Shown piece by piece: positions 1 to 64,000 of a stretch of DNA of 64,000 bases. The DNA is from Bacteroidales bacterium. Its GTDB lineage: Bacteria > Bacteroidota > Bacteroidia > Bacteroidales > P3. The first letter of the stretch is position 1. Each line of letters begins with the position of its first letter. The DNA lies in contig JAFROL010000024.1 of the NCBI GenBank assembly GCA_017429685.1, positions 87,790 to 151,789 of the forward strand. Direction: 5' to 3'. Position numbers and translations under genes: made by a program. The notes beneath the pieces are model-generated. The model had not been told where the DNA came from and did not search any database. It saw only the letters and a list, made by a program, of their open reading frames with translations.

Positions 1-1
1 T

Positions 2-244
2 GAAAGTGGAGAGTTGAAAGTTGAGAACGGGGTTGCCACCGCGTGGCTCACCGATATAATGGGCCGCCGCGAGGAAGTGCGCCTCATTCCAAGCGGAGAG
101 CGGAAAACGGAAAGCGGAGAACGTGTTTACACCCTTGATTTGTCCGGCCGTCCACAAGCCACCTACCTCCTCACCCTCACCACCGCCGACGGCAAGCAGC
201 ACACCATCCGCCTGTTGAAGCAATCGGACATCTTCGCTCGATAA
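2..244 (+). CDS. C-terminal end of a T9SS cargo protein (partial, 5' end outside window)
   Basis: The reading frame is open to the left edge, so only about the last 80 residues of the protein are present. They include a beta-rich segment with the pattern ATAWLTDIMGRREEV and then TYLLTLTTADGKQHTIRLLK, which resembles the type A sorting domain at the C-terminus of T9SS substrates (a DIMGR-like strand, then a YLL strand and a final basic strand). In that family the domain directs export through the SprA translocon and is cut off at the surface. The catalytic or binding part lies outside the window, so its role cannot be told. The segment contains two runs of a short purine-rich repeat (positions 2-30 and 91-123) that are translated in frame, the second as SGERKTESGER. 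Presence of the sorting domain is fairly sure. Confidence 0.6.
   Translation, partial: ESGELKVENGVATAWLTDIMGRREEVRLIPSGERKTESGERVYTLDLSGRPQATYLLTLTTADGKQHTIRLLKQSDIFAR
91..123 (+). repeat. Period-7 purine-rich repeat inside coding sequence
   Basis: Units of the form CGGAAAR or CGGAGAG follow each other, with the core CGGAAAACGGAAAGCGGA. The same core occurs, on the other strand, at 39443-39472 and 57011-57037 inside two unrelated genes. A looser version lies at 2-30. Confidence 0.6.
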
Positions 245-261
245 TGAAAACGGATTTATAA

Positions 262-390
262 ATGCAAAAAAACACGACTATGGCAAGAAAGACCCTCACC
301 TTTGTGCTCCTCGCACTGCTGGCAATCACCGCCCACGCCCAGCACTTCGACTGGGTGAAGTCCTACATTGGAGAGAGCGACTATAACTAA
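262..390 (+). pseudogene. Remnant of a secreted protein: signal peptide plus a short stub
   Basis: The frame codes for 42 residues: a start, a clear signal peptide (KTLTFVLLALLAITAHAQ) and then only HFDWVKSYIGESDYN before a TAA stop. The start of the mature part, FDWVKSY, resembles the N-terminus of large exported Bacteroidota proteins, but nothing homologous continues in any frame over 391-581, which is AT-rich and shows no gene. An internal ATG at 280 is an alternative start. I infer the 5' end of a deleted or decayed cargo gene. A genuine small exported peptide is the alternative. It follows the preceding sorting-domain gene by only 17 bases. Confidence 0.45.
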
Positions 391-581
391 ATTCAAAAAC
401 AATATCGTGCGCAATACAATTGAATGGAAATATTTAGTCCCGCGGGCAATAAAAAACGTATCGGAACGTTTATATGGGCGTAAAACAAATTGTATAACAA
501 AACCGATACCGTGATGAGAAATTGAATACCATTCGTGCAAAACGCATAAATCAGTAATGTTCAATTAAAAACCCTGACATC

Positions 582-1259
582 ATGGTAAAACACATCAACA
601 TCAAACAGACGGCTTTGCTGCTGGCTTGCTTGCTGGCAGTCGGCACAGTTTCATCTCAGGAAAACGAAGCTGGAAAAAGGAAGGTTAATCCCTTGGTCGA
701 ATTAAACCTCGGTTTTAACTTCCTCGACGGTAGCAAAGGCTTCACCAACCACTTGCAGACCTATCACCCCACGCTCGACTACCGTAGCGTCTACAGCGTG
801 GCGGCCCAAGTTGGCATCGGCTTCGGCGTGGAATACTGCCGCTTCACCCTCGCGATGCACCTCGACGGTACCGCAGACAAAATCATCTCCGTCAAGAACC
901 AGCTTGTAAAAAAACAGGACAACCTTTATCATATCGACCTCGGCTACCGTTTCGACCTCGGCAGAAACTTCACCCTCGAACCCACAGCGGGCTTCGGCGT
1001 CGGCCTCAGCGAAATATTTCTCTCAACTTCGCGAGGTGGTACCGACTACGTCAACTCGTTCTCCTCAGCCAATTACATCGTGCCTCTGACAGTCAACTTC
1101 CTGTATGCTAAACGTAGGCTTGATGCCGGACTCTATCTCCAGTATATCATCAGCGTCGGGCAGATAGGCAAAGCCCACATCACTGGACTCGACACCGAGG
1201 TAGATGATCTCAACTTCCAACCATCCACGCTCACCCTCGGCTGGAAGTACCGGTTCTGA
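582..1259 (+). CDS. Outer-membrane beta-barrel protein
   Basis: The 225-residue product starts with a signal peptide (about residues 1-25, ending near TVSSQ) and continues as alternating hydrophobic and polar beta-strands: LVELNLGFNFLDG, VYSVAAQVGIGFGVEYCRF, LYHIDLGYRFDLGRNFTLEPTAGFGVG, RLDAGLYLQYIISVG. It ends in STLTLGWKYRF, with a terminal aromatic residue of the kind recognised by the BAM machinery. This is the layout of small eight- to ten-strand barrels of the porin or OmpW-like class. No ligand can be inferred. The gene stands alone, downstream of the decayed remnant and upstream of an LRR protein transcribed from its own promoter. Start chosen: the ATG directly before the signal peptide. 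Confidence 0.7.
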   Translation: MVKHINIKQTALLLACLLAVGTVSSQENEAGKRKVNPLVELNLGFNFLDGSKGFTNHLQTYHPTLDYRSVYSVAAQVGIGFGVEYCRFTLAMHLDGTADKIISVKNQLVKKQDNLYHIDLGYRFDLGRNFTLEPTAGFGVGLSEIFLSTSRGGTDYVNSFSSANYIVPLTVNFLYAKRRLDAGLYLQYIISVGQIGKAHITGLDTEVDDLNFQPSTLTLGWKYRF

Positions 1260-1466
1260 CCGACTAAACCCGATGCTTCGGATTTGCAGCCTCGGCTGGT
1301 GGATTTTGACGGAAAAACGGCATTAGGCACTCCTGCAAACTGGGTTTTCAACACGAATAGGAGCAAATGAACTGTCTGACTTGATATAAATCATAATACG
1401 TAAATAATTGATAGTTATCATTTTACCCCCCATATAAAAATCGGGAAAAAGTTGACAGAAATTATA

Positions 1467-1495
1467 GTCAATCCGAAAAATAGTTGTAACTTTGC
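1467..1495 (+). promoter_or_regulatory. Bacteroidota-type promoter for the LRR protein gene
   Basis: A -7 element TAACTTTGC lies at 1487-1495, preceded by CAATCCGAAAAATAGTTG. The same module precedes -7 elements near 22.98, 23.92 and, less exactly, 23.1 kb. A -33 TTTG is not clear here. Transcription would start near 1500, leaving a leader of about 110 nt. Confidence 0.6.
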
Positions 1496-1506
1496 ACCGT
1501 GATTTA

Positions 1507-1567
1507 TTGGCCAGGAATTAGCCAGGGATTCTACTATAGAACGTTAATGCCCGTGAATTGCCATAAA
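1507..1567 (+). repeat. Dispersed repeat blocks, copy 1
   Basis: Two blocks, TTGGCCAGGAATTA (1507-1520) and a 30-nt block at 1538-1567, recur downstream of the same gene at 2842-2855 and 2916-2945 with few changes but different spacing. They thus flank the LRR protein gene on both sides in the same orientation. Confidence 0.6.
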
Positions 1568-1609
1568 CACAAAACCGATTGTTCCCATAAACAAAAAAAA
1601 CAAGCAATT

Positions 1610-2713
1610 ATGAATCACCTCAAACCACTTTTTGCGCTTCTCGCGGTGCTGGCATTTGTAGCAAATATGCACGGCCAATCTGTCTACGACTTTTCTGCCT
1701 CCGCGCCGACCGGGCAGACGCTCTACTTCAAAATCTGCGACTCGGCACAGGTTAGCGTGGTCAACCCGCGCACCAACAACAGCGACAGCAACTATGTCGC
1801 CGGCGACCTGGTCATCCCCGAAACGGTATCCTATTGCGGAACCACCTACACGGTGACCGGCCTCTCGACCCACAACTTTATGATGGGCACTTTCTACAAC
1901 TGCAAGACCCTGACGTCGGTCTATGTGCCCAACAGCGTGAAAACAATGGGCGAATACGTCTTCGGCTATTGCCCGTCGCTCGTCTCCGTCCACCTGCCCG
2001 ACAGCATAACGTCCATTCCCAATATGGCATTCGAAGGCTGCACCAGCCTGCCGTCAATCACCATTGGCCGGTGCGTCAGGAACATCTTCTCCGATGCATT
2101 CCTTCACTGCTACGCAATCTCGGAACTGCATCTGCTTGCCAGCGTCGCGCCCACTGTTGGCTACCGTGCCCTATGGAGCATCCCCGACACGGCGAGGGTC
2201 TACATCCCCTGTGGCAGCACCTCGTCATACGCTGCCGTGCCGGAATGGAACAACCATTTCTCCGCTTTCATCGAAGTACCTACATATGTGCTGGAAGTGT
2301 CGGTCGATGATGAAACGCACGGAAGTGCCGAGATTGTCAGCCATCCCACCTGCGACAACCCGCAGGCTTTGCTGCTTGCCACAGCCAACGAAGGCTACCG
2401 CTTCGAGGGGTGGGGCATCACCCCCGGCTACCAGAACATTGTCACCGACAACCCGCTCACCGTCACGGTGTCGGACGATATGGCCGTCGTAGCTTATTTC
2501 GCCATCCGTGATGTCGGCATCGATGAGGCGTCGGCCGACGCTGTCAGGGTCTATTCCCGCGGAGGCGATATCGTTGTCGAAGGTGCTAACGGCGAGCCGG
2601 TGCAGGTGTTCGACATTGTCGGTCGCCCCACCGCCAGCCGCGCGCTACGCACAGGCATCTACTTCGTCAAAGTCGGCAACCGCCCCTCTCGCAAAGTAGC
2701 GGTGATCAGATAG
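1610..2713 (+). CDS. BspA-type leucine-rich-repeat surface protein with T9SS sorting domain
   Basis: The 367-residue product has a signal peptide (NHLKPLFALLAVLAFVANMHGQ), then LRR_5/BspA-type repeats at about residues 85-200 (NSVKTMGEYVFGYCPSLVSV, DSITSIPNMAFEGCTSLPSI), then a repeat resembling the InlB B-repeat (about 225-290, with EGYRFEGWG and VTVSDDMAVVAYF), and a C-terminal T9SS sorting domain (VRVYSRGGDIVVEGANGEPV to IYFVKVGNRPSRKVAVIR). The family is typically displayed on the surface and used in adhesion; that role is inferred. The frame is open upstream to 1499, but ATG 1610 stands right before the signal peptide and about 110 bases after the -7 element, so it is preferred. The protein is a shorter relative of the one at 24203-26746: same module order, no HDT stalk. 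Confidence 0.8.
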   Translation: MNHLKPLFALLAVLAFVANMHGQSVYDFSASAPTGQTLYFKICDSAQVSVVNPRTNNSDSNYVAGDLVIPETVSYCGTTYTVTGLSTHNFMMGTFYNCKTLTSVYVPNSVKTMGEYVFGYCPSLVSVHLPDSITSIPNMAFEGCTSLPSITIGRCVRNIFSDAFLHCYAISELHLLASVAPTVGYRALWSIPDTARVYIPCGSTSSYAAVPEWNNHFSAFIEVPTYVLEVSVDDETHGSAEIVSHPTCDNPQALLLATANEGYRFEGWGITPGYQNIVTDNPLTVTVSDDMAVVAYFAIRDVGIDEASADAVRVYSRGGDIVVEGANGEPVQVFDIVGRPTASRALRTGIYFVKVGNRPSRKVAVIR

Positions 2714-2841
2714 ATTCTTCCATACAATAAGAGCGGCAATTGTGCGTTATTGTCACAAACATCAATGATATGAAACGCATATTGCTTATAAGTAAATGGT
2801 CAAAAACTAGTTTCATTTTTTTTAACAGGAATTACCATAAA

Positions 2842-2945
2842 TTGGCCAGGAATTAACCAAAAATTATTTTTTCTTTTATAGCAATTAAACAGCAATTATC
2901 AGCAATTCTTTTTTTAGAACGTGAATGTCCGTGAATTACCATAAA
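2842..2945 (+). repeat. Dispersed repeat blocks, copy 2, in a 358-bp intergenic region
   Basis: Contains the second copy of the blocks seen at 1507-1567. The rest of 2714-3071 is AT-rich with runs of CAATTA-like motifs and holds no gene. A terminator serving the minus strand lies at its right end. Confidence 0.55.
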
Positions 2946-2996
2946 TGTCAATAAATGAATATTAATTCTTCGCACTAAAACGAAGAATAGCAAAAA

Positions 2997-3034
2997 CAAC
3001 AACAGCTCCTCTGGATTCAGGGGAGCTGTTGTTG
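2997..3034 (-). terminator. Rho-independent terminator of the anchored hypothetical gene
   Basis: Arms 2997-3012 and 3019-3034 pair with one mismatch (CAACAACAGCTCC against GGGAGCTGTTGTTG). On the minus strand the stem is followed by TTTTTGC. It lies 38 bases beyond the stop of the gene at 3072-3617. Confidence 0.75.
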
Positions 3035-3071
3035 TATAGCCTTTTTGTGAAAACCTTTTGAATTTCGCTTG

Positions 3072-3617
3072 TTATGCGAATCTCTCCTGTATTTCGTTTT
3101 TCATAAATTCGATGGCTTCGTCGGTGGGAATCTTGCTCTTGGCGACGCTTTCGAAGATGGCGCCGGCCAGGCTGGTGGGGTCGGCATCGGCGCTGAGCTT
3201 GACGGCGCTGCCGTTGATGAGGTTGATCATCTCCTCCTTGGCTTCGCGGATGCGGTTCCAGCTCTCGGCGCTGAGGTACACCTGCTGGCTGAGGTTGTGC
3301 TCCCACTCGTCGCGGATGCTCTTGGTCATAGCGGTCTGCAGCGCCTTGATGTCCATTCCGGGGCGGAAAGTGCGCAGGATAAGGCTGTTGGGCGATATGC
3401 GTTCCAAGTAGAGGGCCATACGCTCGTAGGCCTGCAGGCGGATGGGGGTGACGACCTTGAGCGACTCCTTGTGCTCGTCGATCTTCATCTGCAGCATCTG
3501 CGTCTTCTGCTGGTTGTCGAAATAGGTCTGGGCGACCTTGTAGAATATAAGTCCCGTCACGCCGACGCTGAGCAGGGCCGTGAGGACGATGATGATTGCT
3601 ATTGCGGTTGTTGACAT
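3072..3617 (-). CDS. Membrane-anchored protein of unknown function
   Basis: The 181-residue product has one N-terminal membrane segment (about residues 5-27, IAIIIVLTALLSVGVTGLIF) followed by an amphipathic, mostly helical soluble part rich in Glu, Lys and Gln, ending SKIPTDEAIEFMKNEIQERF. It resembles a conserved Bacteroidota family of anchored proteins (DUF7935, as I recall). Function is not known. It lies downstream of lepA on the same strand, 86 bases away, with a tandem ACTAGT array between them, and its own terminator follows. Co-transcription with lepA is possible but not shown. A strict ATG start precedes the membrane segment. Confidence 0.7.
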   Translation of the reverse strand: MSTTAIAIIIVLTALLSVGVTGLIFYKVAQTYFDNQQKTQMLQMKIDEHKESLKVVTPIRLQAYERMALYLERISPNSLILRTFRPGMDIKALQTAMTKSIRDEWEHNLSQQVYLSAESWNRIREAKEEMINLINGSAVKLSADADPTSLAGAIFESVAKSKIPTDEAIEFMKNEIQERFA

Positions 3618-3645
3618 TTTTTCTCTTATTTTATTGGTTTCCAGT

Positions 3646-3708
3646 ATTACTAGTTCTACTAGTATTGCTAGTACTACTAGTGTTACTAGTGCTACTAGTC
3701 AAACTAGT
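3646..3708 (-). repeat. Seven tandem 9-mers NNN(A/G)CTAGT abutting the lepA stop codon
   Basis: RCTAGT begins at 3649, 3658, 3667, 3676, 3685, 3694 and 3703, an exact 9-nt step. Six of the seven are ACTAGT, itself a palindrome; the third is GCTAGT. The lepA stop TAG (3704-3706) is part of the last unit. Because 9 is a multiple of 3, the array puts a TAG in the lepA frame in every unit. Confidence 0.85.
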
Positions 3709-5491
3709 CTAATTTCAGCACGGCGAGGAAGGCGCTTTGCGGCACTTCGACGTTGCCCACCTGGCGCATACGCTTCTTGCCCTCTTTCTGTTTCTCAAGC
3801 AGTTTGCGCTTGCGGGTGATGTCGCCACCGTAGCACTTGGCGGTGACGTCTTTGCGCACCTGGCGCACCGTCTCGCGGGCAATGATTTTGCTGCCGATGG
3901 CGGCCTGGATGGCCACGTCGAACTGCTGGCGCGGGATGAGGTCCTTCAGCTTCTCGCACATCTTGCGACCGATGGGGTAGGCGTTGTCAACGTAGGTCAG
4001 TGTCGACAGGGCGTCGACGGGGTCGCCGTTGAGCAGTATCTCGAGCTTCACCAGCTTGCTGGGCTTGAAGCCGTTGAGGTAGTAGTCGAACGAGGCGTAG
4101 CCCTTCGAGATGCTTTTCAGCTTGTCGTAGAAGTCGAAGACCACCTCGCCCAGCGGCAGGTCGAAGGTAATCTCGATGCGGTCGGTGGTCAGGTAGTTCT
4201 GGTTCTTCAGTATGCCGCGCTTGTCCATACACAGCTTGATGACCGGACCGATGTAGTCGGCCTTGGTGATGATCTGTGCGTGGATGTAAGGCTCGTAGAC
4301 CTCGCTGATGTTGTTCGGTTCGGGCATTCCCGACGGGTTGTAGACGTCGATTTCGGTGCCGTTGGTCAGCTTCACCTTGTACTGCACGTTGGGCACGGTG
4401 GTGATGACATCCATATTGAACTCGCGCGTCAGGCGTTCCTGCACAATTTCCATATGCAGCAAACCGAGGAATCCGCAGCGGAAGCCGAAACCCAGGGCCA
4501 GCGACGATTCGGGCTCGAAGGTCAGCGACGCGTCGTTGAGCTGCAGCTTTTCGATGCTGGCGCGCAACTCCTCGTAGTCGTCGGTGTCGACAGGGTAGAC
4601 GCCGGCAAAGACCATCGGCTTGACCGATTCGAAGCCGTCGATGGCCTTGTCGCAGGGCTGCTCCACGTGGGTGATGGTGTCGCCCACGCGCACCTCGCGG
4701 CTACTCTTGATGCCGCTGATAATGTAGCCTACATCGCCGGCTTTCAGCTCTTTGCGCGGCTCCATATTGAGGCGCAGTACGCCGATTTCGTCAGCGTGGT
4801 AGTCCTTCTCGGTGCTGACGAACTTGACGTGGTCGTTGGTTCGCAGCGTGCCGTTGACGATGCGGAAATAGCTGATGATGCCGCGGAAGGGGTTGAAGAC
4901 CGAGTCGAAGACCAGGGCCTGCAGCGGAGCATTCTCGTCGCCCTTGGGGCAGGGGATGCGGTCCACGATGGCGTCGAGGATTTCGGGCACGCCGACGCCC
5001 GTCTTGGCGCTGCACGACAGGATGTCCTCCCTCGTGCAGCCCAGCAGGTCGATAATCTCGTCGGCCACCTCTTCTGGCATTGCGCTGTCGAGGTCTATCT
5101 TGTTCATCACGGGGATGATTTCCAGGTCGTTCTCCAAGGCCAGGTACAGGTTCGAGATGGTCTGGGCCTGTATGCCCTGCGTGGCGTCGACCACAAGCAG
5201 GGCCCCTTCGCAGGCGGCGATGGAGCGGCTCACCTCGTAGCTGAAGTCCACGTGGCCGGGGGTGTCGATGAGGTTCAGCACGTAGGCTTCGCTGCCGCGC
5301 TGGTAGTTCATCTGTATGGCGTGGCTCTTGATGGTGATGCCACGTTCTTTTTCAAGGTCCATATCATCGAGCACCTGGTCCTGCATTTCGCGTTGCGAAA
5401 CGGTGTTGGTCACCTCCAGCAGGCGGTCGGCCAGCGTGCTTTTGCCGTGGTCGATGTGGGCGATGATACAGAAGTTGCGGATGTTTTTCAA
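3704..5491 (-). CDS. lepA: Elongation factor 4 (back-translocating GTPase LepA)
   Basis: The product has 595 residues, the usual length for the family. It carries the GTPase motifs at the N-terminus: G1 [14 protein letters not shown] (about residues 11-24), the G3 motif DTPGHVDF, and G4 NKID. The EF-G-like domains II, III and V follow, and then the LepA-specific C-terminal domain ([39 protein letters not shown]). LepA binds the ribosome and can move tRNAs backwards, acting in translation quality control and ribosome assembly. It is cytosolic or membrane-associated. A small exported Cys-rich protein lies 30 bases upstream on the same strand. The stop codon belongs to a tandem repeat array. Confidence 0.97.
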
Positions 5492-5521
5492 TGTCGGAAG
5501 TCGGGAATTGTGGTTGTCGAA

Positions 5522-5875
5522 TTATTTTGTTGCCGTCGGCTTGGCCTCAGCATTTTTGTTGGCGGTTTTGACAGCGGCCTCTTTGTTGCAGGCTTTCTGG
5601 CCGTTCTTGTTGCAGGCTTTCAGGCCCTCTTTCTTGCAGCACGGTTTTGCGGCTTCGGGTTTTGCAACCGCGGCCTGTGCTCCGGCAGCCTTGCCGCACT
5701 GTTTGTGGTTGGGGCAGTTGCCGCAGCCCTTGTGGGCAGCCTGTGCCTCGCTCTTGGCGGGTTTGGCCACAGCGGTGGTCTCGGCTTTCTTGTTGTCTTT
5801 CTTCACGGGTTCCTGAGCCATAGCGATGCCTGCGCAAAGCAGCATAGTGCAGGCCAACATAACGTTTTTCTTCAT
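5522..5875 (-). CDS. Small exported Cys/Lys/Ala-rich protein
   Basis: The 117-residue product has a signal peptide (KKNVMLACTMLLCAGIAMAQ, cut after about residue 21). The mature part is very rich in Lys and Ala, with a central cysteine cluster: KGCGNCPNHKQCGK, then KPCCKKEGLKACNKNGQKAC. No catalytic domain is evident. The Cys-x2-Cys, Cys-Cys and repeated KAC-N-K spacing could bind a metal or form disulfides; that is inference. The ends are low-complexity (TETTAVAKPAK, KTANKNAEAKPTATK). It lies 30 bases upstream of lepA on the same strand. The ATG chosen is the one next to the signal peptide. I do not recognise a family. Confidence 0.6.
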   Translation of the reverse strand: MKKNVMLACTMLLCAGIAMAQEPVKKDNKKAETTAVAKPAKSEAQAAHKGCGNCPNHKQCGKAAGAQAAVAKPEAAKPCCKKEGLKACNKNGQKACNKEAAVKTANKNAEAKPTATK

Positions 5876-6087
5876 AAGTCGATATTTTAACAGTTAATTA
5901 TAATAATTGTATAACGCCGTCGGTACGGAAAAATTATGTCTGCCAAAAAAAAATTAAAAAAAAGATAGTTCCACAGTTTGACATTTTGCCATCTTCTGCG
6001 TCTACTATGTGAAATAATTCATCCCGAAACACAATAAAAAACTTAAAATCGCGTTAATCATAATACTAATTTAAAATCAAACCACTT

Positions 6088-7056
6088 ATGAAAAAAACAG
6101 CTCTTTTTGCAGCAGCAGCTGCACTGCTCCTCTTCGGAGCCTGCCAGAAAGACGGCAAGTACAACCCCAAGCAGAAAATCGCCAAAGTCTATGAGGAATT
6201 CAACTATACGGATTCTTACTACGACGAGTATAGCGGCGAGTGGAACACCAACTCCAACAACGTCCCGAAACACCTCAGCGAACAATGGACCTGGGATGGC
6301 AAGAAGCTCTCGAAGATTGCATACATCGGCTATGACTATGACGACCAGGGCAATAGGGTGTCCGACGGGCAGGATGTCGTCAACTTCAACTACGACGGCA
6401 GTCAGATGACAGAAGTCACCACCTCCTACGGCGAGCGTATGACCTTCACCTACGACGGCAAGAAACTGCAGAAAGCCGAACTCTACGACGGCGCCGCAAC
6501 GCCATATATGACTTACGAATTCGAGCACGACGGCAAGAAGATTAGCTCGATGACTGTAGTAACTATGGCCGAAGATTATTATGACAAAAAAGGTGCCAAG
6601 GTCAGCCGTCTGGAGCACTTGCTGCTGGGCAACATAATTCCCCAGACCAAAAGCACCGACAAGTTCGTCTGCCAGCTGCACGCCAAAGCCGCCAAAGCCG
6701 GCCAGAGCATCCGGATGGACCTCACCTGGGACGGCGACAACGTCAGCAAGATTGCTGCCGTGACTCCCCACGGCAACGCCACGGCAACCTTTACCTACGA
6801 CGACAAGAACAACCCCTTCAAGAACTTTGGACCGATGTTTGGATTTTACGGTGAGACCGAAACCGGCGTCGAATTCTGCAACAAGAACAACATCACCAAG
6901 ATGGTCATTTCCGACATTGATGGCGATTCGGACGAAGAAAACTACACCTATACCTATGACGGCCAGTGGCCCGTCTCGTGCACAAATATGTATAGCTACG
7001 AAGACGAATATAGCAGGGTGTCAAACAGCCGTACAGTTTATTACGAATACGAATAA
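6088..7056 (+). CDS. Lipoprotein with YDGKK-type repeats
   Basis: The 322-residue product has a type II signal peptide with lipobox FGAC (Cys about residue 19), so it should be lipidated. The body carries repeats of the form W/TYDGKKL or EHDGKKI (TWDGKKLSKIAY, NYDGSQMTEVTT, TYDGKKLQKAEL, EHDGKKISSMTV, TWDGDNVSKIAA, TYDDKNNPF, TYDGQWPVSC), each about 25-40 residues apart, as in Bacteroidota lipoproteins related to DUF4595 or RHS-like proteins. This predicts an extended beta structure. Function is unknown. It is a single gene, divergent from the Cys-rich protein; 5876-6087 between them shows no other gene. Confidence 0.7.
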   Translation: MKKTALFAAAAALLLFGACQKDGKYNPKQKIAKVYEEFNYTDSYYDEYSGEWNTNSNNVPKHLSEQWTWDGKKLSKIAYIGYDYDDQGNRVSDGQDVVNFNYDGSQMTEVTTSYGERMTFTYDGKKLQKAELYDGAATPYMTYEFEHDGKKISSMTVVTMAEDYYDKKGAKVSRLEHLLLGNIIPQTKSTDKFVCQLHAKAAKAGQSIRMDLTWDGDNVSKIAAVTPHGNATATFTYDDKNNPFKNFGPMFGFYGETETGVEFCNKNNITKMVISDIDGDSDEENYTYTYDGQWPVSCTNMYSYEDEYSRVSNSRTVYYEYE

Positions 7057-7235
7057 TTCCCCTTTCCGGCAGCTGCCGCTGGTTGTACGCTTAGTCAAGC
7101 CAAAAATCGTACTGTGCTGATAATTAGGCTAGAAGCAAAAAAGATTACGTCTGCCCGAAAAAAAAACGCCACCGCTGTAAAAAACGGCATCGTTTTGATA
7201 CTAATATAAACGAACCAACAAAAAAATCGTGACCT

Positions 7236-8018
7236 ATGAAGCGAGGCAAACGTATCTGCAAGGAATTGAAGGCCGTGCGGCGCCGCATCGCCGACGAGAA
7301 CGGCATCGCGCTCGACCAGCCCGAATGCACCCACACGGGTGACTGTAGCGGCACCTGTCCGCGCTGCGAGGCCGAGGTGCGCTATCTGGAACAGGCCCTC
7401 GAGCGGAGGCTCCGCCTAGGCCGTGCCGCCACGGTGGCGGGCATTTCGCTGACGCTGGCGGCCTGCGGCGGTTCGGGCGGCAGCGCCCTTGCCACCGACA
7501 CGCCCCTGCCGGGCGACACCTCGCTGCCCGCCAGCGGCAGTGACTACTCGGACGACAGCCTTTTTGTTGAGGGCTTTGAAGAGGAGCCCGAAGTACCCAA
7601 GGAGTGTGAGCTTACGGGGATTGTTGATGGCGAGGCCATTCCGGTAGTTGGCGATATTGAGGTCATTGATGTGCGGAATGAAAATGACACTGCCGGCGAA
7701 GATGAGGTGTATGTTTTTGTCGAAGAGTATCCTTCGTTCCCTGGCGGCGAAGAGGCGCTGTACAAGTTCATCGACGCCAACCTGCGCTATCCCGAAGAGG
7801 CTCGCGATCCCAATGTTACGGGCATTGTCATCATCCGCTTTGTTGTCGAAAAGGACGGCAGCATAAGCAACGCCGCGATTGCTCGCGAGATTGGCTGCGG
7901 CTGCGGCCGCGAGGCCCTGCGCGTGGTCAATATGATGCCCCGCTGGAATCCCGGCAAGCAGGGCGGCAAGCCCGTCCGCACGGAATTCACCCTGCCGGTG
8001 CAGTTCTCTCTCCGATAG
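7236..8018 (+). CDS. TonB C-terminal-domain protein with N-terminal Cys-rich cytoplasmic motif
   Basis: The 260-residue product starts with a basic segment (RICKELKAVRRRIADENGI) and a Cys motif, CTHTGDCSGTCPRCEAEVRY (residues 29-48), then a hydrophobic segment near residues 65-84 (ATVAGISLTLAACGGSGG). An acidic linker follows, then a TonB C-terminal domain at about 160-260 (EYPSFPGGEEALYKFIDANL, ARDPNVTGIVIIRFVVEKDG, MPRWNPGKQGGKPVRTEF). Such proteins are annotated as energy transducers in Bacteroidota. The domain contacts TonB boxes of outer-membrane receptors. The hydrophobic segment contains an AAC that could also be read as a lipobox, although it is not N-terminal. No exbB or exbD is nearby. 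Confidence 0.7.
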   Translation: MKRGKRICKELKAVRRRIADENGIALDQPECTHTGDCSGTCPRCEAEVRYLEQALERRLRLGRAATVAGISLTLAACGGSGGSALATDTPLPGDTSLPASGSDYSDDSLFVEGFEEEPEVPKECELTGIVDGEAIPVVGDIEVIDVRNENDTAGEDEVYVFVEEYPSFPGGEEALYKFIDANLRYPEEARDPNVTGIVIIRFVVEKDGSISNAAIAREIGCGCGREALRVVNMMPRWNPGKQGGKPVRTEFTLPVQFSLR

Positions 8019-8092
8019 GTTTTTCGCCCTGTTTGCGGCGCTTGCGCCGTGAACCGTTTTTGACAGCCACCGGCACTGGCCGTTGCCATACC

Positions 8093-8161
8093 GTTCCAAG
8101 GCAGTTCTTATATCGTTCTTATATTGCCGATATAAGAACGATATAAGAACTGCCTTGGAAC
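8093..8161. repeat. Perfect palindrome with 32-bp arms made of 11-nt units
   Basis: Arms 8093-8124 and 8130-8161 are exact reverse complements around a 5-nt loop (TGCCG). Each arm contains two successive units of GTTCTTATATC type. It lies between the convergent TonB-type gene and panC, in a 319-bp gap that otherwise holds only the panC terminator. Confidence 0.9.
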
Positions 8162-8274
8162 AGTAGGTGAAAATCCCCGCCGGGTGGCATTGCGGGGCGG
8201 AATGGATGCGGTGGCTGCTGCGGTTGCGTTTCGGGGCGTGGTAATGTGTTGAATTTTAAACGTAAACGCTGAAC

Positions 8275-8315
8275 GGCAAAAAGCAAAGGTGCCCGTCGGA
8301 TGGCGGACACCTTTG
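8275..8315 (-). terminator. Rho-independent terminator of panC
   Basis: CAAAGGTGTCCG (minus strand, 8304-8315) pairs with CGGGCACCTTTG (8284-8295) with one mismatch, followed by CTTTTTGCC. It lies 22 bases beyond the panC stop. Confidence 0.7.
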
Positions 8316-8337
8316 TCAGGGTATGGAATTCTGTGAC

Positions 8338-9219
8338 TTAGAATTTCACGATGTCGATCAGGCGCACGCCGTCGAGCCAGACGGCTATGCAGCCCACGGA
8401 GCCGTCGTCGCCGGCCTCGTCCCAGGTCTCGATGGGCTGGAGGGTGCGTGCGTTGACGATTTCGAAGTATTCGGGCTCGAACTTCAGCCCGTCGGGGCAC
8501 TGGTCGGCGTTGACCTCGTGGAACGAGCCCAGGGTGCTCATCACCCATTCTTTCACGTCGTCCACCTCCTCGTATTCGGCCATTTCGGCAGCCTGTTCGA
8601 GGGTCTCGTGTATGGCCGGCGCGATGGCGCGTGCGGCGGGCGAGAGTCGCATATTGCGGCTGCTGAGGGCCAGGCCGTCGTCGGCGCGCACGATGGGGCA
8701 GGGCACGATTTCGATGGGATACTTGATCTGCTCAATCAGGTTGCGGATGATGGCCAGCTGCTGGTAGTCCTTCTCGCCGAAGTAGGCGCGGTCGGGCTCG
8801 GCGATGTCGAACAGGCGGCGCACCACGACGGCAACGCCCGAGAAGTGGCCGGGGCGCTGCGGCCCCTCCATCACCTCCTCGAGGGGTCCGAAGTGGTAGA
8901 CCTCCTTGACGGGTTCGGGGTACATCTCCTCGACCGAGGGGACAAGGGCGTAGATGGTTCCCTCGACGCCTTCGATCAGCTTCAGGTCGGCATCGACCGT
9001 GCGTGGATACTTCTCCAGGTCTTCCTTGTTGTTGAACTGTATGGGGTTGACAAACAGGCTGACAACCACGACGTCGTTCTCCTGTGCGGCACGGCGTATG
9101 AGCGACAGGTGTCCCTCGTGCAGGGCGCCCATCGTGGGCACCAGGCCTATCGTTTTGCCTTGTGCCTTTGCTGTGTGTACGGCCTCTTTGATGGCCGCTA
9201 CTGTAGTGAATTTCTGCAT
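8338..9219 (-). CDS. panC: Pantothenate synthetase (pantoate--beta-alanine ligase)
   Basis: The 293-residue product matches the family's usual length. It carries the ATP-binding HIGH-like signature in TIGLVPTMGALHEGHLSLIR (about residues 24-43) and the second nucleotide-binding segment LALSSRNMRLSP. The core contains FVNPIQFNNKEDLEKYPRT and YFGEKDYQQLAIIRNLI. The enzyme joins pantoate and beta-alanine with ATP to make pantothenate for coenzyme A, in the cytosol. It is the last gene of a minus-strand run Sua5-like gene, 4-TM protein, panC (49 bases after the 4-TM gene), and a terminator follows. No panB or panD is in the window. Confidence 0.96.
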   Translation of the reverse strand: MQKFTTVAAIKEAVHTAKAQGKTIGLVPTMGALHEGHLSLIRRAAQENDVVVVSLFVNPIQFNNKEDLEKYPRTVDADLKLIEGVEGTIYALVPSVEEMYPEPVKEVYHFGPLEEVMEGPQRPGHFSGVAVVVRRLFDIAEPDRAYFGEKDYQQLAIIRNLIEQIKYPIEIVPCPIVRADDGLALSSRNMRLSPAARAIAPAIHETLEQAAEMAEYEEVDDVKEWVMSTLGSFHEVNADQCPDGLKFEPEYFEIVNARTLQPIETWDEAGDDGSVGCIAVWLDGVRLIDIVKF

Positions 9220-9268
9220 ATTGTTGTTTTTTTTTCGTTCGTGAATGAATATATGTGTTGGTGTGGTT

Positions 9269-9733
9269 CTATTCCACTTCTTCGTAGGGTGTGAAGCCGT
9301 CGTTGTCGTTGTCGGAATCGCTGTCGCTGCGGGACTTGTAGGTGGAGCGGTTCAGCCAGCGGTTGGGGAGCTCGAGCAGGTAGTTGAGGGCGGTGATGAT
9401 GAGGCTGAAAAGCAGCGCGTAGCCGAAGGTGTCGACCTGGAAGGGACCGACGATGCCTGCTGCCAGCTCGATGATGACGGCATTGATGATGAAGATGAAG
9501 AGTCCCATCGTCAAGACCGTGAAGGGCAGTGTGACGAAGATGAGGATGGGACGTATGAAGTTGTCGAGCAGTGCGATGACCAGTGCCGTTAGCACGGCGG
9601 CCCATACGCTGCCGCCCTCGATGCGGACGCCGGGCAGGAGGCGTATGGCGATGATGGTGGCGAGGGTGAGGACGATGGTCCTGGTGACGAAGCCCCACGG
9701 GCCCGACTGGCGCTGCTGGTGTGTGATTTTCAT
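9269..9733 (-). CDS. Four-TM membrane protein of the phage-holin-4 family
   Basis: The 154-residue product has four hydrophobic segments (FVTRTIVLTLATIIAIRLL, VWAAVLTALVIALLDNFI, LIFVTLPFTVLTMGLFIFII, ALLFSLIITALNYLLEL) with the family's central RPILIFVTLP motif. Despite its name, this family (PF04020) is widespread on bacterial chromosomes, and its role is not established. No other phage gene is present, so it is not read as prophage. The tail is an Asp/Ser-rich low-complexity run (SRSDSDSDNDNDG). The start codon overlaps a tandem octamer array running upstream. It lies between the Sua5-like gene and panC on the same strand. Confidence 0.8.
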   Translation of the reverse strand: MKITHQQRQSGPWGFVTRTIVLTLATIIAIRLLPGVRIEGGSVWAAVLTALVIALLDNFIRPILIFVTLPFTVLTMGLFIFIINAVIIELAAGIVGPFQVDTFGYALLFSLIITALNYLLELPNRWLNRSTYKSRSDSDSDNDNDGFTPYEEVE

Positions 9734-9763
9734 TGCGTTATTGCGTTATTGTGTTATTGCGTT
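9732..9763 (-). repeat. Four tandem octamers ATTGCGTT overlapping a start codon
   Basis: ATTGCGTT, ATTGCGTT, ATTGTGTT, ATTGCGTT follow without gaps. On the minus strand the array runs into the ATG of the 4-TM gene. The same octamers form the array upstream of ung at 22148-22255. Confidence 0.8.
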
Positions 9764-9812
9764 AGTGTTTTTTTCGTTATATCGTTATAACGGGATAACG
9801 AGTTTTCCCCCC

Positions 9813-10433
9813 TTAAATTTCTATTTCGCCTTTGCCTTGACGGATGAGTTCCAGTTGGCCGCCGCTGCAGTCGATGACGGTAGACGGTATGTCTTCGCCT
9901 ATGCCACCGTCGACGACGACATCTACCTGACGGCCAAACAGTTCGTTGATCAGCTCGGGGTCGGTAAGGTATTCGCTTTCGCGGTCGGCATCGAGGGTTC
10001 GCACCGAAGTGCATATCAGCGGAGTGCCGACGGCGCTGATGATGGCGTTGCAGACGGCGTCGGCCGGCACGCGGACACCGATGGTGCGGTTGGGGTTGAG
10101 GTAGTTGCGCGGCACGTTGCTGTTGGCGTCGAGGATGAACGTGTAGGGTCCCGGCAGGTAGCGGTGCACGAGCTGGAAGGTGTCGCGATCCAGTGGACGC
10201 ACGTATTCCGACACGGTGCTGATGTCGGGGCAGAGCATCGAGTATTTGGCCTTCTTGATCGAGAACCCTTTCAGGCGTGCAATCGTCTCGACGGCCTTTT
10301 TGAACTCCATACTGCAGGCAAAAGCATACAAAGTGTCGGTGGGCAGAATGGCTATCCCACCATTGTTGATGATGTCGGCTACGCGATTGATATCTTTGTA
10401 GTTAGGATTGTCTTGATAGATCTTGATAAGCAT
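9813..10433 (-). CDS. Sua5/YciO/YrdC-family protein (probable threonylcarbamoyl-AMP synthase)
   Basis: The 206-residue product has the YrdC-fold signature at its N-terminus: IINNGGIAILPTDTLYAFAC (about residues 22-41), then RLKGFSIKKAKYSMLC and RYLPGPYTFILDAN, and GVRVPADAVCNAIISAVGTP. Members with this core make threonylcarbamoyl-AMP from threonine, bicarbonate and ATP for the t6A37 base of tRNAs. The short length and the KKAKYSMLC variant point towards the YciO branch, whose activity is weaker or different, so the exact role is not fixed. It is first in the minus-strand run with the 4-TM protein and panC, and a good promoter lies upstream. Confidence 0.88.
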   Translation of the reverse strand: MLIKIYQDNPNYKDINRVADIINNGGIAILPTDTLYAFACSMEFKKAVETIARLKGFSIKKAKYSMLCPDISTVSEYVRPLDRDTFQLVHRYLPGPYTFILDANSNVPRNYLNPNRTIGVRVPADAVCNAIISAVGTPLICTSVRTLDADRESEYLTDPELINELFGRQVDVVVDGGIGEDIPSTVIDCSGGQLELIRQGKGEIEI

Positions 10434-10455
10434 TTTTCAGCATAAGTTTGAAGTT

Positions 10456-10488
10456 GCAAAATTACGAATGTTGGCGATACTGACAAAA
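10456..10488 (-). promoter_or_regulatory. Promoter for the Sua5-like gene
   Basis: On the minus strand: TTTTG (10484-10488), 19 nt, then TAATTTTGC (10456-10464), matching both Bacteroidota elements. It lies 23 bases upstream of the start codon. Confidence 0.75.
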
Positions 10489-10517
10489 TATTTTTTATAG
10501 ATGGGCGTTATAGGGGG

Positions 10518-11819
10518 ATGATGAAAAGATTTTTTGGAATATTGTCCCTGTTTTTTTTCTGTGTGGCATCACTGGAAGCCGCAGGGCAGGGGAATGTACG
10601 TTTTGACGAATGGTTCAACGACGCCGCGTTGCGTGTGGACTATACCCGCACCGGCAACCTGAAAAGCGACAAGGTCGAATTGCAGCGCTTTGTGCTTCAG
10701 AACGATATGTGGGCCGGCTCGCTGACGCAGCTGCTGGACCCCATCGACAACGGCGAATACCGTGTGCTGGTGAAGGATGCCGCAACGGGCCGCGACCTGT
10801 ATTCGCGCTGCTACAACACGCTGTTCGAGGAATACCGCTATACCGATGCCAGCCGCGTGCGCGACAGCGTGGCTGAGTTTGAGGAAGTTGTACTGGTGCC
10901 GATGCCGAAACGGGTTGTCGACATTTGTATGCAGAAACGCGACGGGAGGAACGTTTTCTATACTCAAGCAGCCTTCCGCTTTGACCCTGCCACATTCCGC
11001 TCGGAACACCGGCTGCCAGAAAAAAAACCTATCCAGCTGCTCGACAACGGCGACCCGCACACGAAGATCGACGTGGTTATCGTGGCTGAGGGCTACGGCC
11101 GCAGCGACAGCCGCAAGATGAAGGGCGACTTTGAGAAGTTCACGAAATACCTGCTGGCTCAGGAGCCTTTCAAAAGCCGTGCCGCCGATTTCAACGTGTG
11201 GGGCGTGGGGATGCTGATGGACGAAAGCGGTGTGAGCGACCCCGGCAAGGGACGCTATGTGGAAAGCGCCGTCGGCTCGTCGTACAACACGTTCAATATG
11301 GACCGCTACCTGATGACCACGCAGCTGTTCCGCCTGCACAACCTGCTGCGCGGCGTGCCATACGACCACATAATCATTATGGCCAACTGCGATACCTACG
11401 GTGGTGGAGCCATCTATAACTACTACGCTTTCAGTGCTGTGCAGGAGATGTCGGGCTGGATTCTGCCCCACGAGCTGGGTCATTCGATTGGCGGCCTGGC
11501 CGACGAATATGTGGAGGACGACACGAACTACAACCAGCGCTATGTGGACCGCGAGCCGCTGGAACCCAACATCACGTCGCTGGTGGACTTCGGCAAGAAA
11601 TGGAAATCGATTGTCCCTGCGGGCACGCCGATTCCGACGCAGCCCGTCGAGGGTTTGGGCCACCGCGAGAACGGTCCTGTCGGTGCCTACGAAGGTGCAG
11701 GCTACCTGGAGAAAGGCTGCTACCGTCCCTGCACACAGTGTATGATGCGCAACTACGCTGAGTTCTGCCCCGTGTGTATGAAGCGGATGAACGAGGTGTT
11801 TGACTTGTATGTCAAGTGA
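10518..11819 (+). CDS. Exported M64 (IgA-type) metallopeptidase
   Basis: The 433-residue product has a signal peptide (residues 1-24, ending EAAGQG), an N-terminal M64 beta domain (about 28-140), and a zinc peptidase domain with KIDVVIVAEGY near the start and the catalytic motif HELGHSIGGLADEY at about residues 318-331. In that motif the two His bind zinc and Glu is the base. The C-terminus is Cys-rich (CYRPCTQCMMRNYAEFCPVC), probably disulfide-bonded. The family is named after a clostridial IgA protease; members in Bacteroidota are exported peptidases with unknown substrates. No T9SS sorting domain is seen. It is divergent from the Sua5-like gene. An adjacent start codon pair (ATGATG) leaves one residue of uncertainty. 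Confidence 0.88.
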   Translation: MMKRFFGILSLFFFCVASLEAAGQGNVRFDEWFNDAALRVDYTRTGNLKSDKVELQRFVLQNDMWAGSLTQLLDPIDNGEYRVLVKDAATGRDLYSRCYNTLFEEYRYTDASRVRDSVAEFEEVVLVPMPKRVVDICMQKRDGRNVFYTQAAFRFDPATFRSEHRLPEKKPIQLLDNGDPHTKIDVVIVAEGYGRSDSRKMKGDFEKFTKYLLAQEPFKSRAADFNVWGVGMLMDESGVSDPGKGRYVESAVGSSYNTFNMDRYLMTTQLFRLHNLLRGVPYDHIIIMANCDTYGGGAIYNYYAFSAVQEMSGWILPHELGHSIGGLADEYVEDDTNYNQRYVDREPLEPNITSLVDFGKKWKSIVPAGTPIPTQPVEGLGHRENGPVGAYEGAGYLEKGCYRPCTQCMMRNYAEFCPVCMKRMNEVFDLYVK

Positions 11820-11859
11820 CTCTAAAAGCTTCTCGCCGAATTAAAACTTTATCGCTTTT

Positions 11860-11943
11860 GTCACCGAATTAAATGAATAAAACGAATTAGAATATTGTAA
11901 ATCATAATTTTGTTTTGCAAGCAAAACACGAATTGGAACGAAT
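11860..11943 (-). repeat. AATTCG-rich dispersed repeat, copy 3 (inverted)
   Basis: The minus-strand sequence at 11903-11943 matches the 3' half of the repeats at 30821-30971 and 33213-33362, including the self-complementary core GTTTTGCTTGCAAAAC. Similarity to the second copy continues loosely to about 11860. It lies in the leader of the following lipoprotein gene. Confidence 0.7.
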
Positions 11944-11970
11944 TGACAGTTTTTGGGTTTTAGGAAAAGA

Positions 11971-13485
11971 ATGAAAGAACGACGAATATACAGGCTTTTG
12001 TTTGTGGCACTGGCTGTTGCGGTGCTTTCGGTGTCGTGCATCAAGGAGGAGCGCTATCTGACTGACAGCTCGGTGCGGCTGGCCTTCTCGGAGGACACGG
12101 TGACGTTCGACACAGTGTTTACCACTATGGCCACCATCACGCGACAGGTGAAGGTTTATAACCGCTACGACGAGCCGCTGCTGATAGAGAGGGTTTCGTT
12201 GAGGGGTGGCGGTGCGTCGCGTTTCCGCATCAATGTCGACGGCGACACGTCGCGTGTGGCCCGCGATGTGGAGATTGGCGCCGGCGACAGTATATTTATC
12301 TTCATACAGGCCAACATCAACCCTAACGACCAGACGTCGCCCTTCCTGGTGGAAGATGCCATTGTGTTCGATTTCAATAAAAAGCAGCAACAGCTGCCCC
12401 TTACGGCATACGGCCGCAATGCGGTCTATCACCATCCCACACACCCGCACAGCGTCTATTATCTGCAGATGAATGCCCGTGGCGGCATCGATACGGTCTG
12501 GATACCCTATTCGATAGTGGATTGCGCGGGTTGGGACCATACGCGTCCGCACGTGATTATTGGATATGCCGTCGTCAACAGCAACGAGACGCTGCACCTC
12601 ACGGCTGGCGACGAGCTATACTTTGCCAACGACGCCTGCCTGTGGGTCTATGACAGTGCCACGCTCGATGTGCGTGGAACACTGGAGCGGCCGGTGCTGT
12701 TCACGTCGGTGCGCCACGATGGCTATTACGACAGCCTGCCGGGCCAGTGGACAGGCATCTGGCTGTCGACTGGAAGCAAAGGCAATTATATGGAATGGGC
12801 CTGCATCGAGAACGGAACGATAGGCCTGCAGGTCGACACGAACGTCGACAACAGTCCTACGGTTGATATAAGGAACAGCATCGTGCGCAACCACTCGCGG
12901 ATGGGCATCTTGGGCCAAGGCGCGTGGATAGAGGGCGACAACCTGCAGGTGAGCTGCTGCGGCGAATACCTGCTATGCCTGATGTATGGAGGCCGCTATC
13001 TGTTCTCTAACAGCACCTTTGCCAATTATTGGCGCTACGACAGCCGCAAGACGCCGTCGGTGAGGATGAACAACTACTATATGTACAGCGAGACGACGAT
13101 ATTCCCGCGTCCGCTGGTGCAATGCGCATTCCGCAACTGCATAGTGTATGGCAACTACAGTGGCAACAACGGAAGCGGCGAGCTCCAGTTCGACTGGTTG
13201 GAGGGCTGCGAGTTCAACAGCGAGTTCAGAAACTGCCTGTTGCGCACCGCGCTGGTAGACAGCAACGGCGCTGCCACATACGCTCCGGCCCCCTCGATTG
13301 TGGGTGGCGACGTCGTTGTAGGCAAAGACCCGAAATTCAAGGACGCCGGCGGCAACGACTTTGTGCCTGCTGAAGGGTCGCCAGCCATCGGCGCCGGCAA
13401 CGCAATGTGGTTGAAGTCGGCCAATGACCTGAAAGGCCGTCCCCGTGGCAATCCTCCTTCGATAGGTGCGTACGAGGGAGAATGA
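11971..13485 (+). CDS. Lipoprotein with right-handed beta-helix-like repeats
   Basis: The 504-residue product starts MKERRIYRLLFVALAVAVLS with lipobox VSC (Cys about residue 23), so it should be lipid-anchored. An N-terminal beta-sandwich-like part follows (RQVKVYNRYDEPLLIERVSL, AGDSIFIFIQANINP). The C-terminal half has parallel-beta-helix-like turns (ENGTIGLQVDTNVDNSPTVD, NSIVRNHSRMGILGQGA, FRNCIVYGNYSGNNGSGE, GNDFVPAEGSPAIGAGNA). The NDFVPAEGSPAIGAG turn is typical of chromosomal right-handed helix proteins. Function is unknown; polysaccharide binding is one option. The frame extends six codons upstream without an ATG, so ATG 11971 is chosen. ruvA follows 62 bases on. Confidence 0.7.
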   Translation: MKERRIYRLLFVALAVAVLSVSCIKEERYLTDSSVRLAFSEDTVTFDTVFTTMATITRQVKVYNRYDEPLLIERVSLRGGGASRFRINVDGDTSRVARDVEIGAGDSIFIFIQANINPNDQTSPFLVEDAIVFDFNKKQQQLPLTAYGRNAVYHHPTHPHSVYYLQMNARGGIDTVWIPYSIVDCAGWDHTRPHVIIGYAVVNSNETLHLTAGDELYFANDACLWVYDSATLDVRGTLERPVLFTSVRHDGYYDSLPGQWTGIWLSTGSKGNYMEWACIENGTIGLQVDTNVDNSPTVDIRNSIVRNHSRMGILGQGAWIEGDNLQVSCCGEYLLCLMYGGRYLFSNSTFANYWRYDSRKTPSVRMNNYYMYSETTIFPRPLVQCAFRNCIVYGNYSGNNGSGELQFDWLEGCEFNSEFRNCLLRTALVDSNGAATYAPAPSIVGGDVVVGKDPKFKDAGGNDFVPAEGSPAIGAGNAMWLKSANDLKGRPRGNPPSIGAYEGE

Positions 13486-13547
13486 AGATGCAGCATAATT
13501 GTTTATCGAAATTGGTTCTGATTATCTGATTAAGAAAAAAGTATTCT

Positions 13548-14144
13548 ATGTATAACTACATCAAAGGGAAATTGGACGAGGCCACTCCGGCATACGCTGT
13601 GGTGGATTGCGGCGGGATAGGATTCCTGCTCGAGATAACCGTCAACACATATTCGCAGATCAAAGACCTTGGTGAGGTGAAGCTGCTGGTCCACGAGGTG
13701 GTGCGCGAGGATGCGCACCTGCTGTTCGGATTCTACACCGAGAGTGAACGCGAGATGTTCAGGCTGCTGATAGGTGTCAATGGCATCGGGTCGGCGACGG
13801 CACGGATAATGCTGTCGTCGCTGACGGTAGAGGAACTGACGCGGGCCATAGTGGACCAGGATGTGAAGCGCGTCCAGAAAGTGAAGGGAATAGGTGCCAA
13901 GACGGCCCAGCGCATCTTGCTGGAACTGCGCGACAAGGTCGACCCGTTTGCCACCCAGAGCCTGACGGGTGACAATTTGGTTGCCGCTTCGGGCAATAAA
14001 AACAGAGAAGAGGCGTTATCAGCCTTGGTTATGTTGGGATTCCCCAAAGCTGCATCGGAGAAGGTCGTCGCCAAGGTGGTCGAATCCAACCCTGGTGCAA
14101 CGGTTGAGGAAATCATCAAGTTGACCTTGGCTCACGGTATTTAA
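13548..14144 (+). CDS. ruvA: Holliday junction branch migration protein RuvA
   Basis: The 198-residue product has the N-terminal OB-fold (MYNYIKGKLDEATPAYAVVD, then VHEVVREDAHLLFGF) and the tandem helix-hairpin-helix domain (LIGVNGIGSATARIMLSS, KVKGIGAKTAQRILLELRDK) and the C-terminal three-helix domain that contacts RuvB (REEALSALVMLGFPKAASEK). A RuvA tetramer holds Holliday junctions while RuvB drives migration. sprA starts 20 bases downstream; the ruvA-sprA pair is a linkage I recall from other Bacteroidota. ruvB and ruvC are not in the window. Confidence 0.97.
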   Translation: MYNYIKGKLDEATPAYAVVDCGGIGFLLEITVNTYSQIKDLGEVKLLVHEVVREDAHLLFGFYTESEREMFRLLIGVNGIGSATARIMLSSLTVEELTRAIVDQDVKRVQKVKGIGAKTAQRILLELRDKVDPFATQSLTGDNLVAASGNKNREEALSALVMLGFPKAASEKVVAKVVESNPGATVEEIIKLTLAHGI

Positions 14145-14164
14145 ACGGTAAAAAAAACAGTATT

Positions 14165-17100
14165 TTGAATAAAGTGACAGCAATAGTTGGAATGATAGGA
14201 GATGTCGGCAGGCGTCTCCTTGTTGTGCTGTTGCTGTTATTGTCGGTGCCGCTGTTGCAGGCTCAAGTGGAGGATTCCACGGGGTCGTCGCTGCGGTTCC
14301 CGATACCCCTGAACGGAGATTTGCCGCAGAGCCCGCTCTATCTTGGCAATCCGTCGAATATGACCACTACGGTCGAATATGACGCTGCCAGCCACAGCTA
14401 TGTCCGCATCACGAAGATAGGAAGTATTGTCGTGAGCCGTCAATTTATGACGTTTGAAGAGTATCAGGACTATCAGATGCAGCAGCTGATGACCGACTTC
14501 TGGAGCGAGAAACTGGAAGAGAACAGCCTTACTGGCGGCGAGGACGGTCTGTTGAGCAAGATACCAGGGTTCAACGAGATAAGCCGCAAGCTGGAAAGCC
14601 TGATGGACAAGCCGGAAATCAAGATTACGCCGAGCGGAAGTGTGGACCTGACCCTCCAGCTGATAAACACCTTTACGGACAATCCGGCTTGGGATGAGTC
14701 GCGCAGAAGCAACACTGTGCCTGACTTTGATGAAAATATACAGTTGACACTGAATGCAAAGATTGGTGATCTGATTAACACCGACATCAACTGGAACACC
14801 CAGGCCACTTTCGACTTCGAGAACCAGGCCAAGCTGAAATATGAAGGCAAGGAGGATGACATACTGCAGCTGCTGGAGGCTGCCGACATATCGTTTCCGT
14901 TGAATACCACGTTGATAAAGGGAAGCCAACGTCTGTTTGGATTCCATTCCAAACTGAAATTCGGCAATCTGACCGTCGACGCCGTGGTGAGCCGGAAGGA
15001 GACGAGCACGGAGAATATGCAGGTGCAGGGCGGCGCGTCGTCGCAGGAGTTTGAGATCAGGGCCGACGAGTATGAGGAAAACCGCCACTATTTCCTGTCG
15101 AAGTATTTCTACGAGAACTATAACAAGGCAATGTCGACCCTGCCGGTGGTCAACAGTAATATAAAGATTATCCGACTGGAGGTGTGGCGTACCAATATCG
15201 GTGCCGCCGTCACCAACAACCGAGACATACTGGCTCTGACAGACCTTGGCGAAAGAAACCCATCGTCGCCGGGTGTGTATGGCGGCACGTCGGCCTATCC
15301 CAACGGTCAGACGTCGAACAACCTGCTGCAACTTATCAATACCAGTGCCGTGCGCAACATCAACAATGTGAGCTCGTATATGGAGGGACTTGGTTTCAGC
15401 GGAGGCACAGATTATGAAAAGCTGCAAGGTGCACGCCTGCTGCAGCAGAATGAGTATACTTTCAACTCGCAGTTGGGCTTTATCACATTGGCGCAGCCGC
15501 TTGCCAACGACCAGATTCTGGCTGTGGCATTCCAATATCAGGTCATAGGCGACACAACGGTGTATCAGGTCGGAGAGCTTACCACCGACGGTGTGAATGA
15601 CCCGAACACGCTGATAGTAAAACTGATAAAAGGTACGGCTGTCAATAGTCGCAGCCCATTGTGGAAGCTGATGATGAAGAATGTCTACTTCCTGAAAAGC
15701 ACCCAGATAAGCAGAGAGAATTTTCGTCTGAATGTGTTGTATGAGAATCCTGACGGTGGCGTAGGTATAGGATATTTTACCGAAGGCCCCTACGAAGCGA
15801 CGCCGCTGGTGGAGGTGTTTGGACTGGACCGTATGGATGCTTCGCAGAGCTACTACTATCCGGATGGCGTTTTCGACTGGTTCGACAGCGCCGCTTTCAA
15901 AGGTGGCACAATCCAAGCCTCGACTGGCCGAATCTTCTTCCCGTTCGTGGAACCGTTCGGTAAGGACCTTCGCGAAATGCTGGGCGACAATACTTTGGCC
16001 AACCGGTATTGTTTCGATTCGCTGTATACGATGACGCAAACATTGGCGCAGCAGTATGCCGACAAGAACAAGTTCTATCTTGAGGGATACTATACCAGCT
16101 CGGTGAGTGGCGAAATACAACTTGGCTATAGTGTTACGCCCGGTTCGGTGTCGGTGACGGCAGGAGGTATGCCACTGATAGAGAATGTGGATTATACCGT
16201 CGACTATACGATGGGAACGGTGCGTATCATCAACGAGAGCCTGCTCTCGTCGGGTACGCCAATCAGCGTGAGCAGTGAGAACAACTCGTTTTCGATGATG
16301 TCCAAAAATATGGTGGGACTGCATCTTAACTACGAGATAGACCCAGATTTCAATATCGGTGGCACGTTTATGAATCTGAAGGAGAAACCTCTGACGCAGA
16401 AGAACAATTTTGGCGACGAGCCTACCAGCAATTCGATATGGGGTCTGGACCTCAACTACCGTCACGATGTGCCTTTCATCACCAAGTTTATGGATCGCCT
16501 GCCGGGCATACAGACCAAAGCACCGTCGACACTGACCCTGCAGGCCGAATTTGCCCATTTCATACCCGGTATGGCCAATACGGGCAGCGACGACGGCAAG
16601 GTGACCTATATCGATGACTTTGAGGGTGCAGAGAGCAATATCGACCTGAAGGGCTACAGCTTCTGGCATCTGGCATCGACGCCGCAGGACTATCGCAACA
16701 CACTGTCGCTCTTTCCTGAATCGGCAATCGGTACAGGCCTGGCATACGGTTTCAACCGTGCCAAGCTGGCGTGGTATACAGTGGGCAACATCTTTTTCGA
16801 AAGCAACTGTCCCGAAAATATCGATGAGAACGACCGTTCGCACCCCTATGCCCGTCAAATCAGCCAGAAGGAGGTCTTTCCGAACAAGAGCCTTGCCGCC
16901 AACGAGAACAACCGCATCTATGAACTGACGATGGCCTTTTACCCCAGCGAGAAGGGTCCATACAACTATGATGTGGCCCCGTCGGCATACAGTGCCGGTA
17001 TCGACCAAAACGGTTTGCTCAACAACCCGCAGAGCCGCTGGGGCGGTATAATGAGGGAACTGACCTACACTGATTTTGAGACGCAAAACATCGAGACCAT

Positions 17101-20100
17101 CGAGTTCTGGCTGATGGATCCATTTATAGATCCCGCCACGGGCGAGCACGACGACAGCAAGACCGGCGGCAAACTGTATATTAACCTGGGTGATATCAGC
17201 GAGGATATACTTCGCGACGGACGCAAAGGCTTTGAGAACGGTCTGCCTACGGCGAATACAGCCCAGGCCTTCCTGGACAACCCTGTCGATACGACGCTTT
17301 GGGGACGTGTGCCTAAGATGACCAGTGTCGTCAATGCTTTCGACAATAATGAGGAAAGCCGTCGCTATCAGGATGTCGGCTACGACGGTTTGAGCAGCGC
17401 CGAGGATTTGAACGATGAGCAAAGCTTCTTTGCCGACTATCTGGGAAGCATTGCGGCTCTCTATGGCACTGCGTCGCCGGCGTATGTGCAGGCACTCGAA
17501 GACCCGTCGAACGACGACTTCCGCTATTTCCGCAGCAGCTACTACGACCAGAACGATGTCAAAATCAACGACCGTTACAAAAAATACAATAACCCTGAAG
17601 GCAACTCGGCGAGCAGTAGCGACAACACGGAAAGCTATTCGACCGAGGGAAGCACCTATCCGAATATAGAGGATATCAACAAGGACAACACGCTGAGCGA
17701 AAGCGAGAACTACTACCAGTATGTCGTCGACCTCACGCCGGACCAGATGGTGATAGGCAAGAACCATATTGTCGATATACAGGAGGCTCGCAATGTGCAG
17801 CTTGCCAATGGAACAACGACCACCTGCCGCTGGTATCAGTTCAAGATTCCTATCCGCGAGCCGGACCAGACCATAGGCAACATTAGCGGATTCCAGTCAA
17901 TCCGGTTTATGCGTATGTTTATGAGGGATTTCCAGGATCCTATCATTCTCCGTTTTGCAACCCTCGAGCTGGTTTACGGCACCTGGCGCAAGTACAGCGA
18001 AGATCTCCTCCAACCTGGCGACTATCCTACGGGAATGGGCGAAAACACCAGCTTCACCATCTCTACCGTCAATATAGAAGAGAACGGCAACCGACAGCCG
18101 GTGCCTTACAGCCTGCCTCCAAAAATCGAGAGGGAGACGTGGTATTCGACCTCGTCGGCCTACACCGAGCTCAACGAGCAGTCGCTTGAACTCGACATCC
18201 AGGAGCTCAACGCCGGCGACGCACGTGCCATATATCGTAATGCACAATACGATTTACGCTACTACGGCAAGATGAAGATGTTTGTCCACGCCGAGAAGAA
18301 GTATGATGCCGACAGGCTATATGATGGCGACCTGACACTGTTTGTCAGATTGGGTAGCGACTATACAAGCAACTACTACGAATACGAGCTCCCGCTGACC
18401 CTTACGCCGTGGGGTACGTCGGCCGACAGCAAAGACTTGATTTGGCCCGAAGCCAACGAAGTGGAGATAGACCTGCAGAAGCTGGTCGAGATAAAGACCA
18501 ACCGCAATAAGAAGATACGTAGCGGCGAGGTGGACTATAGCAGCACGATGCTATACAGCGAGATGTATGACGGGAGGCGCTACACAATTATGGGTACACC
18601 TAACTTGGGCAAGGTCAAGGTGATTATGGTTGGTGTCCGCAATCCGCGCAAGCAAACCCTCGACGACGGCAACGATATGCTGCCCAAGAATGTCATTGTC
18701 TGGATCAACGAGTTGCGCTTGGCAGACTATATCAACAAAGGAGGTTGGGCTGCGATGGCCCTTGCCCGCACCAATCTCGCCGATGTGGGTAACCTGTCGC
18801 TCTATACGTCATACACCACAAGTGGTTTCGGCAACCTCGAAGACCGCCTAAACAAACTGGAGCTGGTCAACAACCTGAATGTCCAAAGCACGCTCAATCT
18901 CGAAATGGGCAAATTCCTGCCAGACGAATGGGGTATGCACATTCCTTTATATCTCGACTACAATAATCAGATAGGCATTCCGGAATACAACCCGCTGGAT
19001 CCCGACGTGAAACTGAAGGACGATTTGAAGACTTATCAGACTCAGGCTGAACGCGACTCGATACGCAAGATGACCCAGCAGCGCCATCAGACCACAAACC
19101 TTACGCTTACCAATGTCCGCAAGGAGCGCACCGGAAAGTCGGCATTGAAACCGCATTTCTACGATTTCGAGAATTTCTCGTTCTCATATTCATACAGTGG
19201 TGAGCGCAGCAGCGACGACGATTTGGAATACTACAATAAGGACCAGCATCGTGGCGGTTTCACCTACAATTTCGCCGTCAACCAACCCAAGCAGTTCAAA
19301 CCGTTCGACAAAGTTAAGCCTTTTCAGAACAAGAACCTGAAGTTCATTAAAGATTTTAACCTTTACTATCAGCCCAAGAACATCAGCTTCTCGACCGAGG
19401 TCTATCGCGACATTGAGAGTACCCTGCTACGCAACAAAAGTGCAGCTCTTGTCATTATGAACCCCTCGTATTTCAAGCAGTTCACCTGGCGTCGCGACTA
19501 CAATGTGCAGTATGACCTTGCGCGCAGTTTCCGCATTACATACGATGCCGTAGCCAATGCACGCATTGACGAGCCGCCGGGAGAAATCGACCGCTCGGTC
19601 AACGACTCGATATGGAATGCCATTATGCGCGGCGGTACGATGCAGAACTTCCAGCAGAACATCAACATCACTTGGGATATCCCAATCAGCAAGCTGCCGT
19701 ATATGGACTTTCTGCGTACGCCTTTCACCTACCGTACAACGTACACTTTCAACGGTACCACGCAGGCTTTGGCCTCGCAGGGCAGCGTCATTAGCAACAA
19801 TACGGTGATGAACTTTTCGCCTCAGGCTAATTTCCAGACCCTCTATAACAAGTCGAAACTGCTGAAGAAAGCTTATGCGCAGAAACCCAAAAAGAAGACC
19901 GACGTCAACAAGAAGGGCAAAGACGCTGACAAGGACCGTAACGAGCTGGACAAGAAGCGTAACCTGGAACAACGCAAGGCCGATGCGGCACTTGCCGACT
20001 CGCTGCGGCGGGTGAAGCGCGAAGAGATGCTTCGCGAGCTGGGCTATTTTGGCCTTCGGTTCGTAACGGGCGTGAAAACAGTCAATGTCCAATACAACAA

Positions 20101-21466
20101 CACCTTTGGCGCCTCCATTGCCGGCTTTATGGGCGAAGCTCATATCGTTGGTCTCGATCCGTCCAACCAATGGCAGCCGGGCTTGCCGTTCGTGTTGGGC
20201 CTGCCGTCAGAGAACCAGTTTTCTATGACAGGCAACACATTGGTTTCGGGCGACGTTATAGAATCGTTGCTGCGCGACGATCTCTTCTCGCACGACACGC
20301 TGATGAACACACCGAACCTCGGCACGCAGAACCAGCAGCTGACGTTCCAGACCACAATCGAGCCGATACGCGATTTCCGTCTCGAACTCAACGCTCAGCA
20401 GAACTACTCAACGCGCCAGGAGTTTTATTACAAGTACAGCAATGCCTCAGGTGTGGTTGAGGGCCCGCTGAGCTACACGATGGTGGGTAACTATACCACC
20501 AGCGCCTGGGCGTTCCGCACAATGTTCAAGAACAGCGACGACCTGTTCAACGATTTTATTGCTGCCCGCAACACCGTGGCTGCCAGCTTGGCGCGTCTGA
20601 ATCCCGACCCGTACAACGACATTCTGGTGCAGGACACGATGAATGGCGAGTGGTTCCCTGCGGGCTATGGTGCCAACCAGCAGACGGTGCTCCTTAGCGC
20701 CTTTCTGTCCACCTATCTCGGCAAGGATCCCGCCAGCCAGTCCTTCTCGCCGTTCCTGAAATTTCCTATGCCTAACTGGAACATCAGCTACGACGGATTG
20801 GGCAAAATCGATTTCTTCAAGAAGTGGTTCACCAATATCAGCATTCAGCATAAATACAGCGGAGCCTACACCATAGGCAACTTCTATACCGACGCAGCCA
20901 TCAGTGCCATACTTGACGGTTACGACTATGGTACCGAGACGGTCGTCAACGGCAACGGCGACTACATATCGCCAGTGTCGATGGACGGTGTCGTCATCAC
21001 CGAACAGTTCCAGCCACTCATTATGCTGTCGGTCAATATGGTCAACAGCTTCCAGTTCAAGCTTGGCATTCAGAAAAGCCGTACACTCAACCTGAGTTTC
21101 TCGAACAACCAGCTAACCGAGACCTATCGCGACGGTGTAACTTTCGGTACGGGCTATCGCATTAAGGATTTGGAGTTCAATGTCAAGACTGGCGGCACGA
21201 CACACAATTTCAAGAGCGACCTTGTGCTGCAGGCCGACTTGACCTACAACAACAATTTGACGCAGATACGCAAAATAAACCAAATGTCGCGTCAGATATC
21301 CTCTGGTTCAAAGATTTGGGTTGCCCGCATCAGCGCCGAATATGCACTCTCGTCCACACTAACCTTGCGAGCCTTCTTCGAAACCAATATCAACACACCG
21401 TATATTTCCACTGCCTATCCCAATTCCACCACCAAGGGCGGCATCACGGTGCGATTTTCCTTCTAA
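14165..21466 (+). CDS. sprA: T9SS outer-membrane translocon SprA (Sov)
   Basis: The 2,433-residue product has the family's size. A signal peptide (LLVVLLLLLSVPLLQAQ) is followed by a very long beta-strand-rich chain that ends in ISTAYPNSTTKGGITVRFSF, with a terminal Phe, as expected for the 36-strand barrel that forms the T9SS export pore. Segments such as NINTDINWNTQATFDFENQ, GTFMNLKEKPLTQKNNFGDE and AELSVTYIDDFEGAESNID-like stretches match the SprA repeated N-terminal domain. A highly charged run at about residues 1899-1958 (KPKKKTDVNKKGKDADKDRN) stands out. The start shown is TTG 14165; GTG 14174 and ATG 14192 are in frame and also precede the signal peptide. Cargo for it in this window: the LRR proteins and the protein at 2-244. 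Confidence 0.95.
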   Translation: MNKVTAIVGMIGDVGRRLLVVLLLLLSVPLLQAQVEDSTGSSLRFPIPLNGDLPQSPLYLGNPSNMTTTVEYDAASHSYVRITKIGSIVVSRQFMTFEEYQDYQMQQLMTDFWSEKLEENSLTGGEDGLLSKIPGFNEISRKLESLMDKPEIKITPSGSVDLTLQLINTFTDNPAWDESRRSNTVPDFDENIQLTLNAKIGDLINTDINWNTQATFDFENQAKLKYEGKEDDILQLLEAADISFPLNTTLIKGSQRLFGFHSKLKFGNLTVDAVVSRKETSTENMQVQGGASSQEFEIRADEYEENRHYFLSKYFYENYNKAMSTLPVVNSNIKIIRLEVWRTNIGAAVTNNRDILALTDLGERNPSSPGVYGGTSAYPNGQTSNNLLQLINTSAVRNINNVSSYMEGLGFSGGTDYEKLQGARLLQQNEYTFNSQLGFITLAQPLANDQILAVAFQYQVIGDTTVYQVGELTTDGVNDPNTLIVKLIKGTAVNSRSPLWKLMMKNVYFLKSTQISRENFRLNVLYENPDGGVGIGYFTEGPYEATPLVEVFGLDRMDASQSYYYPDGVFDWFDSAAFKGGTIQASTGRIFFPFVEPFGKDLREMLGDNTLANRYCFDSLYTMTQTLAQQYADKNKFYLEGYYTSSVSGEIQLGYSVTPGSVSVTAGGMPLIENVDYTVDYTMGTVRIINESLLSSGTPISVSSENNSFSMMSKNMVGLHLNYEIDPDFNIGGTFMNLKEKPLTQKNNFGDEPTSNSIWGLDLNYRHDVPFITKFMDRLPGIQTKAPSTLTLQAEFAHFIPGMANTGSDDGKVTYIDDFEGAESNIDLKGYSFWHLASTPQDYRNTLSLFPESAIGTGLAYGFNRAKLAWYTVGNIFFESNCPENIDENDRSHPYARQISQKEVFPNKSLAANENNRIYELTMAFYPSEKGPYNYDVAPSAYSAGIDQNGLLNNPQSRWGGIMRELTYTDFETQNIETIEFWLMDPFIDPATGEHDDSKTGGKLYINLGDISEDILRDGRKGFENGLPTANTAQAFLDNPVDTTLWGRVPKMTSVVNAFDNNEESRRYQDVGYDGLSSAEDLNDEQSFFADYLGSIAALYGTASPAYVQALEDPSNDDFRYFRSSYYDQNDVKINDRYKKYNNPEGNSASSSDNTESYSTEGSTYPNIEDINKDNTLSESENYYQYVVDLTPDQMVIGKNHIVDIQEARNVQLANGTTTTCRWYQFKIPIREPDQTIGNISGFQSIRFMRMFMRDFQDPIILRFATLELVYGTWRKYSEDLLQPGDYPTGMGENTSFTISTVNIEENGNRQPVPYSLPPKIERETWYSTSSAYTELNEQSLELDIQELNAGDARAIYRNAQYDLRYYGKMKMFVHAEKKYDADRLYDGDLTLFVRLGSDYTSNYYEYELPLTLTPWGTSADSKDLIWPEANEVEIDLQKLVEIKTNRNKKIRSGEVDYSSTMLYSEMYDGRRYTIMGTPNLGKVKVIMVGVRNPRKQTLDDGNDMLPKNVIVWINELRLADYINKGGWAAMALARTNLADVGNLSLYTSYTTSGFGNLEDRLNKLELVNNLNVQSTLNLEMGKFLPDEWGMHIPLYLDYNNQIGIPEYNPLDPDVKLKDDLKTYQTQAERDSIRKMTQQRHQTTNLTLTNVRKERTGKSALKPHFYDFENFSFSYSYSGERSSDDDLEYYNKDQHRGGFTYNFAVNQPKQFKPFDKVKPFQNKNLKFIKDFNLYYQPKNISFSTEVYRDIESTLLRNKSAALVIMNPSYFKQFTWRRDYNVQYDLARSFRITYDAVANARIDEPPGEIDRSVNDSIWNAIMRGGTMQNFQQNINITWDIPISKLPYMDFLRTPFTYRTTYTFNGTTQALASQGSVISNNTVMNFSPQANFQTLYNKSKLLKKAYAQKPKKKTDVNKKGKDADKDRNELDKKRNLEQRKADAALADSLRRVKREEMLRELGYFGLRFVTGVKTVNVQYNNTFGASIAGFMGEAHIVGLDPSNQWQPGLPFVLGLPSENQFSMTGNTLVSGDVIESLLRDDLFSHDTLMNTPNLGTQNQQLTFQTTIEPIRDFRLELNAQQNYSTRQEFYYKYSNASGVVEGPLSYTMVGNYTTSAWAFRTMFKNSDDLFNDFIAARNTVAASLARLNPDPYNDILVQDTMNGEWFPAGYGANQQTVLLSAFLSTYLGKDPASQSFSPFLKFPMPNWNISYDGLGKIDFFKKWFTNISIQHKYSGAYTIGNFYTDAAISAILDGYDYGTETVVNGNGDYISPVSMDGVVITEQFQPLIMLSVNMVNSFQFKLGIQKSRTLNLSFSNNQLTETYRDGVTFGTGYRIKDLEFNVKTGGTTHNFKSDLVLQADLTYNNNLTQIRKINQMSRQISSGSKIWVARISAEYALSSTLTLRAFFETNINTPYISTAYPNSTTKGGITVRFSF

Positions 21467-21468
21467 GG

Positions 21469-22143
21469 CTATTTTATTTTTGTCCAGTCTATCGGTTGCT
21501 GCCCTTGGGCGGCAAGAATATCGTTTGTTTTCGAAAAATGCCGGCAGCCGAAAAAACCGCGGTAGGCTGATAGGGGCGAGGGGTGGGGAGCTGTAAGGAT
21601 GTGATGTTTCCCCTTGTCGATGAAGTTCGATTTGGCAATGGCAAAGCTGCCCCACAGCAGGAAGACTATGCCGCGGCGACGCTGCGACAGCTCGCGGATG
21701 GCGGCGTCGGTGAACAGTTCCCAGCCGTGGCGCTGGTGGCTTCCGGCCTGATGGGCACGGACGGTCAGCGTGGCGTTGAGCAGCAGCACGCCCTGCTCGG
21801 CCCAGCCGCTGAGGTCGCCGCAGGTGAGCGGAATATTGGTTCCCAGGTCGCTGTTAATCTCTTTGATTATGTTGACCAGCGAGGGCGGTACGGCGATGCC
21901 CTGCGGCACCGAGAAGCAGAGGCCCATCGCCTGTCCAGGCTCGTGGTAGGGGTCCTGGCCCAGGATTACCACCTTCACCTTGTCGAACGGCGTGCGGTCG
22001 AAGGCGGCAAAGATGTCGCCACCCTTTGGATAGCAGGTATATTGCTGCCGTTCGGCAATGAGAAACTGTTTCAGTTCAGCGAAATAAGGTGCCTCAAACT
22101 GCGGCCGTAGCACTTCGAGCCAGCTGGAATCTATCTTTACCAT
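21469..22143 (-). CDS. ung: Uracil-DNA glycosylase, family 1
   Basis: The 224-residue product carries the water-activating loop VVILGQDPYHEPGQAMGLCF (about residues 55-74, catalytic Asp in GQDPYH), the uracil-binding LLLNATLTVRAHQAGSH, and the leucine-loop motif HPSPLSAYRGFFGC. This is the full set for family 1 enzymes, which remove uracil from DNA to start base-excision repair. It converges on sprA with only two bases between the stops. Its start codon adjoins a period-8 tandem array on the upstream side, shared with the end of the MBL-fold gene. Ends at the C-terminal DWTKIK. Confidence 0.96.
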   Translation of the reverse strand: MVKIDSSWLEVLRPQFEAPYFAELKQFLIAERQQYTCYPKGGDIFAAFDRTPFDKVKVVILGQDPYHEPGQAMGLCFSVPQGIAVPPSLVNIIKEINSDLGTNIPLTCGDLSGWAEQGVLLLNATLTVRAHQAGSHQRHGWELFTDAAIRELSQRRRGIVFLLWGSFAIAKSNFIDKGKHHILTAPHPSPLSAYRGFFGCRHFSKTNDILAAQGQQPIDWTKIK

Positions 22144-22256
22144 ATTCGATTGTGTTATTGCGTTATTCGATTGCGTTATTGCGTTATTGCGTCATTGTGT
22201 TATTGCGTTAGTATTTGGCGCGTCAGCACTAACACATTAACGCATTCCCACATTCA
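22144..22256. repeat. Period-8 tandem array forming an imperfect palindrome, between ung and the MBL gene
   Basis: Left side: repeated ATTGCGTT or ATTGTGTT octamers (about 22150-22211) starting at the ung ATG. Right side: octamers of the reverse sense (ACTAACAC, ATTAACGC, ATTCCCAC, ATTCACGC; 22228-22259). The centre is GTATTTGGCGCGTCAGC. The last codons and the stop of the MBL gene (AAT GCG TGA) are made of the right-hand repeat. Confidence 0.75.
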
Positions 22257-22895
22257 CGCATTCAAAAATGGGTTATATTTGCGTTCGTCGCCGATAGTGC
22301 TGTGTTCGCCGTGGCCGGGCAGCACCAGGTAGTTGTCGGGCAGCGTCATTATGCGGTTTTTCAGTTTCTCGATCAGCAGCGGGTAGTTGCCGCCCGGCAG
22401 GTCGGTGCGCCCGATGCTGCCTTGGAAGAGGGCGTCGCCAGTGGCTACGGCCTCTTCCGAAGGGATGACGAAGCAGAGGCTGCCTTCGCAATGGCCTGGC
22501 ACAAAACGGCATTCTATGTCGATAGGTCCGGCGTGCAGCATAGTCCCTTCGTCGGCGTGGACGGTGTCGAGGTCGTCCATCCTTGTAACGTCGAAGCCCA
22601 TCATCGCACCATAGGCCTCGGCTTGGCGCAGCAGCTTTTGGCCGTCGCAATGCATCGTTATTGGCAGGTGGTATTTTGCCGACGTCTGTCTCAGACCGCA
22701 GATATGGTCCACGTGGGCGTGCGTCAGCAGCAACAGGGTGGGGGTGAGTTCCTTGCGTTCAACGAACTGGAACAGCTGTGCATCCTCGTAGGTGGCCTCC
22801 ATCGCGGGGTCGATGATGGCGCACTCCTTTTTCGTCTCATCATAGACGACATAGCAGTTGACTCCGAAATGATTGAATGTGAATTGTTTTATCAT
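22254..22895 (-). CDS. MBL-fold metallo-hydrolase (glyoxalase II-like)
   Basis: The 213-residue product has the zinc-binding signature THAHVDHICGL (about residues 57-67), a further His in VPGHCEGSLCF, an Asp in ATGDALFQGSIGRTDLPGG and the last His in LPGHGEHSTIG. This is a full binuclear metallo-beta-lactamase-fold site of the YcbL or glyoxalase II-like group. The substrate is probably a thioester or similar; not fixed by sequence. ATG at 22895 is preferred to the longer open frame because the fold begins with IKQFTFNHFGVNCYVVYDE and a -7 element lies just upstream. ung follows on the same strand after the octamer array. Confidence 0.88.
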   Translation of the reverse strand: MIKQFTFNHFGVNCYVVYDETKKECAIIDPAMEATYEDAQLFQFVERKELTPTLLLLTHAHVDHICGLRQTSAKYHLPITMHCDGQKLLRQAEAYGAMMGFDVTRMDDLDTVHADEGTMLHAGPIDIECRFVPGHCEGSLCFVIPSEEAVATGDALFQGSIGRTDLPGGNYPLLIEKLKNRIMTLPDNYLVLPGHGEHSTIGDERKYNPFLNA

Positions 22896-22918
22896 AAACT
22901 TGCACGATAATCCGTTTT

Positions 22919-22927
22919 GCAAAGATA
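22919..22927 (-). promoter_or_regulatory. -7 element for the MBL-fold gene
   Basis: TATCTTTGC on the minus strand, 23 bases upstream of the start codon. No clear -33 element. Confidence 0.5.
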
Positions 22928-22963
22928 CGCAATTATTTCGTCTCCGCCCGCTATTTCTTTTCG

Positions 22964-23109
22964 CCAATCCGAAAAATAGTTTTATTTTTGTACTGGCACA
23001 AGTTCCATCGGAATGCGTGTGAGGTGCAAGCTCCAGTGGAGCGCGTAGAGGAGATTTTTAGGACATAGAAAAATAATTTCGTCAATCCAAATAAAAGTTG
23101 TACTTTTGC
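22964..23109 (+). promoter_or_regulatory. Two promoter modules upstream of the antitoxin gene
   Basis: The first has CCAATCCGAAAAATAGTT and TATTTTTG at 22983-22990, with TTTTCG 19 nt before the -7. The second has CAATCCAAATAAAAGTTG and TACTTTTGC at 23101-23109. The gap 22896-23252 (357 bp) between the MBL gene and the antitoxin gene contains these and no gene that I can support. Confidence 0.55.
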
Positions 23110-23252
23110 AAATTGAAACAGATATAGATAAGTAATTGGTCAAATTTATTTTACATATAATTATCATCTAATTAACCATTAATTTATGGATAATTCGTGG
23201 CAATTCGTGTTATAAAATATGTACATTAATTCTGATTAGTAACTTAATAGAA

Positions 23253-23519
23253 ATGCAAACTCCAGCAAACTATCCAGAAATATCGGCCGTGGATGCGCTT
23301 TGGACGCTCTACTTGCAACAGCCGCGGAAGGTTCGTGACGCTTTTCGTAATCGCCTTGCACAGAGCGAGGCCAACGAACCGCAGAGCCTGACAGCCGAGG
23401 AAGCCAAGGCGTTGACCCTGCAGCGCGGATGTGACATCAAGACTGGCCGTGCAAAACTCATCGACCACGAAACGGTGATGCAGGAAATGGAACAACTGTT
23501 GGCGACCTATGCGGATTGA
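23253..23519 (+). CDS. Putative type II antitoxin
   Basis: The 88-residue product is small, helical and polar: MQTPANYPEISAVDALWTLY, then LQQPRKVRDAFRNRL, and an acidic C-terminus LIDHETVMQEMEQLLATYAD. The assignment rests mainly on context: the frame directly after it, overlapping its last 11 bases, is a recognisable RelE/ParE toxin, though broken. The N-terminal segment (YPEISAVDALWTLY) resembles addiction-module antitoxins of Bacteroidota that pair with RelE/ParE toxins. Expected role: bind the toxin and autoregulate the operon. Promoter modules stand upstream. The frame is intact, unlike the toxin. Confidence 0.6.
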   Translation: MQTPANYPEISAVDALWTLYLQQPRKVRDAFRNRLAQSEANEPQSLTAEEAKALTLQRGCDIKTGRAKLIDHETVMQEMEQLLATYAD

Positions 23520-23829
23520 ATGGAGCGAACAATCGCGCAGCGACCTGCGTGGAATATTGCTTTATGTGGAATGAACTTCGGTTGGCGCAGGGCAGAAGAA
23601 GCGTTGGATGACATCCGAGAACGCGCCGAGATGCTGAAGAGCTTCCCCCAACCTCGGACGGGTGTTTGTGAAAGACCCTGAACTGGGCATCACCTACCGC
23701 TCAGTCACCGCCAAACTTAACAAAATTGTTTACTTTGTGGATAATGAGACAATAACCATTGTCACCGTCTGGCAAAGTCGCCAAGATATCGGTCGCCTGA
23801 AAAAACTCATCAAAAAAGAATTAGAATAG
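23509..23829 (+). pseudogene. RelE/ParE-family toxin, broken by two frameshifts
   Basis: Read by eye across frames: MRIEWSEQSRSDLRGILLYV (frame of 23509, stop at 23572-23574), then NFGWRRAEEALDDIRERAEM and LKSFP (frame of 23570), then LGRVFVKDPELGITYRSVTA, KLNKIVYFVDNETITIVTVW and QSRQDIGRLKKLIKKELE (frame of 23653, which equals the first). Joined, this is a full-length ParE/RelE-type toxin of about 106 residues, with the usual N-terminal W-S-x-L-x-x-I-x-x-Y and C-terminal YR...IVY...IVTVW..RQ patterns. A one-base loss near 23570 and a one-base gain near the C run at 23645-23649 explain it. The toxin should be inactive. Alternative: sequencing or assembly errors. Confidence 0.8.
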
Positions 23830-23855
23830 GCATAAAGACATAATTTCAAACCAAG

Positions 23856-23897
23856 CCTTCGGCTGTATTTTTGCAGCCGAAGGCATTTTCTTTTTTG
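23856..23897 (+). terminator. Terminator after the toxin-antitoxin module
   Basis: CCTTCGGCTG (23856-23865) and CAGCCGAAGG (23874-23883) form a perfect 10-bp stem with an 8-nt loop, followed by a T-rich run to 23896. Confidence 0.75.
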
Positions 23898-23925
23898 CCA
23901 ATCCGAAAAATAGTTGTATTTTTGC
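23891..23925 (+). promoter_or_regulatory. Promoter for the HDT-rich LRR protein
   Basis: TTTTTTG (23891-23897), 19 nt, then TATTTTTGC (23917-23925). It contains the CCAATCCGAAAAATAGTTG module seen at other promoters here. The T run of the terminator doubles as the -33 element. The leader is about 270 nt. Confidence 0.75.
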
Positions 23926-24012
23926 AACGTAAAACCAAAACAGAAACTATGGCATAAAATAAAGAATTAGAATAGACATAAAGACATATTGAAGCGTATT
24001 CGCTTTTCTTGT

Positions 24013-24126
24013 TGAAACTGAAATCGGCAAATTTCAAGTTCTTTACTACATCAAGAAAGGAGAAACGCTCACGGCACCGTGAGCTTTCTTGTTCAGTAGT
24101 AAAGGTTTTGCCGAACCTCAGTTTCA
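24013..24126 (+). ncRNA. Long interrupted hairpin in the leader of the LRR protein gene
   Basis: Five perfectly paired blocks are nested: 24013-24021 with 24118-24126 (9 bp), 24025-24031 with 24107-24113 (7), 24042-24049 with 24096-24103 (8), 24052-24059 with 24084-24091 (8), 24067-24074 with 24077-24084 (8, sharing the C at 24084). This gives about 40 pairs, interrupted by short bulges, ending in a tight loop at GGCACC. It lies between promoter and start codon, so it should be transcribed. It could be a leader RNA structure, a DNA palindrome or the relic of a mobile element. I do not recognise a known riboswitch. Confidence 0.55.
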
Positions 24127-24202
24127 GAACAGAAGACAAGTTCACGGCTTTTTTATTGTCTATAATACAAGATATAATAATGATTACTTAAACATACAAA
24201 CA

Positions 24203-26746
24203 ATGAGACAAAAATTATTATTTGCAACTCTTGTGTTGCTGATTACAGTATCGGCCTCAAATGTACAGGCACAACTTTTCTCGGCTGTATCACCGAGCGG
24301 ACACACTCTCTATTACCAATGGAACTATGACGACAACTATTATTCTGGAGGTTATACGCAATACAACTCAGTAATGGTGGTTTCCTCAGGTGCTGCTTAC
24401 AGTACCTCGTCGTTTAATGGTTCAGTGATAATTCCAGACAGTGTGACATATGGCAATAGAAAATATGCTGTAACACGTATCAATAGCCTTATGGCACCAA
24501 ACATCACCAATTTAACAATTCCAAATACCGTAAAAAAAATTGATATGGATGCGTTGGATTTGTGTGGCTTCTCAACACTGACCATACCTGTGGGCGTAAC
24601 ATCAGTGGGAAGTGGCATAGCGATGAATTGCCCAAATCTCACAACGGTGTACTATAATGCAAAAAGAGCTACCCAACCTACCGGCTCCTGTGGATGTCTG
24701 TTTTCTTGGACTGTTCGGAATGTGATTATTGGCGACAGCGTAGAATATATTCCCCGCTGCTTCTGTACTGGACGAGACAGCCTGCGTACAGTTACAATTC
24801 TTGGCAATGTTAAGCAAATTGACGAACGAGCTTTCTCGAACTGCAAAAACTTGCGGTCAATATCTATCCCTTCATCAGTAGAACAGATTGGTACAGAAGC
24901 TTTCGCTGGATGCAAGAATTTAGATACCGTTTATTACAATGCAATGAACTGCACAACGCGATACTCTCTCTATGATGGGCCATTCTATAATACAAATTTA
25001 TCATTGTTGTTCATAGGTGATAGCGTAGGGAAATTGCACCTCTATACATTCGATACTGTACAAACTGCTATCGCAAAAAACAGAACGCCACCTGTTGTGG
25101 ATTGTTATGCACGCGATTATAGTGACTATAATTCTTATTCATACGTGACAAATGCAAAGATTTTCACAGGGACTGGCACAAATGTAATTGTGCCGTGTGG
25201 ATCGATTGCAGCATATCAATCTCAATATGCTTGGAGTAGTAACAATATCTCTGACGATTGTGTTAATGTTATGGGAGTATCTAACAATGACTTATTCGGA
25301 ACTGTTCTTGGTAGTGCTACCTGCTCTCCCAATACATCACTTACACTGTATGCACTTCCATCAGCTGGTTATACTTTTGTCGGCTGGACAGATAACAATT
25401 ACGACAATCCCAGGAATATTGTCTCAGTTTCTAGCGATATCACATTTACAGCAGTCTTCTCTCCAAAAGATACGTTGGTTCTGCACGACACTGTGATTGT
25501 TGTGGATACTTTAAATCAATACTTCGACGTACACGATACAATGTACATAGATGTACCCTACGCTGTTCACGACACCACCTATATCGATGTGCCTGTCCAT
25601 GATACCACAACGATTTACGATACGGTGACCCTGACCGAGTATGTGCCGGTGCATGATACCACCATCCAACGTGACACCGTGTACTTCCCTATGTTCTTGC
25701 ATGACACTACCTATGTGGCAGTGCACGATACCACAACTCTCTTCGACACCGTGACGGTAACAGAGTATTACGCTGTTCACGACACTATGTATATGGATGT
25801 GCTTGACACTTTGACAATACACGACACAGTGGAGGTGAATATCTATGTCTACGACACGCTGACGGAATACGTGCCTGTTCACGACACCACAACAGTCACA
25901 GATACAATTTATCTGCCAGTCTATGTTCACGATACAACAACAGTAAGAGACACCACTTACCTGCCCGTGTATCTCCACGATACTGCCTATGTCGACATAC
26001 ACGATACCACATACATAAATGTTCCGTATGCTGTTCACGACACAACAACTATTGTCGATACGTTGACGTTAACGGAGTACGTGCCGATTCACGACACCAC
26101 TTATATTGACGTACTTGATACTATGTATATTGATGTTCCGTATGCCGTTCACGACACCACCTACATCGACATATATGTGCATGACACGACAACAATTATC
26201 GACACGTTGACATTAATTGAATATATGACCGTGCACGACACTACCTATATTGATGTCCACGACACCACCTATATCGATGTGCCATACGCCGTTCACGACA
26301 CTATATATATATCACTTACAGACACTGTCATCAACACCATCTATGACACTATCACCAACACGGTATATGATACCGTTACAAACACCGTGTACGACACCAT
26401 CGACAATTTCGTTTACGACACACTTACGGTGACCGACACGCTGTGGCTGACGCAAACCGACACCCTCTGGTTGCACGACACCGTCATCATTCACGACACA
26501 ATCTATATTACCCAAGAGGGAATTGACGGCGTGGAAGCAATGAATGCTAAAGTGTATTCAAGCAACGGGCAGATAGTGGTTGTCGGTGCCGCCGGGAACA
26601 CGGTTTGGCTATATGATATAAACGGTCGAGTACTTGCCACTAAGCGCGATGAAAACACTCCGTTATGTTTTGACGCTCCCGCCAGCGGTACATATCTAAT
26701 CAAAATCGGCAACCATCCCGCCCGCAAGGTGGTGGTGATACGATAG
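24203..26746 (+). CDS. BspA-type LRR surface protein with a long HDT-rich stalk and T9SS sorting domain
   Basis: The 847-residue product has: a signal peptide (RQKLLFATLVLLITVSASNV); LRR_5/BspA repeats at about residues 75-250 (NVKQIDERAFSNCKNLRSIS, SVEQIGTEAFAGCKNLDTVY); an InlB-like module at about 365-420 (YALPSAGYTFVGWTDNNYDN); a stalk at about 427-771 built from HDTTYIDV or HDTTTI-type strands; and a sorting domain (AKVYSSNGQIVVVGAAGNTV to GTYLIKIGNHPARKVVVIR). It is probably a surface adhesin or scaffold whose stalk holds the LRR part away from the cell. ATG 24203 fits the signal peptide; the open frame reaches further up into the hairpin. The first half is more AT-rich than neighbouring genes. 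A strong terminator follows. Confidence 0.85.
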   Translation: MRQKLLFATLVLLITVSASNVQAQLFSAVSPSGHTLYYQWNYDDNYYSGGYTQYNSVMVVSSGAAYSTSSFNGSVIIPDSVTYGNRKYAVTRINSLMAPNITNLTIPNTVKKIDMDALDLCGFSTLTIPVGVTSVGSGIAMNCPNLTTVYYNAKRATQPTGSCGCLFSWTVRNVIIGDSVEYIPRCFCTGRDSLRTVTILGNVKQIDERAFSNCKNLRSISIPSSVEQIGTEAFAGCKNLDTVYYNAMNCTTRYSLYDGPFYNTNLSLLFIGDSVGKLHLYTFDTVQTAIAKNRTPPVVDCYARDYSDYNSYSYVTNAKIFTGTGTNVIVPCGSIAAYQSQYAWSSNNISDDCVNVMGVSNNDLFGTVLGSATCSPNTSLTLYALPSAGYTFVGWTDNNYDNPRNIVSVSSDITFTAVFSPKDTLVLHDTVIVVDTLNQYFDVHDTMYIDVPYAVHDTTYIDVPVHDTTTIYDTVTLTEYVPVHDTTIQRDTVYFPMFLHDTTYVAVHDTTTLFDTVTVTEYYAVHDTMYMDVLDTLTIHDTVEVNIYVYDTLTEYVPVHDTTTVTDTIYLPVYVHDTTTVRDTTYLPVYLHDTAYVDIHDTTYINVPYAVHDTTTIVDTLTLTEYVPIHDTTYIDVLDTMYIDVPYAVHDTTYIDIYVHDTTTIIDTLTLIEYMTVHDTTYIDVHDTTYIDVPYAVHDTIYISLTDTVINTIYDTITNTVYDTVTNTVYDTIDNFVYDTLTVTDTLWLTQTDTLWLHDTVIIHDTIYITQEGIDGVEAMNAKVYSSNGQIVVVGAAGNTVWLYDINGRVLATKRDENTPLCFDAPASGTYLIKIGNHPARKVVVIR
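25481..26514 (+). repeat. HDT-rich coding repeat (stalk region)
   Basis: About 345 residues in which a Val-His-Asp-Thr-Thr type motif returns every 6 to 14 residues, for example VHDTTYIDVPYAVHDTTYI. The near-repeat DVPYAVHDT occurs several times. Codons for identical motifs differ (cac gac acc, cat gat acc), so the expansion is old or kept at the protein level. Confidence 0.85.
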
Positions 26747-26773
26747 TTCGAGTAAAGAGTATATCTTTCCCTC

Positions 26774-26816
26774 AAAAAGAGTATATCTTTCGCGCCGAAA
26801 GATATACTCTTTTTTT
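26774..26816. terminator. Bidirectional terminator between the LRR gene and the Fic gene
   Basis: Arms 26774-26792 and 26796-26814 pair perfectly with a 3-nt loop, flanked by A5 and T runs, so it can serve both converging genes. A further direct copy of the left-arm core AGAGTATATCTTT lies just upstream (about 26756-26768). Confidence 0.85.
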
Positions 26817-26896
26817 ATGGTTGGGTATGTCTTTTGCAAAATATACGTATGTTTGCATTTTAAAAGGTTTAGCAAAAAATGAGTACCCTCAGGGGA

Positions 26897-27802
26897 CTAC
26901 TCTTCCTGCTCGTAGTAGTAGGAGTAGTCGATGCCTTTCATAAAGATTTCGCGGTCGGCGATGCGGTCGGTGAGGGCGCCACGGAGCAGGGCCTTGATGG
27001 CGGCAGGGTTGGTGACGCTTCGCTTCATCGCCTGTAGGTAGTCTTTCTTGTCGATCTTGCTCCAATCGACGCACATCGTCAGGCGCTTCTTGAAAAGCAG
27101 GTCCAGCCAGATGCGTGTCGAGCGGCCGTTGCCTTCCATAAACGGGTGAGCCACATTCATTTCGGCATATTTGTCCACAATCTCGTCGAAGGTGCTGTCT
27201 GGCATCGCCTCGATGGTCTTCAGGTTCTCCGCGAGGTATTCCGCACGGCAGAAGAGGGTGCCGTCTTTCCAGATGGTCTTGGTGCGAATCTGTCCGGCGA
27301 AATCGTAGAGTCCGCCGAACAGGTAGGCGTGTATCTGCTGCAGGGCCTTCACTGTGCCGGGCTTCATCTCGTCGAGGATGCCGCACTCAAACAGCGAGTA
27401 GGCCTTCTTCTTGCTCTGTCCGTCGATGGTGTTGTCGCTGTAGGTGAACCAGTCGAGGAAAGCGGCGGCGCGGTTGTTGGGGATGTTTTTGGCCACTATG
27501 TTTACCTCCTCGGCATCAAGGATATCGCTTGTGTAGTTCTTTCCGTCCTCGGCGGTTATCTTCAGTTTGTGAGTGCCACTCACGAACTGAATCCCGTTAG
27601 CTTTCAACTTCCTTTTCAGCCAACGCCAGTAGTTTCCCGCTTTTGTGTAGTCCTCCTCATCGTTGATGGCACGCACGATGTCGGTGGCCGAGTGCTTTGG
27701 CTGGCGAGCTTGACGAGCCAACCACCACTTGCAGTGCTCCTCGTCCCACACGGCCCGCACCTCGCGGTCGTTATAGAATCGTATGGACTTCTTGCTCGTC
27801 AT
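26897..27802 (-). CDS. Fic-domain protein with a BRO-N-like N-terminal domain
   Basis: The 301-residue product starts IRFYNDREVRAVWDEEHCKW, with a BRO-N/KilA-like DNA-binding look up to about residue 100, and then a Fic domain with the catalytic loop HPFMEGNGRSTR at residues 219-230 (His base, Glu-Gly-Asn-Gly-Arg for ATP). Fic enzymes usually transfer AMP to Ser, Thr or Tyr of target proteins. The segment YSDNTIDGQ (121-129) sits where many family members carry an inhibitory S/T-x3-E-G/N motif, but here Asp stands for Glu and the Ser spacing is off, so self-inhibition cannot be assumed. The target is unknown. It converges on the LRR gene; lysS lies 50 bases upstream on the same strand. Confidence 0.88.
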   Translation of the reverse strand: MTSKKSIRFYNDREVRAVWDEEHCKWWLARQARQPKHSATDIVRAINDEEDYTKAGNYWRWLKRKLKANGIQFVSGTHKLKITAEDGKNYTSDILDAEEVNIVAKNIPNNRAAAFLDWFTYSDNTIDGQSKKKAYSLFECGILDEMKPGTVKALQQIHAYLFGGLYDFAGQIRTKTIWKDGTLFCRAEYLAENLKTIEAMPDSTFDEIVDKYAEMNVAHPFMEGNGRSTRIWLDLLFKKRLTMCVDWSKIDKKDYLQAMKRSVTNPAAIKALLRGALTDRIADREIFMKGIDYSYYYEQEE

Positions 27803-27852
27803 TACCCATTGCTCCCTTCGGTCGCGTCGGTACTACATCTCGGCAAAGCCAG

Positions 27853-29601
27853 TTAACTGTCTTTGCTCTCGACTTCCGTACCGTTCAGCCAGGCGTCGAA
27901 CTGTTCGCGCTTGAGGGCGGGGATGTCGAGCTTGAGCTTCTTGCGGAGGCCTCCAAGGTCGTTGAAGAGCTTGTTGGCGTTGGCCTCGCAGAGCTGGGCG
28001 AAGTTCTTCACGCCGGCCTTGGCCAGCACGGGCAGCCAGGCCTCGTCGACGCCGTGGGCGGGGAGGTCGGAGGTCTCCTCCTCGGCGCTCTTGGCGTGCA
28101 CTTCGGGCTTCATCTGGGGGAAGAGAAGCACGTCCTGGATGCTCTGGGCGCCGGTCATCATCATCACCAGGCGGTCGATGCCGATGCCCATACCGCTGGT
28201 GGGCGGCATACCGTACTCCAGCGCGCGGACGAAGTCCATATCGATAAACATAGCCTCGTCGTCGCCCTTCTCGCTCAGGCGCAGCTGCTCCTGGAAGCGG
28301 CCCAGCTGGTCGATGGGGTCGTTCAGCTCGCTATAGGCGTTGGCCAGCTCCTTGCCGCAGACGAAGAGTTCGAAGCGCTCGGTCAGCTCGGGGTTGTCGC
28401 GGTGGCGCTTGCAGAGGGGCGACATCTCGATGGGGTAGTCGGTGACGAAGGTGGGCTGGATCAGCTTGCCCTCGCACTTCTCGCCGAAGATGGCGTCGAT
28501 CAGCTTGCCCTTGCCCATCGTGGCGTCGGTCTCAACGCCGAGGCGCTTGCAGGCCTCGCGCAGCTCGTCCTCGCTCATCGGGGCCACGTCGACGCCGGTC
28601 TCTTCCTTAATCAGCTCGCACATCGGCGCGCGGCGGAACGGCGGCTTGAAATCAATTTCGTTGCCCCACACGTTGACCTTCGTGTCGCCGTGCAGTGCCT
28701 TGGCGATGCGCTCCAGCATATTCTCCGTGAAGGTCATCATCCAATTGTAGTCTTTGTAGGCCACATATATTTCCATACAGGTGAACTCGGGATTGTGGGT
28801 GCGGTCCATACCCTCGTTGCGGAAGTTGCGGCTGAACTCGTACACGCCGGGAAAACCGCCGACAATCAGTCGCTTCAGGTACAGCTCGTTGGCGATGCGC
28901 AGATAGAGGTCGATGTCTAGCGCGTTGTGGTGCGTAACGAAGGGGCGTGCAGCGGCACCGCCGGGGATGCTCTGCAGCACGGGGGTGTCGACTTCCAGAT
29001 AGCCCTGCTCGTTGAAATAGTTGCGCATAGTGTTCACAATCTGAGTACGTTGCACGAAGGTCTCGCGCACCTGCGGGTTGACGATCAGGTCCACATAGCG
29101 CTGGCGGTAGCGCAGCTCGGGGTCGCTGAAAGCGTCGTAGACCACGCCGTCCTTCTCCTTGACGATAGGCAGCGGGCGCAGGCTCTTGCTCAGCACGGTC
29201 AAAGTCTTGACGTGGATTGACGTTTCGCCCATCTGGGTGACAAAAACAAAACCCGTCACGCCGATGATGTCGCCGATGTCGAGCAGGCGTTTGAAGACGG
29301 TGTTGTAGAGCGTCTTGTCCTCGCCGGGGCAAATCTCGTCGCGCTTCACATAGAGCTGTATGCGACCGTAGCTGTCCTGCAGCTCCACGAAGCTGGCGGC
29401 GCCCATAATGCGGCGGCTCATAATGCGGCCGGCGATGCTGATATTCTGGAACTTGCCGCAATCGGGCGTGAATTGTTCCAGAATTTCCGACGACTTGGCG
29501 TTGACCTCATACAGCGCGGCCGGATAGGGGTTGATGCCAAGTTTCTTCAGTTCGTTCAGCGAATTTCTGCGTATTTGTTCTTGTTCACTCAGTTCTGCCA
29601 T
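27853..29601 (-). CDS. lysS: Lysyl-tRNA synthetase, class II
   Basis: The 582-residue product has the N-terminal OB-fold ([20 protein letters not shown]) and the three class II motifs: motif 1 around [20 protein letters not shown], motif 2 around [20 protein letters not shown], and motif 3 [13 protein letters not shown]. It charges tRNA-Lys. About 75 residues extend past motif 3 (from [20 protein letters not shown] to VESKDS), longer than the E. coli enzyme; the tail looks like a helical helix-hairpin-helix-type domain, and I recall such tails in Bacteroidota LysRS. A -7 element stands upstream. The Fic gene follows downstream. Confidence 0.97.
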
Positions 29602-29674
29602 AATGTATGTATGTTATTTATTTACAAATTGATAATTCTTCTTTTGGCACCGTTTGGTGCACAATAGCCAATTT

Positions 29675-29683
29675 GCAAAGTTA
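29675..29683 (-). promoter_or_regulatory. -7 element for lysS
   Basis: TAACTTTGC on the minus strand, 73 bases upstream of the lysS start. The -33 element is not clear. The stretch 29684-29909 to its right is AT-rich with no gene seen. Confidence 0.55.
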
Positions 29684-29909
29684 CGAATTTTTTTTGAATC
29701 ACGGCGGCGAATGTTAATCGTTGTACGCAAAAAACGATCCGGCCGTTTGCGCTGCCCATTTGCACATCATTAATTTTGTTAGAACCCATAGGAAACTAAG
29801 TGTCCAAAAACCGTATTATTTTGAAATTATTTTACAAAAACAAAAATAAGTCACAACTAATTAATAATCATAAAAATACCCCCTCATATATAAAAAATGT
29901 CAAGAAAAC

Positions 29910-29941
29910 TTGCCGATATTAAAAAAAAGTTGTAATTTTGC
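29910..29941 (+). promoter_or_regulatory. Promoter for the small-ORF and lipoprotein unit
   Basis: TTG (29910-29912), 20 nt, then TAATTTTGC (29933-29941). Transcription would begin around 29945-29948. Confidence 0.65.
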
Positions 29942-29978
29942 ACCGTGATTTTGAAAGGCACTGTTTCAAGGGACCGAA

Positions 29979-30113
29979 GTGGTCCTGGACGACTCTTCGC
30001 TGGAGGTCCCGGCCGGCTTAAAAGGCTTTGAGACAATGAGATTCGTAAGCAAATATGGCCAGCTGTTCTGGCTTCACAACGTCGCAATCACCTGGGTTGC
30101 CCCAGAACATTAA
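29979..30113 (+). CDS. Possible small protein in the leader of the lipoprotein gene
   Basis: From a stop at 29952 the frame 29955-30113 is open and protein-like: ALFQGTEVVLDDSSLEVPAG, then LKGFETMRFVSKYGQLFWLH, then NVAITWVAPEH and TAA. Codon choice is like that of nearby genes, with mostly G or C in third positions up to the end. The only ATG is internal (30036, giving 25 residues); GTG 29979 gives 44 residues and is the start shown. It begins right after a promoter, so either a non-ATG start is used or this is the 3' part of a truncated gene that has become a leader. No family is recognised. The lipoprotein gene starts 33 bases after its stop. Confidence 0.4.
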   Translation: MVLDDSSLEVPAGLKGFETMRFVSKYGQLFWLHNVAITWVAPEH

Positions 30114-30146
30114 TTAATTTATTTTAAAATCCTTAAAAACAAACAG

Positions 30147-30548
30147 ATGATGAAAAGAACCGTAGCAATTATGCTGGCCTTCTTCGTTGCCGGCTCAATC
30201 GCCCTCGTGGGATGCGGCGGCAGCAGCGCGCCGAGCAAATCCGACAGCCCCAAGGATGTCGTGGAACAAGTGTCAAACCTCTTGGTCAAAGGCGACCTGG
30301 AGAAGTCCCTGAACTTCTACGATGGTGTAGCCGACGAGGATAGCAAGGCCTTACTTCTCGGTCTTATGCAGATGGGTATGGACGCCACCCAGGGCCTCAA
30401 AGCATTCGAAATCCTTGAGGAAACCATCGCCGAGGACGGCACCACTGCCAAGGTGAAAGTGAAATACACCTATGGTGACGACACCGAAAAGACTACTACC
30501 GAAAACCTTGTCAAGACCGACAGCGGCTGGAAGTTGAAAGTGATATAG
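30147..30548 (+). CDS. Small lipoprotein, DUF4878-like
   Basis: The 133-residue product has a type II signal peptide with lipobox LVGC (Cys about residue 23) and a mature domain of about 100 residues: SPKDVVEQVSNLLVKGDLEK, LQGLKAFEILEETIAEDG-like helices, then strands TTAKVKVKYTYGDDTEKTTT and KTDSGWKLKVI. This is the NTF2-like (cystatin-like) fold of the DUF4878 lipoproteins common in Bacteroidota. The ligand is unknown. It is transcribed from the promoter at 29910-29941, after the possible small ORF, and followed by a strong terminator. Confidence 0.8.
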   Translation: MMKRTVAIMLAFFVAGSIALVGCGGSSAPSKSDSPKDVVEQVSNLLVKGDLEKSLNFYDGVADEDSKALLLGLMQMGMDATQGLKAFEILEETIAEDGTTAKVKVKYTYGDDTEKTTTENLVKTDSGWKLKVI

Positions 30549-30572
30549 TTTCAGCGAACTATCCTCACCCCC

Positions 30573-30617
30573 AGAGCCCTACGTCGCAAACTGCGCAGCG
30601 TAGGGCTCTGTTTTTTT
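30573..30617 (+). terminator. Rho-independent terminator of the lipoprotein gene
   Basis: AGAGCCCTACG (30573-30583) pairs with CGTAGGGCTCT (30599-30609), followed by GTTTTTTT. Confidence 0.85.
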
Positions 30618-30703
30618 GTCTTTTCTGTCACCCTGCTTTTCGTCGCGCAGCAAAATACGTTTTTTTAGGCATACTTAATGCATTGATTCACACCACTTGC
30701 TTC

Positions 30704-30802
30704 GCCCGTTGTACGCTATATGTACGGTATATGTACGGTATTTGTACGCTTCGAAAGCGTACAAATACCGTACATATACCGTACATATAGCGTACAACGG
30801 GC
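30704..30802. repeat. Perfect 48-bp-arm palindrome made of 11-nt units, copy 1
   Basis: Arms 30704-30751 and 30755-30802 are exact reverse complements around the loop CGA. The left arm reads GCCCGTT, then GTACGCTATAT, GTACGGTATAT, GTACGGTATTT and GTACGCTT. It lies between the convergent lipoprotein and methyltransferase genes, just outside the repeat that brackets the restriction-modification pair. A second copy is at 49006-49112. Confidence 0.95.
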
Positions 30803-30820
30803 AGGGAAGGTGTGTCAAAA

Positions 30821-30971
30821 AAAGACAGCAGCGACAAATTTGCCGCTGCTGTCTTTCGTGTGTTTTTATTGTTTGTCTACGGCCGCAGCAATGCGGCCGT
30901 AGTGTTATTTTTGATGACCTCTAAAATTCGTTTTAATTCGTGTTTTGCTTGCAAAACAAAATTGATGTTTT
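30821..30971 (+). repeat. Direct repeat bracketing the R-M genes, copy 1
   Basis: This 151-bp unit has three parts: a hairpin AAAGACAGCAGCG with its complement CGCTGCTGTCTTT; a second perfect hairpin at 30877-30902; and an AATTCG-rich 56-nt stretch (30916-30971) identical to 33307-33362. It ends six bases before the methyltransferase stop. The hairpins plus T-runs could also act as terminators. Confidence 0.9.
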
Positions 30972-30976
30972 TTGTG

Positions 30977-31924
30977 TTAACCCATCAGAAACGGTAGAGA
31001 CTCGTCTGCTGCTGATTCGCAGCACATTGATATTCCCAATTGTGTATCCTCAGCCTTCACGATGTCGGGTATTTTGTTACGATAGGTAGAGAAAGTTTTA
31101 GGGTCTTCAATTTCTTCGCGGCGTGCACGGCTGATGGCGGCAAACGCCTCCTCTCGTTCAATGCCGAGATAGCGGCGCCCCAACAAGTTTGCAGCGATGC
31201 CAGTTGTGCTGCTGCCTGCAAAAGGGTCGAGGATCCACGCGCCGGGTTCGGTAGATGCTAGAATTATACGGCTTAGCAATGCAAGGGGCTTCTGTGTCGG
31301 ATGCTTTGTGCATCTTTTCTCCCACGGGGCAATGGCCGGCAGTCGCCACACATCGGTCATCTGCGTGTCACCATTTATGTGTCGCATCAGTTCGTAGTTG
31401 TAGTAGTGTGGCGCTTTTTGCGTCTTGCGGGCCCAGATGATGAATTCGGTGCTATAGGTGAAGTAGCGGCACGAGATGTTGGGTGGAGGATTGGTTTTCG
31501 CCCACGTGATTACATTAAGAATCTTGTATCCCAGCTGTGTTAGGCAGTTGGCAACGGAAAAAATGTTGTGATATGTGCCGCTAATCCAGATGGTCCCTTT
31601 GTCCTTCAGTTTGTCTCGGCACAAAGACAGCCATTGAAGATTGAAACTGTTGATTTCATCGGGCGACATACCTTTGTCCCAATCGCCTTTGTTGACGCTG
31701 ACTATCTTGCCGCTCTGCACACTGATGCCGCCATTCGATAAGAAATAAGGCGGGTCGGCAAAAATCATATCGAATTTGAAGCTGAATTGCGGTAGCAGTT
31801 CGAATGTGTCGCCGCAAAGCAGATTGAAATCGTGGTTTAGAGACGCATAATACGGTTTTAACGTCGATTGATGTTCTGACAATTGACCATCTTTGGTCAA
31901 AAGTTTTATAACACTTTTGTCCAT
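30977..31924 (-). CDS. Site-specific adenine DNA methyltransferase (beta class) of a type II R-M pair
   Basis: The 315-residue product has motif IV DPPY at residues 57-60 (FDMIFADPPYFLSNGG) and later motif I DPFAGSSTTG at 231-240, the order of beta-class N6-adenine or N4-cytosine methyltransferases. HPTQKPLALLSRII precedes motif I as in this class. The segment GKIVSVNKGDWDKG and TIWISGTYHNIF resembles the M.DpnA/M.HinfI-like group; DPPY favours adenine. The target site cannot be read from sequence. An upstream extension to 32002 is open, but ATG 31924 begins the conserved part, and the extension overlaps an inverted repeat. The probable endonuclease gene lies 269 bases upstream on the same strand. 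Both lie between direct repeats, and the stretch looks more AT-rich than its neighbours, so acquisition is likely. Confidence 0.88.
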   Translation of the reverse strand: MDKSVIKLLTKDGQLSEHQSTLKPYYASLNHDFNLLCGDTFELLPQFSFKFDMIFADPPYFLSNGGISVQSGKIVSVNKGDWDKGMSPDEINSFNLQWLSLCRDKLKDKGTIWISGTYHNIFSVANCLTQLGYKILNVITWAKTNPPPNISCRYFTYSTEFIIWARKTQKAPHYYNYELMRHINGDTQMTDVWRLPAIAPWEKRCTKHPTQKPLALLSRIILASTEPGAWILDPFAGSSTTGIAANLLGRRYLGIEREEAFAAISRARREEIEDPKTFSTYRNKIPDIVKAEDTQLGISMCCESAADESLPFLMG

Positions 31925-31992
31925 TGTAGCAGTTTTGATGTCTGCTACAAGCCTATTAGGCTCTCTCAGGGCACAAAATATGCGGGCAATGA

Positions 31993-32122
31993 TTGCTCGC
32001 ATTGAGGCCCTAGGAAAGCCTGGTATAGGTCAAATCACGCCCGCATATACGGTCGTTTCCAGATTTGCTTACCCTTATACCATTCTTTTGAAATTTCCTA
32101 GGTTTCAATGCGAATAGAGCAA
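31993..32122. repeat. Imperfect inverted repeat between the R and M genes
   Basis: Four blocks pair in nested order: 31993-31998 with 32117-32122, 31999-32005 with 32105-32111, 32009-32017 (CCTAGGAAA) with 32094-32102, and 32021-32027 (TGGTATA) with 32076-32082. The centre is about 48 nt. It lies in the leader of the methyltransferase gene. Confidence 0.65.
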
Positions 32123-32193
32123 ATAGCAAACGTTTGTTTTAATATTTACGAATAAATTATGTTTCTTATGTTGTTTAGATTTAAAGATTTTAT

Positions 32194-32937
32194 TTATAAA
32201 ATGAATTCCATATTTTGTCTTTGTAGTTCCTGATCATATTGCTTGTCAAGCGATGCATAACTTAAAAAGTCTACTCGTTTGTTTTCTCGAAGTGCTTTAA
32301 ATGCATCATATCCCATCTTTGTAATAAATTCCAAGTGTCGTTTCTCGTCGGCTACAATAACCATACGAGCCGAAAAGTCCCTTAAATCATCAAATTTTAG
32401 CAGCGAGTTCTGTATATCTGTTGAATGCTCAACCTCATAAAAAGAATGTGGCATTTTGTGACTGTTGAACCAAATAACATCTATTGTTGAACTTCGTTCG
32501 ACAAGATCTGGGTATGAGTACGGTGGAATAGATTGTAATGTTCGAATTTCACCGAGTGGTGTTTTTAAGAATTTCTTATTCTTATCCTGATTTGGGACAA
32601 AGGTATCCAGATTTCTCATTCTTCCAATTTCAAGCAGAAGTCCTTGGTAATATGAATGATTGAAGGTCTTTATCTCTTCGGATTCCTTGTTTTTATCTGT
32701 CTGTTCAATTATGCCTTCCAACTCCAACTGTTTACGATGGGATTCGAGAGCATATAAGCCTGGTTTTATCTTGTATATACCTTTGGTCAGTTGCACAATT
32801 CGACGGACACTGGCAAATGGAGTCTTGGTTCCCCAAACACAATCTTCAATTTCAAAGATATGCTGATTGATTTGGTTTAGCGTGGCGACACCTCCAAGTT
32901 TCTCAATGGTTACTATTACTGCCTGTGCCTGAGTCAT
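32194..32937 (-). CDS. Probable type II restriction endonuclease (HTH plus PD-(D/E)XK-like)
   Basis: The 247-residue product has an N-terminal winged-helix-like part (about residues 1-65: AVIVTIEKLGGVATLNQINQ, VRRIVQLTKGIYKIKPGLYA) and a C-terminal domain with a PD-(D/E)XK-like site: Asp153 in STIDVIWFN and Glu168-Val-Glu170 in SFYEVEHSTDIQNSLLKF, then ARMVIVADEKRHLEFITKM. The D...ExE pattern on adjacent strands and the neighbouring methyltransferase support an endonuclease. The family name is not recalled with certainty. It is visibly AT-rich compared with the flanking genes. It is upstream of the methyltransferase gene, so the pair is probably co-transcribed from the promoter at 33069-33100. 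A solitary regulator of unknown type is the alternative. Confidence 0.65.
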   Translation of the reverse strand: MTQAQAVIVTIEKLGGVATLNQINQHIFEIEDCVWGTKTPFASVRRIVQLTKGIYKIKPGLYALESHRKQLELEGIIEQTDKNKESEEIKTFNHSYYQGLLLEIGRMRNLDTFVPNQDKNKKFLKTPLGEIRTLQSIPPYSYPDLVERSSTIDVIWFNSHKMPHSFYEVEHSTDIQNSLLKFDDLRDFSARMVIVADEKRHLEFITKMGYDAFKALRENKRVDFLSYASLDKQYDQELQRQNMEFIL

Positions 32938-33068
32938 AAACGATTCTCCTATGCATTCAATGGTATTTTATGTGGCGTTTGTTTTTTTGCTGTAGTTGTG
33001 TATATTGTATTTGTTTTCAGTTGTTTTGTATTGTTTCCGTATGCTCGTAGAGCACTATTTAATCAAAT

Positions 33069-33100
33069 GCAAAATTACGATTTTTTTTAGAATCACAAAA
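33069..33100 (-). promoter_or_regulatory. Promoter of the R-M genes
   Basis: On the minus strand: TTTTG (33096-33100), 18 nt, then TAATTTTGC (33069-33077). The leader to the endonuclease start at 32937 is about 125 nt. Confidence 0.7.
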
Positions 33101-33212
33101 TCAAATATTAACGACCAGCACTGCGTCACGCGGATGTTGCTATTGAAGGCCGGTGTTTTAGTTATGCTGTTCGGTTGTAAATTAGTCAGCTGGAGAGGCG
33201 CGGATAAAACAA

Positions 33213-33362
33213 AAAGACAGCAGCGGCGCTTTGCCGCTGCTGTCTTTTTTGTGTTTTTTTGTTTGTCTATGGCCGCATTGCTGCGGCCGTAGCATTATTT
33301 TTTGAGGACCTCTAAAATTCGTTTTAATTCGTGTTTTGCTTGCAAAACAAAATTGATGTTTT
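33213..33362 (+). repeat. Direct repeat bracketing the R-M genes, copy 2
   Basis: This 150-bp copy has the same three parts as 30821-30971 in the same orientation. The middle hairpin (33267-33292) has loop TTGC where copy 1 has GCAA, its reverse complement. The last 56 nt are identical. It ends 60 bases before the hutU stop, and similarity to the inverted copy near 11.9 kb continues to about 33400. Confidence 0.9.
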
Positions 33363-33421
33363 GTAGAATAATATTCGTTTTATTCGCTAAATTCGCGGTC
33401 AAAAATGAATTTTAGATGTTG

Positions 33422-35422
33422 TTAGAAGAGTCCTTCGAGGACGCTGTCGTCGACGAGGTTGGGCATCGTGACCTTGAGCTCAGGGCAGATCTCCATTGCG
33501 CGACGGATGGCGAACATTGCGCCTTCGTTGCGGGCCCAGCTGCGGCGGCTGATGCCGTTGTTGACGTCCCAGTGGAGCATCATCCGCAGGCGACGGTCGC
33601 AGGCTTCGCTGCCGTCGAGGACCATACCGAAGCCGCCGTTGATGACTTCGCCCCAGCCTACGCCGCCGCCGTTGTGGATCGATACCCACGTGGCGCCGCG
33701 GAAGCTGTCGCCGATGACGTTCTGGATGGCCATATCGGCCGTGCGGTTGCTGCCGTCGTAGATGTTGCTGGTCTCGCGGAAGGGGCTGTCGGTGCCGCTG
33801 ACGTCGTGGTGGTCGCGGCCGAGGACGATGGGTGCGCTGATTTCGCCCTTGCGGATGGCTTCGTTGAAGCGGGCAGCAATCTTGGTGCGGCCTTCGCAGT
33901 CGGCATAGAGGATGCGGGCCTGGCTGCCGACGACGAGGTGGTTCTCCTTAGCACCCTTGATCCACTGGATGTTGTCGTGCATCTGCTGCTGGATTTCGGC
34001 GGGAGCGGTCTTGGCTATCTCGCCGAGCACCTCCATAGCGATGTGGTCGCTCTTGTCGAGGTCTTCGGGCTTGCCGCTGGTGCAGACCCAACGGAAGGGG
34101 CCGAAGCCGTAGTCGAAGCACATCGGGCCCATAATGTCTTGTACGTATGAGGGATAGCGGAAAGCGCTGTGGTCGGCGTTCCAGATGTCGGCGCCGGCGC
34201 GGCTGCTTTCGAGCAGGAAGGCGTTGCCGTAGTCGAAGAAGTACATTCCCTTGGCGGTCAGCTTGTTGATGGCGGCGACGTGGCGGCGCAGGCTCTCCTG
34301 AACCTTCTCTTTGAAGAGTTCGGGCTGCTCGGCCATCATTGTTTTCGAGTCTTCGAAGCTGATTCCGACGGGATAGTAGCCTCCGGCCCAGGGGTTGTGG
34401 AGCGATGTCTGGTCGCTGCCGAGGTCGACGTGGATGCCCTTTGCGGCGCAGTATTCCCACAGGTCGACGACGTTGCCCTGGTAGGCGAAGCTGCGTGCCT
34501 GCTTGGCGGCGATGGCTTTGTTCACTTCAACAAAGAGCTCGTCGAGGTTGGCGTGGACCTCGTCGACCCAGCCTTGCTCGAAGCGCTTGTTGGTGGCTGC
34601 GGGGTTGATTTCGGCGGTGATACTGACTACGCCGGCGATGTCGCCAGCCTTGGGCTGTGCGCCGCTCATACCGCCAAGGCCGGCGGTGATGAAGAGCTTG
34701 CCTGCGGTGCCGCCACCGAGCTTGCGGGCTGCGTTGAGCACGGTGATGGTGGTGCCGTGGACGATGCCCTGCGGTCCGATGTACATATAGCTGCCGGCGG
34801 TCATCTGGCCGTACTGCGTTACGCCGAGGGCGTTGTAGCGCTCCCAGTCGTCGGGCTTGCTGTAGTTGGGTATCATCATACCGTTGGTGACGACCACGCG
34901 CGGAGCGTCCTTGTGGCTGGGATAGAGTCCCATCGGGTGACCGCTGTACATAACGAGGGTCTGCTCGTCGGTCATCTCGCTGAGGTATTTCATCACGAGG
35001 CGATACTGTGCCCAGTTCTGGAAGACGGCGCCGTTGCCGCCGTAGGTGATGAGCTCGTGGGGATGCTGTGCCACGGCGGGGTCGAGGTTGTTCTGGATCA
35101 TCAGCATAATGGCTGCTGCCTGGCGGCACTTGGCCGGATACTCCTCGATGGGGCGTGCGTACATCTTGTAGGTGGGACGCAGGCGGTACATATAGATGCG
35201 GCCGTATTTGCGCAGCTCTTCGGCAAATTCGGGAGCCAGCATAGCGTGGTCCTTGGGGTCGAAGTAGCGCAGCGCGTTGCGGATGGCCAGCTTCTTCTCG
35301 GCGGGCGTGAGGATGTCCTTGCGCTTGGGGGCGTGGTTTACAGTTGGGTCATAGGGTTGCGGTTCGGGCAGTGGATTGGGAATGCCCTGACGCAGTTCGT
35401 TCTGAAATTCTTCTAAGGTCAT
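33422..35422 (-). CDS. hutU: Urocanate hydratase
   Basis: The 666-residue product has the urocanase hallmarks: GGNGAVFQNWAQYRLVMKYL, the NAD-binding region ITAGLGGMSGAQPKAGDIAG, SDQTSLHNPWAGGYYPVG, and LGRDHHDVSGTDSPFRETSN with IHNGGGVGWGEVINGGFGMV. It converts urocanate to imidazolone propionate in histidine breakdown. It is about 100 residues longer than the 550-residue enzyme of Pseudomonas or Bacillus, as is usual for Bacteroidota urocanases. No hutH, hutI or hutG is in the window, so the gene stands alone here. Its 3' side is occupied by the R-M cassette with its direct repeats. Confidence 0.96.
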   Translation of the reverse strand: MTLEEFQNELRQGIPNPLPEPQPYDPTVNHAPKRKDILTPAEKKLAIRNALRYFDPKDHAMLAPEFAEELRKYGRIYMYRLRPTYKMYARPIEEYPAKCRQAAAIMLMIQNNLDPAVAQHPHELITYGGNGAVFQNWAQYRLVMKYLSEMTDEQTLVMYSGHPMGLYPSHKDAPRVVVTNGMMIPNYSKPDDWERYNALGVTQYGQMTAGSYMYIGPQGIVHGTTITVLNAARKLGGGTAGKLFITAGLGGMSGAQPKAGDIAGVVSITAEINPAATNKRFEQGWVDEVHANLDELFVEVNKAIAAKQARSFAYQGNVVDLWEYCAAKGIHVDLGSDQTSLHNPWAGGYYPVGISFEDSKTMMAEQPELFKEKVQESLRRHVAAINKLTAKGMYFFDYGNAFLLESSRAGADIWNADHSAFRYPSYVQDIMGPMCFDYGFGPFRWVCTSGKPEDLDKSDHIAMEVLGEIAKTAPAEIQQQMHDNIQWIKGAKENHLVVGSQARILYADCEGRTKIAARFNEAIRKGEISAPIVLGRDHHDVSGTDSPFRETSNIYDGSNRTADMAIQNVIGDSFRGATWVSIHNGGGVGWGEVINGGFGMVLDGSEACDRRLRMMLHWDVNNGISRRSWARNEGAMFAIRRAMEICPELKVTMPNLVDDSVLEGLF

Positions 35423-35569
35423 ATTATTTTATTTTTTAGTTTGTTTCTTCTTGCAGGCTGTTTCCGCGCCATTATGCAGTGTACGTACTGTTTGGGTGGT
35501 TTGGCATATCTGAAACGGCTATTGGCGGATATATGTGTAACGATGATATATATTAAATATTGTACTACG

Positions 35570-37486
35570 TTATTGTATTGTTGTCCGAGGGGTGTGCGAG
35601 CATCGGAAGGTTACGGAGATGTGTGGAGTGTTGGTTCGCGTGTTGCCGTCGGAGCGGATGCGAATGGATTGGGGTTTAGGCAAATCGGTGTTCCCGCAGA
35701 ACAGGGAGGCCAATTCGGAATAGGAGTTGACATAGGGAGAGACCCACAAACCGGACGACGCTGTTTCGTGTGAGAAGCGGTAGGTGTGGATGGTGCTGTC
35801 GGGCATCAGATAGTCGACATAGTAGATGTCGGGCTTGTAGAGTGCTTTTTTGAGAAATCCTGCGTAATTATGTTTGATTCCGACAGAGGCCTTCAGGATT
35901 CCATCGCGATGCTTTGGTACGGGTATCCATTCTTCAAAACCAGCTGACAGTGAGAGTATAGTGTCGTCGATAGGGGTGTAGTGCGAGCCGCCGTGGTGGA
36001 GAAGCATTCCGTACCACTGTCCCGAATCGGCAACAGAGTAGTTGGATAGGATGGAGTCTAATATGGCGGGCTCGTCGTTGAGTAGATAACGGCCGTCGAT
36101 GCTTATGAGGCCAAGGTCGTTGTCGTAGTTGGGTCTGTGGAAGATGATATATTGTACAGCCTCGTGGCTGCTGCTAAAATTGAGTGCAGCTTTGTGGTTG
36201 AGCCATAGGGTGTTGCCTGTTCCAAGTTCGACAGTGCAATGTGGTTGCCAGCGAAGGCTGTTGGCGCCGATAAAGACTTGTTCCCAAGGATAGCAGTCGG
36301 TGGTGCCGGAGCCTATGGTTTCCACAACATTGGGAGGCAGTTTTCGGGTGTTCAGAGCATTTGCTATGTACGATTGGCTCTCGTCGACGGTTTTCTTGTA
36401 GCCAATCACTTTGTCGAAGAGATTGCGTGGGCCGGCTGTCAAAATTTTTGAACTGTTGTAGTTGACGTCATTAATGGCAACATACAGCATTGCGACAGCG
36501 GCCAGAGAACAAATCACGGAGGGCCATTTGATGCGCTCTTGTGTCAGAAGGATGGTGGAAAGAAAACACACGGAGAAGTAGAGCAACTGCTTGAGGTGGT
36601 AGAAATCTTCACGGACAATGCCATACTTCCAGTTGGCGAAGAGAGGCAGAAGCAACAATAGGCACATCATTTTGCTCCAACGGCCCTTCGTCGTTAGCAG
36701 AAATGCCACAACAAAACACAGGTATAGAATAATCTTCCACATCTTGTGTCCATTGTAAAGCACCATAGCCTCGTTGTAGCCTTCAAAGAGATGTGTCATA
36801 CCGACATAGGCATAGAACATCCTTGGAAAGCTGTGCCATACGGCAAGCCCAACAAGAAGAAGCATAGCTGGAACGGCACCGGCAGTGACTGATGAAAAGC
36901 GCAGGTCCTTGTAGAGAATGATTATGAGTGTCCATCCGACGAAAACCACCATACAGGACTGCAGCCCTATCGACACTTTAATGCCGAACCCGAATATGGC
37001 CAGCAATGTGGCTAAAAGGAACCGCCAAACCGATTTCGTTTCTATCGCATAAAGGGTCAATAGGGCCACATTGAAAATCATCAATAAATCGATATTGGCG
37101 ACAAATGCGATGGGAATCAGTGCGACAACCGTCGCGAGCGTCGGAAGCGAGCGTCGTTGAGCCAGCCGGAGAGTCTGCCAAACAAGGCAGAATTTCAGCA
37201 AGGTGAAGAAGACCAGGAACAGGGCGTAGTGGCCATTGACGGCTACGGGTATGCGTAGCAAGGCCAAAGGCCCGTAGGGGTGGGTGAGTTTGGTAAGCGA
37301 TGCGTAGTCGTTGTCGAACAGGTAGTTGAATCCCCAAACGTAGGAAGGATCTAGTCCTACTCCGTGGTCGGGCTCGAAAGCCGGATAGGTGAGCAGAACC
37401 AGCATCAGCGACAAAATGGCTGTAAGCCATTGGCTGTTGTATGGCTTGCTGAAATATTCTTTTATATGTTCTATTCTTTCACGCAT
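35570..37486 (-). CDS. Polytopic membrane protein with soluble C-terminal half (GT-C-like)
   Basis: The 638-residue product has about ten or more hydrophobic helices up to about residue 340 (WLTAILSLMLVLLTYPAF, FLVFFTLLKFCLVW, LLATLLAIFGFGI, MLLLVGLAVWHSF), with an Asp-containing first loop (AFEPDHGVGLDPSYVWGFNY), and then about 290 soluble residues with beta-rich look, ending in SVTFRCSHTPRTTIQ. This layout, many helices with an acidic first loop then a large extracytoplasmic domain, resembles GT-C glycosyltransferases such as those working on polyprenyl sugar donors, but no family motif is certain. Two other polytopic proteins of similar plan are at 52360-54651 and 56850-58388. Its 3' gene neighbour is hutU, 147 bases away. 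Confidence 0.6.
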   Translation of the reverse strand: MRERIEHIKEYFSKPYNSQWLTAILSLMLVLLTYPAFEPDHGVGLDPSYVWGFNYLFDNDYASLTKLTHPYGPLALLRIPVAVNGHYALFLVFFTLLKFCLVWQTLRLAQRRSLPTLATVVALIPIAFVANIDLLMIFNVALLTLYAIETKSVWRFLLATLLAIFGFGIKVSIGLQSCMVVFVGWTLIIILYKDLRFSSVTAGAVPAMLLLVGLAVWHSFPRMFYAYVGMTHLFEGYNEAMVLYNGHKMWKIILYLCFVVAFLLTTKGRWSKMMCLLLLLPLFANWKYGIVREDFYHLKQLLYFSVCFLSTILLTQERIKWPSVICSLAAVAMLYVAINDVNYNSSKILTAGPRNLFDKVIGYKKTVDESQSYIANALNTRKLPPNVVETIGSGTTDCYPWEQVFIGANSLRWQPHCTVELGTGNTLWLNHKAALNFSSSHEAVQYIIFHRPNYDNDLGLISIDGRYLLNDEPAILDSILSNYSVADSGQWYGMLLHHGGSHYTPIDDTILSLSAGFEEWIPVPKHRDGILKASVGIKHNYAGFLKKALYKPDIYYVDYLMPDSTIHTYRFSHETASSGLWVSPYVNSYSELASLFCGNTDLPKPQSIRIRSDGNTRTNTPHISVTFRCSHTPRTTIQ

Positions 37487-37519
37487 ATATCTTGCAGAAG
37501 ATATATCTGCTTACCAATT

Positions 37520-39847
37520 TTATTTCAACGCTCCGATCGCCAGGTTGATGCCCACTTCGAGGCGAGGCATCAGTACCTTGTCGGCGGCGACATCCTTGCC
37601 GATGCCGTTGAGGCGGTAGCGGGCGTAGATGCCAATCCAGTCGCGCGTGATGCGTGTGGTGATGCCGTAGTTCCAGCGGTAGTCGGCCAGGACGTTGAGG
37701 TTGCGCAGGGTCTGTTTGCGCGTGTCGGCGATGTCGCCGCTGTGTTCGCCTTTCAGCTTGTAGACGTTGAAGCCCCAGTTGCCGTATACGCCGAGGTCCC
37801 AGTGCCAGCCGTTGTGGAAGACGCCGCAGGGGCGCAGGCGGATGCGCTGGAAGAGCTCGATGCCCAGTTCGCCGAGGTTGACTTTATGCTTGATGACGCC
37901 GTTGTCGAGCCAGCGCAGGTCGTCGTCCATTGCCATCAGCGTGTCGAGGCGGTTGGCAATGGTCTTGTCGAAGCGGAAACTGGTGTGGCCGTATTCGAAG
38001 GCGTAACCGATGGCGTAGGCTTTGGATAAATGCTTGACTTGGCGGAAGCCGATGCGCTTGGCGGGCGACCAGATGCGGGTCGACAGCTCGTCGCCGGAGG
38101 TGTTGATGGCTATGCCAAGCTGATAGTAGCTTTCTTTGATGGCACCGCCTTCATCCAGGCTGTAGCGGAAGTGGGTTTCGTCGGTTTGATCGAAATCGAC
38201 TGCTGGGTAGCAATAGGTAGTAAGAAATGCATTGGTGGAGTTCTTCACAGTGTATTCTGCAACATATCCATCCATCTGGGCGGTGATGATGTTGCCGCCG
38301 TCGAGGATGAGGGATTTGTCTGTAGTGAAGTCTTTCAGTTCAAGTTTCTGATAGTTTATGATTTCGCCGTTGGAATTGGTATTCTTTATAAAGATGCGAC
38401 ATTTTTTATAGTCCTTAAGGGGTACGATTGTCAGCGCGCTGTCGGTCTGGACGAACTTGAAGGTGGGCGTGGCGGGTTTGCGGTCGCCGGTGAAGTAGTC
38501 GGCCTGCGGCACGCCGTAGCCGTAGCTGTAGTCGCAGTAGGGGTAGAGGTCGGCACTCTTCTCGATTTCGTGGAAGAGCTGCATAGCCGTCAGGCCTGGC
38601 TTGGCTTGCAGGGCGCAGGCTGCGAAACCGGCCACGAGGGGACAGCTGAATGAGGTGCCGGGGACGACGTGATACTCTTCGTTGCTCTTGCCCGTGTTGG
38701 CGCTGCGGGCCCAGGCGAAGGCGGTGACGTTGGGCTTCTGGCGTCCGTCGGCGCTGGGGCCGAAGCTGCTGAAGCTGGTGCGCTGGTAGTCGGTAAGGCT
38801 CGGGTCGAGACCACCCACACAGAGCACGCTGTCGGCATCACTGGGGGTGATGATGGTGCGCCATTTTTTGTCTTCGCCCTCGTTGCCGGCGCTGTTGCAG
38901 ACGAGGATGCCCTTGCGGGCAGCCATATTGCCGGCTTTGGCCACGTAGCTCTGGCCGTTCATATCCTTAGTATAGTAGCGGTCTTTGCCGTAGCCGAGCG
39001 AGGAGCTGATGATTTGCGCGCCGTTCTTGTCAGCCCATTCGACGGCCATCTGCCACCAGACCTCTTCCTTGAAGGGTTCGGCCTCGATCTCGGTGCGTGC
39101 CAGCAGGTATTCGGCACCGGTAGCCATACCGAGGTCAACGTCGCCCTCGCGTCCGGCGATGCAGCCGAAAGTCATCAGGCCGTGGCTGTTCCAGCCGTAG
39201 ACATCCTCTTTCTTGTTGGGGAAGTTCCAGGTCTTGATGATGCGGTGCTCGTCGCGCACGTGCTTGAAGGCGGCGTGGGTGTTCACCTGCGGGAAACCGC
39301 CGTCGAAGATGGCGATGCGGATGCCCTTGCCGTTGATGCCCTTGGCGCGGAAGTACTTGCCGCCCATACGCTGCAGCTGGGCGTGGAGATGGGCGTTGAG
39401 GGCCGAGTCGGTGCCGGATTGCAAATCTGCCATAACATCGTTGCTTTCCGCTTTCCGCTTTCCGTTTTCCGCTAACTGCATATTTGCTTCAAGCATAACG
39501 ACTTCGCGGACGAAGGGAAGTTGCTTTATGCGGGCCACCTGGTCGGGCGTAGCTGTAACGGCCACGGCGTTGAACCAGCGGCTCTGGCCGAACATTTCGG
39601 TGCCGGATTGCAAATCCGTCACAACGGCGTCAATCTGCTGCACATAGCTGTCGTTGAGCGGGTAGTTTGTGATGTCGTAGAGGTCGGCGTTGTTCAGGCG
39701 GTAGCGTTCGATGGCCTTCTGGTCGAAGTAGCTGTAGGGGTCGAACGTGGTGCCTGCTTTGTCGGTCAGCATCACCCAATAGTGCGACTGGGCGTGCAGT
39801 TGGAAACTGGTAATTATCGCAAAAGCGATTAAGAAGATTTTTTTCAT
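37520..39847 (-). CDS. S8 subtilisin-like peptidase with probable C-terminal outer-membrane barrel, copy 1
   Basis: The 775-residue product has a signal peptide (KKIFLIAFAIITSFQLHAQ), an inhibitor-like propart (about 25-120) and a subtilase domain with catalytic Asp182 (IRIAIFDGGF), His222 (WNSHGLMTF), Asn318 (CNSAGNEG) and Ser399 (VPGTSFSCPLVAGF). After about residue 590 come alternating strands (AKRIGFRQVKHLSKAYAIGY, YRWNYGITTRITRDWIGIYA, MPRLEVGINLAIGALK) that look like an outer-membrane barrel; no T9SS sorting domain is present. So the peptidase may anchor itself. Residues 125-147 hold in-frame repeat insertions (AENGKRKAESN, DLQSGTD) missing from copy 2. The gene follows copy 2 by 24 bases on the same strand. 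Confidence 0.85.
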   Translation of the reverse strand: MKKIFLIAFAIITSFQLHAQSHYWVMLTDKAGTTFDPYSYFDQKAIERYRLNNADLYDITNYPLNDSYVQQIDAVVTDLQSGTEMFGQSRWFNAVAVTATPDQVARIKQLPFVREVVMLEANMQLAENGKRKAESNDVMADLQSGTDSALNAHLHAQLQRMGGKYFRAKGINGKGIRIAIFDGGFPQVNTHAAFKHVRDEHRIIKTWNFPNKKEDVYGWNSHGLMTFGCIAGREGDVDLGMATGAEYLLARTEIEAEPFKEEVWWQMAVEWADKNGAQIISSSLGYGKDRYYTKDMNGQSYVAKAGNMAARKGILVCNSAGNEGEDKKWRTIITPSDADSVLCVGGLDPSLTDYQRTSFSSFGPSADGRQKPNVTAFAWARSANTGKSNEEYHVVPGTSFSCPLVAGFAACALQAKPGLTAMQLFHEIEKSADLYPYCDYSYGYGVPQADYFTGDRKPATPTFKFVQTDSALTIVPLKDYKKCRIFIKNTNSNGEIINYQKLELKDFTTDKSLILDGGNIITAQMDGYVAEYTVKNSTNAFLTTYCYPAVDFDQTDETHFRYSLDEGGAIKESYYQLGIAINTSGDELSTRIWSPAKRIGFRQVKHLSKAYAIGYAFEYGHTSFRFDKTIANRLDTLMAMDDDLRWLDNGVIKHKVNLGELGIELFQRIRLRPCGVFHNGWHWDLGVYGNWGFNVYKLKGEHSGDIADTRKQTLRNLNVLADYRWNYGITTRITRDWIGIYARYRLNGIGKDVAADKVLMPRLEVGINLAIGALK
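39411..39436 (-). repeat. 26-nt direct repeat inside the S8 gene (second copy 39600-39625)
   Basis: GTGCCGGATTGCAAATC and following bases recur at 39600-39625 with three changes, 189 bases apart and in frame, giving DLQSGT twice. The core GGATTGCAAATCC is nearly palindromic. The paralogous gene has unrelated bases at the matching place (DMLSAT). Confidence 0.75.
39443..39472 (-). repeat. Period-7 purine-rich repeat inside the S8 gene
   Basis: On the minus strand the core CGGAAAACGGAAAGCGGA is followed by another AAGCGGAAAGC. It is translated as ENGKRKAES. Same repeat as 91-123 and 57011-57037. Confidence 0.7.
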
Positions 39848-39871
39848 TGTCTATTGCTGTTTTGTTTATTT

Positions 39872-42256
39872 TCAGAAAGATAATTGTACGCCGAGTTCCA
39901 GACGAGGCAGGTCAAGGCTGGGCTGGCTCATACGGTAGCGGCCGTAGATGCCTATCCAGTTCCAGACGAGGCGCGAGGTGAAGCCCCAGTTCCAATTGCT
40001 GGCGGGCTCGACTCCGTCGTAGATAGAGGTCTGTATCAGGGCGTTGTCGTTGTTTTCGGCTGCATTGTAGCGCACTGTGTAGCTGTTGCCGTGAGGGCCT
40101 CCGTAGATGCCGAGGTCCCAGTGCAGACCCTTCTTGTCGTTGCCCTTCTTGATGATGCGTATGCGCTGGAAAAGCTCGATGTTGGCGTTGTAGAACAGGA
40201 AGCGTTTTTTCTCGACATTGGTGAAATTGGTGAGCGAAAGGGTGTTGTCCCAGCCGTTGGCGGTGGCGGGGTCGTAGCGGAAATATTGTGTGTTCCCTTC
40301 AAATCCGATACCGACGCCGTACCATTTGTTGAAATGGCGCAAGAAGCGGAAGCCGATAGTGTAGGCATCGCTGTAGCGCATCGTGTAGGGGAAGAACCAG
40401 GAGATGCCGTATTGCAAATACAATTCGGACAGGTATTTCTGACCCACGCCCCAGTTGCTGACGTAGTTGTCGTTGATGTGGCGAGCACCGCGTTCGTTGT
40501 ATCCAGTCAGGATGCGGCCGGTGCTGTAGTGGATGAGGTAGTAGGGCTCTTTCTCAAAGTCGTTTTCGGCATAGGCAATCTGGTCGTCCGGCGAGAGTTT
40601 GTGCTGATTTGAAAAGCCATCGACGCAGGCCACGAGGGTCTTGTTGCCGATGTATGCTTTCGGAATGGCAATAGCCAGGCTGTCGTTGAAATCCAGCATT
40701 CCAATGTTGTAGTAGCGCTCGATGAGGCCGTTGGCGTCCTGCATCTTGAACATCACTGCATCCTCGCGGATGTCGCCGTCGTCAAGTCCGTCGATTTCCT
40801 GCTGCCAAGTGGCGGTTCTCGCCATTTGGGGATGAATCAGTATGTAGTCGCCATAGTCTTCGAACGCGAAAGTGGCGGCTTTCTCGATGATGCGCTTGTC
40901 CTCGTCGAGGAAGTAGCTGGCCTGCGGCACGCCGTAGCCGAAGGCGTAGTCGTAGTAGGGGTAGAGGTCGGCCGACTCTTCAATCAGCGCTTTCATCTGC
41001 ATTGCCGTAACGCTTTTTTGCTTGCGGACGGCCTGCATTGCGCAGGCGCAGAAACCCGTTGTCAGCGGCGACGAAAAGCTGGTGCCGGCGGCAAAGGTGG
41101 TGGCGGTGTCGTTGCCGCTGTCGGCGCATTCGGCATAGCCGAAGTTGCAGACGTTGGGTTTCATACGGCCGTCGGCTGTGGGACCGTAGCTACTGAAACT
41201 GATGTGGTTGTATGCTTTCAGCGATGGGTTGATGCCGCCCACCGACAGGATGCTGTCGGCATCTGCCGGAGCACCGATAATCTTCCAGTTCTCGTCGTCG
41301 CCCGAATTGCCGGCGCTGTTGCAGACCAGGATACCCTTGCGGGCAGCGAGGTTGGCGGCACGCGACACATAGCTGCGGCCGTCCATTTGCCAGGTGTAGT
41401 GACGGTCGCGGGTGTATCCTAATGAGCTGTTGATGATGTCGGCTCCGTTCTTGTCGGCCCATTCGGCAGCCTGTGCCCACCAGACCTCTTCCTTGTAGGG
41501 CTCGGGGTCTACCTCGGTCTTGGCCAGCAGGAAGGTGGCACCGGTGGCCAGACCCAGCTGGCGGTCGCCCATCTTGCCGGCGATGCAGCTCAGCACCATC
41601 GTGCCGTGCGAATGGTTGTCGTAGACGTTCTCCTCTTTGGTAGTGAAATTCCAAGTGGCTATGATTTGTCCGTTGTCGCGCAGATGCTTGAAAGCCTGGT
41701 GGGTGTTCACCGACTTGAAGCCTCCGTCGAAGACGGCGATGCGGATGCCTGTGCCGTCGAATCCTTTCTCTATAAACCGCTGTCCCTGCATACGATGCAG
41801 CTGTTGGGTCACTTGCTGCGAATTGAAAACGCCGCTTCCCGCAATCCCTGTTTCGGCATCTTTCCGTTCGGCAATAGCCATATCGTTGTCGAGCTGGATA
41901 ATCTCTTTGACGAAAGGCAGACGTCCGATGGCCTCTATCTGCTCGGCTGTTGCGGTAACGGCAACGGCGTTCAGCCAGCGGCTTTGGCCAAACACTTCGG
42001 TAGCGGACAGCATATCAGCTGCAACGATAGCGTCGATTTGCGCCACATAGCTGTCGTTGAGAGGATAGTTCGTGATGTCGTAGAGGTCGGCGTTGTTGCG
42101 CTGGTAGCGTTCGATGGCTTTCTGGTCGAAATAGCTGTAAGGGTCAAACGTCGTGCCGGCTTTGTCGGTCAGTGCCACCCAGTAGCTGTTCTGGGCGAAG
42201 GCTATGTTGGCAAACATAGCGCAGGTCAGGATTGTGAGAGTCAGTATTTTTTTCAT
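39872..42256 (-). CDS. S8 subtilisin-like peptidase with C-terminal outer-membrane barrel, copy 2
   Basis: The 794-residue product is a close paralogue of the next gene downstream. It has a signal peptide (KKILTLTILTCAMFANIAFA), subtilase residues Asp177 (IRIAVFDGGF), His217 (NHSHGTMVL), Asn at NSAGNSG and Ser393 (AGTSFSSPLTTGF). The last 190 or so residues are beta-strands in barrel style (YTIGFRFLRHFNKWYGVGIG, NIELFQRIRIIKKGND, NWNWGFTSRLVWNWIGIYGR) ending LDLPRLELGVQLSF with terminal Phe, the usual BAM recognition signal. No sorting domain of the T9SS type is seen. It is first in the tandem pair. recO lies 12 bases upstream on the same strand. Expected place: outer membrane, with protease outside or in the periplasm; the side is not known. 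Confidence 0.87.
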   Translation of the reverse strand: MKKILTLTILTCAMFANIAFAQNSYWVALTDKAGTTFDPYSYFDQKAIERYQRNNADLYDITNYPLNDSYVAQIDAIVAADMLSATEVFGQSRWLNAVAVTATAEQIEAIGRLPFVKEIIQLDNDMAIAERKDAETGIAGSGVFNSQQVTQQLHRMQGQRFIEKGFDGTGIRIAVFDGGFKSVNTHQAFKHLRDNGQIIATWNFTTKEENVYDNHSHGTMVLSCIAGKMGDRQLGLATGATFLLAKTEVDPEPYKEEVWWAQAAEWADKNGADIINSSLGYTRDRHYTWQMDGRSYVSRAANLAARKGILVCNSAGNSGDDENWKIIGAPADADSILSVGGINPSLKAYNHISFSSYGPTADGRMKPNVCNFGYAECADSGNDTATTFAAGTSFSSPLTTGFCACAMQAVRKQKSVTAMQMKALIEESADLYPYYDYAFGYGVPQASYFLDEDKRIIEKAATFAFEDYGDYILIHPQMARTATWQQEIDGLDDGDIREDAVMFKMQDANGLIERYYNIGMLDFNDSLAIAIPKAYIGNKTLVACVDGFSNQHKLSPDDQIAYAENDFEKEPYYLIHYSTGRILTGYNERGARHINDNYVSNWGVGQKYLSELYLQYGISWFFPYTMRYSDAYTIGFRFLRHFNKWYGVGIGFEGNTQYFRYDPATANGWDNTLSLTNFTNVEKKRFLFYNANIELFQRIRIIKKGNDKKGLHWDLGIYGGPHGNSYTVRYNAAENNDNALIQTSIYDGVEPASNWNWGFTSRLVWNWIGIYGRYRMSQPSLDLPRLELGVQLSF

Positions 42257-42268
42257 TTTGATGTGGGT

Positions 42269-43015
42269 TTATCTTAATACGGTGTGCAGAACTTCGTGCG
42301 AAGTGAAATTGTGAAAGTCGGACAGATGTATGTGATAGTATTCCAGTAGGTTGTTCAATGTCGTGCTGCGTTGCAATGCTGTGAGTTGCGGCTGAGGACC
42401 GTGGTTCATCGAGTGGGAAAGGCAGCTGTGGATATGCGAACTGGACGCTTTGTCTAAGAAGTATGCGGCGTTAGGGTTTGTAGCTGTTGTGTATGTCGAT
42501 GGAGCCGCCTGAAAACGTCCTTCCTTGAGGTTGAACAGGGGTTCTTGCTGGCTGTAGTTGTCCATAGGCTCGATGCCCAAATGGTGTGCTGTGTTTATCA
42601 GGAAGTTGATTGGCGCAGCCGATGTCTGTTCTTCGCTGTCGATATGGTTAAGCTCGTCGACAACGTAGTCGAAAAGCTCTTTGTTTTCCTCCTCTTCTTT
42701 CAATGACTTGTAAAGCACCTCGTCCATAAAAAACAGCAGGGCCATCTTCACACCGTCGTTTTGGATGTTGTTGTAGTGTGTGGCGGGACGCATCTCCTTG
42801 ATGTACTGTAGTTGTCGCTTTGAATTGTTGTAGACGGTCATATCCAGATGGCTCAGTGGCTGCAGCAGGTTTTGCTTTGCTTTCCCTTTGCTGCTGCGGA
42901 CGCCTTTGATGATGTACGAACACAGGCCCAGCTCGCGAGTAAACACCTTTGCGATGATGCTCGTTTCGCCGTATTTTGTTGTGTGTAGCACAAGGCCTTG
43001 TGTTGTCAGAACCAT
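42269..43015 (-). CDS. recO: DNA repair protein RecO
   Basis: The 248-residue product begins with the RecO OB-fold (MVLTTQGLVLHTTKYGETSI, then IAKVFTRELGLCSYIIKGVR) and continues with the helical domain (PLSHLDMTVYNNSKRQLQYI, NFLINTAHHLGIEPMDNYSQ). The zinc-finger cysteines of many RecO proteins are absent, as often in Bacteroidota. RecO loads RecA at gaps with RecF and RecR. It lies between porZ, 126 bases upstream, and the S8 pair, 12 bases downstream, all on one strand. Confidence 0.9.
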   Translation of the reverse strand: MVLTTQGLVLHTTKYGETSIIAKVFTRELGLCSYIIKGVRSSKGKAKQNLLQPLSHLDMTVYNNSKRQLQYIKEMRPATHYNNIQNDGVKMALLFFMDEVLYKSLKEEEENKELFDYVVDELNHIDSEEQTSAAPINFLINTAHHLGIEPMDNYSQQEPLFNLKEGRFQAAPSTYTTATNPNAAYFLDKASSSHIHSCLSHSMNHGPQPQLTALQRSTTLNNLLEYYHIHLSDFHNFTSHEVLHTVLR

Positions 43016-43027
43016 TGTCTTATATTT

Positions 43028-43140
43028 GATTTAACTTTAACCTTAACTTCAGATACAAAATGTATTGTCCCTTTAACTTCCCTTTAACTTCCCTTAACTT
43101 CCCCTTAACTTCCCTTATCACCCTTTAACTTCCCTTAACT
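43028..43140 (-). repeat. Period 10-11 array abutting the porZ stop codon
   Basis: On the plus strand CCTTTAACTTC or CCTTAACTTCC units follow each other at 43069-43140, broken once by TTATCACC, with looser TTTAAC units at 43028-43050. The porZ stop (43142-43144) immediately adjoins the array. The recO start lies 13 bases beyond its other end. Confidence 0.75.
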
Positions 43141-43141
43141 C

Positions 43142-45460
43142 CTATCTTATCACCATTATCTTCGTTGCCGATCGCATCGATCCGTCTTCGGCCGAAGCAA
43201 AGACGTAATAGATGCCTGATGCCACCCGTTCGCCGCTGTTGGTGCATCCGTTCCAAATGGCCTGTCCGCCGTTGGCGCGGGTCGAAAAGACTGTGTTTCC
43301 GGCGGCATCGGTGATGTGTACTATTCCGTTGCGGGTAAAACCTTTGATGGCAATGGGGCCGTCGTAGTCGGGCCTTACGGGATTCGGAAAGGCGTGGATA
43401 TCGTCCATCGGCTCGCTGAAGGCGTAGGTGGCCGTCGAACGGTAGGTTTCCAATCCCTTGTCGGTGATGATGAAAAGCTGTCCACTCCACGGCATAATCG
43501 CCAGCGACACTATTTTGTCGGAGAACAGGGGCGAGTTGGCGGCGGTGAAATGCTCTATCTGTTCCAATCCGTTGGCCGACAGCAGGTAGAGGCCTCCAGT
43601 CGATGTTCCTACCCATTTGCGGTTGGCGCCGTCGACCACTATCGTGGTGACGCTTTCGTAAGCCATCAGGTATTCGCTTATGCCATTCTCGTTGTAAAGT
43701 ATGTTGTTGCAGGTCACCGGCGACCGTTCGCCTTCGCCGCCGTTATCGAAGATGCTCGACAGGTTGTAGACAACTTTTATTCCTTTGTTGGTGCCTATCC
43801 ATATATTGCCGTTATGGTCTTGCACTACGCAGTTTACTATCGATGTCTCAAGCTTGGCGCCGTTGTTGGGGTCGATATAAGCCATCTTGCTTTCGCCGTC
43901 GTGGACAAAAATCTTGTTGGCGCGTCCCCAGAAGATTTTCAGTCCCCTGATGCTGTCCCAGATTATGTGGTCCAGGTCGCTGCCGTTCACCATCGAATGG
44001 GTGTTGAAACTCTGCCAGCTGCCGTTGCTATACAGCACAGCCAGTCCGTTTTGTTTCAGCGAGTTGGTTATCCACGCATTGCCTTTGTTGTCGTAAGCTA
44101 TGGCGCCAGTAAACAGTGCGTTGTAGCTCCCCTCGACATAAGGCTGCAGTGCGCCGTCGCTGTTTGTCTCGTTGTAGAGGTTGGTGACCTTGTTGTCGGT
44201 TATTTCCACGATTCCCGAACGCCAGGCTGCGGCGAGACGCACTTTTTGGTTGCGGGGATTGACGGCAACTTCGATGATGTCTGTGACGCCATCCAGCAGG
44301 TGGTCGGGGTCTTCGAGGGCTTTCCATTCCTCCCCGTCGAAGGTGAAGACGTTGGCAGGCAGATAGACGCCTGAGTATGTGGTTGTATGTCCGCCAGGAC
44401 TTACCATCAGTTCGTTGTCGTATGCCGTCAGTCGGTAGCTGTTGTCGGACGACGGTCCTTGAGGATAGAATGTGTTGAGCCTCATATTGTTGCTCATCTC
44501 TATCGAGGCCAGTGCCGCCCATTGGTGGGCAATCCACAGGGTACCGTCGCTGCCCAGTTCGGTGTCGTTGGCATCCATCTTCATCCAATCGATGTCGCCA
44601 ACATCTTGAAGAAGAGAGTACTGGCCGTCATAGATGGAAATCCTGTCCTGGTGGCATACAAGCAGTTTGTTTTGCGAAACCTTGATGTTACGGATATTGC
44701 CCGAGGTCAGTGGCGCGAAGCTCATTGTCCCGTTCTCGCGGTAGACGGTGGTGTCGCTGCCGTCAGAGTATGCCAAAGCCACCAGCTGCCCGTTGCTGCC
44801 GGTTTCCAGGCGCTTCACCTTCAGGCCCGCAAGCAGCGATGATTCGTCGAGAGTCCAGTTGGTGTTAATGTTGAGGTAGGGGTTGTCTTTGTCGGCATAA
44901 AGAATGCCGTTGTCCGTGGCGGCGACAATAATGCTGTCGGTGAAGGCAATGTCGTTGATGCCCAGATATGTGCCGTCTTCGCCGAGGTAGAAGGTTTCCT
45001 TGATTTCGTTGCGTGTTAGGTCGACGACGACAATGCCGAAGCCGCAGGCAATGTAGGCACAGCGGTCTTTGAAGCGTATGCTGTTGATGTTTTTGCTGCC
45101 TCCGATGTTGTTCCGCTTGATGTCGCTGATGTTGGTGACTTTGTCGTTTCTTACGATATCGATGTTGGCGTTGTTGTATGCAATTACGAGGTCTTTTGTC
45201 TGCTGGTCGTAGGCGAAGGTGCTGATGCCCACATCGTTGAGGATGGTGGTCTTGTTCATCCGGTTCACCGTCAGGTCGTCCAGGTCGTAGTAGAACAGGC
45301 CTCCTGCCGCCGAAGCATATATGCGGTCGCCGGCCTGCAGCACCTTGTGCAGCTCATAGTACGAGAAGCAGTCGCGCCATTTGCCCACACCGAGTTGTGC
45401 CTGCATCGGCAGGCTGCAAAGCAGTGTCAGCAATATTGTTACGATTCTTTTTGTTTTCAT
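43142..45460 (-). CDS. porZ: T9SS component PorZ (beta-propeller, surface)
   Basis: The 772-residue product is close in length to the P. gingivalis protein as I recall it. A signal peptide (KTKRIVTILLTLLCSLPMQA) is followed by QLGVGKWRDCFSYYELHKVL and a run of propeller blades (IYASAAGGLFYYDLDDLTVN, GIVVVDLTRNEIKETFYLGE, NIWIGTNKGIKVVYNLSS, RKWVGTSTGGLYLLSANGLE), two propeller domains in all, and a sorting-type C-terminal domain (HAFPNPVRPDYDGPIAIKGF to SATKIMVIR). PorZ works with the attachment complex that links cargo to A-LPS. The ATG at 45460 shares its A with the TGA stop of mreD, so translation is coupled. The longer upstream frame lies inside mreD and is not used. Confidence 0.85.
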   Translation of the reverse strand: MKTKRIVTILLTLLCSLPMQAQLGVGKWRDCFSYYELHKVLQAGDRIYASAAGGLFYYDLDDLTVNRMNKTTILNDVGISTFAYDQQTKDLVIAYNNANIDIVRNDKVTNISDIKRNNIGGSKNINSIRFKDRCAYIACGFGIVVVDLTRNEIKETFYLGEDGTYLGINDIAFTDSIIVAATDNGILYADKDNPYLNINTNWTLDESSLLAGLKVKRLETGSNGQLVALAYSDGSDTTVYRENGTMSFAPLTSGNIRNIKVSQNKLLVCHQDRISIYDGQYSLLQDVGDIDWMKMDANDTELGSDGTLWIAHQWAALASIEMSNNMRLNTFYPQGPSSDNSYRLTAYDNELMVSPGGHTTTYSGVYLPANVFTFDGEEWKALEDPDHLLDGVTDIIEVAVNPRNQKVRLAAAWRSGIVEITDNKVTNLYNETNSDGALQPYVEGSYNALFTGAIAYDNKGNAWITNSLKQNGLAVLYSNGSWQSFNTHSMVNGSDLDHIIWDSIRGLKIFWGRANKIFVHDGESKMAYIDPNNGAKLETSIVNCVVQDHNGNIWIGTNKGIKVVYNLSSIFDNGGEGERSPVTCNNILYNENGISEYLMAYESVTTIVVDGANRKWVGTSTGGLYLLSANGLEQIEHFTAANSPLFSDKIVSLAIMPWSGQLFIITDKGLETYRSTATYAFSEPMDDIHAFPNPVRPDYDGPIAIKGFTRNGIVHITDAAGNTVFSTRANGGQAIWNGCTNSGERVASGIYYVFASAEDGSMRSATKIMVIR

Positions 45461-45990
45461 CAGGCTTTGATGTTGTTCCTTGATTTGTGAAGCAGAAGGG
45501 TCTGGTATAGTATGGCCAGAATCCACGTGACGACGGTGCTGAGCAGCGCACTGAGCAGTATGCCGAAGAAGTCGCGTAGCGAGAAGACCAGCAGCAGGTG
45601 GTATATCAGGTTGAACGCCAGCAGCAGCAGGAACAGGTATAGTGCAAACTGCTGGTACGAGCCGCTGTACAGGCTTGGCATCTCGATGCCTTCGTCGTTG
45701 TCGTGTATTATGATCCTGTCGAGCCATATGCCGCGCAGGTATGCCACGGCGGTGCAGGCAAAGGTGTGGAAACCGAGCATATTGGTCGAAATGTCGACGC
45801 AGAGGCCTGTGAAGAAAGCTATCAGCATCATCGGAATGCGTCCCGTGGTGGTGGGCAGCATAGCTATGAAAAGCACGTATATGCAGGGGTTTATATATCC
45901 GCCCAGATAGATGTTGTTGAACACCAGCACCTGCAGCAGCACGAGCAGCAGGAATCGTCCTATATTTCTAAAAACCAATTGACTATTCAT
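45460..45990 (-). CDS. mreD: Rod shape-determining protein MreD
   Basis: The 176-residue product is hydrophobic with about five to six membrane helices (IGRFLLLVLLQVLVFNNIYL, PCIYVLFIAMLPTTTGRIPM, LYLFLLLLAFNLIYHLLLVF, LLSALLSTVVTWILAILYQT). The first helix, LQVLVFNNIYLGGYINPCIY, and its place right after mreC, overlapping it by 8 bases, support MreD, an inner-membrane part of the cell-wall elongation complex. Sequence conservation in MreD is low; the call leans on context. Its stop TGA overlaps the porZ start. No pbp2 or rodA follows, unlike the usual order. Confidence 0.85.
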   Translation of the reverse strand: MNSQLVFRNIGRFLLLVLLQVLVFNNIYLGGYINPCIYVLFIAMLPTTTGRIPMMLIAFFTGLCVDISTNMLGFHTFACTAVAYLRGIWLDRIIIHDNDEGIEMPSLYSGSYQQFALYLFLLLLAFNLIYHLLLVFSLRDFFGILLSALLSTVVTWILAILYQTLLLHKSRNNIKA

Positions 45991-46819
45991 CTTCTGCCTC
46001 CGTTATTCTCATCAGCGAGTCTTGCTCCGCCTTGAAATGGTTGTCTACTATATAAACGTGGTTCAAATTGTTGAAGTCGGTGGCCAGGCGGATTTTGATG
46101 TTGTAGAATCCGCTGCCTTGCACGCTGGTGAAGTCTTCGATATAACCCACGGCGATGCCTTCGGGGAAGTCGTTGGCGAGGCCGCTGGTCACGACGGTGT
46201 CGTTCTTGTAGAGCGGATAGGTCGTGGGGATGTCGATAAGAGTGGCGTAGCGGTAGTCGCCGCCTTCCCATATCAGCGAGCCTGTCGAGTTGGTACGTTT
46301 CAGCTTGACGCTGTGGCGGCTGTCGCTATGCAGGACCGGCATAATGGTCGAGAAGTTCTTCGTGGTGTTGACCACCACGCCGACAATGCCCTGCGGCGAG
46401 ATTACGGCCATATCCACGCGGACGCCCTGCGACGCGCCTTTGTTGATCATCATATAGTTCTTCGACTGGTTGTATGAGTTTTTGATTACCTGGGCGTCGG
46501 TGTACGAATAGCGCTGCTTGTACACCGTGTCGTTGACCTGGAAGACGCTGTCGCTGTACGAGATGTACGACGATGCCAGCTGTGCGCGAAGGTCGGCATT
46601 CTCGGCGGCCAGATATTCGTTCTCGGCCTTCAGTCCGAAATATCCGGTCACGGCCGACACGCCCTTGTGCCACGTTCCGGCAATGCGGTTTCCGACACGC
46701 ACAATGCGCGAACGCTGGTAGATGCTGTTTTGGACAATCAGCAGGGTGGCGATGATTTCCAGCAGAAGGAAAACCAGTGTGTGTGAGTATTTTTTTATGA
46801 ATTCGCCCAGTTTCTGCAC
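45983..46819 (-). CDS. mreC: Rod shape-determining protein MreC
   Basis: The 278-residue product has one N-terminal membrane helix (LVFLLLEIIATLLIVQNSI), a coiled-coil segment (about 68-85, LKAENEYLAAENADLRAQL) and the MreC beta-domains (YTDAQVIKNSYNQSKNYMMI, NKGASQGVRVDMAVISPQGI, VGVVVNTTKNFSTIMPVLHS, SGLANDFPEGIAVGYIEDF). MreC is periplasmic and organises the elongasome with MreD and MreB. gmk lies 101 bases upstream on the same strand. mreB is not in the window. Confidence 0.95.
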   Translation of the reverse strand: MQKLGEFIKKYSHTLVFLLLEIIATLLIVQNSIYQRSRIVRVGNRIAGTWHKGVSAVTGYFGLKAENEYLAAENADLRAQLASSYISYSDSVFQVNDTVYKQRYSYTDAQVIKNSYNQSKNYMMINKGASQGVRVDMAVISPQGIVGVVVNTTKNFSTIMPVLHSDSRHSVKLKRTNSTGSLIWEGGDYRYATLIDIPTTYPLYKNDTVVTSGLANDFPEGIAVGYIEDFTSVQGSGFYNIKIRLATDFNNLNHVYIVDNHFKAEQDSLMRITEAEDE

Positions 46820-46920
46820 GGTTTAGGGGTATGTTGTTTTTGATGGGTTGTTAATTGACAGGCAGTGATTTGACTATGTGTTTGTGTCGGTTGCGCCTTG
46901 TGGCTTAGGCTTTCGGGATG

Positions 46921-47487
46921 TCATTTCTCCAAAAACTGTTCCACGACCTTTTTGGTTTGGCTCACAGCTCGTTCGAGGTCGTCGTTGACGATGGTGACGT
47001 CGAACTTGTCGGCTTCGCCCAGCTCTTTCGACGAGCGGCCCAGGCGTTTCTGTATCGACTCTTCGCTCTCTGTGCCGCGGGTGCGCAGACGCTGTTCGAG
47101 CACTTCTATCGATGGCGGCATCACGAAGATGGCCAGCGCGGCGTCGCCGAAGTAGCGTTTCAGGTTCAAGCCGCCGTTCACGTCGACATCGAAAATCACC
47201 ACCTTGCCCTGCTCGCCGATGCGCTCGATTTCGGACTTCAGCGTGCCGTAGCGCATACCGGCATACACCTCCTCCCATTCCACAAAGTCGCCGGCCTGCA
47301 CGCGACGCTCAAATTCGTCGGGCGTCAGGAAGTGGTAGTCCACGCCGTCGCGTTCGCCGTTTCGGGGTTGGCGGCTGGTGGCGCTGATTGAGAACTCGAA
47401 ACAGTCGAAATACTGCATCAGCTGTTTGATTATCGTTGTTTTGCCTGACCCCGATGGGGCGGAAAAAAGTATTGCTTTGTGGCTCAT
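46921..47487 (-). CDS. gmk: Guanylate kinase
   Basis: The 188-residue product has the P-loop SAPSGSGKTTIIKQL at residues 9-23, the GMP-binding ISATSRQPRNGERDGVDYHF and GDFVEWEEVYAGMRYGTLKS, and the lid segment RLRTRGTESEESIQKRLGRS. It phosphorylates GMP or dGMP to the diphosphate using ATP, in the cytosol. It lies between the Ala/Glu-rich protein gene (18 bases upstream) and mreC in one minus-strand run. Confidence 0.97.
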   Translation of the reverse strand: MSHKAILFSAPSGSGKTTIIKQLMQYFDCFEFSISATSRQPRNGERDGVDYHFLTPDEFERRVQAGDFVEWEEVYAGMRYGTLKSEIERIGEQGKVVIFDVDVNGGLNLKRYFGDAALAIFVMPPSIEVLEQRLRTRGTESEESIQKRLGRSSKELGEADKFDVTIVNDDLERAVSQTKKVVEQFLEK

Positions 47488-47505
47488 ATGAAGGATGTTT
47501 GTTTT

Positions 47506-48711
47506 TTAGAATTTCCTGTTGAAAATGCTGTAGAAAGTCTTGACCGTCATCGACTCGTTGTCCCAGCTGTATTGGCTGGCGATGCTGTCCACGTATGTCT
47601 GAGCCTCTTCGCGGTTGTCGATGGCGTTCAGGCGCAGGATAAAGTCGTTGTAGCCTTTCATATTGTTGTGGAACAGCTCGTTCATAAAGCTGAATTTGTC
47701 GTTGATGTTGATGATGGTGCGCAGGTCGTGGACGCGGTCGGGACGCGGGTTGGTGTTGTTGGCGATGGCGGCCTGTGCGGCTTTTTCGCCGAGTGTGTCG
47801 GCGAGGGTGCGGGGTGCCGGAGTATCCTGTGCCGACGATTTGAAATAGTCGAACAGCGAGGGCTGTGCTGCTGTGGTCTCTTCTGCAGCGGCTTGCGGTG
47901 CTGCGGTCTCGGCGGCGGCAGTTTCGGGCGCGGGCTCTTCGATAGGCGTCACGGTCTCGGCAACCACGGTCTCGGTGGCCACGGTTTCGGCAACCACGGT
48001 CTCGGTGGCCTCTTTCTGCTGTGCGGCTTTTTCTTCCATCAGGTCCGATATGCTTTTGGCGGAGCCTATCTTTTCGGCTATGGTGCTGCCCGACTGCGAT
48101 CCCTGCAGCTTCTCCCACAGGGTCTTGGGCTGCTCCTCGTTTGTGGGGACGGGTTGCGCTTGCGGTTCCTCTACGGCGTGTGGGGCTTCCTCTGCAAACA
48201 GCTCGTCGTTGGGTTGGCCTTCCAGCTCTTCCATTGTCGGCTGGCTGTTGGCGTTGTCAGCGGCGATTGCTGTTTCCGACTCTTCGGCAAAAACGGGCTC
48301 GGCCTCGTTGTCGACCATCAGGACGGCCATCTCCGGAGTCGTTTCTGTCGGTTGTCCGGCCTCGGTTGCGGGTTCCGGTTCGGTTGCTGCTGCGGATTCT
48401 GTAATGGCTAAAGCTGCTGACACTGAAGCCACTGCGGGTGCGGGCTCCACTACTGTTGCGGGTTTCGTTTCGGCGACAGGTGCTGATGCTTCGGCCTCTG
48501 CGGGCTCCGTTTCTGGCTCCGTGGGGCGTTCTTCGGCCGCTGCTTCCGTTTCGGCGGGCATACGGTAAACGTAGTCATACATTTCGCGCAGTTCGTCCAG
48601 CAGTATGTCGATGTCGATTTGTGCTGTTTTTTTGTCGCTGTTTTCGATTCGCGTCACCAACTCTGTCAGCCGTGCCAGATGCGCTGTCAGTGATTTGCTT
48701 ACTTTTTTCAT
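47506..48711 (-). CDS. Conserved protein with Ala/Glu/Thr-rich linker
   Basis: The 401-residue product has a short N-terminal helix-rich part (KKVSKSLTAHLARLTELVTR, DELREMYDYVYRMP), then a long linker from about residue 55 to 300 of Ala, Glu, Pro, Thr and Val with near-repeats (TETVVAETVATETVVAETV), and a folded C-terminal segment of about 90 residues (LRTIININDKFSFMNELFHN, DFILRLNAIDNREEAQTYVD, WDNESMTVKTFYSIFNRKF). That C-terminal segment I recall from other Bacteroidota proteins encoded near gmk. No signal peptide, so cytosolic. Function unknown. ATG 48711 is chosen over the upstream open frame because it begins the conserved-looking N-terminus and leaves room for a leader. Confidence 0.6.
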   Translation of the reverse strand: MKKVSKSLTAHLARLTELVTRIENSDKKTAQIDIDILLDELREMYDYVYRMPAETEAAAEERPTEPETEPAEAEASAPVAETKPATVVEPAPAVASVSAALAITESAAATEPEPATEAGQPTETTPEMAVLMVDNEAEPVFAEESETAIAADNANSQPTMEELEGQPNDELFAEEAPHAVEEPQAQPVPTNEEQPKTLWEKLQGSQSGSTIAEKIGSAKSISDLMEEKAAQQKEATETVVAETVATETVVAETVTPIEEPAPETAAAETAAPQAAAEETTAAQPSLFDYFKSSAQDTPAPRTLADTLGEKAAQAAIANNTNPRPDRVHDLRTIININDKFSFMNELFHNNMKGYNDFILRLNAIDNREEAQTYVDSIASQYSWDNESMTVKTFYSIFNRKF

Positions 48712-48782
48712 ATCGTGTATTGTTGTTTTTCTATTGTATATAAGAGTATTACACACTTTTCGGGGTGTGCAAAACGATGTGT

Positions 48783-48791
48783 AAAATTACG
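48783..48791 (-). promoter_or_regulatory. -7-like element for the run from the Ala/Glu-rich protein onwards
   Basis: TAATTTTAC on the minus strand, 71 bases upstream of the start codon. The last G of the usual TTTG is replaced. Confidence 0.4.
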
Positions 48792-49005
48792 ATAAAAAAA
48801 TCAATGTATTTAAAAAGAGCAAAACTTTTTTCGACAATCTGTTGTGAACAATTGTTGCATCGGTCGGAATTGCCTGGTTTTTAGCTCTTGACGAGCCTTT
48901 GTGGGCCGATGCCGGCGGCTCTGCGTCGGGTTGCGGCAACGGTTTTTGCCACCACGATTGTCCCGAATTTTGTGGTTGGCATAAACGCCTGATAATCATT
49001 ACCTC

Positions 49006-49112
49006 CTTCGCCCGTTGTACGCTATATGTACGCTATATGTACGGTATTTGTACGCTTCCGAAGCGTACAAATACCGTACATATAGCGTACATATAGCGTA
49101 CAACGGGCGAAG
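49006..49112. repeat. Perfect 52-bp-arm palindrome made of 11-nt units, copy 2
   Basis: Arms 49006-49057 and 49061-49112 pair exactly around the loop CCG. The left arm reads CTTCGCCCGTT, GTACGCTATAT, GTACGCTATAT, GTACGGTATTT and GTACGCTT. It lies in the 638-bp divergent gap 48712-49349, which otherwise holds only promoter elements. Confidence 0.95.
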
Positions 49113-49271
49113 AAAGTGGGGCGGATTTTGGGCGAAAATGCCTTATTTTGGGTGAATGACGGAGGCGTTTTGGTGTTTCTGGCGGCGAAAGTCGGGGCGC
49201 TGTGTGTGGGGAACCGTTCACTCGCGAGACAATCATTTTAATGTGCGAGTGATGAAATACGGATTTTTTTG

Positions 49272-49280
49272 TATATTTGC
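49272..49280 (+). promoter_or_regulatory. -7 element for the M16 peptidase gene
   Basis: TATATTTGC, 69 bases upstream of the start. The leader carries the tandem 9-mers CGCAGAAAG (about 49299-49320). Confidence 0.55.
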
Positions 49281-49349
49281 AAATTATTTATTTGTCCCGC
49301 AGAAAGCGCAGAAAGCGCAGAAAATATTAATAAACAATAAGATAAATCG

Positions 49350-52268
49350 ATGAAAAGAGTAAAATTTATTTTCAGTTTCGTGGCCGTGATGCTCGTTATG
49401 GGCTCGTCGGCTTTTGCACAAAAGAAGTACACCTACAAGACCTATCCCAACGACCCGCTGAATGTCAGGGAGTACACCCTCGACAACGGCCTGAAGGTCT
49501 TCCTCAGCGTCTACAAGGATGCTCCCCGCATCCAGACCTACATCGCCGTGCGCGCCGGCTCGAAGAACGACCCGCACGAGACCACCGGCTTGGCCCACTA
49601 TCTGGAGCATATGCTCTTCAAGGGCAGCCACCAGCTGGGCACCACCGACTGGGAGAAGGAAAAGGTCTATCTCGACAAGATTGAGAGCCTCTACGAGGTT
49701 TATCGCAAGACTACCGACGACAAGCGTCGCGCCGCGATCTATCATCAGATTGACTCGCTGAGCGGCATTGCTTCTACTATCGCCATCGCCAACGAGTACG
49801 ACAAGTCGATGACTGCCATCGGCAGCGAGGGTACCAACGCCTTCACTTCGAACGACTATACAATGTATGTCGAGAATATTCCCGCCAACCAGCTTGAGAC
49901 TTGGGCAAAGGTTCAGGGCGACCGCTTCCCCAACCTCGTCCTGCGTCTGTTCCACACCGAGCTCGAGGCTGTGTATGAGGAAAAGAACATCAGCCTTGCC
50001 CAGGACAACCGCCGCGTCAACGAGGAGATGATGCGAGGCCTGTTCCCGCACCATCCTTATGGCACCCAGACAACCCTCGGCACCATAGAGCACCTCAAGA
50101 ATCCTTCGATGACCAACATCTACAAGTTCCATTCGACCTACTATGTGCCTAACAATATGTGCATTGCTATGGCCGGCGACTTCAACCCCGACGAGGCCAT
50201 CAAGATTATCGACAAGTACTTCGGCGGATGGAAACCCGGCAACGTACCCGCTTTCCACAAGGTGAAAGAAGAGCCCATCACCAGCCCTATCATCCGCTTG
50301 GTCAACGGCCAGGATCCCGAGAGCCTCACCATCGCTTTCCGCATCGAGGAAGGCAACGGTAGCCGCGAAGCTCTGTTGGCACAGGCTATGGAAATGGTGC
50401 TCAACAACGGTAGCTGCGGTCTCATCGACCTCAACCTGAATCAAAAACAGCTTTGCCTCGGTGCCTATGCCGGTACCTATACACTTAATGACTATGCAGC
50501 CTTTATGCTCGGCGGCCGCCCCAATCAGGGCCAGAGCCTCGGACAGCTGCGCGATCTGCTGCTCGGACAAATCGACCTTCTGAAGGATGGACAGTTCGAC
50601 GAAAGCCTCCTCGAGGCCAGCATCAACCAGCTGAAGCTCCAGATTATGAAGCAGGCCGAGAGCAACAACAGCCGCGCCAGCCAGATGGCCTACGCCTTCG
50701 TGGAGTATCGCAACTGGGGCGATGTGTGCAACGAAATCAACGAGTTGGCTAAGATTACGAAAAAGGACATCGTCGACTTCGCCAACCGCATCTTCAAGGA
50801 CAACAACTATGTCATCGTCTTCAAGCATCAGGATACTCCCGACCCCGTGGCCAAGGTCGTCAAACCCGCCATCACCCCCATCGAAGTGAACCGCGACAAC
50901 GAGAGCCCCTTCCTGGCACAAGTGAAAGCCGACGCCGCCAAAGCCAAGCCCATCCAGCCCCAGTTTGTCAACTTCAAGAAAGACCTGCAGAAGGGCAAGA
51001 CCCAGAACGGCAGCGAAGTGCTCTATGTGAAGAACGTTGAGAACGGCACCTTCAACCTGCAATACCGCTTCGATTTTGGCGGCACAACCGACAAGACTAT
51101 TGACCTCGCCGCCGACCTGGTCGAATACCTCAACACCGACAAGCACACAGCCGAACAGCTGCAAGAAGAATTCTACAAACTTGCCTGCTCGTGGAGTTTC
51201 AATGTGAGTGGTGAGGCCATCAGCATTAGCATCAGCGGCTTGGCCGAGAATATGGAGAAGGCTATGAACCTCGTCGAAGAGATTATGGCCACCTGCCAGC
51301 CCAACGACGAGGCATTGCAGATGCTCGTCGAGCGTGTCATCAAAAGCCGCACCGACAACAAGACCAATCAGCGTGCCGCTTTCCGCGCCCTCAACACCTA
51401 CGGCATCTATGGCGAAAAAGCCCTCAAGGAATCCACCGAGAGCGACGCCGAGCTGCGTGCCTACACCGCCAAGCAGCTTACCGATGCCATCCACAATCTC
51501 TTCACTTACAAGCATCGCGTTCTTTACTATGGTCCTCTAAGCCTCAATGACCTAACCGCTACCGTCAACAAGATTCACACCGTGAAGTCCACCAAGGACG
51601 CTCCTGCCAAAATAATATACTATCCCCAGCCCACCGACGAGAACACCGTGCTCTTCGTGAACTATGACGCCAAGAATGTCTACCTCACCGAATACTTCCG
51701 CGGCGCCGAGTACAACCCCGCTCTCGCACCGAAGGTGAACCTCTTCAACGAATACTTCGGCGGCTCGATGAACGCCATCGTCTTCCAGGAGATGCGCGAA
51801 AAACGCTCCCTCGCCTACAGCGCCAGCAGCTATTACAGCAGCGCCTTCCACAAGGATGACTGGTTCTACAACAGCGCCAACGTTATCACCCAGACAGACA
51901 AGCTGTTTGACGCCCTCGACGCCTATGAGGAACTGTTCAACGATATGCCGCAGTCGGAAGCCAATTTCAAGCTGGCAAAGGACGCCCTGCTCGCCGGCTC
52001 CCGCACCGCACGCACCACCAAGTTCAGCATCATCAGCACCTACCTCCAGTGCGAGCGCTTGGGTCTCAAGGAACCTCTGCGCAAACAGAATTTCCAGGCT
52101 TATCAGAAAATGACGATGAACGACCTGGTCAGCTTCCAGAAGCAGTACATCAAAGGTCAGAAGAAGTTCTACCTCGTTCTTGGCAAGGAGAGCGAGATCG
52201 ACTTCAACAAGCTGGCCAAGTTTGGAAAAGTTAAGAAACTGACCCTCGACGAGGTGTTCGGATTCTAA
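49350..52268 (+). CDS. Exported M16 family zinc peptidase
   Basis: The 972-residue product has a signal peptide (RVKFIFSFVAVMLVMGSSAF) and the inverted zinc motif HYLEH at residues 83-87 (TTGLAHYLEHMLFKG), with the further Glu ligand in FHTELEAVYEEKN. The second, inactive half ends with IVFQEMREKRSLAYSASSYY and DLVSFQKQYIKGQKKFYLVL. The length fits the two-half (pitrilysin or PqqL-like) members. It likely degrades peptides in the periplasm. Transcribed alone from the promoter at 49272, with a strong terminator at 52288. Confidence 0.93.
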   Translation: MKRVKFIFSFVAVMLVMGSSAFAQKKYTYKTYPNDPLNVREYTLDNGLKVFLSVYKDAPRIQTYIAVRAGSKNDPHETTGLAHYLEHMLFKGSHQLGTTDWEKEKVYLDKIESLYEVYRKTTDDKRRAAIYHQIDSLSGIASTIAIANEYDKSMTAIGSEGTNAFTSNDYTMYVENIPANQLETWAKVQGDRFPNLVLRLFHTELEAVYEEKNISLAQDNRRVNEEMMRGLFPHHPYGTQTTLGTIEHLKNPSMTNIYKFHSTYYVPNNMCIAMAGDFNPDEAIKIIDKYFGGWKPGNVPAFHKVKEEPITSPIIRLVNGQDPESLTIAFRIEEGNGSREALLAQAMEMVLNNGSCGLIDLNLNQKQLCLGAYAGTYTLNDYAAFMLGGRPNQGQSLGQLRDLLLGQIDLLKDGQFDESLLEASINQLKLQIMKQAESNNSRASQMAYAFVEYRNWGDVCNEINELAKITKKDIVDFANRIFKDNNYVIVFKHQDTPDPVAKVVKPAITPIEVNRDNESPFLAQVKADAAKAKPIQPQFVNFKKDLQKGKTQNGSEVLYVKNVENGTFNLQYRFDFGGTTDKTIDLAADLVEYLNTDKHTAEQLQEEFYKLACSWSFNVSGEAISISISGLAENMEKAMNLVEEIMATCQPNDEALQMLVERVIKSRTDNKTNQRAAFRALNTYGIYGEKALKESTESDAELRAYTAKQLTDAIHNLFTYKHRVLYYGPLSLNDLTATVNKIHTVKSTKDAPAKIIYYPQPTDENTVLFVNYDAKNVYLTEYFRGAEYNPALAPKVNLFNEYFGGSMNAIVFQEMREKRSLAYSASSYYSSAFHKDDWFYNSANVITQTDKLFDALDAYEELFNDMPQSEANFKLAKDALLAGSRTARTTKFSIISTYLQCERLGLKEPLRKQNFQAYQKMTMNDLVSFQKQYIKGQKKFYLVLGKESEIDFNKLAKFGKVKKLTLDEVFGF

Positions 52269-52287
52269 TTTTTTAAAGTTTAAACAC

Positions 52288-52345
52288 TGACCTTAACATT
52301 GAACATCCGTCGCAAAAGGATGGTCAATGTTAAGGTCAATTCTTT
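52288..52345 (+). terminator. Terminator of the M16 peptidase gene
   Basis: Arms 52288-52308 and 52318-52338 pair with one mismatch over 21 bp, followed by ATTCTTTTT. The next gene starts 22 bases after the right arm. Confidence 0.8.
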
Positions 52346-52359
52346 TTCCGAACACATCT

Positions 52360-54651
52360 ATGAATAATGGCAAAAATCAGAATCTCGTAGGAGGCATCGT
52401 TACGGTCGTTGCCACCATACTCCTTATTGGCCTGTTTTGGGGGTTTGGATGGTTGAGCCACTGGAACACAATGTTCTTTTCGAACAACAGCGAGGATTTG
52501 ATAAAAGATGTGTACACAACCACATACCACGTTGCTTACGACGAAGGGATGGCTATCTGCAACGCTATGAACTACCCGTATGGAGAATACTATACCTTTA
52601 CGGGTCTGCATCCGCTTGTTGCTGCACCGCTACAATGGTTGCGCGATGCCGGTGTTCAACACACAGAGAGAGCCGTTTTGCCGTTAATGAACCTCTTGTC
52701 GCTGCTTTCTATTGTGTTGTGTGCCCTGTTTCTCTATCTGCTTTTGCGAGAGCTGAAACTGCCTGTATGGTATGCCATTATTGTATCTCTGCTTATAACG
52801 CTGATGTCGCCACAGCTGCAACGCATCGGCGCCCATATGTCGCTAAGTTATTATTGCGCCATACCGATGCTGCTCTACTTCACATTGAAGCATTTGCGTA
52901 GCGGCTGTTGGGCTTGGGCCTTAGCCAACGGCCTGACGATGCTTTGGTTCGGACTGTGCCATCCCTATTATATTGTTTTCTTTGTGGCAGTTATATCCGT
53001 AGAAACGGTGTATATCATCGTTCGACGCGAAAGCATTCTGTGGTGTAAGGATAAGGCATTAGGCAAAATAGCACTATCCACCTTGCTGCAACTATTGCTG
53101 CCACTCTGTCTTTTCTATCTGCTTACTAATGTTGCTATGCCCGCTGGCGAACGCACCTCCGTACCGTCAGGCTTTTTCAGATACAGCGGACGCATCGAAG
53201 GGGTGCTTTTCCCCTACGGACGCCACTATTTTTTTGACGACAGCAAACTGTTTGCCTCTGTTCAATGGGAGGCTCGCAACTATGTTGGCGTTGTCGCCGT
53301 GGTCGCGATGCTGCTGATAGTATGGCGTTTCTTCGGCAACCTCTTCAAGAAACGATTCTCGGCACTTCTCCGTCCCACCGACAGCAGAGAGGCCAACCTT
53401 TTCCTTCTTGTTGCCACATTACTTATGCTCTATGCCTGTGGAGTGCCTCTCAACTGGCTGCCACGCAATGTTATAACCTACATCGGCCCCCTTGCGCAAT
53501 TCCGTGCCGGAGGCCGTTTCGTGTGGCTTTTCGTATATGTCATCAACATTGTGGCCTTCTATGGCCTCTGGCGCTGGATGCAGTCCAATGCCACGATGCT
53601 GCGCAAAATTGTGCTTTTCGCAGCTCTCCTCGTAATGGCTACAGAAGCCACAGCCTACAACTGGCGCAACAAGGCGTGGTACAACAACAGTTGGCCAGAG
53701 TGGACCGACTACGAGAATCAATTGCCGCAAAACCAATGGGTAAACAATATTGACACCTCCAAATATCAGGCCATCCTGACTCTGCCTGTCTTCAACGCCG
53801 GAAGCGAATTGGTATATCTGCCTTCACAGAACCAAATGTTTAAACGCAGTGCACTTTTGTCGATAAAGACTGGACTGCCACTGGTATGCAACGAGAGTGC
53901 CCGCTCCAACATCCGCCAGGCGTGGGACTGCATCGCCCTGTCGCGCACGGCATTCGTTTTTCTGCGGCTTGCCGACTCTCTGCCCAACGAAAAGCCCCTG
54001 ATGCTCGCCGTAACCAAAGACAAAGGACTGCTGTCCGATGCCGAAAAGATTATACTGCATTATGCCGATACGCTGATGACACTGGACGAAATGGATCTCT
54101 ATTCGGTTCATCCTGACGTGTTGCGTCTTGCAAGGGTCGTGACAAGCGACAGCCTGGAGGCACTATACAACACAGCCTCGACGGACAGCATCAATTACAG
54201 GACGGCAGCACTCATCGTTCCCGACACAACGGAAGGCGACATACACCGCTGGACGACAGTCTACGACGGGCCACTGACGCTGACTGGCGACGTGGAGATA
54301 AGTTTCTGGATGTCGAACATCCTCGACGATCAATACAGCCGTTCCGACATAAAGGTCTATGCCTCGGCCGACGGCGAAGAGCGGCTACTCTTCAGCTGGT
54401 GTGCCGATGTGCTGATCGACATTGTCGATATCGACAGCAACGAAGGTCTGTTACGCCTGCACACCACGCTGCACGACGGATGCAGCAGCCTACGTATCAT
54501 AATGCGCAACAGACAGATGCGTTCGTCGCCAGTGATGTTCCACCACCTACTTGTGCGTCCGGAAAATATGCATATTCCCTTCGTCGACGGACAAAGGTAT
54601 ATCGACAACATACCGCTTAAAGACGAAATAATAAAAATTAAAGAGCACTGA
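52360..54651 (+). CDS. Polytopic membrane protein with large C-terminal soluble domain (GT-C-like)
   Basis: The 763-residue product has about ten to twelve membrane helices up to about residue 430 (GIVTVVATILLIGLFWGFG, LLSLLSIVLCALFLYLLL, YCAIPMLLYFTLKHL, YYIVFFVAVISVETVYIIV), an acidic first loop (NNSEDLIKDVYTTTYHVAYD) and then about 330 soluble residues, including a jelly-roll-like strand set near the end (LTLTGDVEISFWMSN, SDIKVYASADGEERLLFSWC). The plan resembles GT-C or YfhO-like proteins. Function is unknown. ATG 52360 (MNNGKNQN) is chosen; the upstream part of the frame runs into the terminator of the previous gene. It ends two bases before the GH5-like lipoprotein gene, so the two are probably co-translated. 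Confidence 0.65.
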   Translation: MNNGKNQNLVGGIVTVVATILLIGLFWGFGWLSHWNTMFFSNNSEDLIKDVYTTTYHVAYDEGMAICNAMNYPYGEYYTFTGLHPLVAAPLQWLRDAGVQHTERAVLPLMNLLSLLSIVLCALFLYLLLRELKLPVWYAIIVSLLITLMSPQLQRIGAHMSLSYYCAIPMLLYFTLKHLRSGCWAWALANGLTMLWFGLCHPYYIVFFVAVISVETVYIIVRRESILWCKDKALGKIALSTLLQLLLPLCLFYLLTNVAMPAGERTSVPSGFFRYSGRIEGVLFPYGRHYFFDDSKLFASVQWEARNYVGVVAVVAMLLIVWRFFGNLFKKRFSALLRPTDSREANLFLLVATLLMLYACGVPLNWLPRNVITYIGPLAQFRAGGRFVWLFVYVINIVAFYGLWRWMQSNATMLRKIVLFAALLVMATEATAYNWRNKAWYNNSWPEWTDYENQLPQNQWVNNIDTSKYQAILTLPVFNAGSELVYLPSQNQMFKRSALLSIKTGLPLVCNESARSNIRQAWDCIALSRTAFVFLRLADSLPNEKPLMLAVTKDKGLLSDAEKIILHYADTLMTLDEMDLYSVHPDVLRLARVVTSDSLEALYNTASTDSINYRTAALIVPDTTEGDIHRWTTVYDGPLTLTGDVEISFWMSNILDDQYSRSDIKVYASADGEERLLFSWCADVLIDIVDIDSNEGLLRLHTTLHDGCSSLRIIMRNRQMRSSPVMFHHLLVRPENMHIPFVDGQRYIDNIPLKDEIIKIKEH

Positions 54652-54653
54652 AA

Positions 54654-56117
54654 ATGAAACGAATATCCATAATTATAGGTTGCCTGCTCCTTCTGTCGTG
54701 CAACAACAGAAAAGAGTCTATTGTTTTTTACAACGACTCGCTGCCCCCCATTACCGATGGCTATGTAGGCCTTCAGGACGGCCATTTCGTCCTCGATGGA
54801 GAATATTGGTTCCCGAATATGCTCAACTACAAGGCTTTCATCGATGGCGACCGCGTCATTCCGGCTCCTTACTACACCGGGACTGACCTTCGCGAGCATT
54901 TCGACACCATCGCCAGCTGGGGATTCAATGCCGTGCGCGTCTGCCTCGACGTGATGGGCGAGGGCGACAGCGCCGCCAAGTTCGAAGCCACGCGCCGAAT
55001 GGTGCAGACGGCCGACAGCGCGGGGCTGAAAGTGATGCTGCTTATCAAGACGCCTTTCGAACCCTACTGGCAGAGCTACACCAAAGGCCTGCTGCGCCAC
55101 TTGGCCGACCTGCCGGCGCTGTGGGCGTACGACTTCTTTAACGAGCCGCTCTATTTCGACCCCGAGCCCGAACGCGACAAAATGGATGCCGTACGCCTTG
55201 CGAGCGAATGGCGACACTGGGTGCGCACCTATGCGCCGCACCAGCTTTTCACCATAGCCACCGCCGAGCCCATCGAGGTCTTCGAATGGGACCCATCGAT
55301 GCTGCCTACAGACTTCGTCGAGATGCACACCTACCATCCCCTCCGCGTGATGAGCGAAATGTGGTGGTACAGCCGCTATTGCGGCAAACCGTGGATGGTG
55401 GGCGAGACGGGCCTTCCAGCCGACAACGACTCGGTGCCGTGGGATTGGCAATGGCAGTTCCTTTATCGTACATTTGAGCGTGCAAAATACCTTGGGGCAA
55501 TTGGATATGGTTGGTGGGAGTTTCAGGACTGCCCTTCAGGTGTTAATTTTGAAGCCAAATATACCGGCTTGCGCGATTCTACCGGCAAATCCAAACCCGC
55601 CGCCCGTGTTTTTACTGACGGTCTGTTCTGCTTTAGCTGCTATTACACCGACGAGGAGCTAAGACCTGTCAACTACTACAATATGCTTGCTTACAGCAAT
55701 ATCCGCCTGACGGGACGCATCGTCGACAAGGCTACCGGCAAGCCCGTCGAGGGAGCTGTCGTCCGAGGATGGAACGACGACTGGTCGGTTGGGATGAATA
55801 CCTACACCGACAAAGAAGGCCGTTTTACGCTCTACAGCAACGACTACAATGTCCACTTCGAAATTTCCGCTCCCGGTATGAGCCGCGAGAAGTTCGACCG
55901 CCGAAATGTCAAATATTCAAATCCTCAGGGCATTGACACAAAGAACCTGCCCGACCGCGACCGCGAATACCAGCAGATCGATTACAGCCCCTATCTGAAC
56001 AGCAGCATCCCCGAAATCCCGTTCAATATGGATTTCGACTCAGTCCATTTCTTCCGCTACAGTCTTGAAGGCGATATGGGCACTATCAGGCTGGAGATGC
56101 TGAATATGAATAACTAA
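54654..56117 (+). CDS. GH5-like glycoside hydrolase lipoprotein with carboxypeptidase-regulatory-like domain
   Basis: The 487-residue product has a type II signal peptide with lipobox LLSC (Cys about residue 16), then a TIM-barrel hydrolase of cellulase-clan type: HFDTIASWGFNAVRVCLDVM, acid/base Glu in YDFFNEPLYF, and nucleophile Glu in WMVGETGLPADN followed by YGWWEFQDC. A beta-sandwich of the carboxypeptidase-regulatory type ends it (RLTGRIVDKATGKPVEGAVV, TYTDKEGRFTLYSN). The substrate cannot be read. It begins two bases after the membrane protein gene, which suggests a shared job, possibly on a surface glycan; that is inference. Confidence 0.82.
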   Translation: MKRISIIIGCLLLLSCNNRKESIVFYNDSLPPITDGYVGLQDGHFVLDGEYWFPNMLNYKAFIDGDRVIPAPYYTGTDLREHFDTIASWGFNAVRVCLDVMGEGDSAAKFEATRRMVQTADSAGLKVMLLIKTPFEPYWQSYTKGLLRHLADLPALWAYDFFNEPLYFDPEPERDKMDAVRLASEWRHWVRTYAPHQLFTIATAEPIEVFEWDPSMLPTDFVEMHTYHPLRVMSEMWWYSRYCGKPWMVGETGLPADNDSVPWDWQWQFLYRTFERAKYLGAIGYGWWEFQDCPSGVNFEAKYTGLRDSTGKSKPAARVFTDGLFCFSCYYTDEELRPVNYYNMLAYSNIRLTGRIVDKATGKPVEGAVVRGWNDDWSVGMNTYTDKEGRFTLYSNDYNVHFEISAPGMSREKFDRRNVKYSNPQGIDTKNLPDRDREYQQIDYSPYLNSSIPEIPFNMDFDSVHFFRYSLEGDMGTIRLEMLNMNN

Positions 56118-56125
56118 TCCGGCTG

Positions 56126-56860
56126 CTAAAACGACAGCCGCAGGGCCACTTCGGTGGCGATGTCTGTCTTCTTGCGTCCTTCGGGAACAATGCTGCGGTG
56201 CTCAAAGTCGAAGATGATGTCGAGAAATAGGTGCTGGTTGAGCCGGTTCTCGATTTTTGTGATGCTGGAAACGATATAGTCGCCGAAGTCTGTTATCGAC
56301 GGCTGATAGAAAGTTGTGTGGTTCAGCTGAGTGCTCTCGCCTATACGTTGCTTGATTTTGCCGCGCAGCGAAATTCTTGACACAAAACCGTCTATGGTGT
56401 CGGCCGCAGGGTCAGTGATATGGTAGTTGACATAGTCCTCCACAATGGCGGCACTGATCGAATAGTCGCACCTGCCAGGGATGGAGAACAAACGGTATTT
56501 AACTCCCGCCAATAGGCTTATCTTGAAATCGTAGCCTTTGAAGTGGTTGACAACGAAGTCGGTGGCTAAAAATGGCGACCAGCGGCTATATTGATACAAG
56601 TCCATTTTCGCGCCGCCTCCCAGCTCGTGGTTCGTTGACTCGCGTTTCTCTTCGGCATAGAGATAGCGATAGCTGGCATCCAGCGCCAAGATGCTGTCGT
56701 TGCGGCTGACGCTGCCAGTGTTGCGGAAACCTATGTTGTTGATGTTGCCGCTGTTGAATGTACCGCCAAGGCCCAGATTGTATTTCCATTTGCTTTGGGC
56801 CGAAACGGATGCTGTCGACAGCAGCAGTATTGCTGTAAGTGCTAAAGTTTTAGTTCTCAT
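56126..56860 (-). CDS. DUF481-family outer-membrane beta-barrel protein
   Basis: The 244-residue product has a signal peptide (RTKTLALTAILLLSTASVSA) and then a beta-barrel pattern: SKWKYNLGLGGTFNSGNINN, SILALDASYRYLYAEEKRES, DFKISLLAGVKYRLFSIPGR, SKITKIENRLNQ-like strands and TDIATEVALRLSF with terminal Phe. The GTFNSGN start after the signal peptide is the usual opening of DUF481 (salt-induced outer-membrane protein, YdiY-like). Function is unknown. The ATG at 56860 overlaps the last 11 bases of the upstream gene on the same strand, so the two are probably coupled. It converges on the GH5-like gene. Confidence 0.78.
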   Translation of the reverse strand: MRTKTLALTAILLLSTASVSAQSKWKYNLGLGGTFNSGNINNIGFRNTGSVSRNDSILALDASYRYLYAEEKRESTNHELGGGAKMDLYQYSRWSPFLATDFVVNHFKGYDFKISLLAGVKYRLFSIPGRCDYSISAAIVEDYVNYHITDPAADTIDGFVSRISLRGKIKQRIGESTQLNHTTFYQPSITDFGDYIVSSITKIENRLNQHLFLDIIFDFEHRSIVPEGRKKTDIATEVALRLSF

Positions 56861-58388
56861 TGTTTTGTGCAGGTATAATTCGTCGGATTCCTTCGACAGC
56901 GGCCAGTATGAAAATAGGAGCGAAGCAGAACAGATAGCGCGCACGCGCTTCACACAGCGTGTGGAACAGCGTCAGCATCAGCAGCGCCCAAAATATGATG
57001 TCCATAGCCCGCTCTCCGCTCTCCGTTTTCCGCTTCCTTGGCAGGGCGGCGAGCATTGCGAATATCATAATGCCAAACCAAAGTGAGGTGGCACAGGTTG
57101 TCCAGGCATCGTTCCAACGCCCTTTTTCCCCGCGGTTGTAATAGACATTGCGTGCCAGTCGCGACAGCCAGCCTGTCCGTTCGGGAATATATTTGTAGAA
57201 TGCGCCTTCGCGGCCCCAATAGAAAGTGCCGTCGCTGAAATTCAACAAGTTCTTGCGTCCCCACAACAGCAGGGTCCCATCGGGACCAAGGGCTTTGTAG
57301 CGTTTCATCGTCTCCTCCAACTCAGCTCTATGGCGCTCTTTTTTCTTGGGATAGCTGCGCGAAAAGTCAACATCCTGGGCACTGTATATACCTATCGACT
57401 GATAATTGGCACCCATCATCAGGTAGTGCGGTGCGTCGAGTCCCTTCGAGGTGTGCAGATGCAATCCGCATCCTGCCACGGCGAGGTGGGCCAGCAGCAC
57501 ACCGGCAGCAATGCCGCCAAGGGCTGTTCCGGTGGGATGCAACAGCTTTTTTATACTGTCGCGATTGCGAAGCATATCAAGCAGTTGCACCAGTACGATG
57601 GCAAAACCGACAAAGAGCGTCTGGGGTTTGATGTAGTAACCCAAGGCGCTGACGGCGGCAAAGACGAAAATCCTGACCCACTGCTTTTTGAATGGTGCCG
57701 CTGTGGCCATCCAGAGCAACAGCACCGAAAGCATCAGTCCCCAGATGTCGGAGTAGGGGACCGACCACCACGGCGACAGCCATACCAGCAGCGTGTAGAG
57801 CACATAAACCATTACTGCGCAGTCTTTTCGGTGCCAGATGTGCATCGCTGTCTGCACCAGCATCAGTGCCGTCAGTCCCGCTCCGATGCATTGCAGCATC
57901 AGCAACGGGAACAGCGTTGTCTTCAGGCCCCACAACGGCCCGGTGACGAAAAACACCAAGGCGAAAAGCCTGCTCAGCAACAGGTTGTTGGGGCTCCAGC
58001 GAAAATACGACTCAAATTCCTCGACCGACCTTCCTTCGGCCATAGCCTGCGCCAGTCCCGTCACCTGCTGCACGTCCCAGTCGGTGTGGACATAGTAGCT
58101 GTAAACCAGCAGTGTCTGGATGCAGGTCAGTGCTGCGGTAATGGCCCAAAGCCGTCCGCGGTGCAGCGTTTCCGAACGGCAGCATTTGAAGACGAAGAAC
58201 GCCGCAATTGCCACGAAAACAAACCCTCCGACCATCATCGGTATGTGATAACGTCCTTCGAGAGGGAGGCACCATTTCCAGTCGGCAGCATCGGGGAAAT
58301 GGCAAAAGGCCACGATGACTATAATCGTCGCCGAAAGCAGCAGCCAGCACCAGGCTGCAAGACTGTTGGAATAACGCTTGGAGTTCAT
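56850..58388 (-). CDS. Polytopic membrane protein (GT-C-like)
   Basis: The 512-residue product has about eleven membrane helices (SLAAWCWLLLSATIIVIVAF, IPMMVGGFVFVAIAAFFVF, LLSRLFALVFFVTGPLWGL, DIWGLMLSVLLLWMATAAP, GGIAAGVLLAHLAVAGCGL). A loop DWDVQQVTGLAQAMAEGRSV after the first helices has the acidic character seen in GT-C sugar transferases. A large non-membrane stretch (about 330-440) is followed by more helices. Near residue 455 the repeat insertion RKRKTESGERA lies in a predicted loop. ATG 58388 is chosen over the upstream open frame, which has no matching features. It is divergent from the YqiA-like gene, and its stop overlaps the DUF481 start. Confidence 0.6.
   Translation of the reverse strand: MNSKRYSNSLAAWCWLLLSATIIVIVAFCHFPDAADWKWCLPLEGRYHIPMMVGGFVFVAIAAFFVFKCCRSETLHRGRLWAITAALTCIQTLLVYSYYVHTDWDVQQVTGLAQAMAEGRSVEEFESYFRWSPNNLLLSRLFALVFFVTGPLWGLKTTLFPLLMLQCIGAGLTALMLVQTAMHIWHRKDCAVMVYVLYTLLVWLSPWWSVPYSDIWGLMLSVLLLWMATAAPFKKQWVRIFVFAAVSALGYYIKPQTLFVGFAIVLVQLLDMLRNRDSIKKLLHPTGTALGGIAAGVLLAHLAVAGCGLHLHTSKGLDAPHYLMMGANYQSIGIYSAQDVDFSRSYPKKKERHRAELEETMKRYKALGPDGTLLLWGRKNLLNFSDGTFYWGREGAFYKYIPERTGWLSRLARNVYYNRGEKGRWNDAWTTCATSLWFGIMIFAMLAALPRKRKTESGERAMDIIFWALLMLTLFHTLCEARARYLFCFAPIFILAAVEGIRRIIPAQNNEN
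57011..57037 (-). repeat. Period-7 purine-rich repeat inside a membrane-protein gene
   Basis: On the minus strand it contains CGGAAAACGGAGAGCGGA and reads KRKTESGER. It differs by only one base over 18 from the core at 91-123. It sits between two predicted helices. Confidence 0.7.
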
Positions 58389-58485
58389 AGATTGACTTAA
58401 TAACGCCCATATCACTAAAATATTGCTTCCGATGCAATAAAAGCCTGTTTCTTGCGTTTTGTGCGGCAAAAAACAATCTGCCACT

Positions 58486-59097
58486 ATGACTGTAATGTAC
58501 ATCCACGGCTACGGCTCGGACTGCAATGCCACCAAGGGACAGCTGCTGCGCAAGATGCTGCCGCAGTGCCGCGTTGTGTCTCCCACGTTCGACTATCTCC
58601 ATTGCACACCCTGGCAGATCCAGAAGCAAATACACGACTATGTGGAGGAAGAGAACGTCTCTATGCTTGTCGGAAGCAGCTTCGGAGGCTATCAGGCCCT
58701 CTGCGCAACGGCCTTCTTCCACGGCCCGGTGTGGGTGGTCAATCCAGTCCACGATGTTGTCTCCACCATCAGACGTGTCATTATCAATTCTCAAAGCTTT
58801 CAAGGGTCGTGTTTCGACATCGATTTGCTTGATGTCTACAGCGATTTCAACCAAAAAAATTTCTGCTGCCAGTCAAAGCTAAACCAGTCCGGGCGCTGGC
58901 CGGCCGATATTCCGCTCAATTTCGCCCTCAGCACCGACGACGAATTGCTTGGCGACCATCAGCCGCTGCTCGACCTTTTCCCACATCACGACAAGGTGGT
59001 GTGGAAAGACAATAGCGGCCACGTTTTCCTTAAATTTGAAGAGCTGCAGGCGGATATAGAACAATCACTTGGCACCGAAACCGCATCTGCGCAATAG
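58486..59097 (+). CDS. YqiA/YcfP-like alpha/beta-hydrolase
   Basis: The 203-residue product starts MTVMYIHGYGSDCNATKGQL, with the oxyanion HGYGS, and has the nucleophile elbow GSSFGGYQA (about residues 66-74), the acid Asp in STDDELLGD and the His in DNSGHVFLKFEE. This is the full triad of small esterases of the YqiA type. The substrate is unknown. ATG 58486 is preferred because the fold begins there. It overlaps the convergent M3 peptidase gene by 33 bases at its 3' end. Confidence 0.85.
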   Translation: MTVMYIHGYGSDCNATKGQLLRKMLPQCRVVSPTFDYLHCTPWQIQKQIHDYVEEENVSMLVGSSFGGYQALCATAFFHGPVWVVNPVHDVVSTIRRVIINSQSFQGSCFDIDLLDVYSDFNQKNFCCQSKLNQSGRWPADIPLNFALSTDDELLGDHQPLLDLFPHHDKVVWKDNSGHVFLKFEELQADIEQSLGTETASAQ

Positions 59098-61122
59098 GGC
59101 ACTGTTATCGGGGTCGCGATGCATAAAGCTGCGGAACAGGTCGGCAGGATGGCTGCTGCCTCCACGACTCAGAATCCGTTCGCGAAACTTTTGTGCCGTC
59201 TCGCCGTTGAAGATGCCGTCGGCCTTGAAGCGCGAAAAGATGTCGGCATCGAGTACCTCGGCCCATTTGTAGCCGTAGTATCCGGCGGCATATCCTCCGC
59301 TGAAAATGTGCGTGAATGCCGTGCTGGTGCAGCACCCGCCGACGGTGGGCAACAGCTGCGTCATTGCCTCGTTCTCAAAGTCTTCAATCCTGATGCTGTC
59401 GGCAAGGGGCTCGGTCAGCGTGTGGAAGCGCATATCGACGGTGCCGAAATTGAGCTGGCGCAGGCATAGCCATCCGGCTTCGAAGTTCTCGGCGCGACGC
59501 AGCTTGTCGATATATTCCTGTGGTATCGTCTCGCCGGTCTGGTAATGGTGTGCGAAGGTGTTGAGGAATTCGGGCTCGAGGCACCAGTTTTCCATCAGCT
59601 GCGATGGCATTTCGACAAAGTCGCGTGGCACGCTGGTGCCGCTGACGCTGGGGTAGCAGACGTCGCTGAGCAGGCCGTGCATCGCGTGGCCCATCTCGTG
59701 CATAAAGGTGTGCAGCTCGTCGAAACTGAGCAGGGCGGGTTTTCCGTCGGTGGGCCGTGTGAAGTTGCAAACCACCTGTACGAGCGGACGTTCCTCTTTG
59801 CCGCCGAGGTTCGACTGGCCGCGGAAGTCGGTCATCCAGGCTCCGCTGCGCTTGCCGGCGCTGGGGAACATATCCAGGTAGAGGATGCCCATAAAGCGGT
59901 CGCCGTCAAAGACTTCGTAGGCCTTGACGTCGCTGCGGTAGACTTCTATCGAAGGCGCCTCGACAAAGCGTATGCCGTACAGGCGGCGATAGAGACCGAA
60001 GATGCCTTCGCGCACCTGCTCCAGCGGCAGGTAGGGGCGCAGCAGTTCGCTGTCGAACCCATAGCGTTCCTGCTTCAGCCGTTCGCTGTAGTAGGCAAAA
60101 TCCCAATTCTGCAGTTCGAAATCGGCACCGCACTGCTTGGCAAACTGTCGCACCTCGTCCAAGTCGCGACGGGCATAGCTGATGCAGGCATCGCGCAGGC
60201 TGTCGAGGAAAGCGATGACAGTCTTGGTGTTGCGCGCCATCGTGCGCTCCAGTTTGCAGTCGGCGTAGTTCCTGTATCCAAGCAACTGGGCCTGTTCGAG
60301 TCGCAGGTTGGCGATGCGGCGGGCTATGGCGTTGTTGTCCGACTCGCCGCCGCGGTTGCCTCGGCTGTTGTAGGCGCGCCACATCTGCTCGCGCAGACTG
60401 CGCTTGGAGCAGTAAGTCATAAAAGGACGGTAGGAAGGAGCCTGCAGCGTGAAGGTCCAGCCTTGCTGGCCACGGCTTTCGGCCTCTTGGCGTGCGGCGC
60501 TGCGGACGCCTTCGGGCAGCCCCTCGAGGTCGGCGGGGTCGACGGTGTTGAGCGTGAAGGCGTTGGTGTCGGCCAGCGCATTTTGCCCGAACTGCTCGGT
60601 CAGGGTGGCGATTTCCTCGCTGATGGCTGCAAAACGGCGTTTGTGGTCGGCGTCGAGGCCCACTCCGCCGACGATGAAACGGCGGTGGTATTTTTCCAGC
60701 ACCTGCTGCTGCTCTTCGCTGAGGGACAGCGTGCTGCGATTTGCAAAAAGCGCGTCGACGCGGCCAAACAGGCGCTCGTCCATCCAGATGCTGTCGTCGA
60801 AACGTGTTATTTCGGGCATCAGCTCCATCACCGTCTGCTGCATCTCGGGCGTCGAGTCGCACTCGTTCAGGTTCAGCAGCAGGGCCACAGCGCGGTCCAG
60901 CCGCTCGGTGGCCGTTTCCATACGTTCTATGGTGTTGGCGAATGTGGGTGCATCGCTTTGGTTGGCAATGCTTTCTATGTTGAGGCGTGAGCCTTCGATG
61001 GCCTCACGTATGGCGGGTGCGTAGTCGTTCAGGGCGATGCTGCCGAAAGGTGGCGTCTGGTGCGGCGTGGCCCAGGTTTCGTTCAGGGGATTGCTGTGCA
61101 TAGGAGTGTTTTTATTTGACAA
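59065..61122 (-). CDS. M3 family zinc metallopeptidase (oligopeptidase A / Dcp group)
   Basis: The 685-residue product has the M3 zinc motif in ELHTFMHEMGHAMHGLLSD (HExxH, with Glu as base), downstream Glu ligand in SQLMENWCLEPEFLNTF, and C-terminal DIFSRFKADGIFNGETAQKF typical of the Dcp/OpdA group. No signal peptide is seen (MSNKNTPMHSNPLNETWATP), so it is probably cytosolic. It cuts short peptides. Length fits the family (about 680-700). It converges on the YqiA-like gene with overlapping 3' ends. Confidence 0.94.
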   Translation of the reverse strand: MSNKNTPMHSNPLNETWATPHQTPPFGSIALNDYAPAIREAIEGSRLNIESIANQSDAPTFANTIERMETATERLDRAVALLLNLNECDSTPEMQQTVMELMPEITRFDDSIWMDERLFGRVDALFANRSTLSLSEEQQQVLEKYHRRFIVGGVGLDADHKRRFAAISEEIATLTEQFGQNALADTNAFTLNTVDPADLEGLPEGVRSAARQEAESRGQQGWTFTLQAPSYRPFMTYCSKRSLREQMWRAYNSRGNRGGESDNNAIARRIANLRLEQAQLLGYRNYADCKLERTMARNTKTVIAFLDSLRDACISYARRDLDEVRQFAKQCGADFELQNWDFAYYSERLKQERYGFDSELLRPYLPLEQVREGIFGLYRRLYGIRFVEAPSIEVYRSDVKAYEVFDGDRFMGILYLDMFPSAGKRSGAWMTDFRGQSNLGGKEERPLVQVVCNFTRPTDGKPALLSFDELHTFMHEMGHAMHGLLSDVCYPSVSGTSVPRDFVEMPSQLMENWCLEPEFLNTFAHHYQTGETIPQEYIDKLRRAENFEAGWLCLRQLNFGTVDMRFHTLTEPLADSIRIEDFENEAMTQLLPTVGGCCTSTAFTHIFSGGYAAGYYGYKWAEVLDADIFSRFKADGIFNGETAQKFRERILSRGGSSHPADLFRSFMHRDPDNSALLRRCGFGAK

Positions 61123-61224
61123 AAAATATCACCGCAAAACAATAATAATTTTATTGTGCCGTTTTGATAAGGATATAACGTAAATCACAATTTTTATTGT
61201 ATTTTTTAAAATATTCTTTTGTTT

Positions 61225-62100
61225 ATGAAAAAGTTTTTTTTGACTTTGATTGCTATCGCCCCGCTGCTGTTTGCTGCCTGCAACGGCGAAGACCCTGAAA
61301 AAGAGGCAGCCATACGTCGCGCCGACTCGCTGCAGACCATCATCGACTCGAAGGACGGCGAAATCGACGCCCTCTTCGAGGTGCTCAACGAAATCGAGAC
61401 CAACCTCTCCGAAATCTCTGCACGCTACAGCAAGGTTAACAGCCTCAAGCAGGGCAACCCCGAGATGAACTCGCGCGTCAAGGGACAAATCACCGACCAG
61501 CTGGCCGAAATCGACAATATGCTGTCGCAGAACAAGCAGAAAATCACTTCGCTCAATGCCAAAATCTCCTCGCTTGGACAGGAGAACAGCAAGCTGCAGG
61601 AGTTTGTCGACAACCTCAACCAGCGCATCGCCGACCAGGAGAGCCAGATCAGCACCCTGATGAACGAACTGTCGGTCAGCAAGGCCACCATCCAGCAGCT
61701 GTCTGAAAACGTCAGCGACCTCACCAAGTCCAACCAGGAAAAGGACGACTACATCGCCTACCAGACCAACGAGGCCAACAAGGCCTACTACATCGTCGGC
61801 TCGCTCAAGGAGCTCAAGGAAATGGGCATCGTCAACACAAGTGGCGGCTTTATTGGCATCGGCAAGAAACAGAACACCTCGGCCAATATGGATGTCAGCA
61901 AGTTCCAGACCATCGACCGCACCAAGGTTACCACCATTGCCATCGGTCAGCGCAAGGCACAGGTCATCTCGAAACACCCCGAAGGCTCGTACGAACTCAT
62001 CTACGACGAGAACGACGCCAAAAAGGTTGCCTATCTGACAATCAAGGATGTCAACGCCTTCTGGCGCTTCACCGACTACCTTGTCGTCTCCTCCAAGTGA
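61225..62100 (+). CDS. Lipoprotein with long coiled coil
   Basis: The 291-residue product has a type II signal peptide with lipobox FAAC (Cys about residue 17), then a coiled coil from about residue 25 to 175 (EAAIRRADSLQTIIDSKDGE, NKQKITSLNAKISSLGQENS, SKATIQQLSENVSDLTKSNQ), and a C-terminal globular part of about 115 residues (KAYYIVGSLKELKEMGIVNT, IGKKQNTSANMDVSKFQTID, VISKHPEGSYELIYDENDAK). I do not recognise a named family; similar lipoproteins occur in other Bacteroidota. The ATG at 61225 is next to the signal peptide. A terminator follows. Confidence 0.72.
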   Translation: MKKFFLTLIAIAPLLFAACNGEDPEKEAAIRRADSLQTIIDSKDGEIDALFEVLNEIETNLSEISARYSKVNSLKQGNPEMNSRVKGQITDQLAEIDNMLSQNKQKITSLNAKISSLGQENSKLQEFVDNLNQRIADQESQISTLMNELSVSKATIQQLSENVSDLTKSNQEKDDYIAYQTNEANKAYYIVGSLKELKEMGIVNTSGGFIGIGKKQNTSANMDVSKFQTIDRTKVTTIAIGQRKAQVISKHPEGSYELIYDENDAKKVAYLTIKDVNAFWRFTDYLVVSSK

Positions 62101-62123
62101 GACTAAAATAATTCCGAAAATAG

Positions 62124-62166
62124 AGAACGGAGATGTGAACGTTTGTTTCGCATCTCCGTTCTTTTA
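62124..62166 (+). terminator. Terminator of the coiled-coil lipoprotein gene
   Basis: AGAACGGAGATG (62124-62135) pairs with CATCTCCGTTCT (62151-62162), followed by TTTATT. Confidence 0.75.
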
Positions 62167-62238
62167 TTGATCCATATAAGACGAAACCGAGCTTGCGCTG
62201 TGCGTTTTGCGCTATGTGCAGACACTTTTTCAGTCCCG

Positions 62239-62368
62239 CGCCGCATCTGCTCCGCCATTTCAACGTTTGTTTAACGTTCGTTCAACGTTACTTCTTCGAT
62301 TGTTCATCGAAGAAATAACGAAGAAGTAACGATGATGTAACGAAGAAGTAACGGCGAAATGGCGGAGC
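62239..62368. repeat. Imperfect palindrome built of 11-nt units
   Basis: Outer arms GCTCCGCCATTTC (62239-62251) and its exact complement (62356-62368). Inside, read in one sense, the left arm has the units GTTTGTTTAAC, GTTCGTTCAAC and GTTACTTCTTC. The right arm in its complement has GTTACTTCTTC, GTTACATCATC, GTTACTTCTTC and GTTATTTCTTC. So it has three units on one side and four on the other. Confidence 0.8.
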
Positions 62369-62638
62369 GGATGGCTCTGTGATTTGCTGATTTAGGTTGT
62401 CACTTTTGTGTCCTGCGACTGGATTCAGTTGACGGGTTAATAATTATCGACTGTTTTTTGTTGTCAGCCGCCTGCGGTTGCGACTGAAAACGGTTTGCTC
62501 TGATCAAGAGCCAGAGCTTTTGGTTTGCCTCAATTCATTGGGGTTCGATGCCCCAATGAATTGATAACAAACGTGATTGTTTGCTCCGGTACTGTCGCCG
62601 TCGCTTTGGTTTGCCGAGACAAATATACTAATTTTTCG

Positions 62639-63547
62639 TCATATAGCTCCTTTTTGTAGTTTTTCGATGGCGTCGTCACGGTACGAGTGCCAGTGCTTTT
62701 TGAGTTCGCCCACATTCTGGTGGGCCTGGCTGGGGGTGAGCATGTCGATGCTGCTGTGCGGGCGTTCCTCGTTGTAGAACTCCACCGCTTTACGTACGGC
62801 GTCAGTCACCTGCCTGATACTGGTGAATGTCTTTCCGTATAGCAACTCGTTCTTGACGGTGTTGTTGATGCGCTCGGCCATGGCGTTGTCCTTCGGGTTG
62901 CCGTCCTCGGTCATGCTGGGGATGATTTTGCTGCCTTTCAGCACTTTGATGTAGTCGGCGCTGGCGTACTGTGTGCCGCGGTCGGAGTGGTGGATTAGGG
63001 TGTCGGAAAAGCCTTCCGGCAGTGTGCCAATGGCCATCTTCAGCGCACGGATGCAGTAGGCGGCCTCCAGTGTCGGGGCCACGTACCAGCCCAGGATGCG
63101 TCTGCTGTAGGCGTCCATCACGATGGTCAGGAACACGAAGCGGTAGCCCGACGGTGCGCTGGAATCTTCAATCATTATGTAGGTGATGTCGCTGACCCAT
63201 ATATGGTTGGGCCGCATGGGAAGCACGCTCTTCACGAGATTGGGGTAGGTCGGCAGGTTGTGGCGAGAGTCCGTCGTTCGGATGGCTCGCGGACGGTGGC
63301 GCAGGTTCAGCCCGCGCTCGTGGAGGATGCTGCGGAACACGTCGCGCCCTACGCGATATTCCTCGAGAAACTTTGCGCTGTACATCCGCCACAGCTTGTC
63401 CATCCCTATCTTCGGGTCTTTCACCCTCACTTCCAGCACATACTGCACCACGAACTGCTCGATGGCGAGGCGCGCCAGCAGCGCGTCCTCGTCACGCTTG
63501 TAAAAGGCCTGTCGTGTCACACCGGCCAGTGCACAAAGTTGACTCAC
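62639..63547 (-). CDS. IS3-family transposase, orfB (DDE integrase domain)
   Basis: The 302-residue product has the catalytic triad of the retroviral-integrase fold: Asp120 (HIWVSDITYI), Asp189 (LIHHSDRGTQY) and Glu225 (NAMAERINNTVKNELL), the DD(35)E spacing. RPHSSIDMLTPSQAH near the end is typical for IS3 orfB. It starts with GTG at 63547 inside the orfA stop context (GTGA), overlapping by 4 bases; the enzyme may be made by coupling or as an orfA-orfB fusion by frameshifting. It moves the element through a circular intermediate in this family. It looks intact. Confidence 0.92.
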   Translation of the reverse strand: MSQLCALAGVTRQAFYKRDEDALLARLAIEQFVVQYVLEVRVKDPKIGMDKLWRMYSAKFLEEYRVGRDVFRSILHERGLNLRHRPRAIRTTDSRHNLPTYPNLVKSVLPMRPNHIWVSDITYIMIEDSSAPSGYRFVFLTIVMDAYSRRILGWYVAPTLEAAYCIRALKMAIGTLPEGFSDTLIHHSDRGTQYASADYIKVLKGSKIIPSMTEDGNPKDNAMAERINNTVKNELLYGKTFTSIRQVTDAVRKAVEFYNEERPHSSIDMLTPSQAHQNVGELKKHWHSYRDDAIEKLQKGAI

Positions 63548-63960
63548 AGGGTATCTTGACTCTCCTTCGTGCAGCCTTTCGACTGTCCGGTGCCGGCTTT
63601 TTTTCGTATCTCGATTCCAAACATCTCCTCTGCCACGTCGACCATCGTGTCATAAAAATCCGCACGCATCTTCTCGTGATAGAGCTGTTTTTTCAGATCC
63701 AAAACTTCCTTGCGGAGAGCCTTTATCTCCTCTGATTCACTGGCATTTGCATTCTTTCCCATAAGCAACGCACTTTTGTCATTTTCAGCTGCAAAGTTAC
63801 GAAGAATATCGTGAACGGTCACCATCCCTATCCCATATTTCCTTGCCAGCGCACTTTGGTTGTGCTGCCCCTCGAGATAGTACTCCCGCACTATCTCCAT
63901 TTTGACTTCTTGGCTTATCCTTTTCTTGCCATTCTTTGTCCGTACTTCTCTTGTACTCAT
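63544..63960 (-). CDS. IS3-family transposase, orfA (HTH protein)
   Basis: The 138-residue product has a helix-turn-helix of the IS3 orfA type (EVKMEIVREYYLEGQHNQSA, LARKYGIGMVTVHDILRNFA) and a leucine-zipper-like segment (ESEEIKALRKEVLDLKKQLY) that mediates dimer formation. It binds the element's ends and, as a fusion with orfB, forms the active transposase. ATG 63960 is chosen; an in-frame TTG lies 21 bases further up. A TAACTTTGC sequence inside the gene looks like a -7 element but is coding. Confidence 0.88.
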   Translation of the reverse strand: MSTREVRTKNGKKRISQEVKMEIVREYYLEGQHNQSALARKYGIGMVTVHDILRNFAAENDKSALLMGKNANASESEEIKALRKEVLDLKKQLYHEKMRADFYDTMVDVAEEMFGIEIRKKAGTGQSKGCTKESQDTL

Positions 63961-64000
63961 TTTTGTTGACTTTTGTGTCAACTTTTTTCAGCGCAAGACA

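Follow-up and report, generated by a model that had tools for sequence, protein, structure and literature searches.

The Bacteroidales genome to which the window belongs carries about 100 inverted arrays of 11-nt units, placed between genes about every 20 kb, and we read them, with a probability of roughly 40%, as one set of putative docking sites along the chromosome. This function, and the docking factor that would go with it, are putative and follow from sequence arrangement: cross-class even spacing, intergenic placement and some positions kept with differing units together form the pattern that interchangeable docking sites would show.

The window, which is the whole 64-kb stretch of DNA that was analyzed, holds four such elements at successive distances of 22.6, 18.3 and 13.2 kb. 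These are listed here with one flanking motif:

8093..8161, no strand: class-2 palindrome with 32-bp arms and loop TGCCG; inner units GTTCTTATATC twice; about 77 copies in the genome
30704..30802, no strand: class-1 palindrome with perfect 48-bp arms and loop CGA; units GTACGCTATAT-GTACGGTATAT-GTACGGTATTT-GTACGCTT; between convergent genes
48982..49009, no strand: outer flank of the second class-1 palindrome, TGATAATCA...TACCTCCTTCGCCCG, a weak motif common to class-1 ends
49006..49112, no strand: class-1 palindrome with 53-bp arms; units GTACGCTATAT-GTACGCTATAT-GTACGGTATTT-GTACGCTTC; between divergent genes, upstream of an M16 peptidase gene
62255..62360 (about 62244-62373 at its widest), no strand: class-3 imperfect inverted array of 11-nt units like GTTACTTCTTC; 3 copies in the genome

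The original prediction was framed around the two class-1 palindromes, and its description of them holds. Both lie at 30704-30802 and 49006-49112 and are built of 11-nt units starting GTAC. The arms of the first are 48 bp long without a mismatch around the loop CGA, while those of the second, 53 bp around a 1-nt loop as read here, are equivalent to the predicted 52 bp around CCG. The second unit is GTACGGTATAT in the former and GTACGCTATAT in the latter, and the opposite arm carries the same change in each. The frame of two palindromes proved too narrow, since a search of the same genome found 26 class-1 copies (52 matches at 26 places), and it did not take in the further unit classes, their regular spacing or the keeping of position despite a unit difference.

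Inspection of the genome (G000; other G numbers denote other genomes and L numbers the loci or contigs examined) reveals several unit classes. A 21-mer typical of class 2 has 77 matches on each strand with one mismatch allowed, all of them exact among the 100 places listed; the list holds arms with at most one mismatch and captures a single arm at C2:30559, C12:83927 and C35:1612. Some class-2 arrays are one-sided, where one arm has four exact units in a row and the opposite arm has decayed. In C35 and C40 (332 kb), a unit-independent scan for arms of 20 nt or more found 15 palindromes, of which 14 consist of 11-nt units, and the corresponding scan of 360 kb of G121 found 11-nt units in 15 of 17 palindromes, with three further unit families. 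Palindromic arrays of 9-nt units also occur, TTAGGCNNN at L168 (G000:C40:58575-58647) and ACTAGTANN at L212 (G000:C46:68407-68468); they stand just past gene ends and are of a different kind from the 11-nt elements. Irregular 9-11 nt steps of CCCTTTAACTT(C) runs are found between genes at about 43068 in the window and at G000:C35:13289. Class 1 had no match in phage records, nor class 2 in plasmid records. Among viral contigs, 14 stretches match a loose GTAC pattern and 19 a GTCC pattern, with 0 matches to the class-2 21-mer; the matching viral sequences shown are tandem 11-nt arrays, with several GTACGCTATAT-like units in a row in L201 and L203.

When the classes are pooled, the elements are overdispersed and spaced evenly across unit classes. 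The pooled test compared 81 elements of classes 1-3 on 25 contigs (1.92 Mb, 56 gaps) with uniform placement; it covered 11-nt elements on contigs of known length up to C36 together with C40, C46 and C50 (the class-2 places listed end at C37), the two 9-nt arrays being set aside. The 56 gaps have a mean of 22.1 kb and a coefficient of variation (CV) of 0.46, as opposed to 0.87 under uniform placement. The smallest gap is 7.85 kb, whereas no minimum exceeded 3.67 kb in 50,000 simulations, and gaps below 7.5 kb number 0 versus 16.8 expected. The same distance holds between classes: with class 2 fixed, 0 of 21 class-1 or class-3 elements lie closer than 7.5 kb to a class-2 element, where 6.9 would be expected (P=1e-4). 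Restricting the null to intergenic sites on C35, C40, C46 and C50 (gaps between predicted genes no shorter than 100, 150 or 250 bp) left the result unchanged. The observed CV or minimum was reached in 0 of 20,000 such simulations; this set took in both 9-nt arrays but lacked the class-2 array at C46:71363, and a count with every array would contain one 3-kb gap. Because cross-class gaps behave alike, selection against same-class recombination was rejected as the sole cause of the spacing.

Other genomes were analyzed in the same manner. Over the 360 kb of G121 the minimum gap is 10.4 kb (P 0.0005-0.0014 versus intergenic sites). The CV on its contig C2 was at first unremarkable against intergenic sites (P 0.49-0.73); with an 11-nt array at 126.9 kb added, the CV gives P=0.019 and the 10.4-kb minimum over 15 gaps gives P=0.0001. 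On a second G121 contig all 9 gaps among the ten places listed are at least 7.8 kb (P=0.004). In five other species, 1 of 16 gaps is below 7.5 kb (5.7 kb, in G133), as judged among the matches listed or single-class matches and from one scan.

The main rival to docking arrays is a mobile family resembling REPINs, in which a REP-associated tyrosine transposase, acting in trans, would copy the hairpins and target immunity, or selection against close pairs, would keep them at a distance. We consider this unlikely. Like the REPIN/REP and RAYT systems of Pseudomonas and E. coli, the palindromes comprise dispersed intergenic inverted pairs able to form hairpins, tens of near-identical copies and several sequence classes per genome. 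Moreover, one REP-associated tyrosine transposase gene (L070:2306-2875 on G000:C34; NF047646, 96.6 bits versus a cut-off of 80) stands about 200 bp from a class-2 copy, with a palindrome on one side only. By our own estimate, one gene beside one of about 106 elements would arise by chance about one time in ten. Matches to Y1_Tnp do not track the palindromes either, with 0 in G086, which has palindromes, and 4 each in G142 and G106, both of which match neither unit pattern. Two Y1 genes, in G121 and G133, have no palindrome within the surrounding 3.3 kb. A general association with tyrosine transposases was rejected, as matches occur with and without palindromes, which leaves the single REP-type gene near a class-2 copy as a lead. 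Unlike REPINs, the arms described here are chains of 11-nt direct units, and the aligned cores and ends inspected have no constant GTAG (or CGTC) end tag, their units starting GTAC, GTTC or GTCC. Finally, REPIN doublets are described in the available text of PMC3116915 as random in extragenic space, the opposite of the even spacing and mutual avoidance between classes of different sequence seen here.

The elements examined sit between genes, as judged by gene calls from our own hexamer model. On five scanned contigs with about 88% coding DNA, all 46 element centers (31 from G000, two of them 9-nt arrays, and 15 from G121) fall outside predicted genes, as do all 51 classified class-2 elements, a set that partly overlaps the 46; predicted ORFs overlap the edge of 2 of the 26 class-1 cores. 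Class 1 lies between divergent genes more often than class 2 (16 of 26 versus 12 of 51, P=0.002), the remaining class-2 contexts being 17 convergent and 22 tandem.

The gene context bears on a role at the RNA level, where the elements would be transcription terminators, insulators or dsRNA hairpins between genes. The frequent position of class 2 at gene 3' ends (the convergent and tandem contexts) is compatible with this, and so is the great stability of the hairpins. DNA folding energies are -59.3 kcal/mol for 30704-30802 and -65.4 kcal/mol for 49006-49112; each folds as a single hairpin with z of about -19, equaled by 0 of 200 dinucleotide shuffles. In contrast, the preference of class 1 for divergent pairs places it where neither gene should be transcribed through the element, and the window copy at 30704-30802 already lies between two separate terminator-like hairpins (2 found versus 0.7 expected by chance). 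A search of 30000-50000 in the window returned 0 Rfam matches at gathering score, and transcription does not predict even spacing. Taken together, an RNA-level role appears quite improbable. Right beside the same palindrome, at 30977-32937 in the window, an N6/N4 DNA methylase gene (PF01555) and an adjoining ORF, possibly a restriction-modification island, occupy a stretch that the syntenic G086 contig lacks.

Most class-1 copies have near-identical arms. Comparison of their 97-bp cores (24 copies fetched and the 2 window copies) indicates that the three variable units are equal in both arms in 18 of 26 copies, which together present 12 different left-arm unit combinations. When whole right arms were redealt among the copies, matched copies averaged 3.1 and never numbered more than 11 in any of 20,000 shuffles. 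The other 8 copies have mismatched units, the worst with 10 mismatches in 48. Outside the cores, a weak motif, approximately AACCAG..CTT.. followed by CACCTTCTTCGCCC, recurs on both sides (52 ends); visual comparison suggests a similar motif in another species and at certain ends of the other classes, homology across classes being a by-eye judgement.

To follow the arms between species, 12 loci were paired with the close relative G086, drawn from 14 of 20 G086 palindromes examined; of the other six, L119 abuts G000 DNA that has no class-1 element and five have no flank in the G000 DNA compared. Units are perfect and identical in the two species at five of the 12 loci; at a sixth they are imperfect but identical except for one change. 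At two loci the species differ by a change of unit that both arms share. Another three loci have perfect arms in just one species, and the last is imperfect in each, with different units. The loop is inverted relative to the flanks, by our own reading, at 3 of 12 loci (the window copy at 30704-30802, L020 and L024). The available text of PMC8604942 describes two outcomes when the template switches from arm to arm, homogenization of the arms and inversion of the spacer, and that of PMC8794818 is a further source on the mechanism. The original prediction held that the arms are kept perfect either by selection on structure or by a copying process that rewrites one arm from the other, and proposed counting paired against unpaired changes. 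Two of the 12 loci have a paired unit change, in favor of template switching, and five are imperfect in at least one species, three of these being perfect in the other, which counts against it. Given the paired unit changes, the inverted loops and the homogeneity of the arms, the arm match is best explained by arm-to-arm rewriting with decay in between. A strict selection for perfectly paired arms is not supported, because 8 of 26 copies and 5 of 12 paired loci (imperfect in at least one species) have decayed arms. Loss of SbcD was considered as a reason for palindrome stability and rejected, as an SbcD gene scores above the cut-off in G000 itself, as well as in G121, G133 and G069; none was detected in G086 or G116, two genomes that are 89% complete.

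That template switching alone creates and keeps perfect inverted repeats, which would survive only in untranscribed DNA and serve no cell-level function, is in our judgement improbable. The paired changes, loop inversions and homogenized arms fit such a process, as does the intergenic position of the elements examined. It accounts for arm upkeep only, however, and leaves unexplained why the same units recur in 26 and about 77 dispersed copies, why these are evenly spaced across classes and why positions are kept with a differing unit.

The distribution of the units among relatives is patchy, which counts in favor of a mobile family. Within the genus, 10 of 120 genomes, G000 among them, contain the GTAC unit pattern, with up to 184 forward matches (reversed control: one match in one genome), and the GTCC pattern occurs in 14 of 120 (control: none). 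Across the order, a looser pattern matches 11 of 393 genomes, including G000 and G121; its reversed control matches 5 of 393, so single matches are no evidence and only the genomes with several matches (G173, G209, G398 and G230) count. GTNC-type 11-nt arrays are seen in these other genera (G209 C19, G173, G230 and G398), with more than 10 tandem units in G209. No long 11-nt palindrome was present in samples of G002 (60 kb), G016 (60 kb), G115 (80 kb), G141 (40 kb), G036 (80 kb) and G102 (60 kb). G002, G036, G102 and G141 have few GTAC or GTCC matches elsewhere, and the sampled DNA of G115, G141 and G036 contains a weaker tandem array. G116 has four 11-nt palindromes in 140 kb, all with 2-5 mismatches. 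With related species of the genus having few or perhaps no such palindromes, any need for them is not universal.

Comparison of syntenic loci shows that some positions are conserved between species while the unit differs, which sets these elements apart from REPINs. At one intergenic spot of the M16-peptidase locus, the unit is GTACGCTATAT in G000, GTACAGTATAT in G069 and GTCCGCTTGTT in G121. The 15 G121 elements over 360 kb were placed by best matches read by hand, and 6 have no convincing flank in the G000 DNA compared. Of the four that are fully syntenic, three have a G000 element of another class between the same two genes; at the fourth, the two flanking genes abut in G000 without an element. 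For two more, the flanks map to two G000 elements but with their partners swapped, a rearrangement located at elements. A single flank of another G121 element abuts a G000 element, and the flanks of the last two lie beside no G000 element. The gene-order breakpoints at C2:216.5 and 252.3 kb in G121 versus C40:13.6 kb and C15:19.0 kb in G000 look as if two palindromes had recombined. At C40:109.26 kb an element is absent from G000, G086 and G069 and present in G121 and G133; the two states differ by a whole segment, about 290 bp long and centered on the palindrome. Such presence or absence of a whole segment favors a REPIN-like family; against it, no target duplication is visible at this one empty site, compared among five genomes of diverged species.

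These same loci address whether the architecture is an artifact of a metagenome-assembled genome. Contigs often stop in or near palindromes (C1, C15 and C35 of G000, several of G086 and G065), and the M16-peptidase locus of G065 is an N gap with palindrome ends on either side. In contrast, the genomes of several species have like architecture built of different sequences, in some cases at the same loci, which renders an artifact extremely improbable.

Under the docking reading, the units would be binding sites of a sequence-specific protein, or of paralogues with one per unit class. The putative factor would need about one array per 10-40 kb and may fold, anchor or partition the chromosome or bound supercoiled domains. 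As it would require the unit rather than the neighborhood, the unit could be swapped across copies as factor specificity drifts. Arms would be kept alike mainly by replication template switching that rewrites one arm from the other; conversion between copies possibly adds to this, and selection for unit number may help. Counting against this reading are the relatives with few such palindromes, the positions left empty in some species (C40:109.26 kb), the one-sided class-2 arrays, the unremarkable CV on G121 C2 before the 126.9-kb array was added, and the 5.7-kb gap.

Known landmark systems offer partial parallels. Noc-binding sites and matS are short sites distributed over the chromosome in tens of copies, each recognized by one protein; they are single short palindromes of constant sequence. 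The elements described here likewise comprise tens of scattered sites with a non-random chromosomal distribution, yet they differ in being long inverted arrays of several unit classes with fast turnover, for which a cognate protein is putative. MITEs and the P. gingivalis-type repeats of Bacteroidales are non-coding and intergenic, with partly conserved ends around an internal tandem array. The present elements share these features but have a core better conserved than the ends, are evenly spaced and have no visible target duplication at the one empty site in diverged species. The replacement of units is comparable, in the proposed reading, to fast centromere turnover, here spread along a bacterial chromosome.

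Palindromes dispersed in bacterial genomes are usually viewed as selfish or as local regulators. Elements of different sequence that stay at least about 8 kb apart, and some of whose positions hold another unit in a related species, are hard to reconcile with a selfish element. If they are a mobile family after all, cross-class target immunity would be required, for which we know of no precedent. In the freely accessible portion of the literature, we found no description of evenly spaced 11-nt-unit palindromes. It is possible, if doubtful, that they represent a previously undescribed system of chromosome organization in Bacteroidales, with about one array per 20 kb and a fast-evolving putative factor, where species would replace the unit and keep the positions. 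The minimum distance and the retained positions would make chromosome organization by extragenic palindromes a directly testable question.
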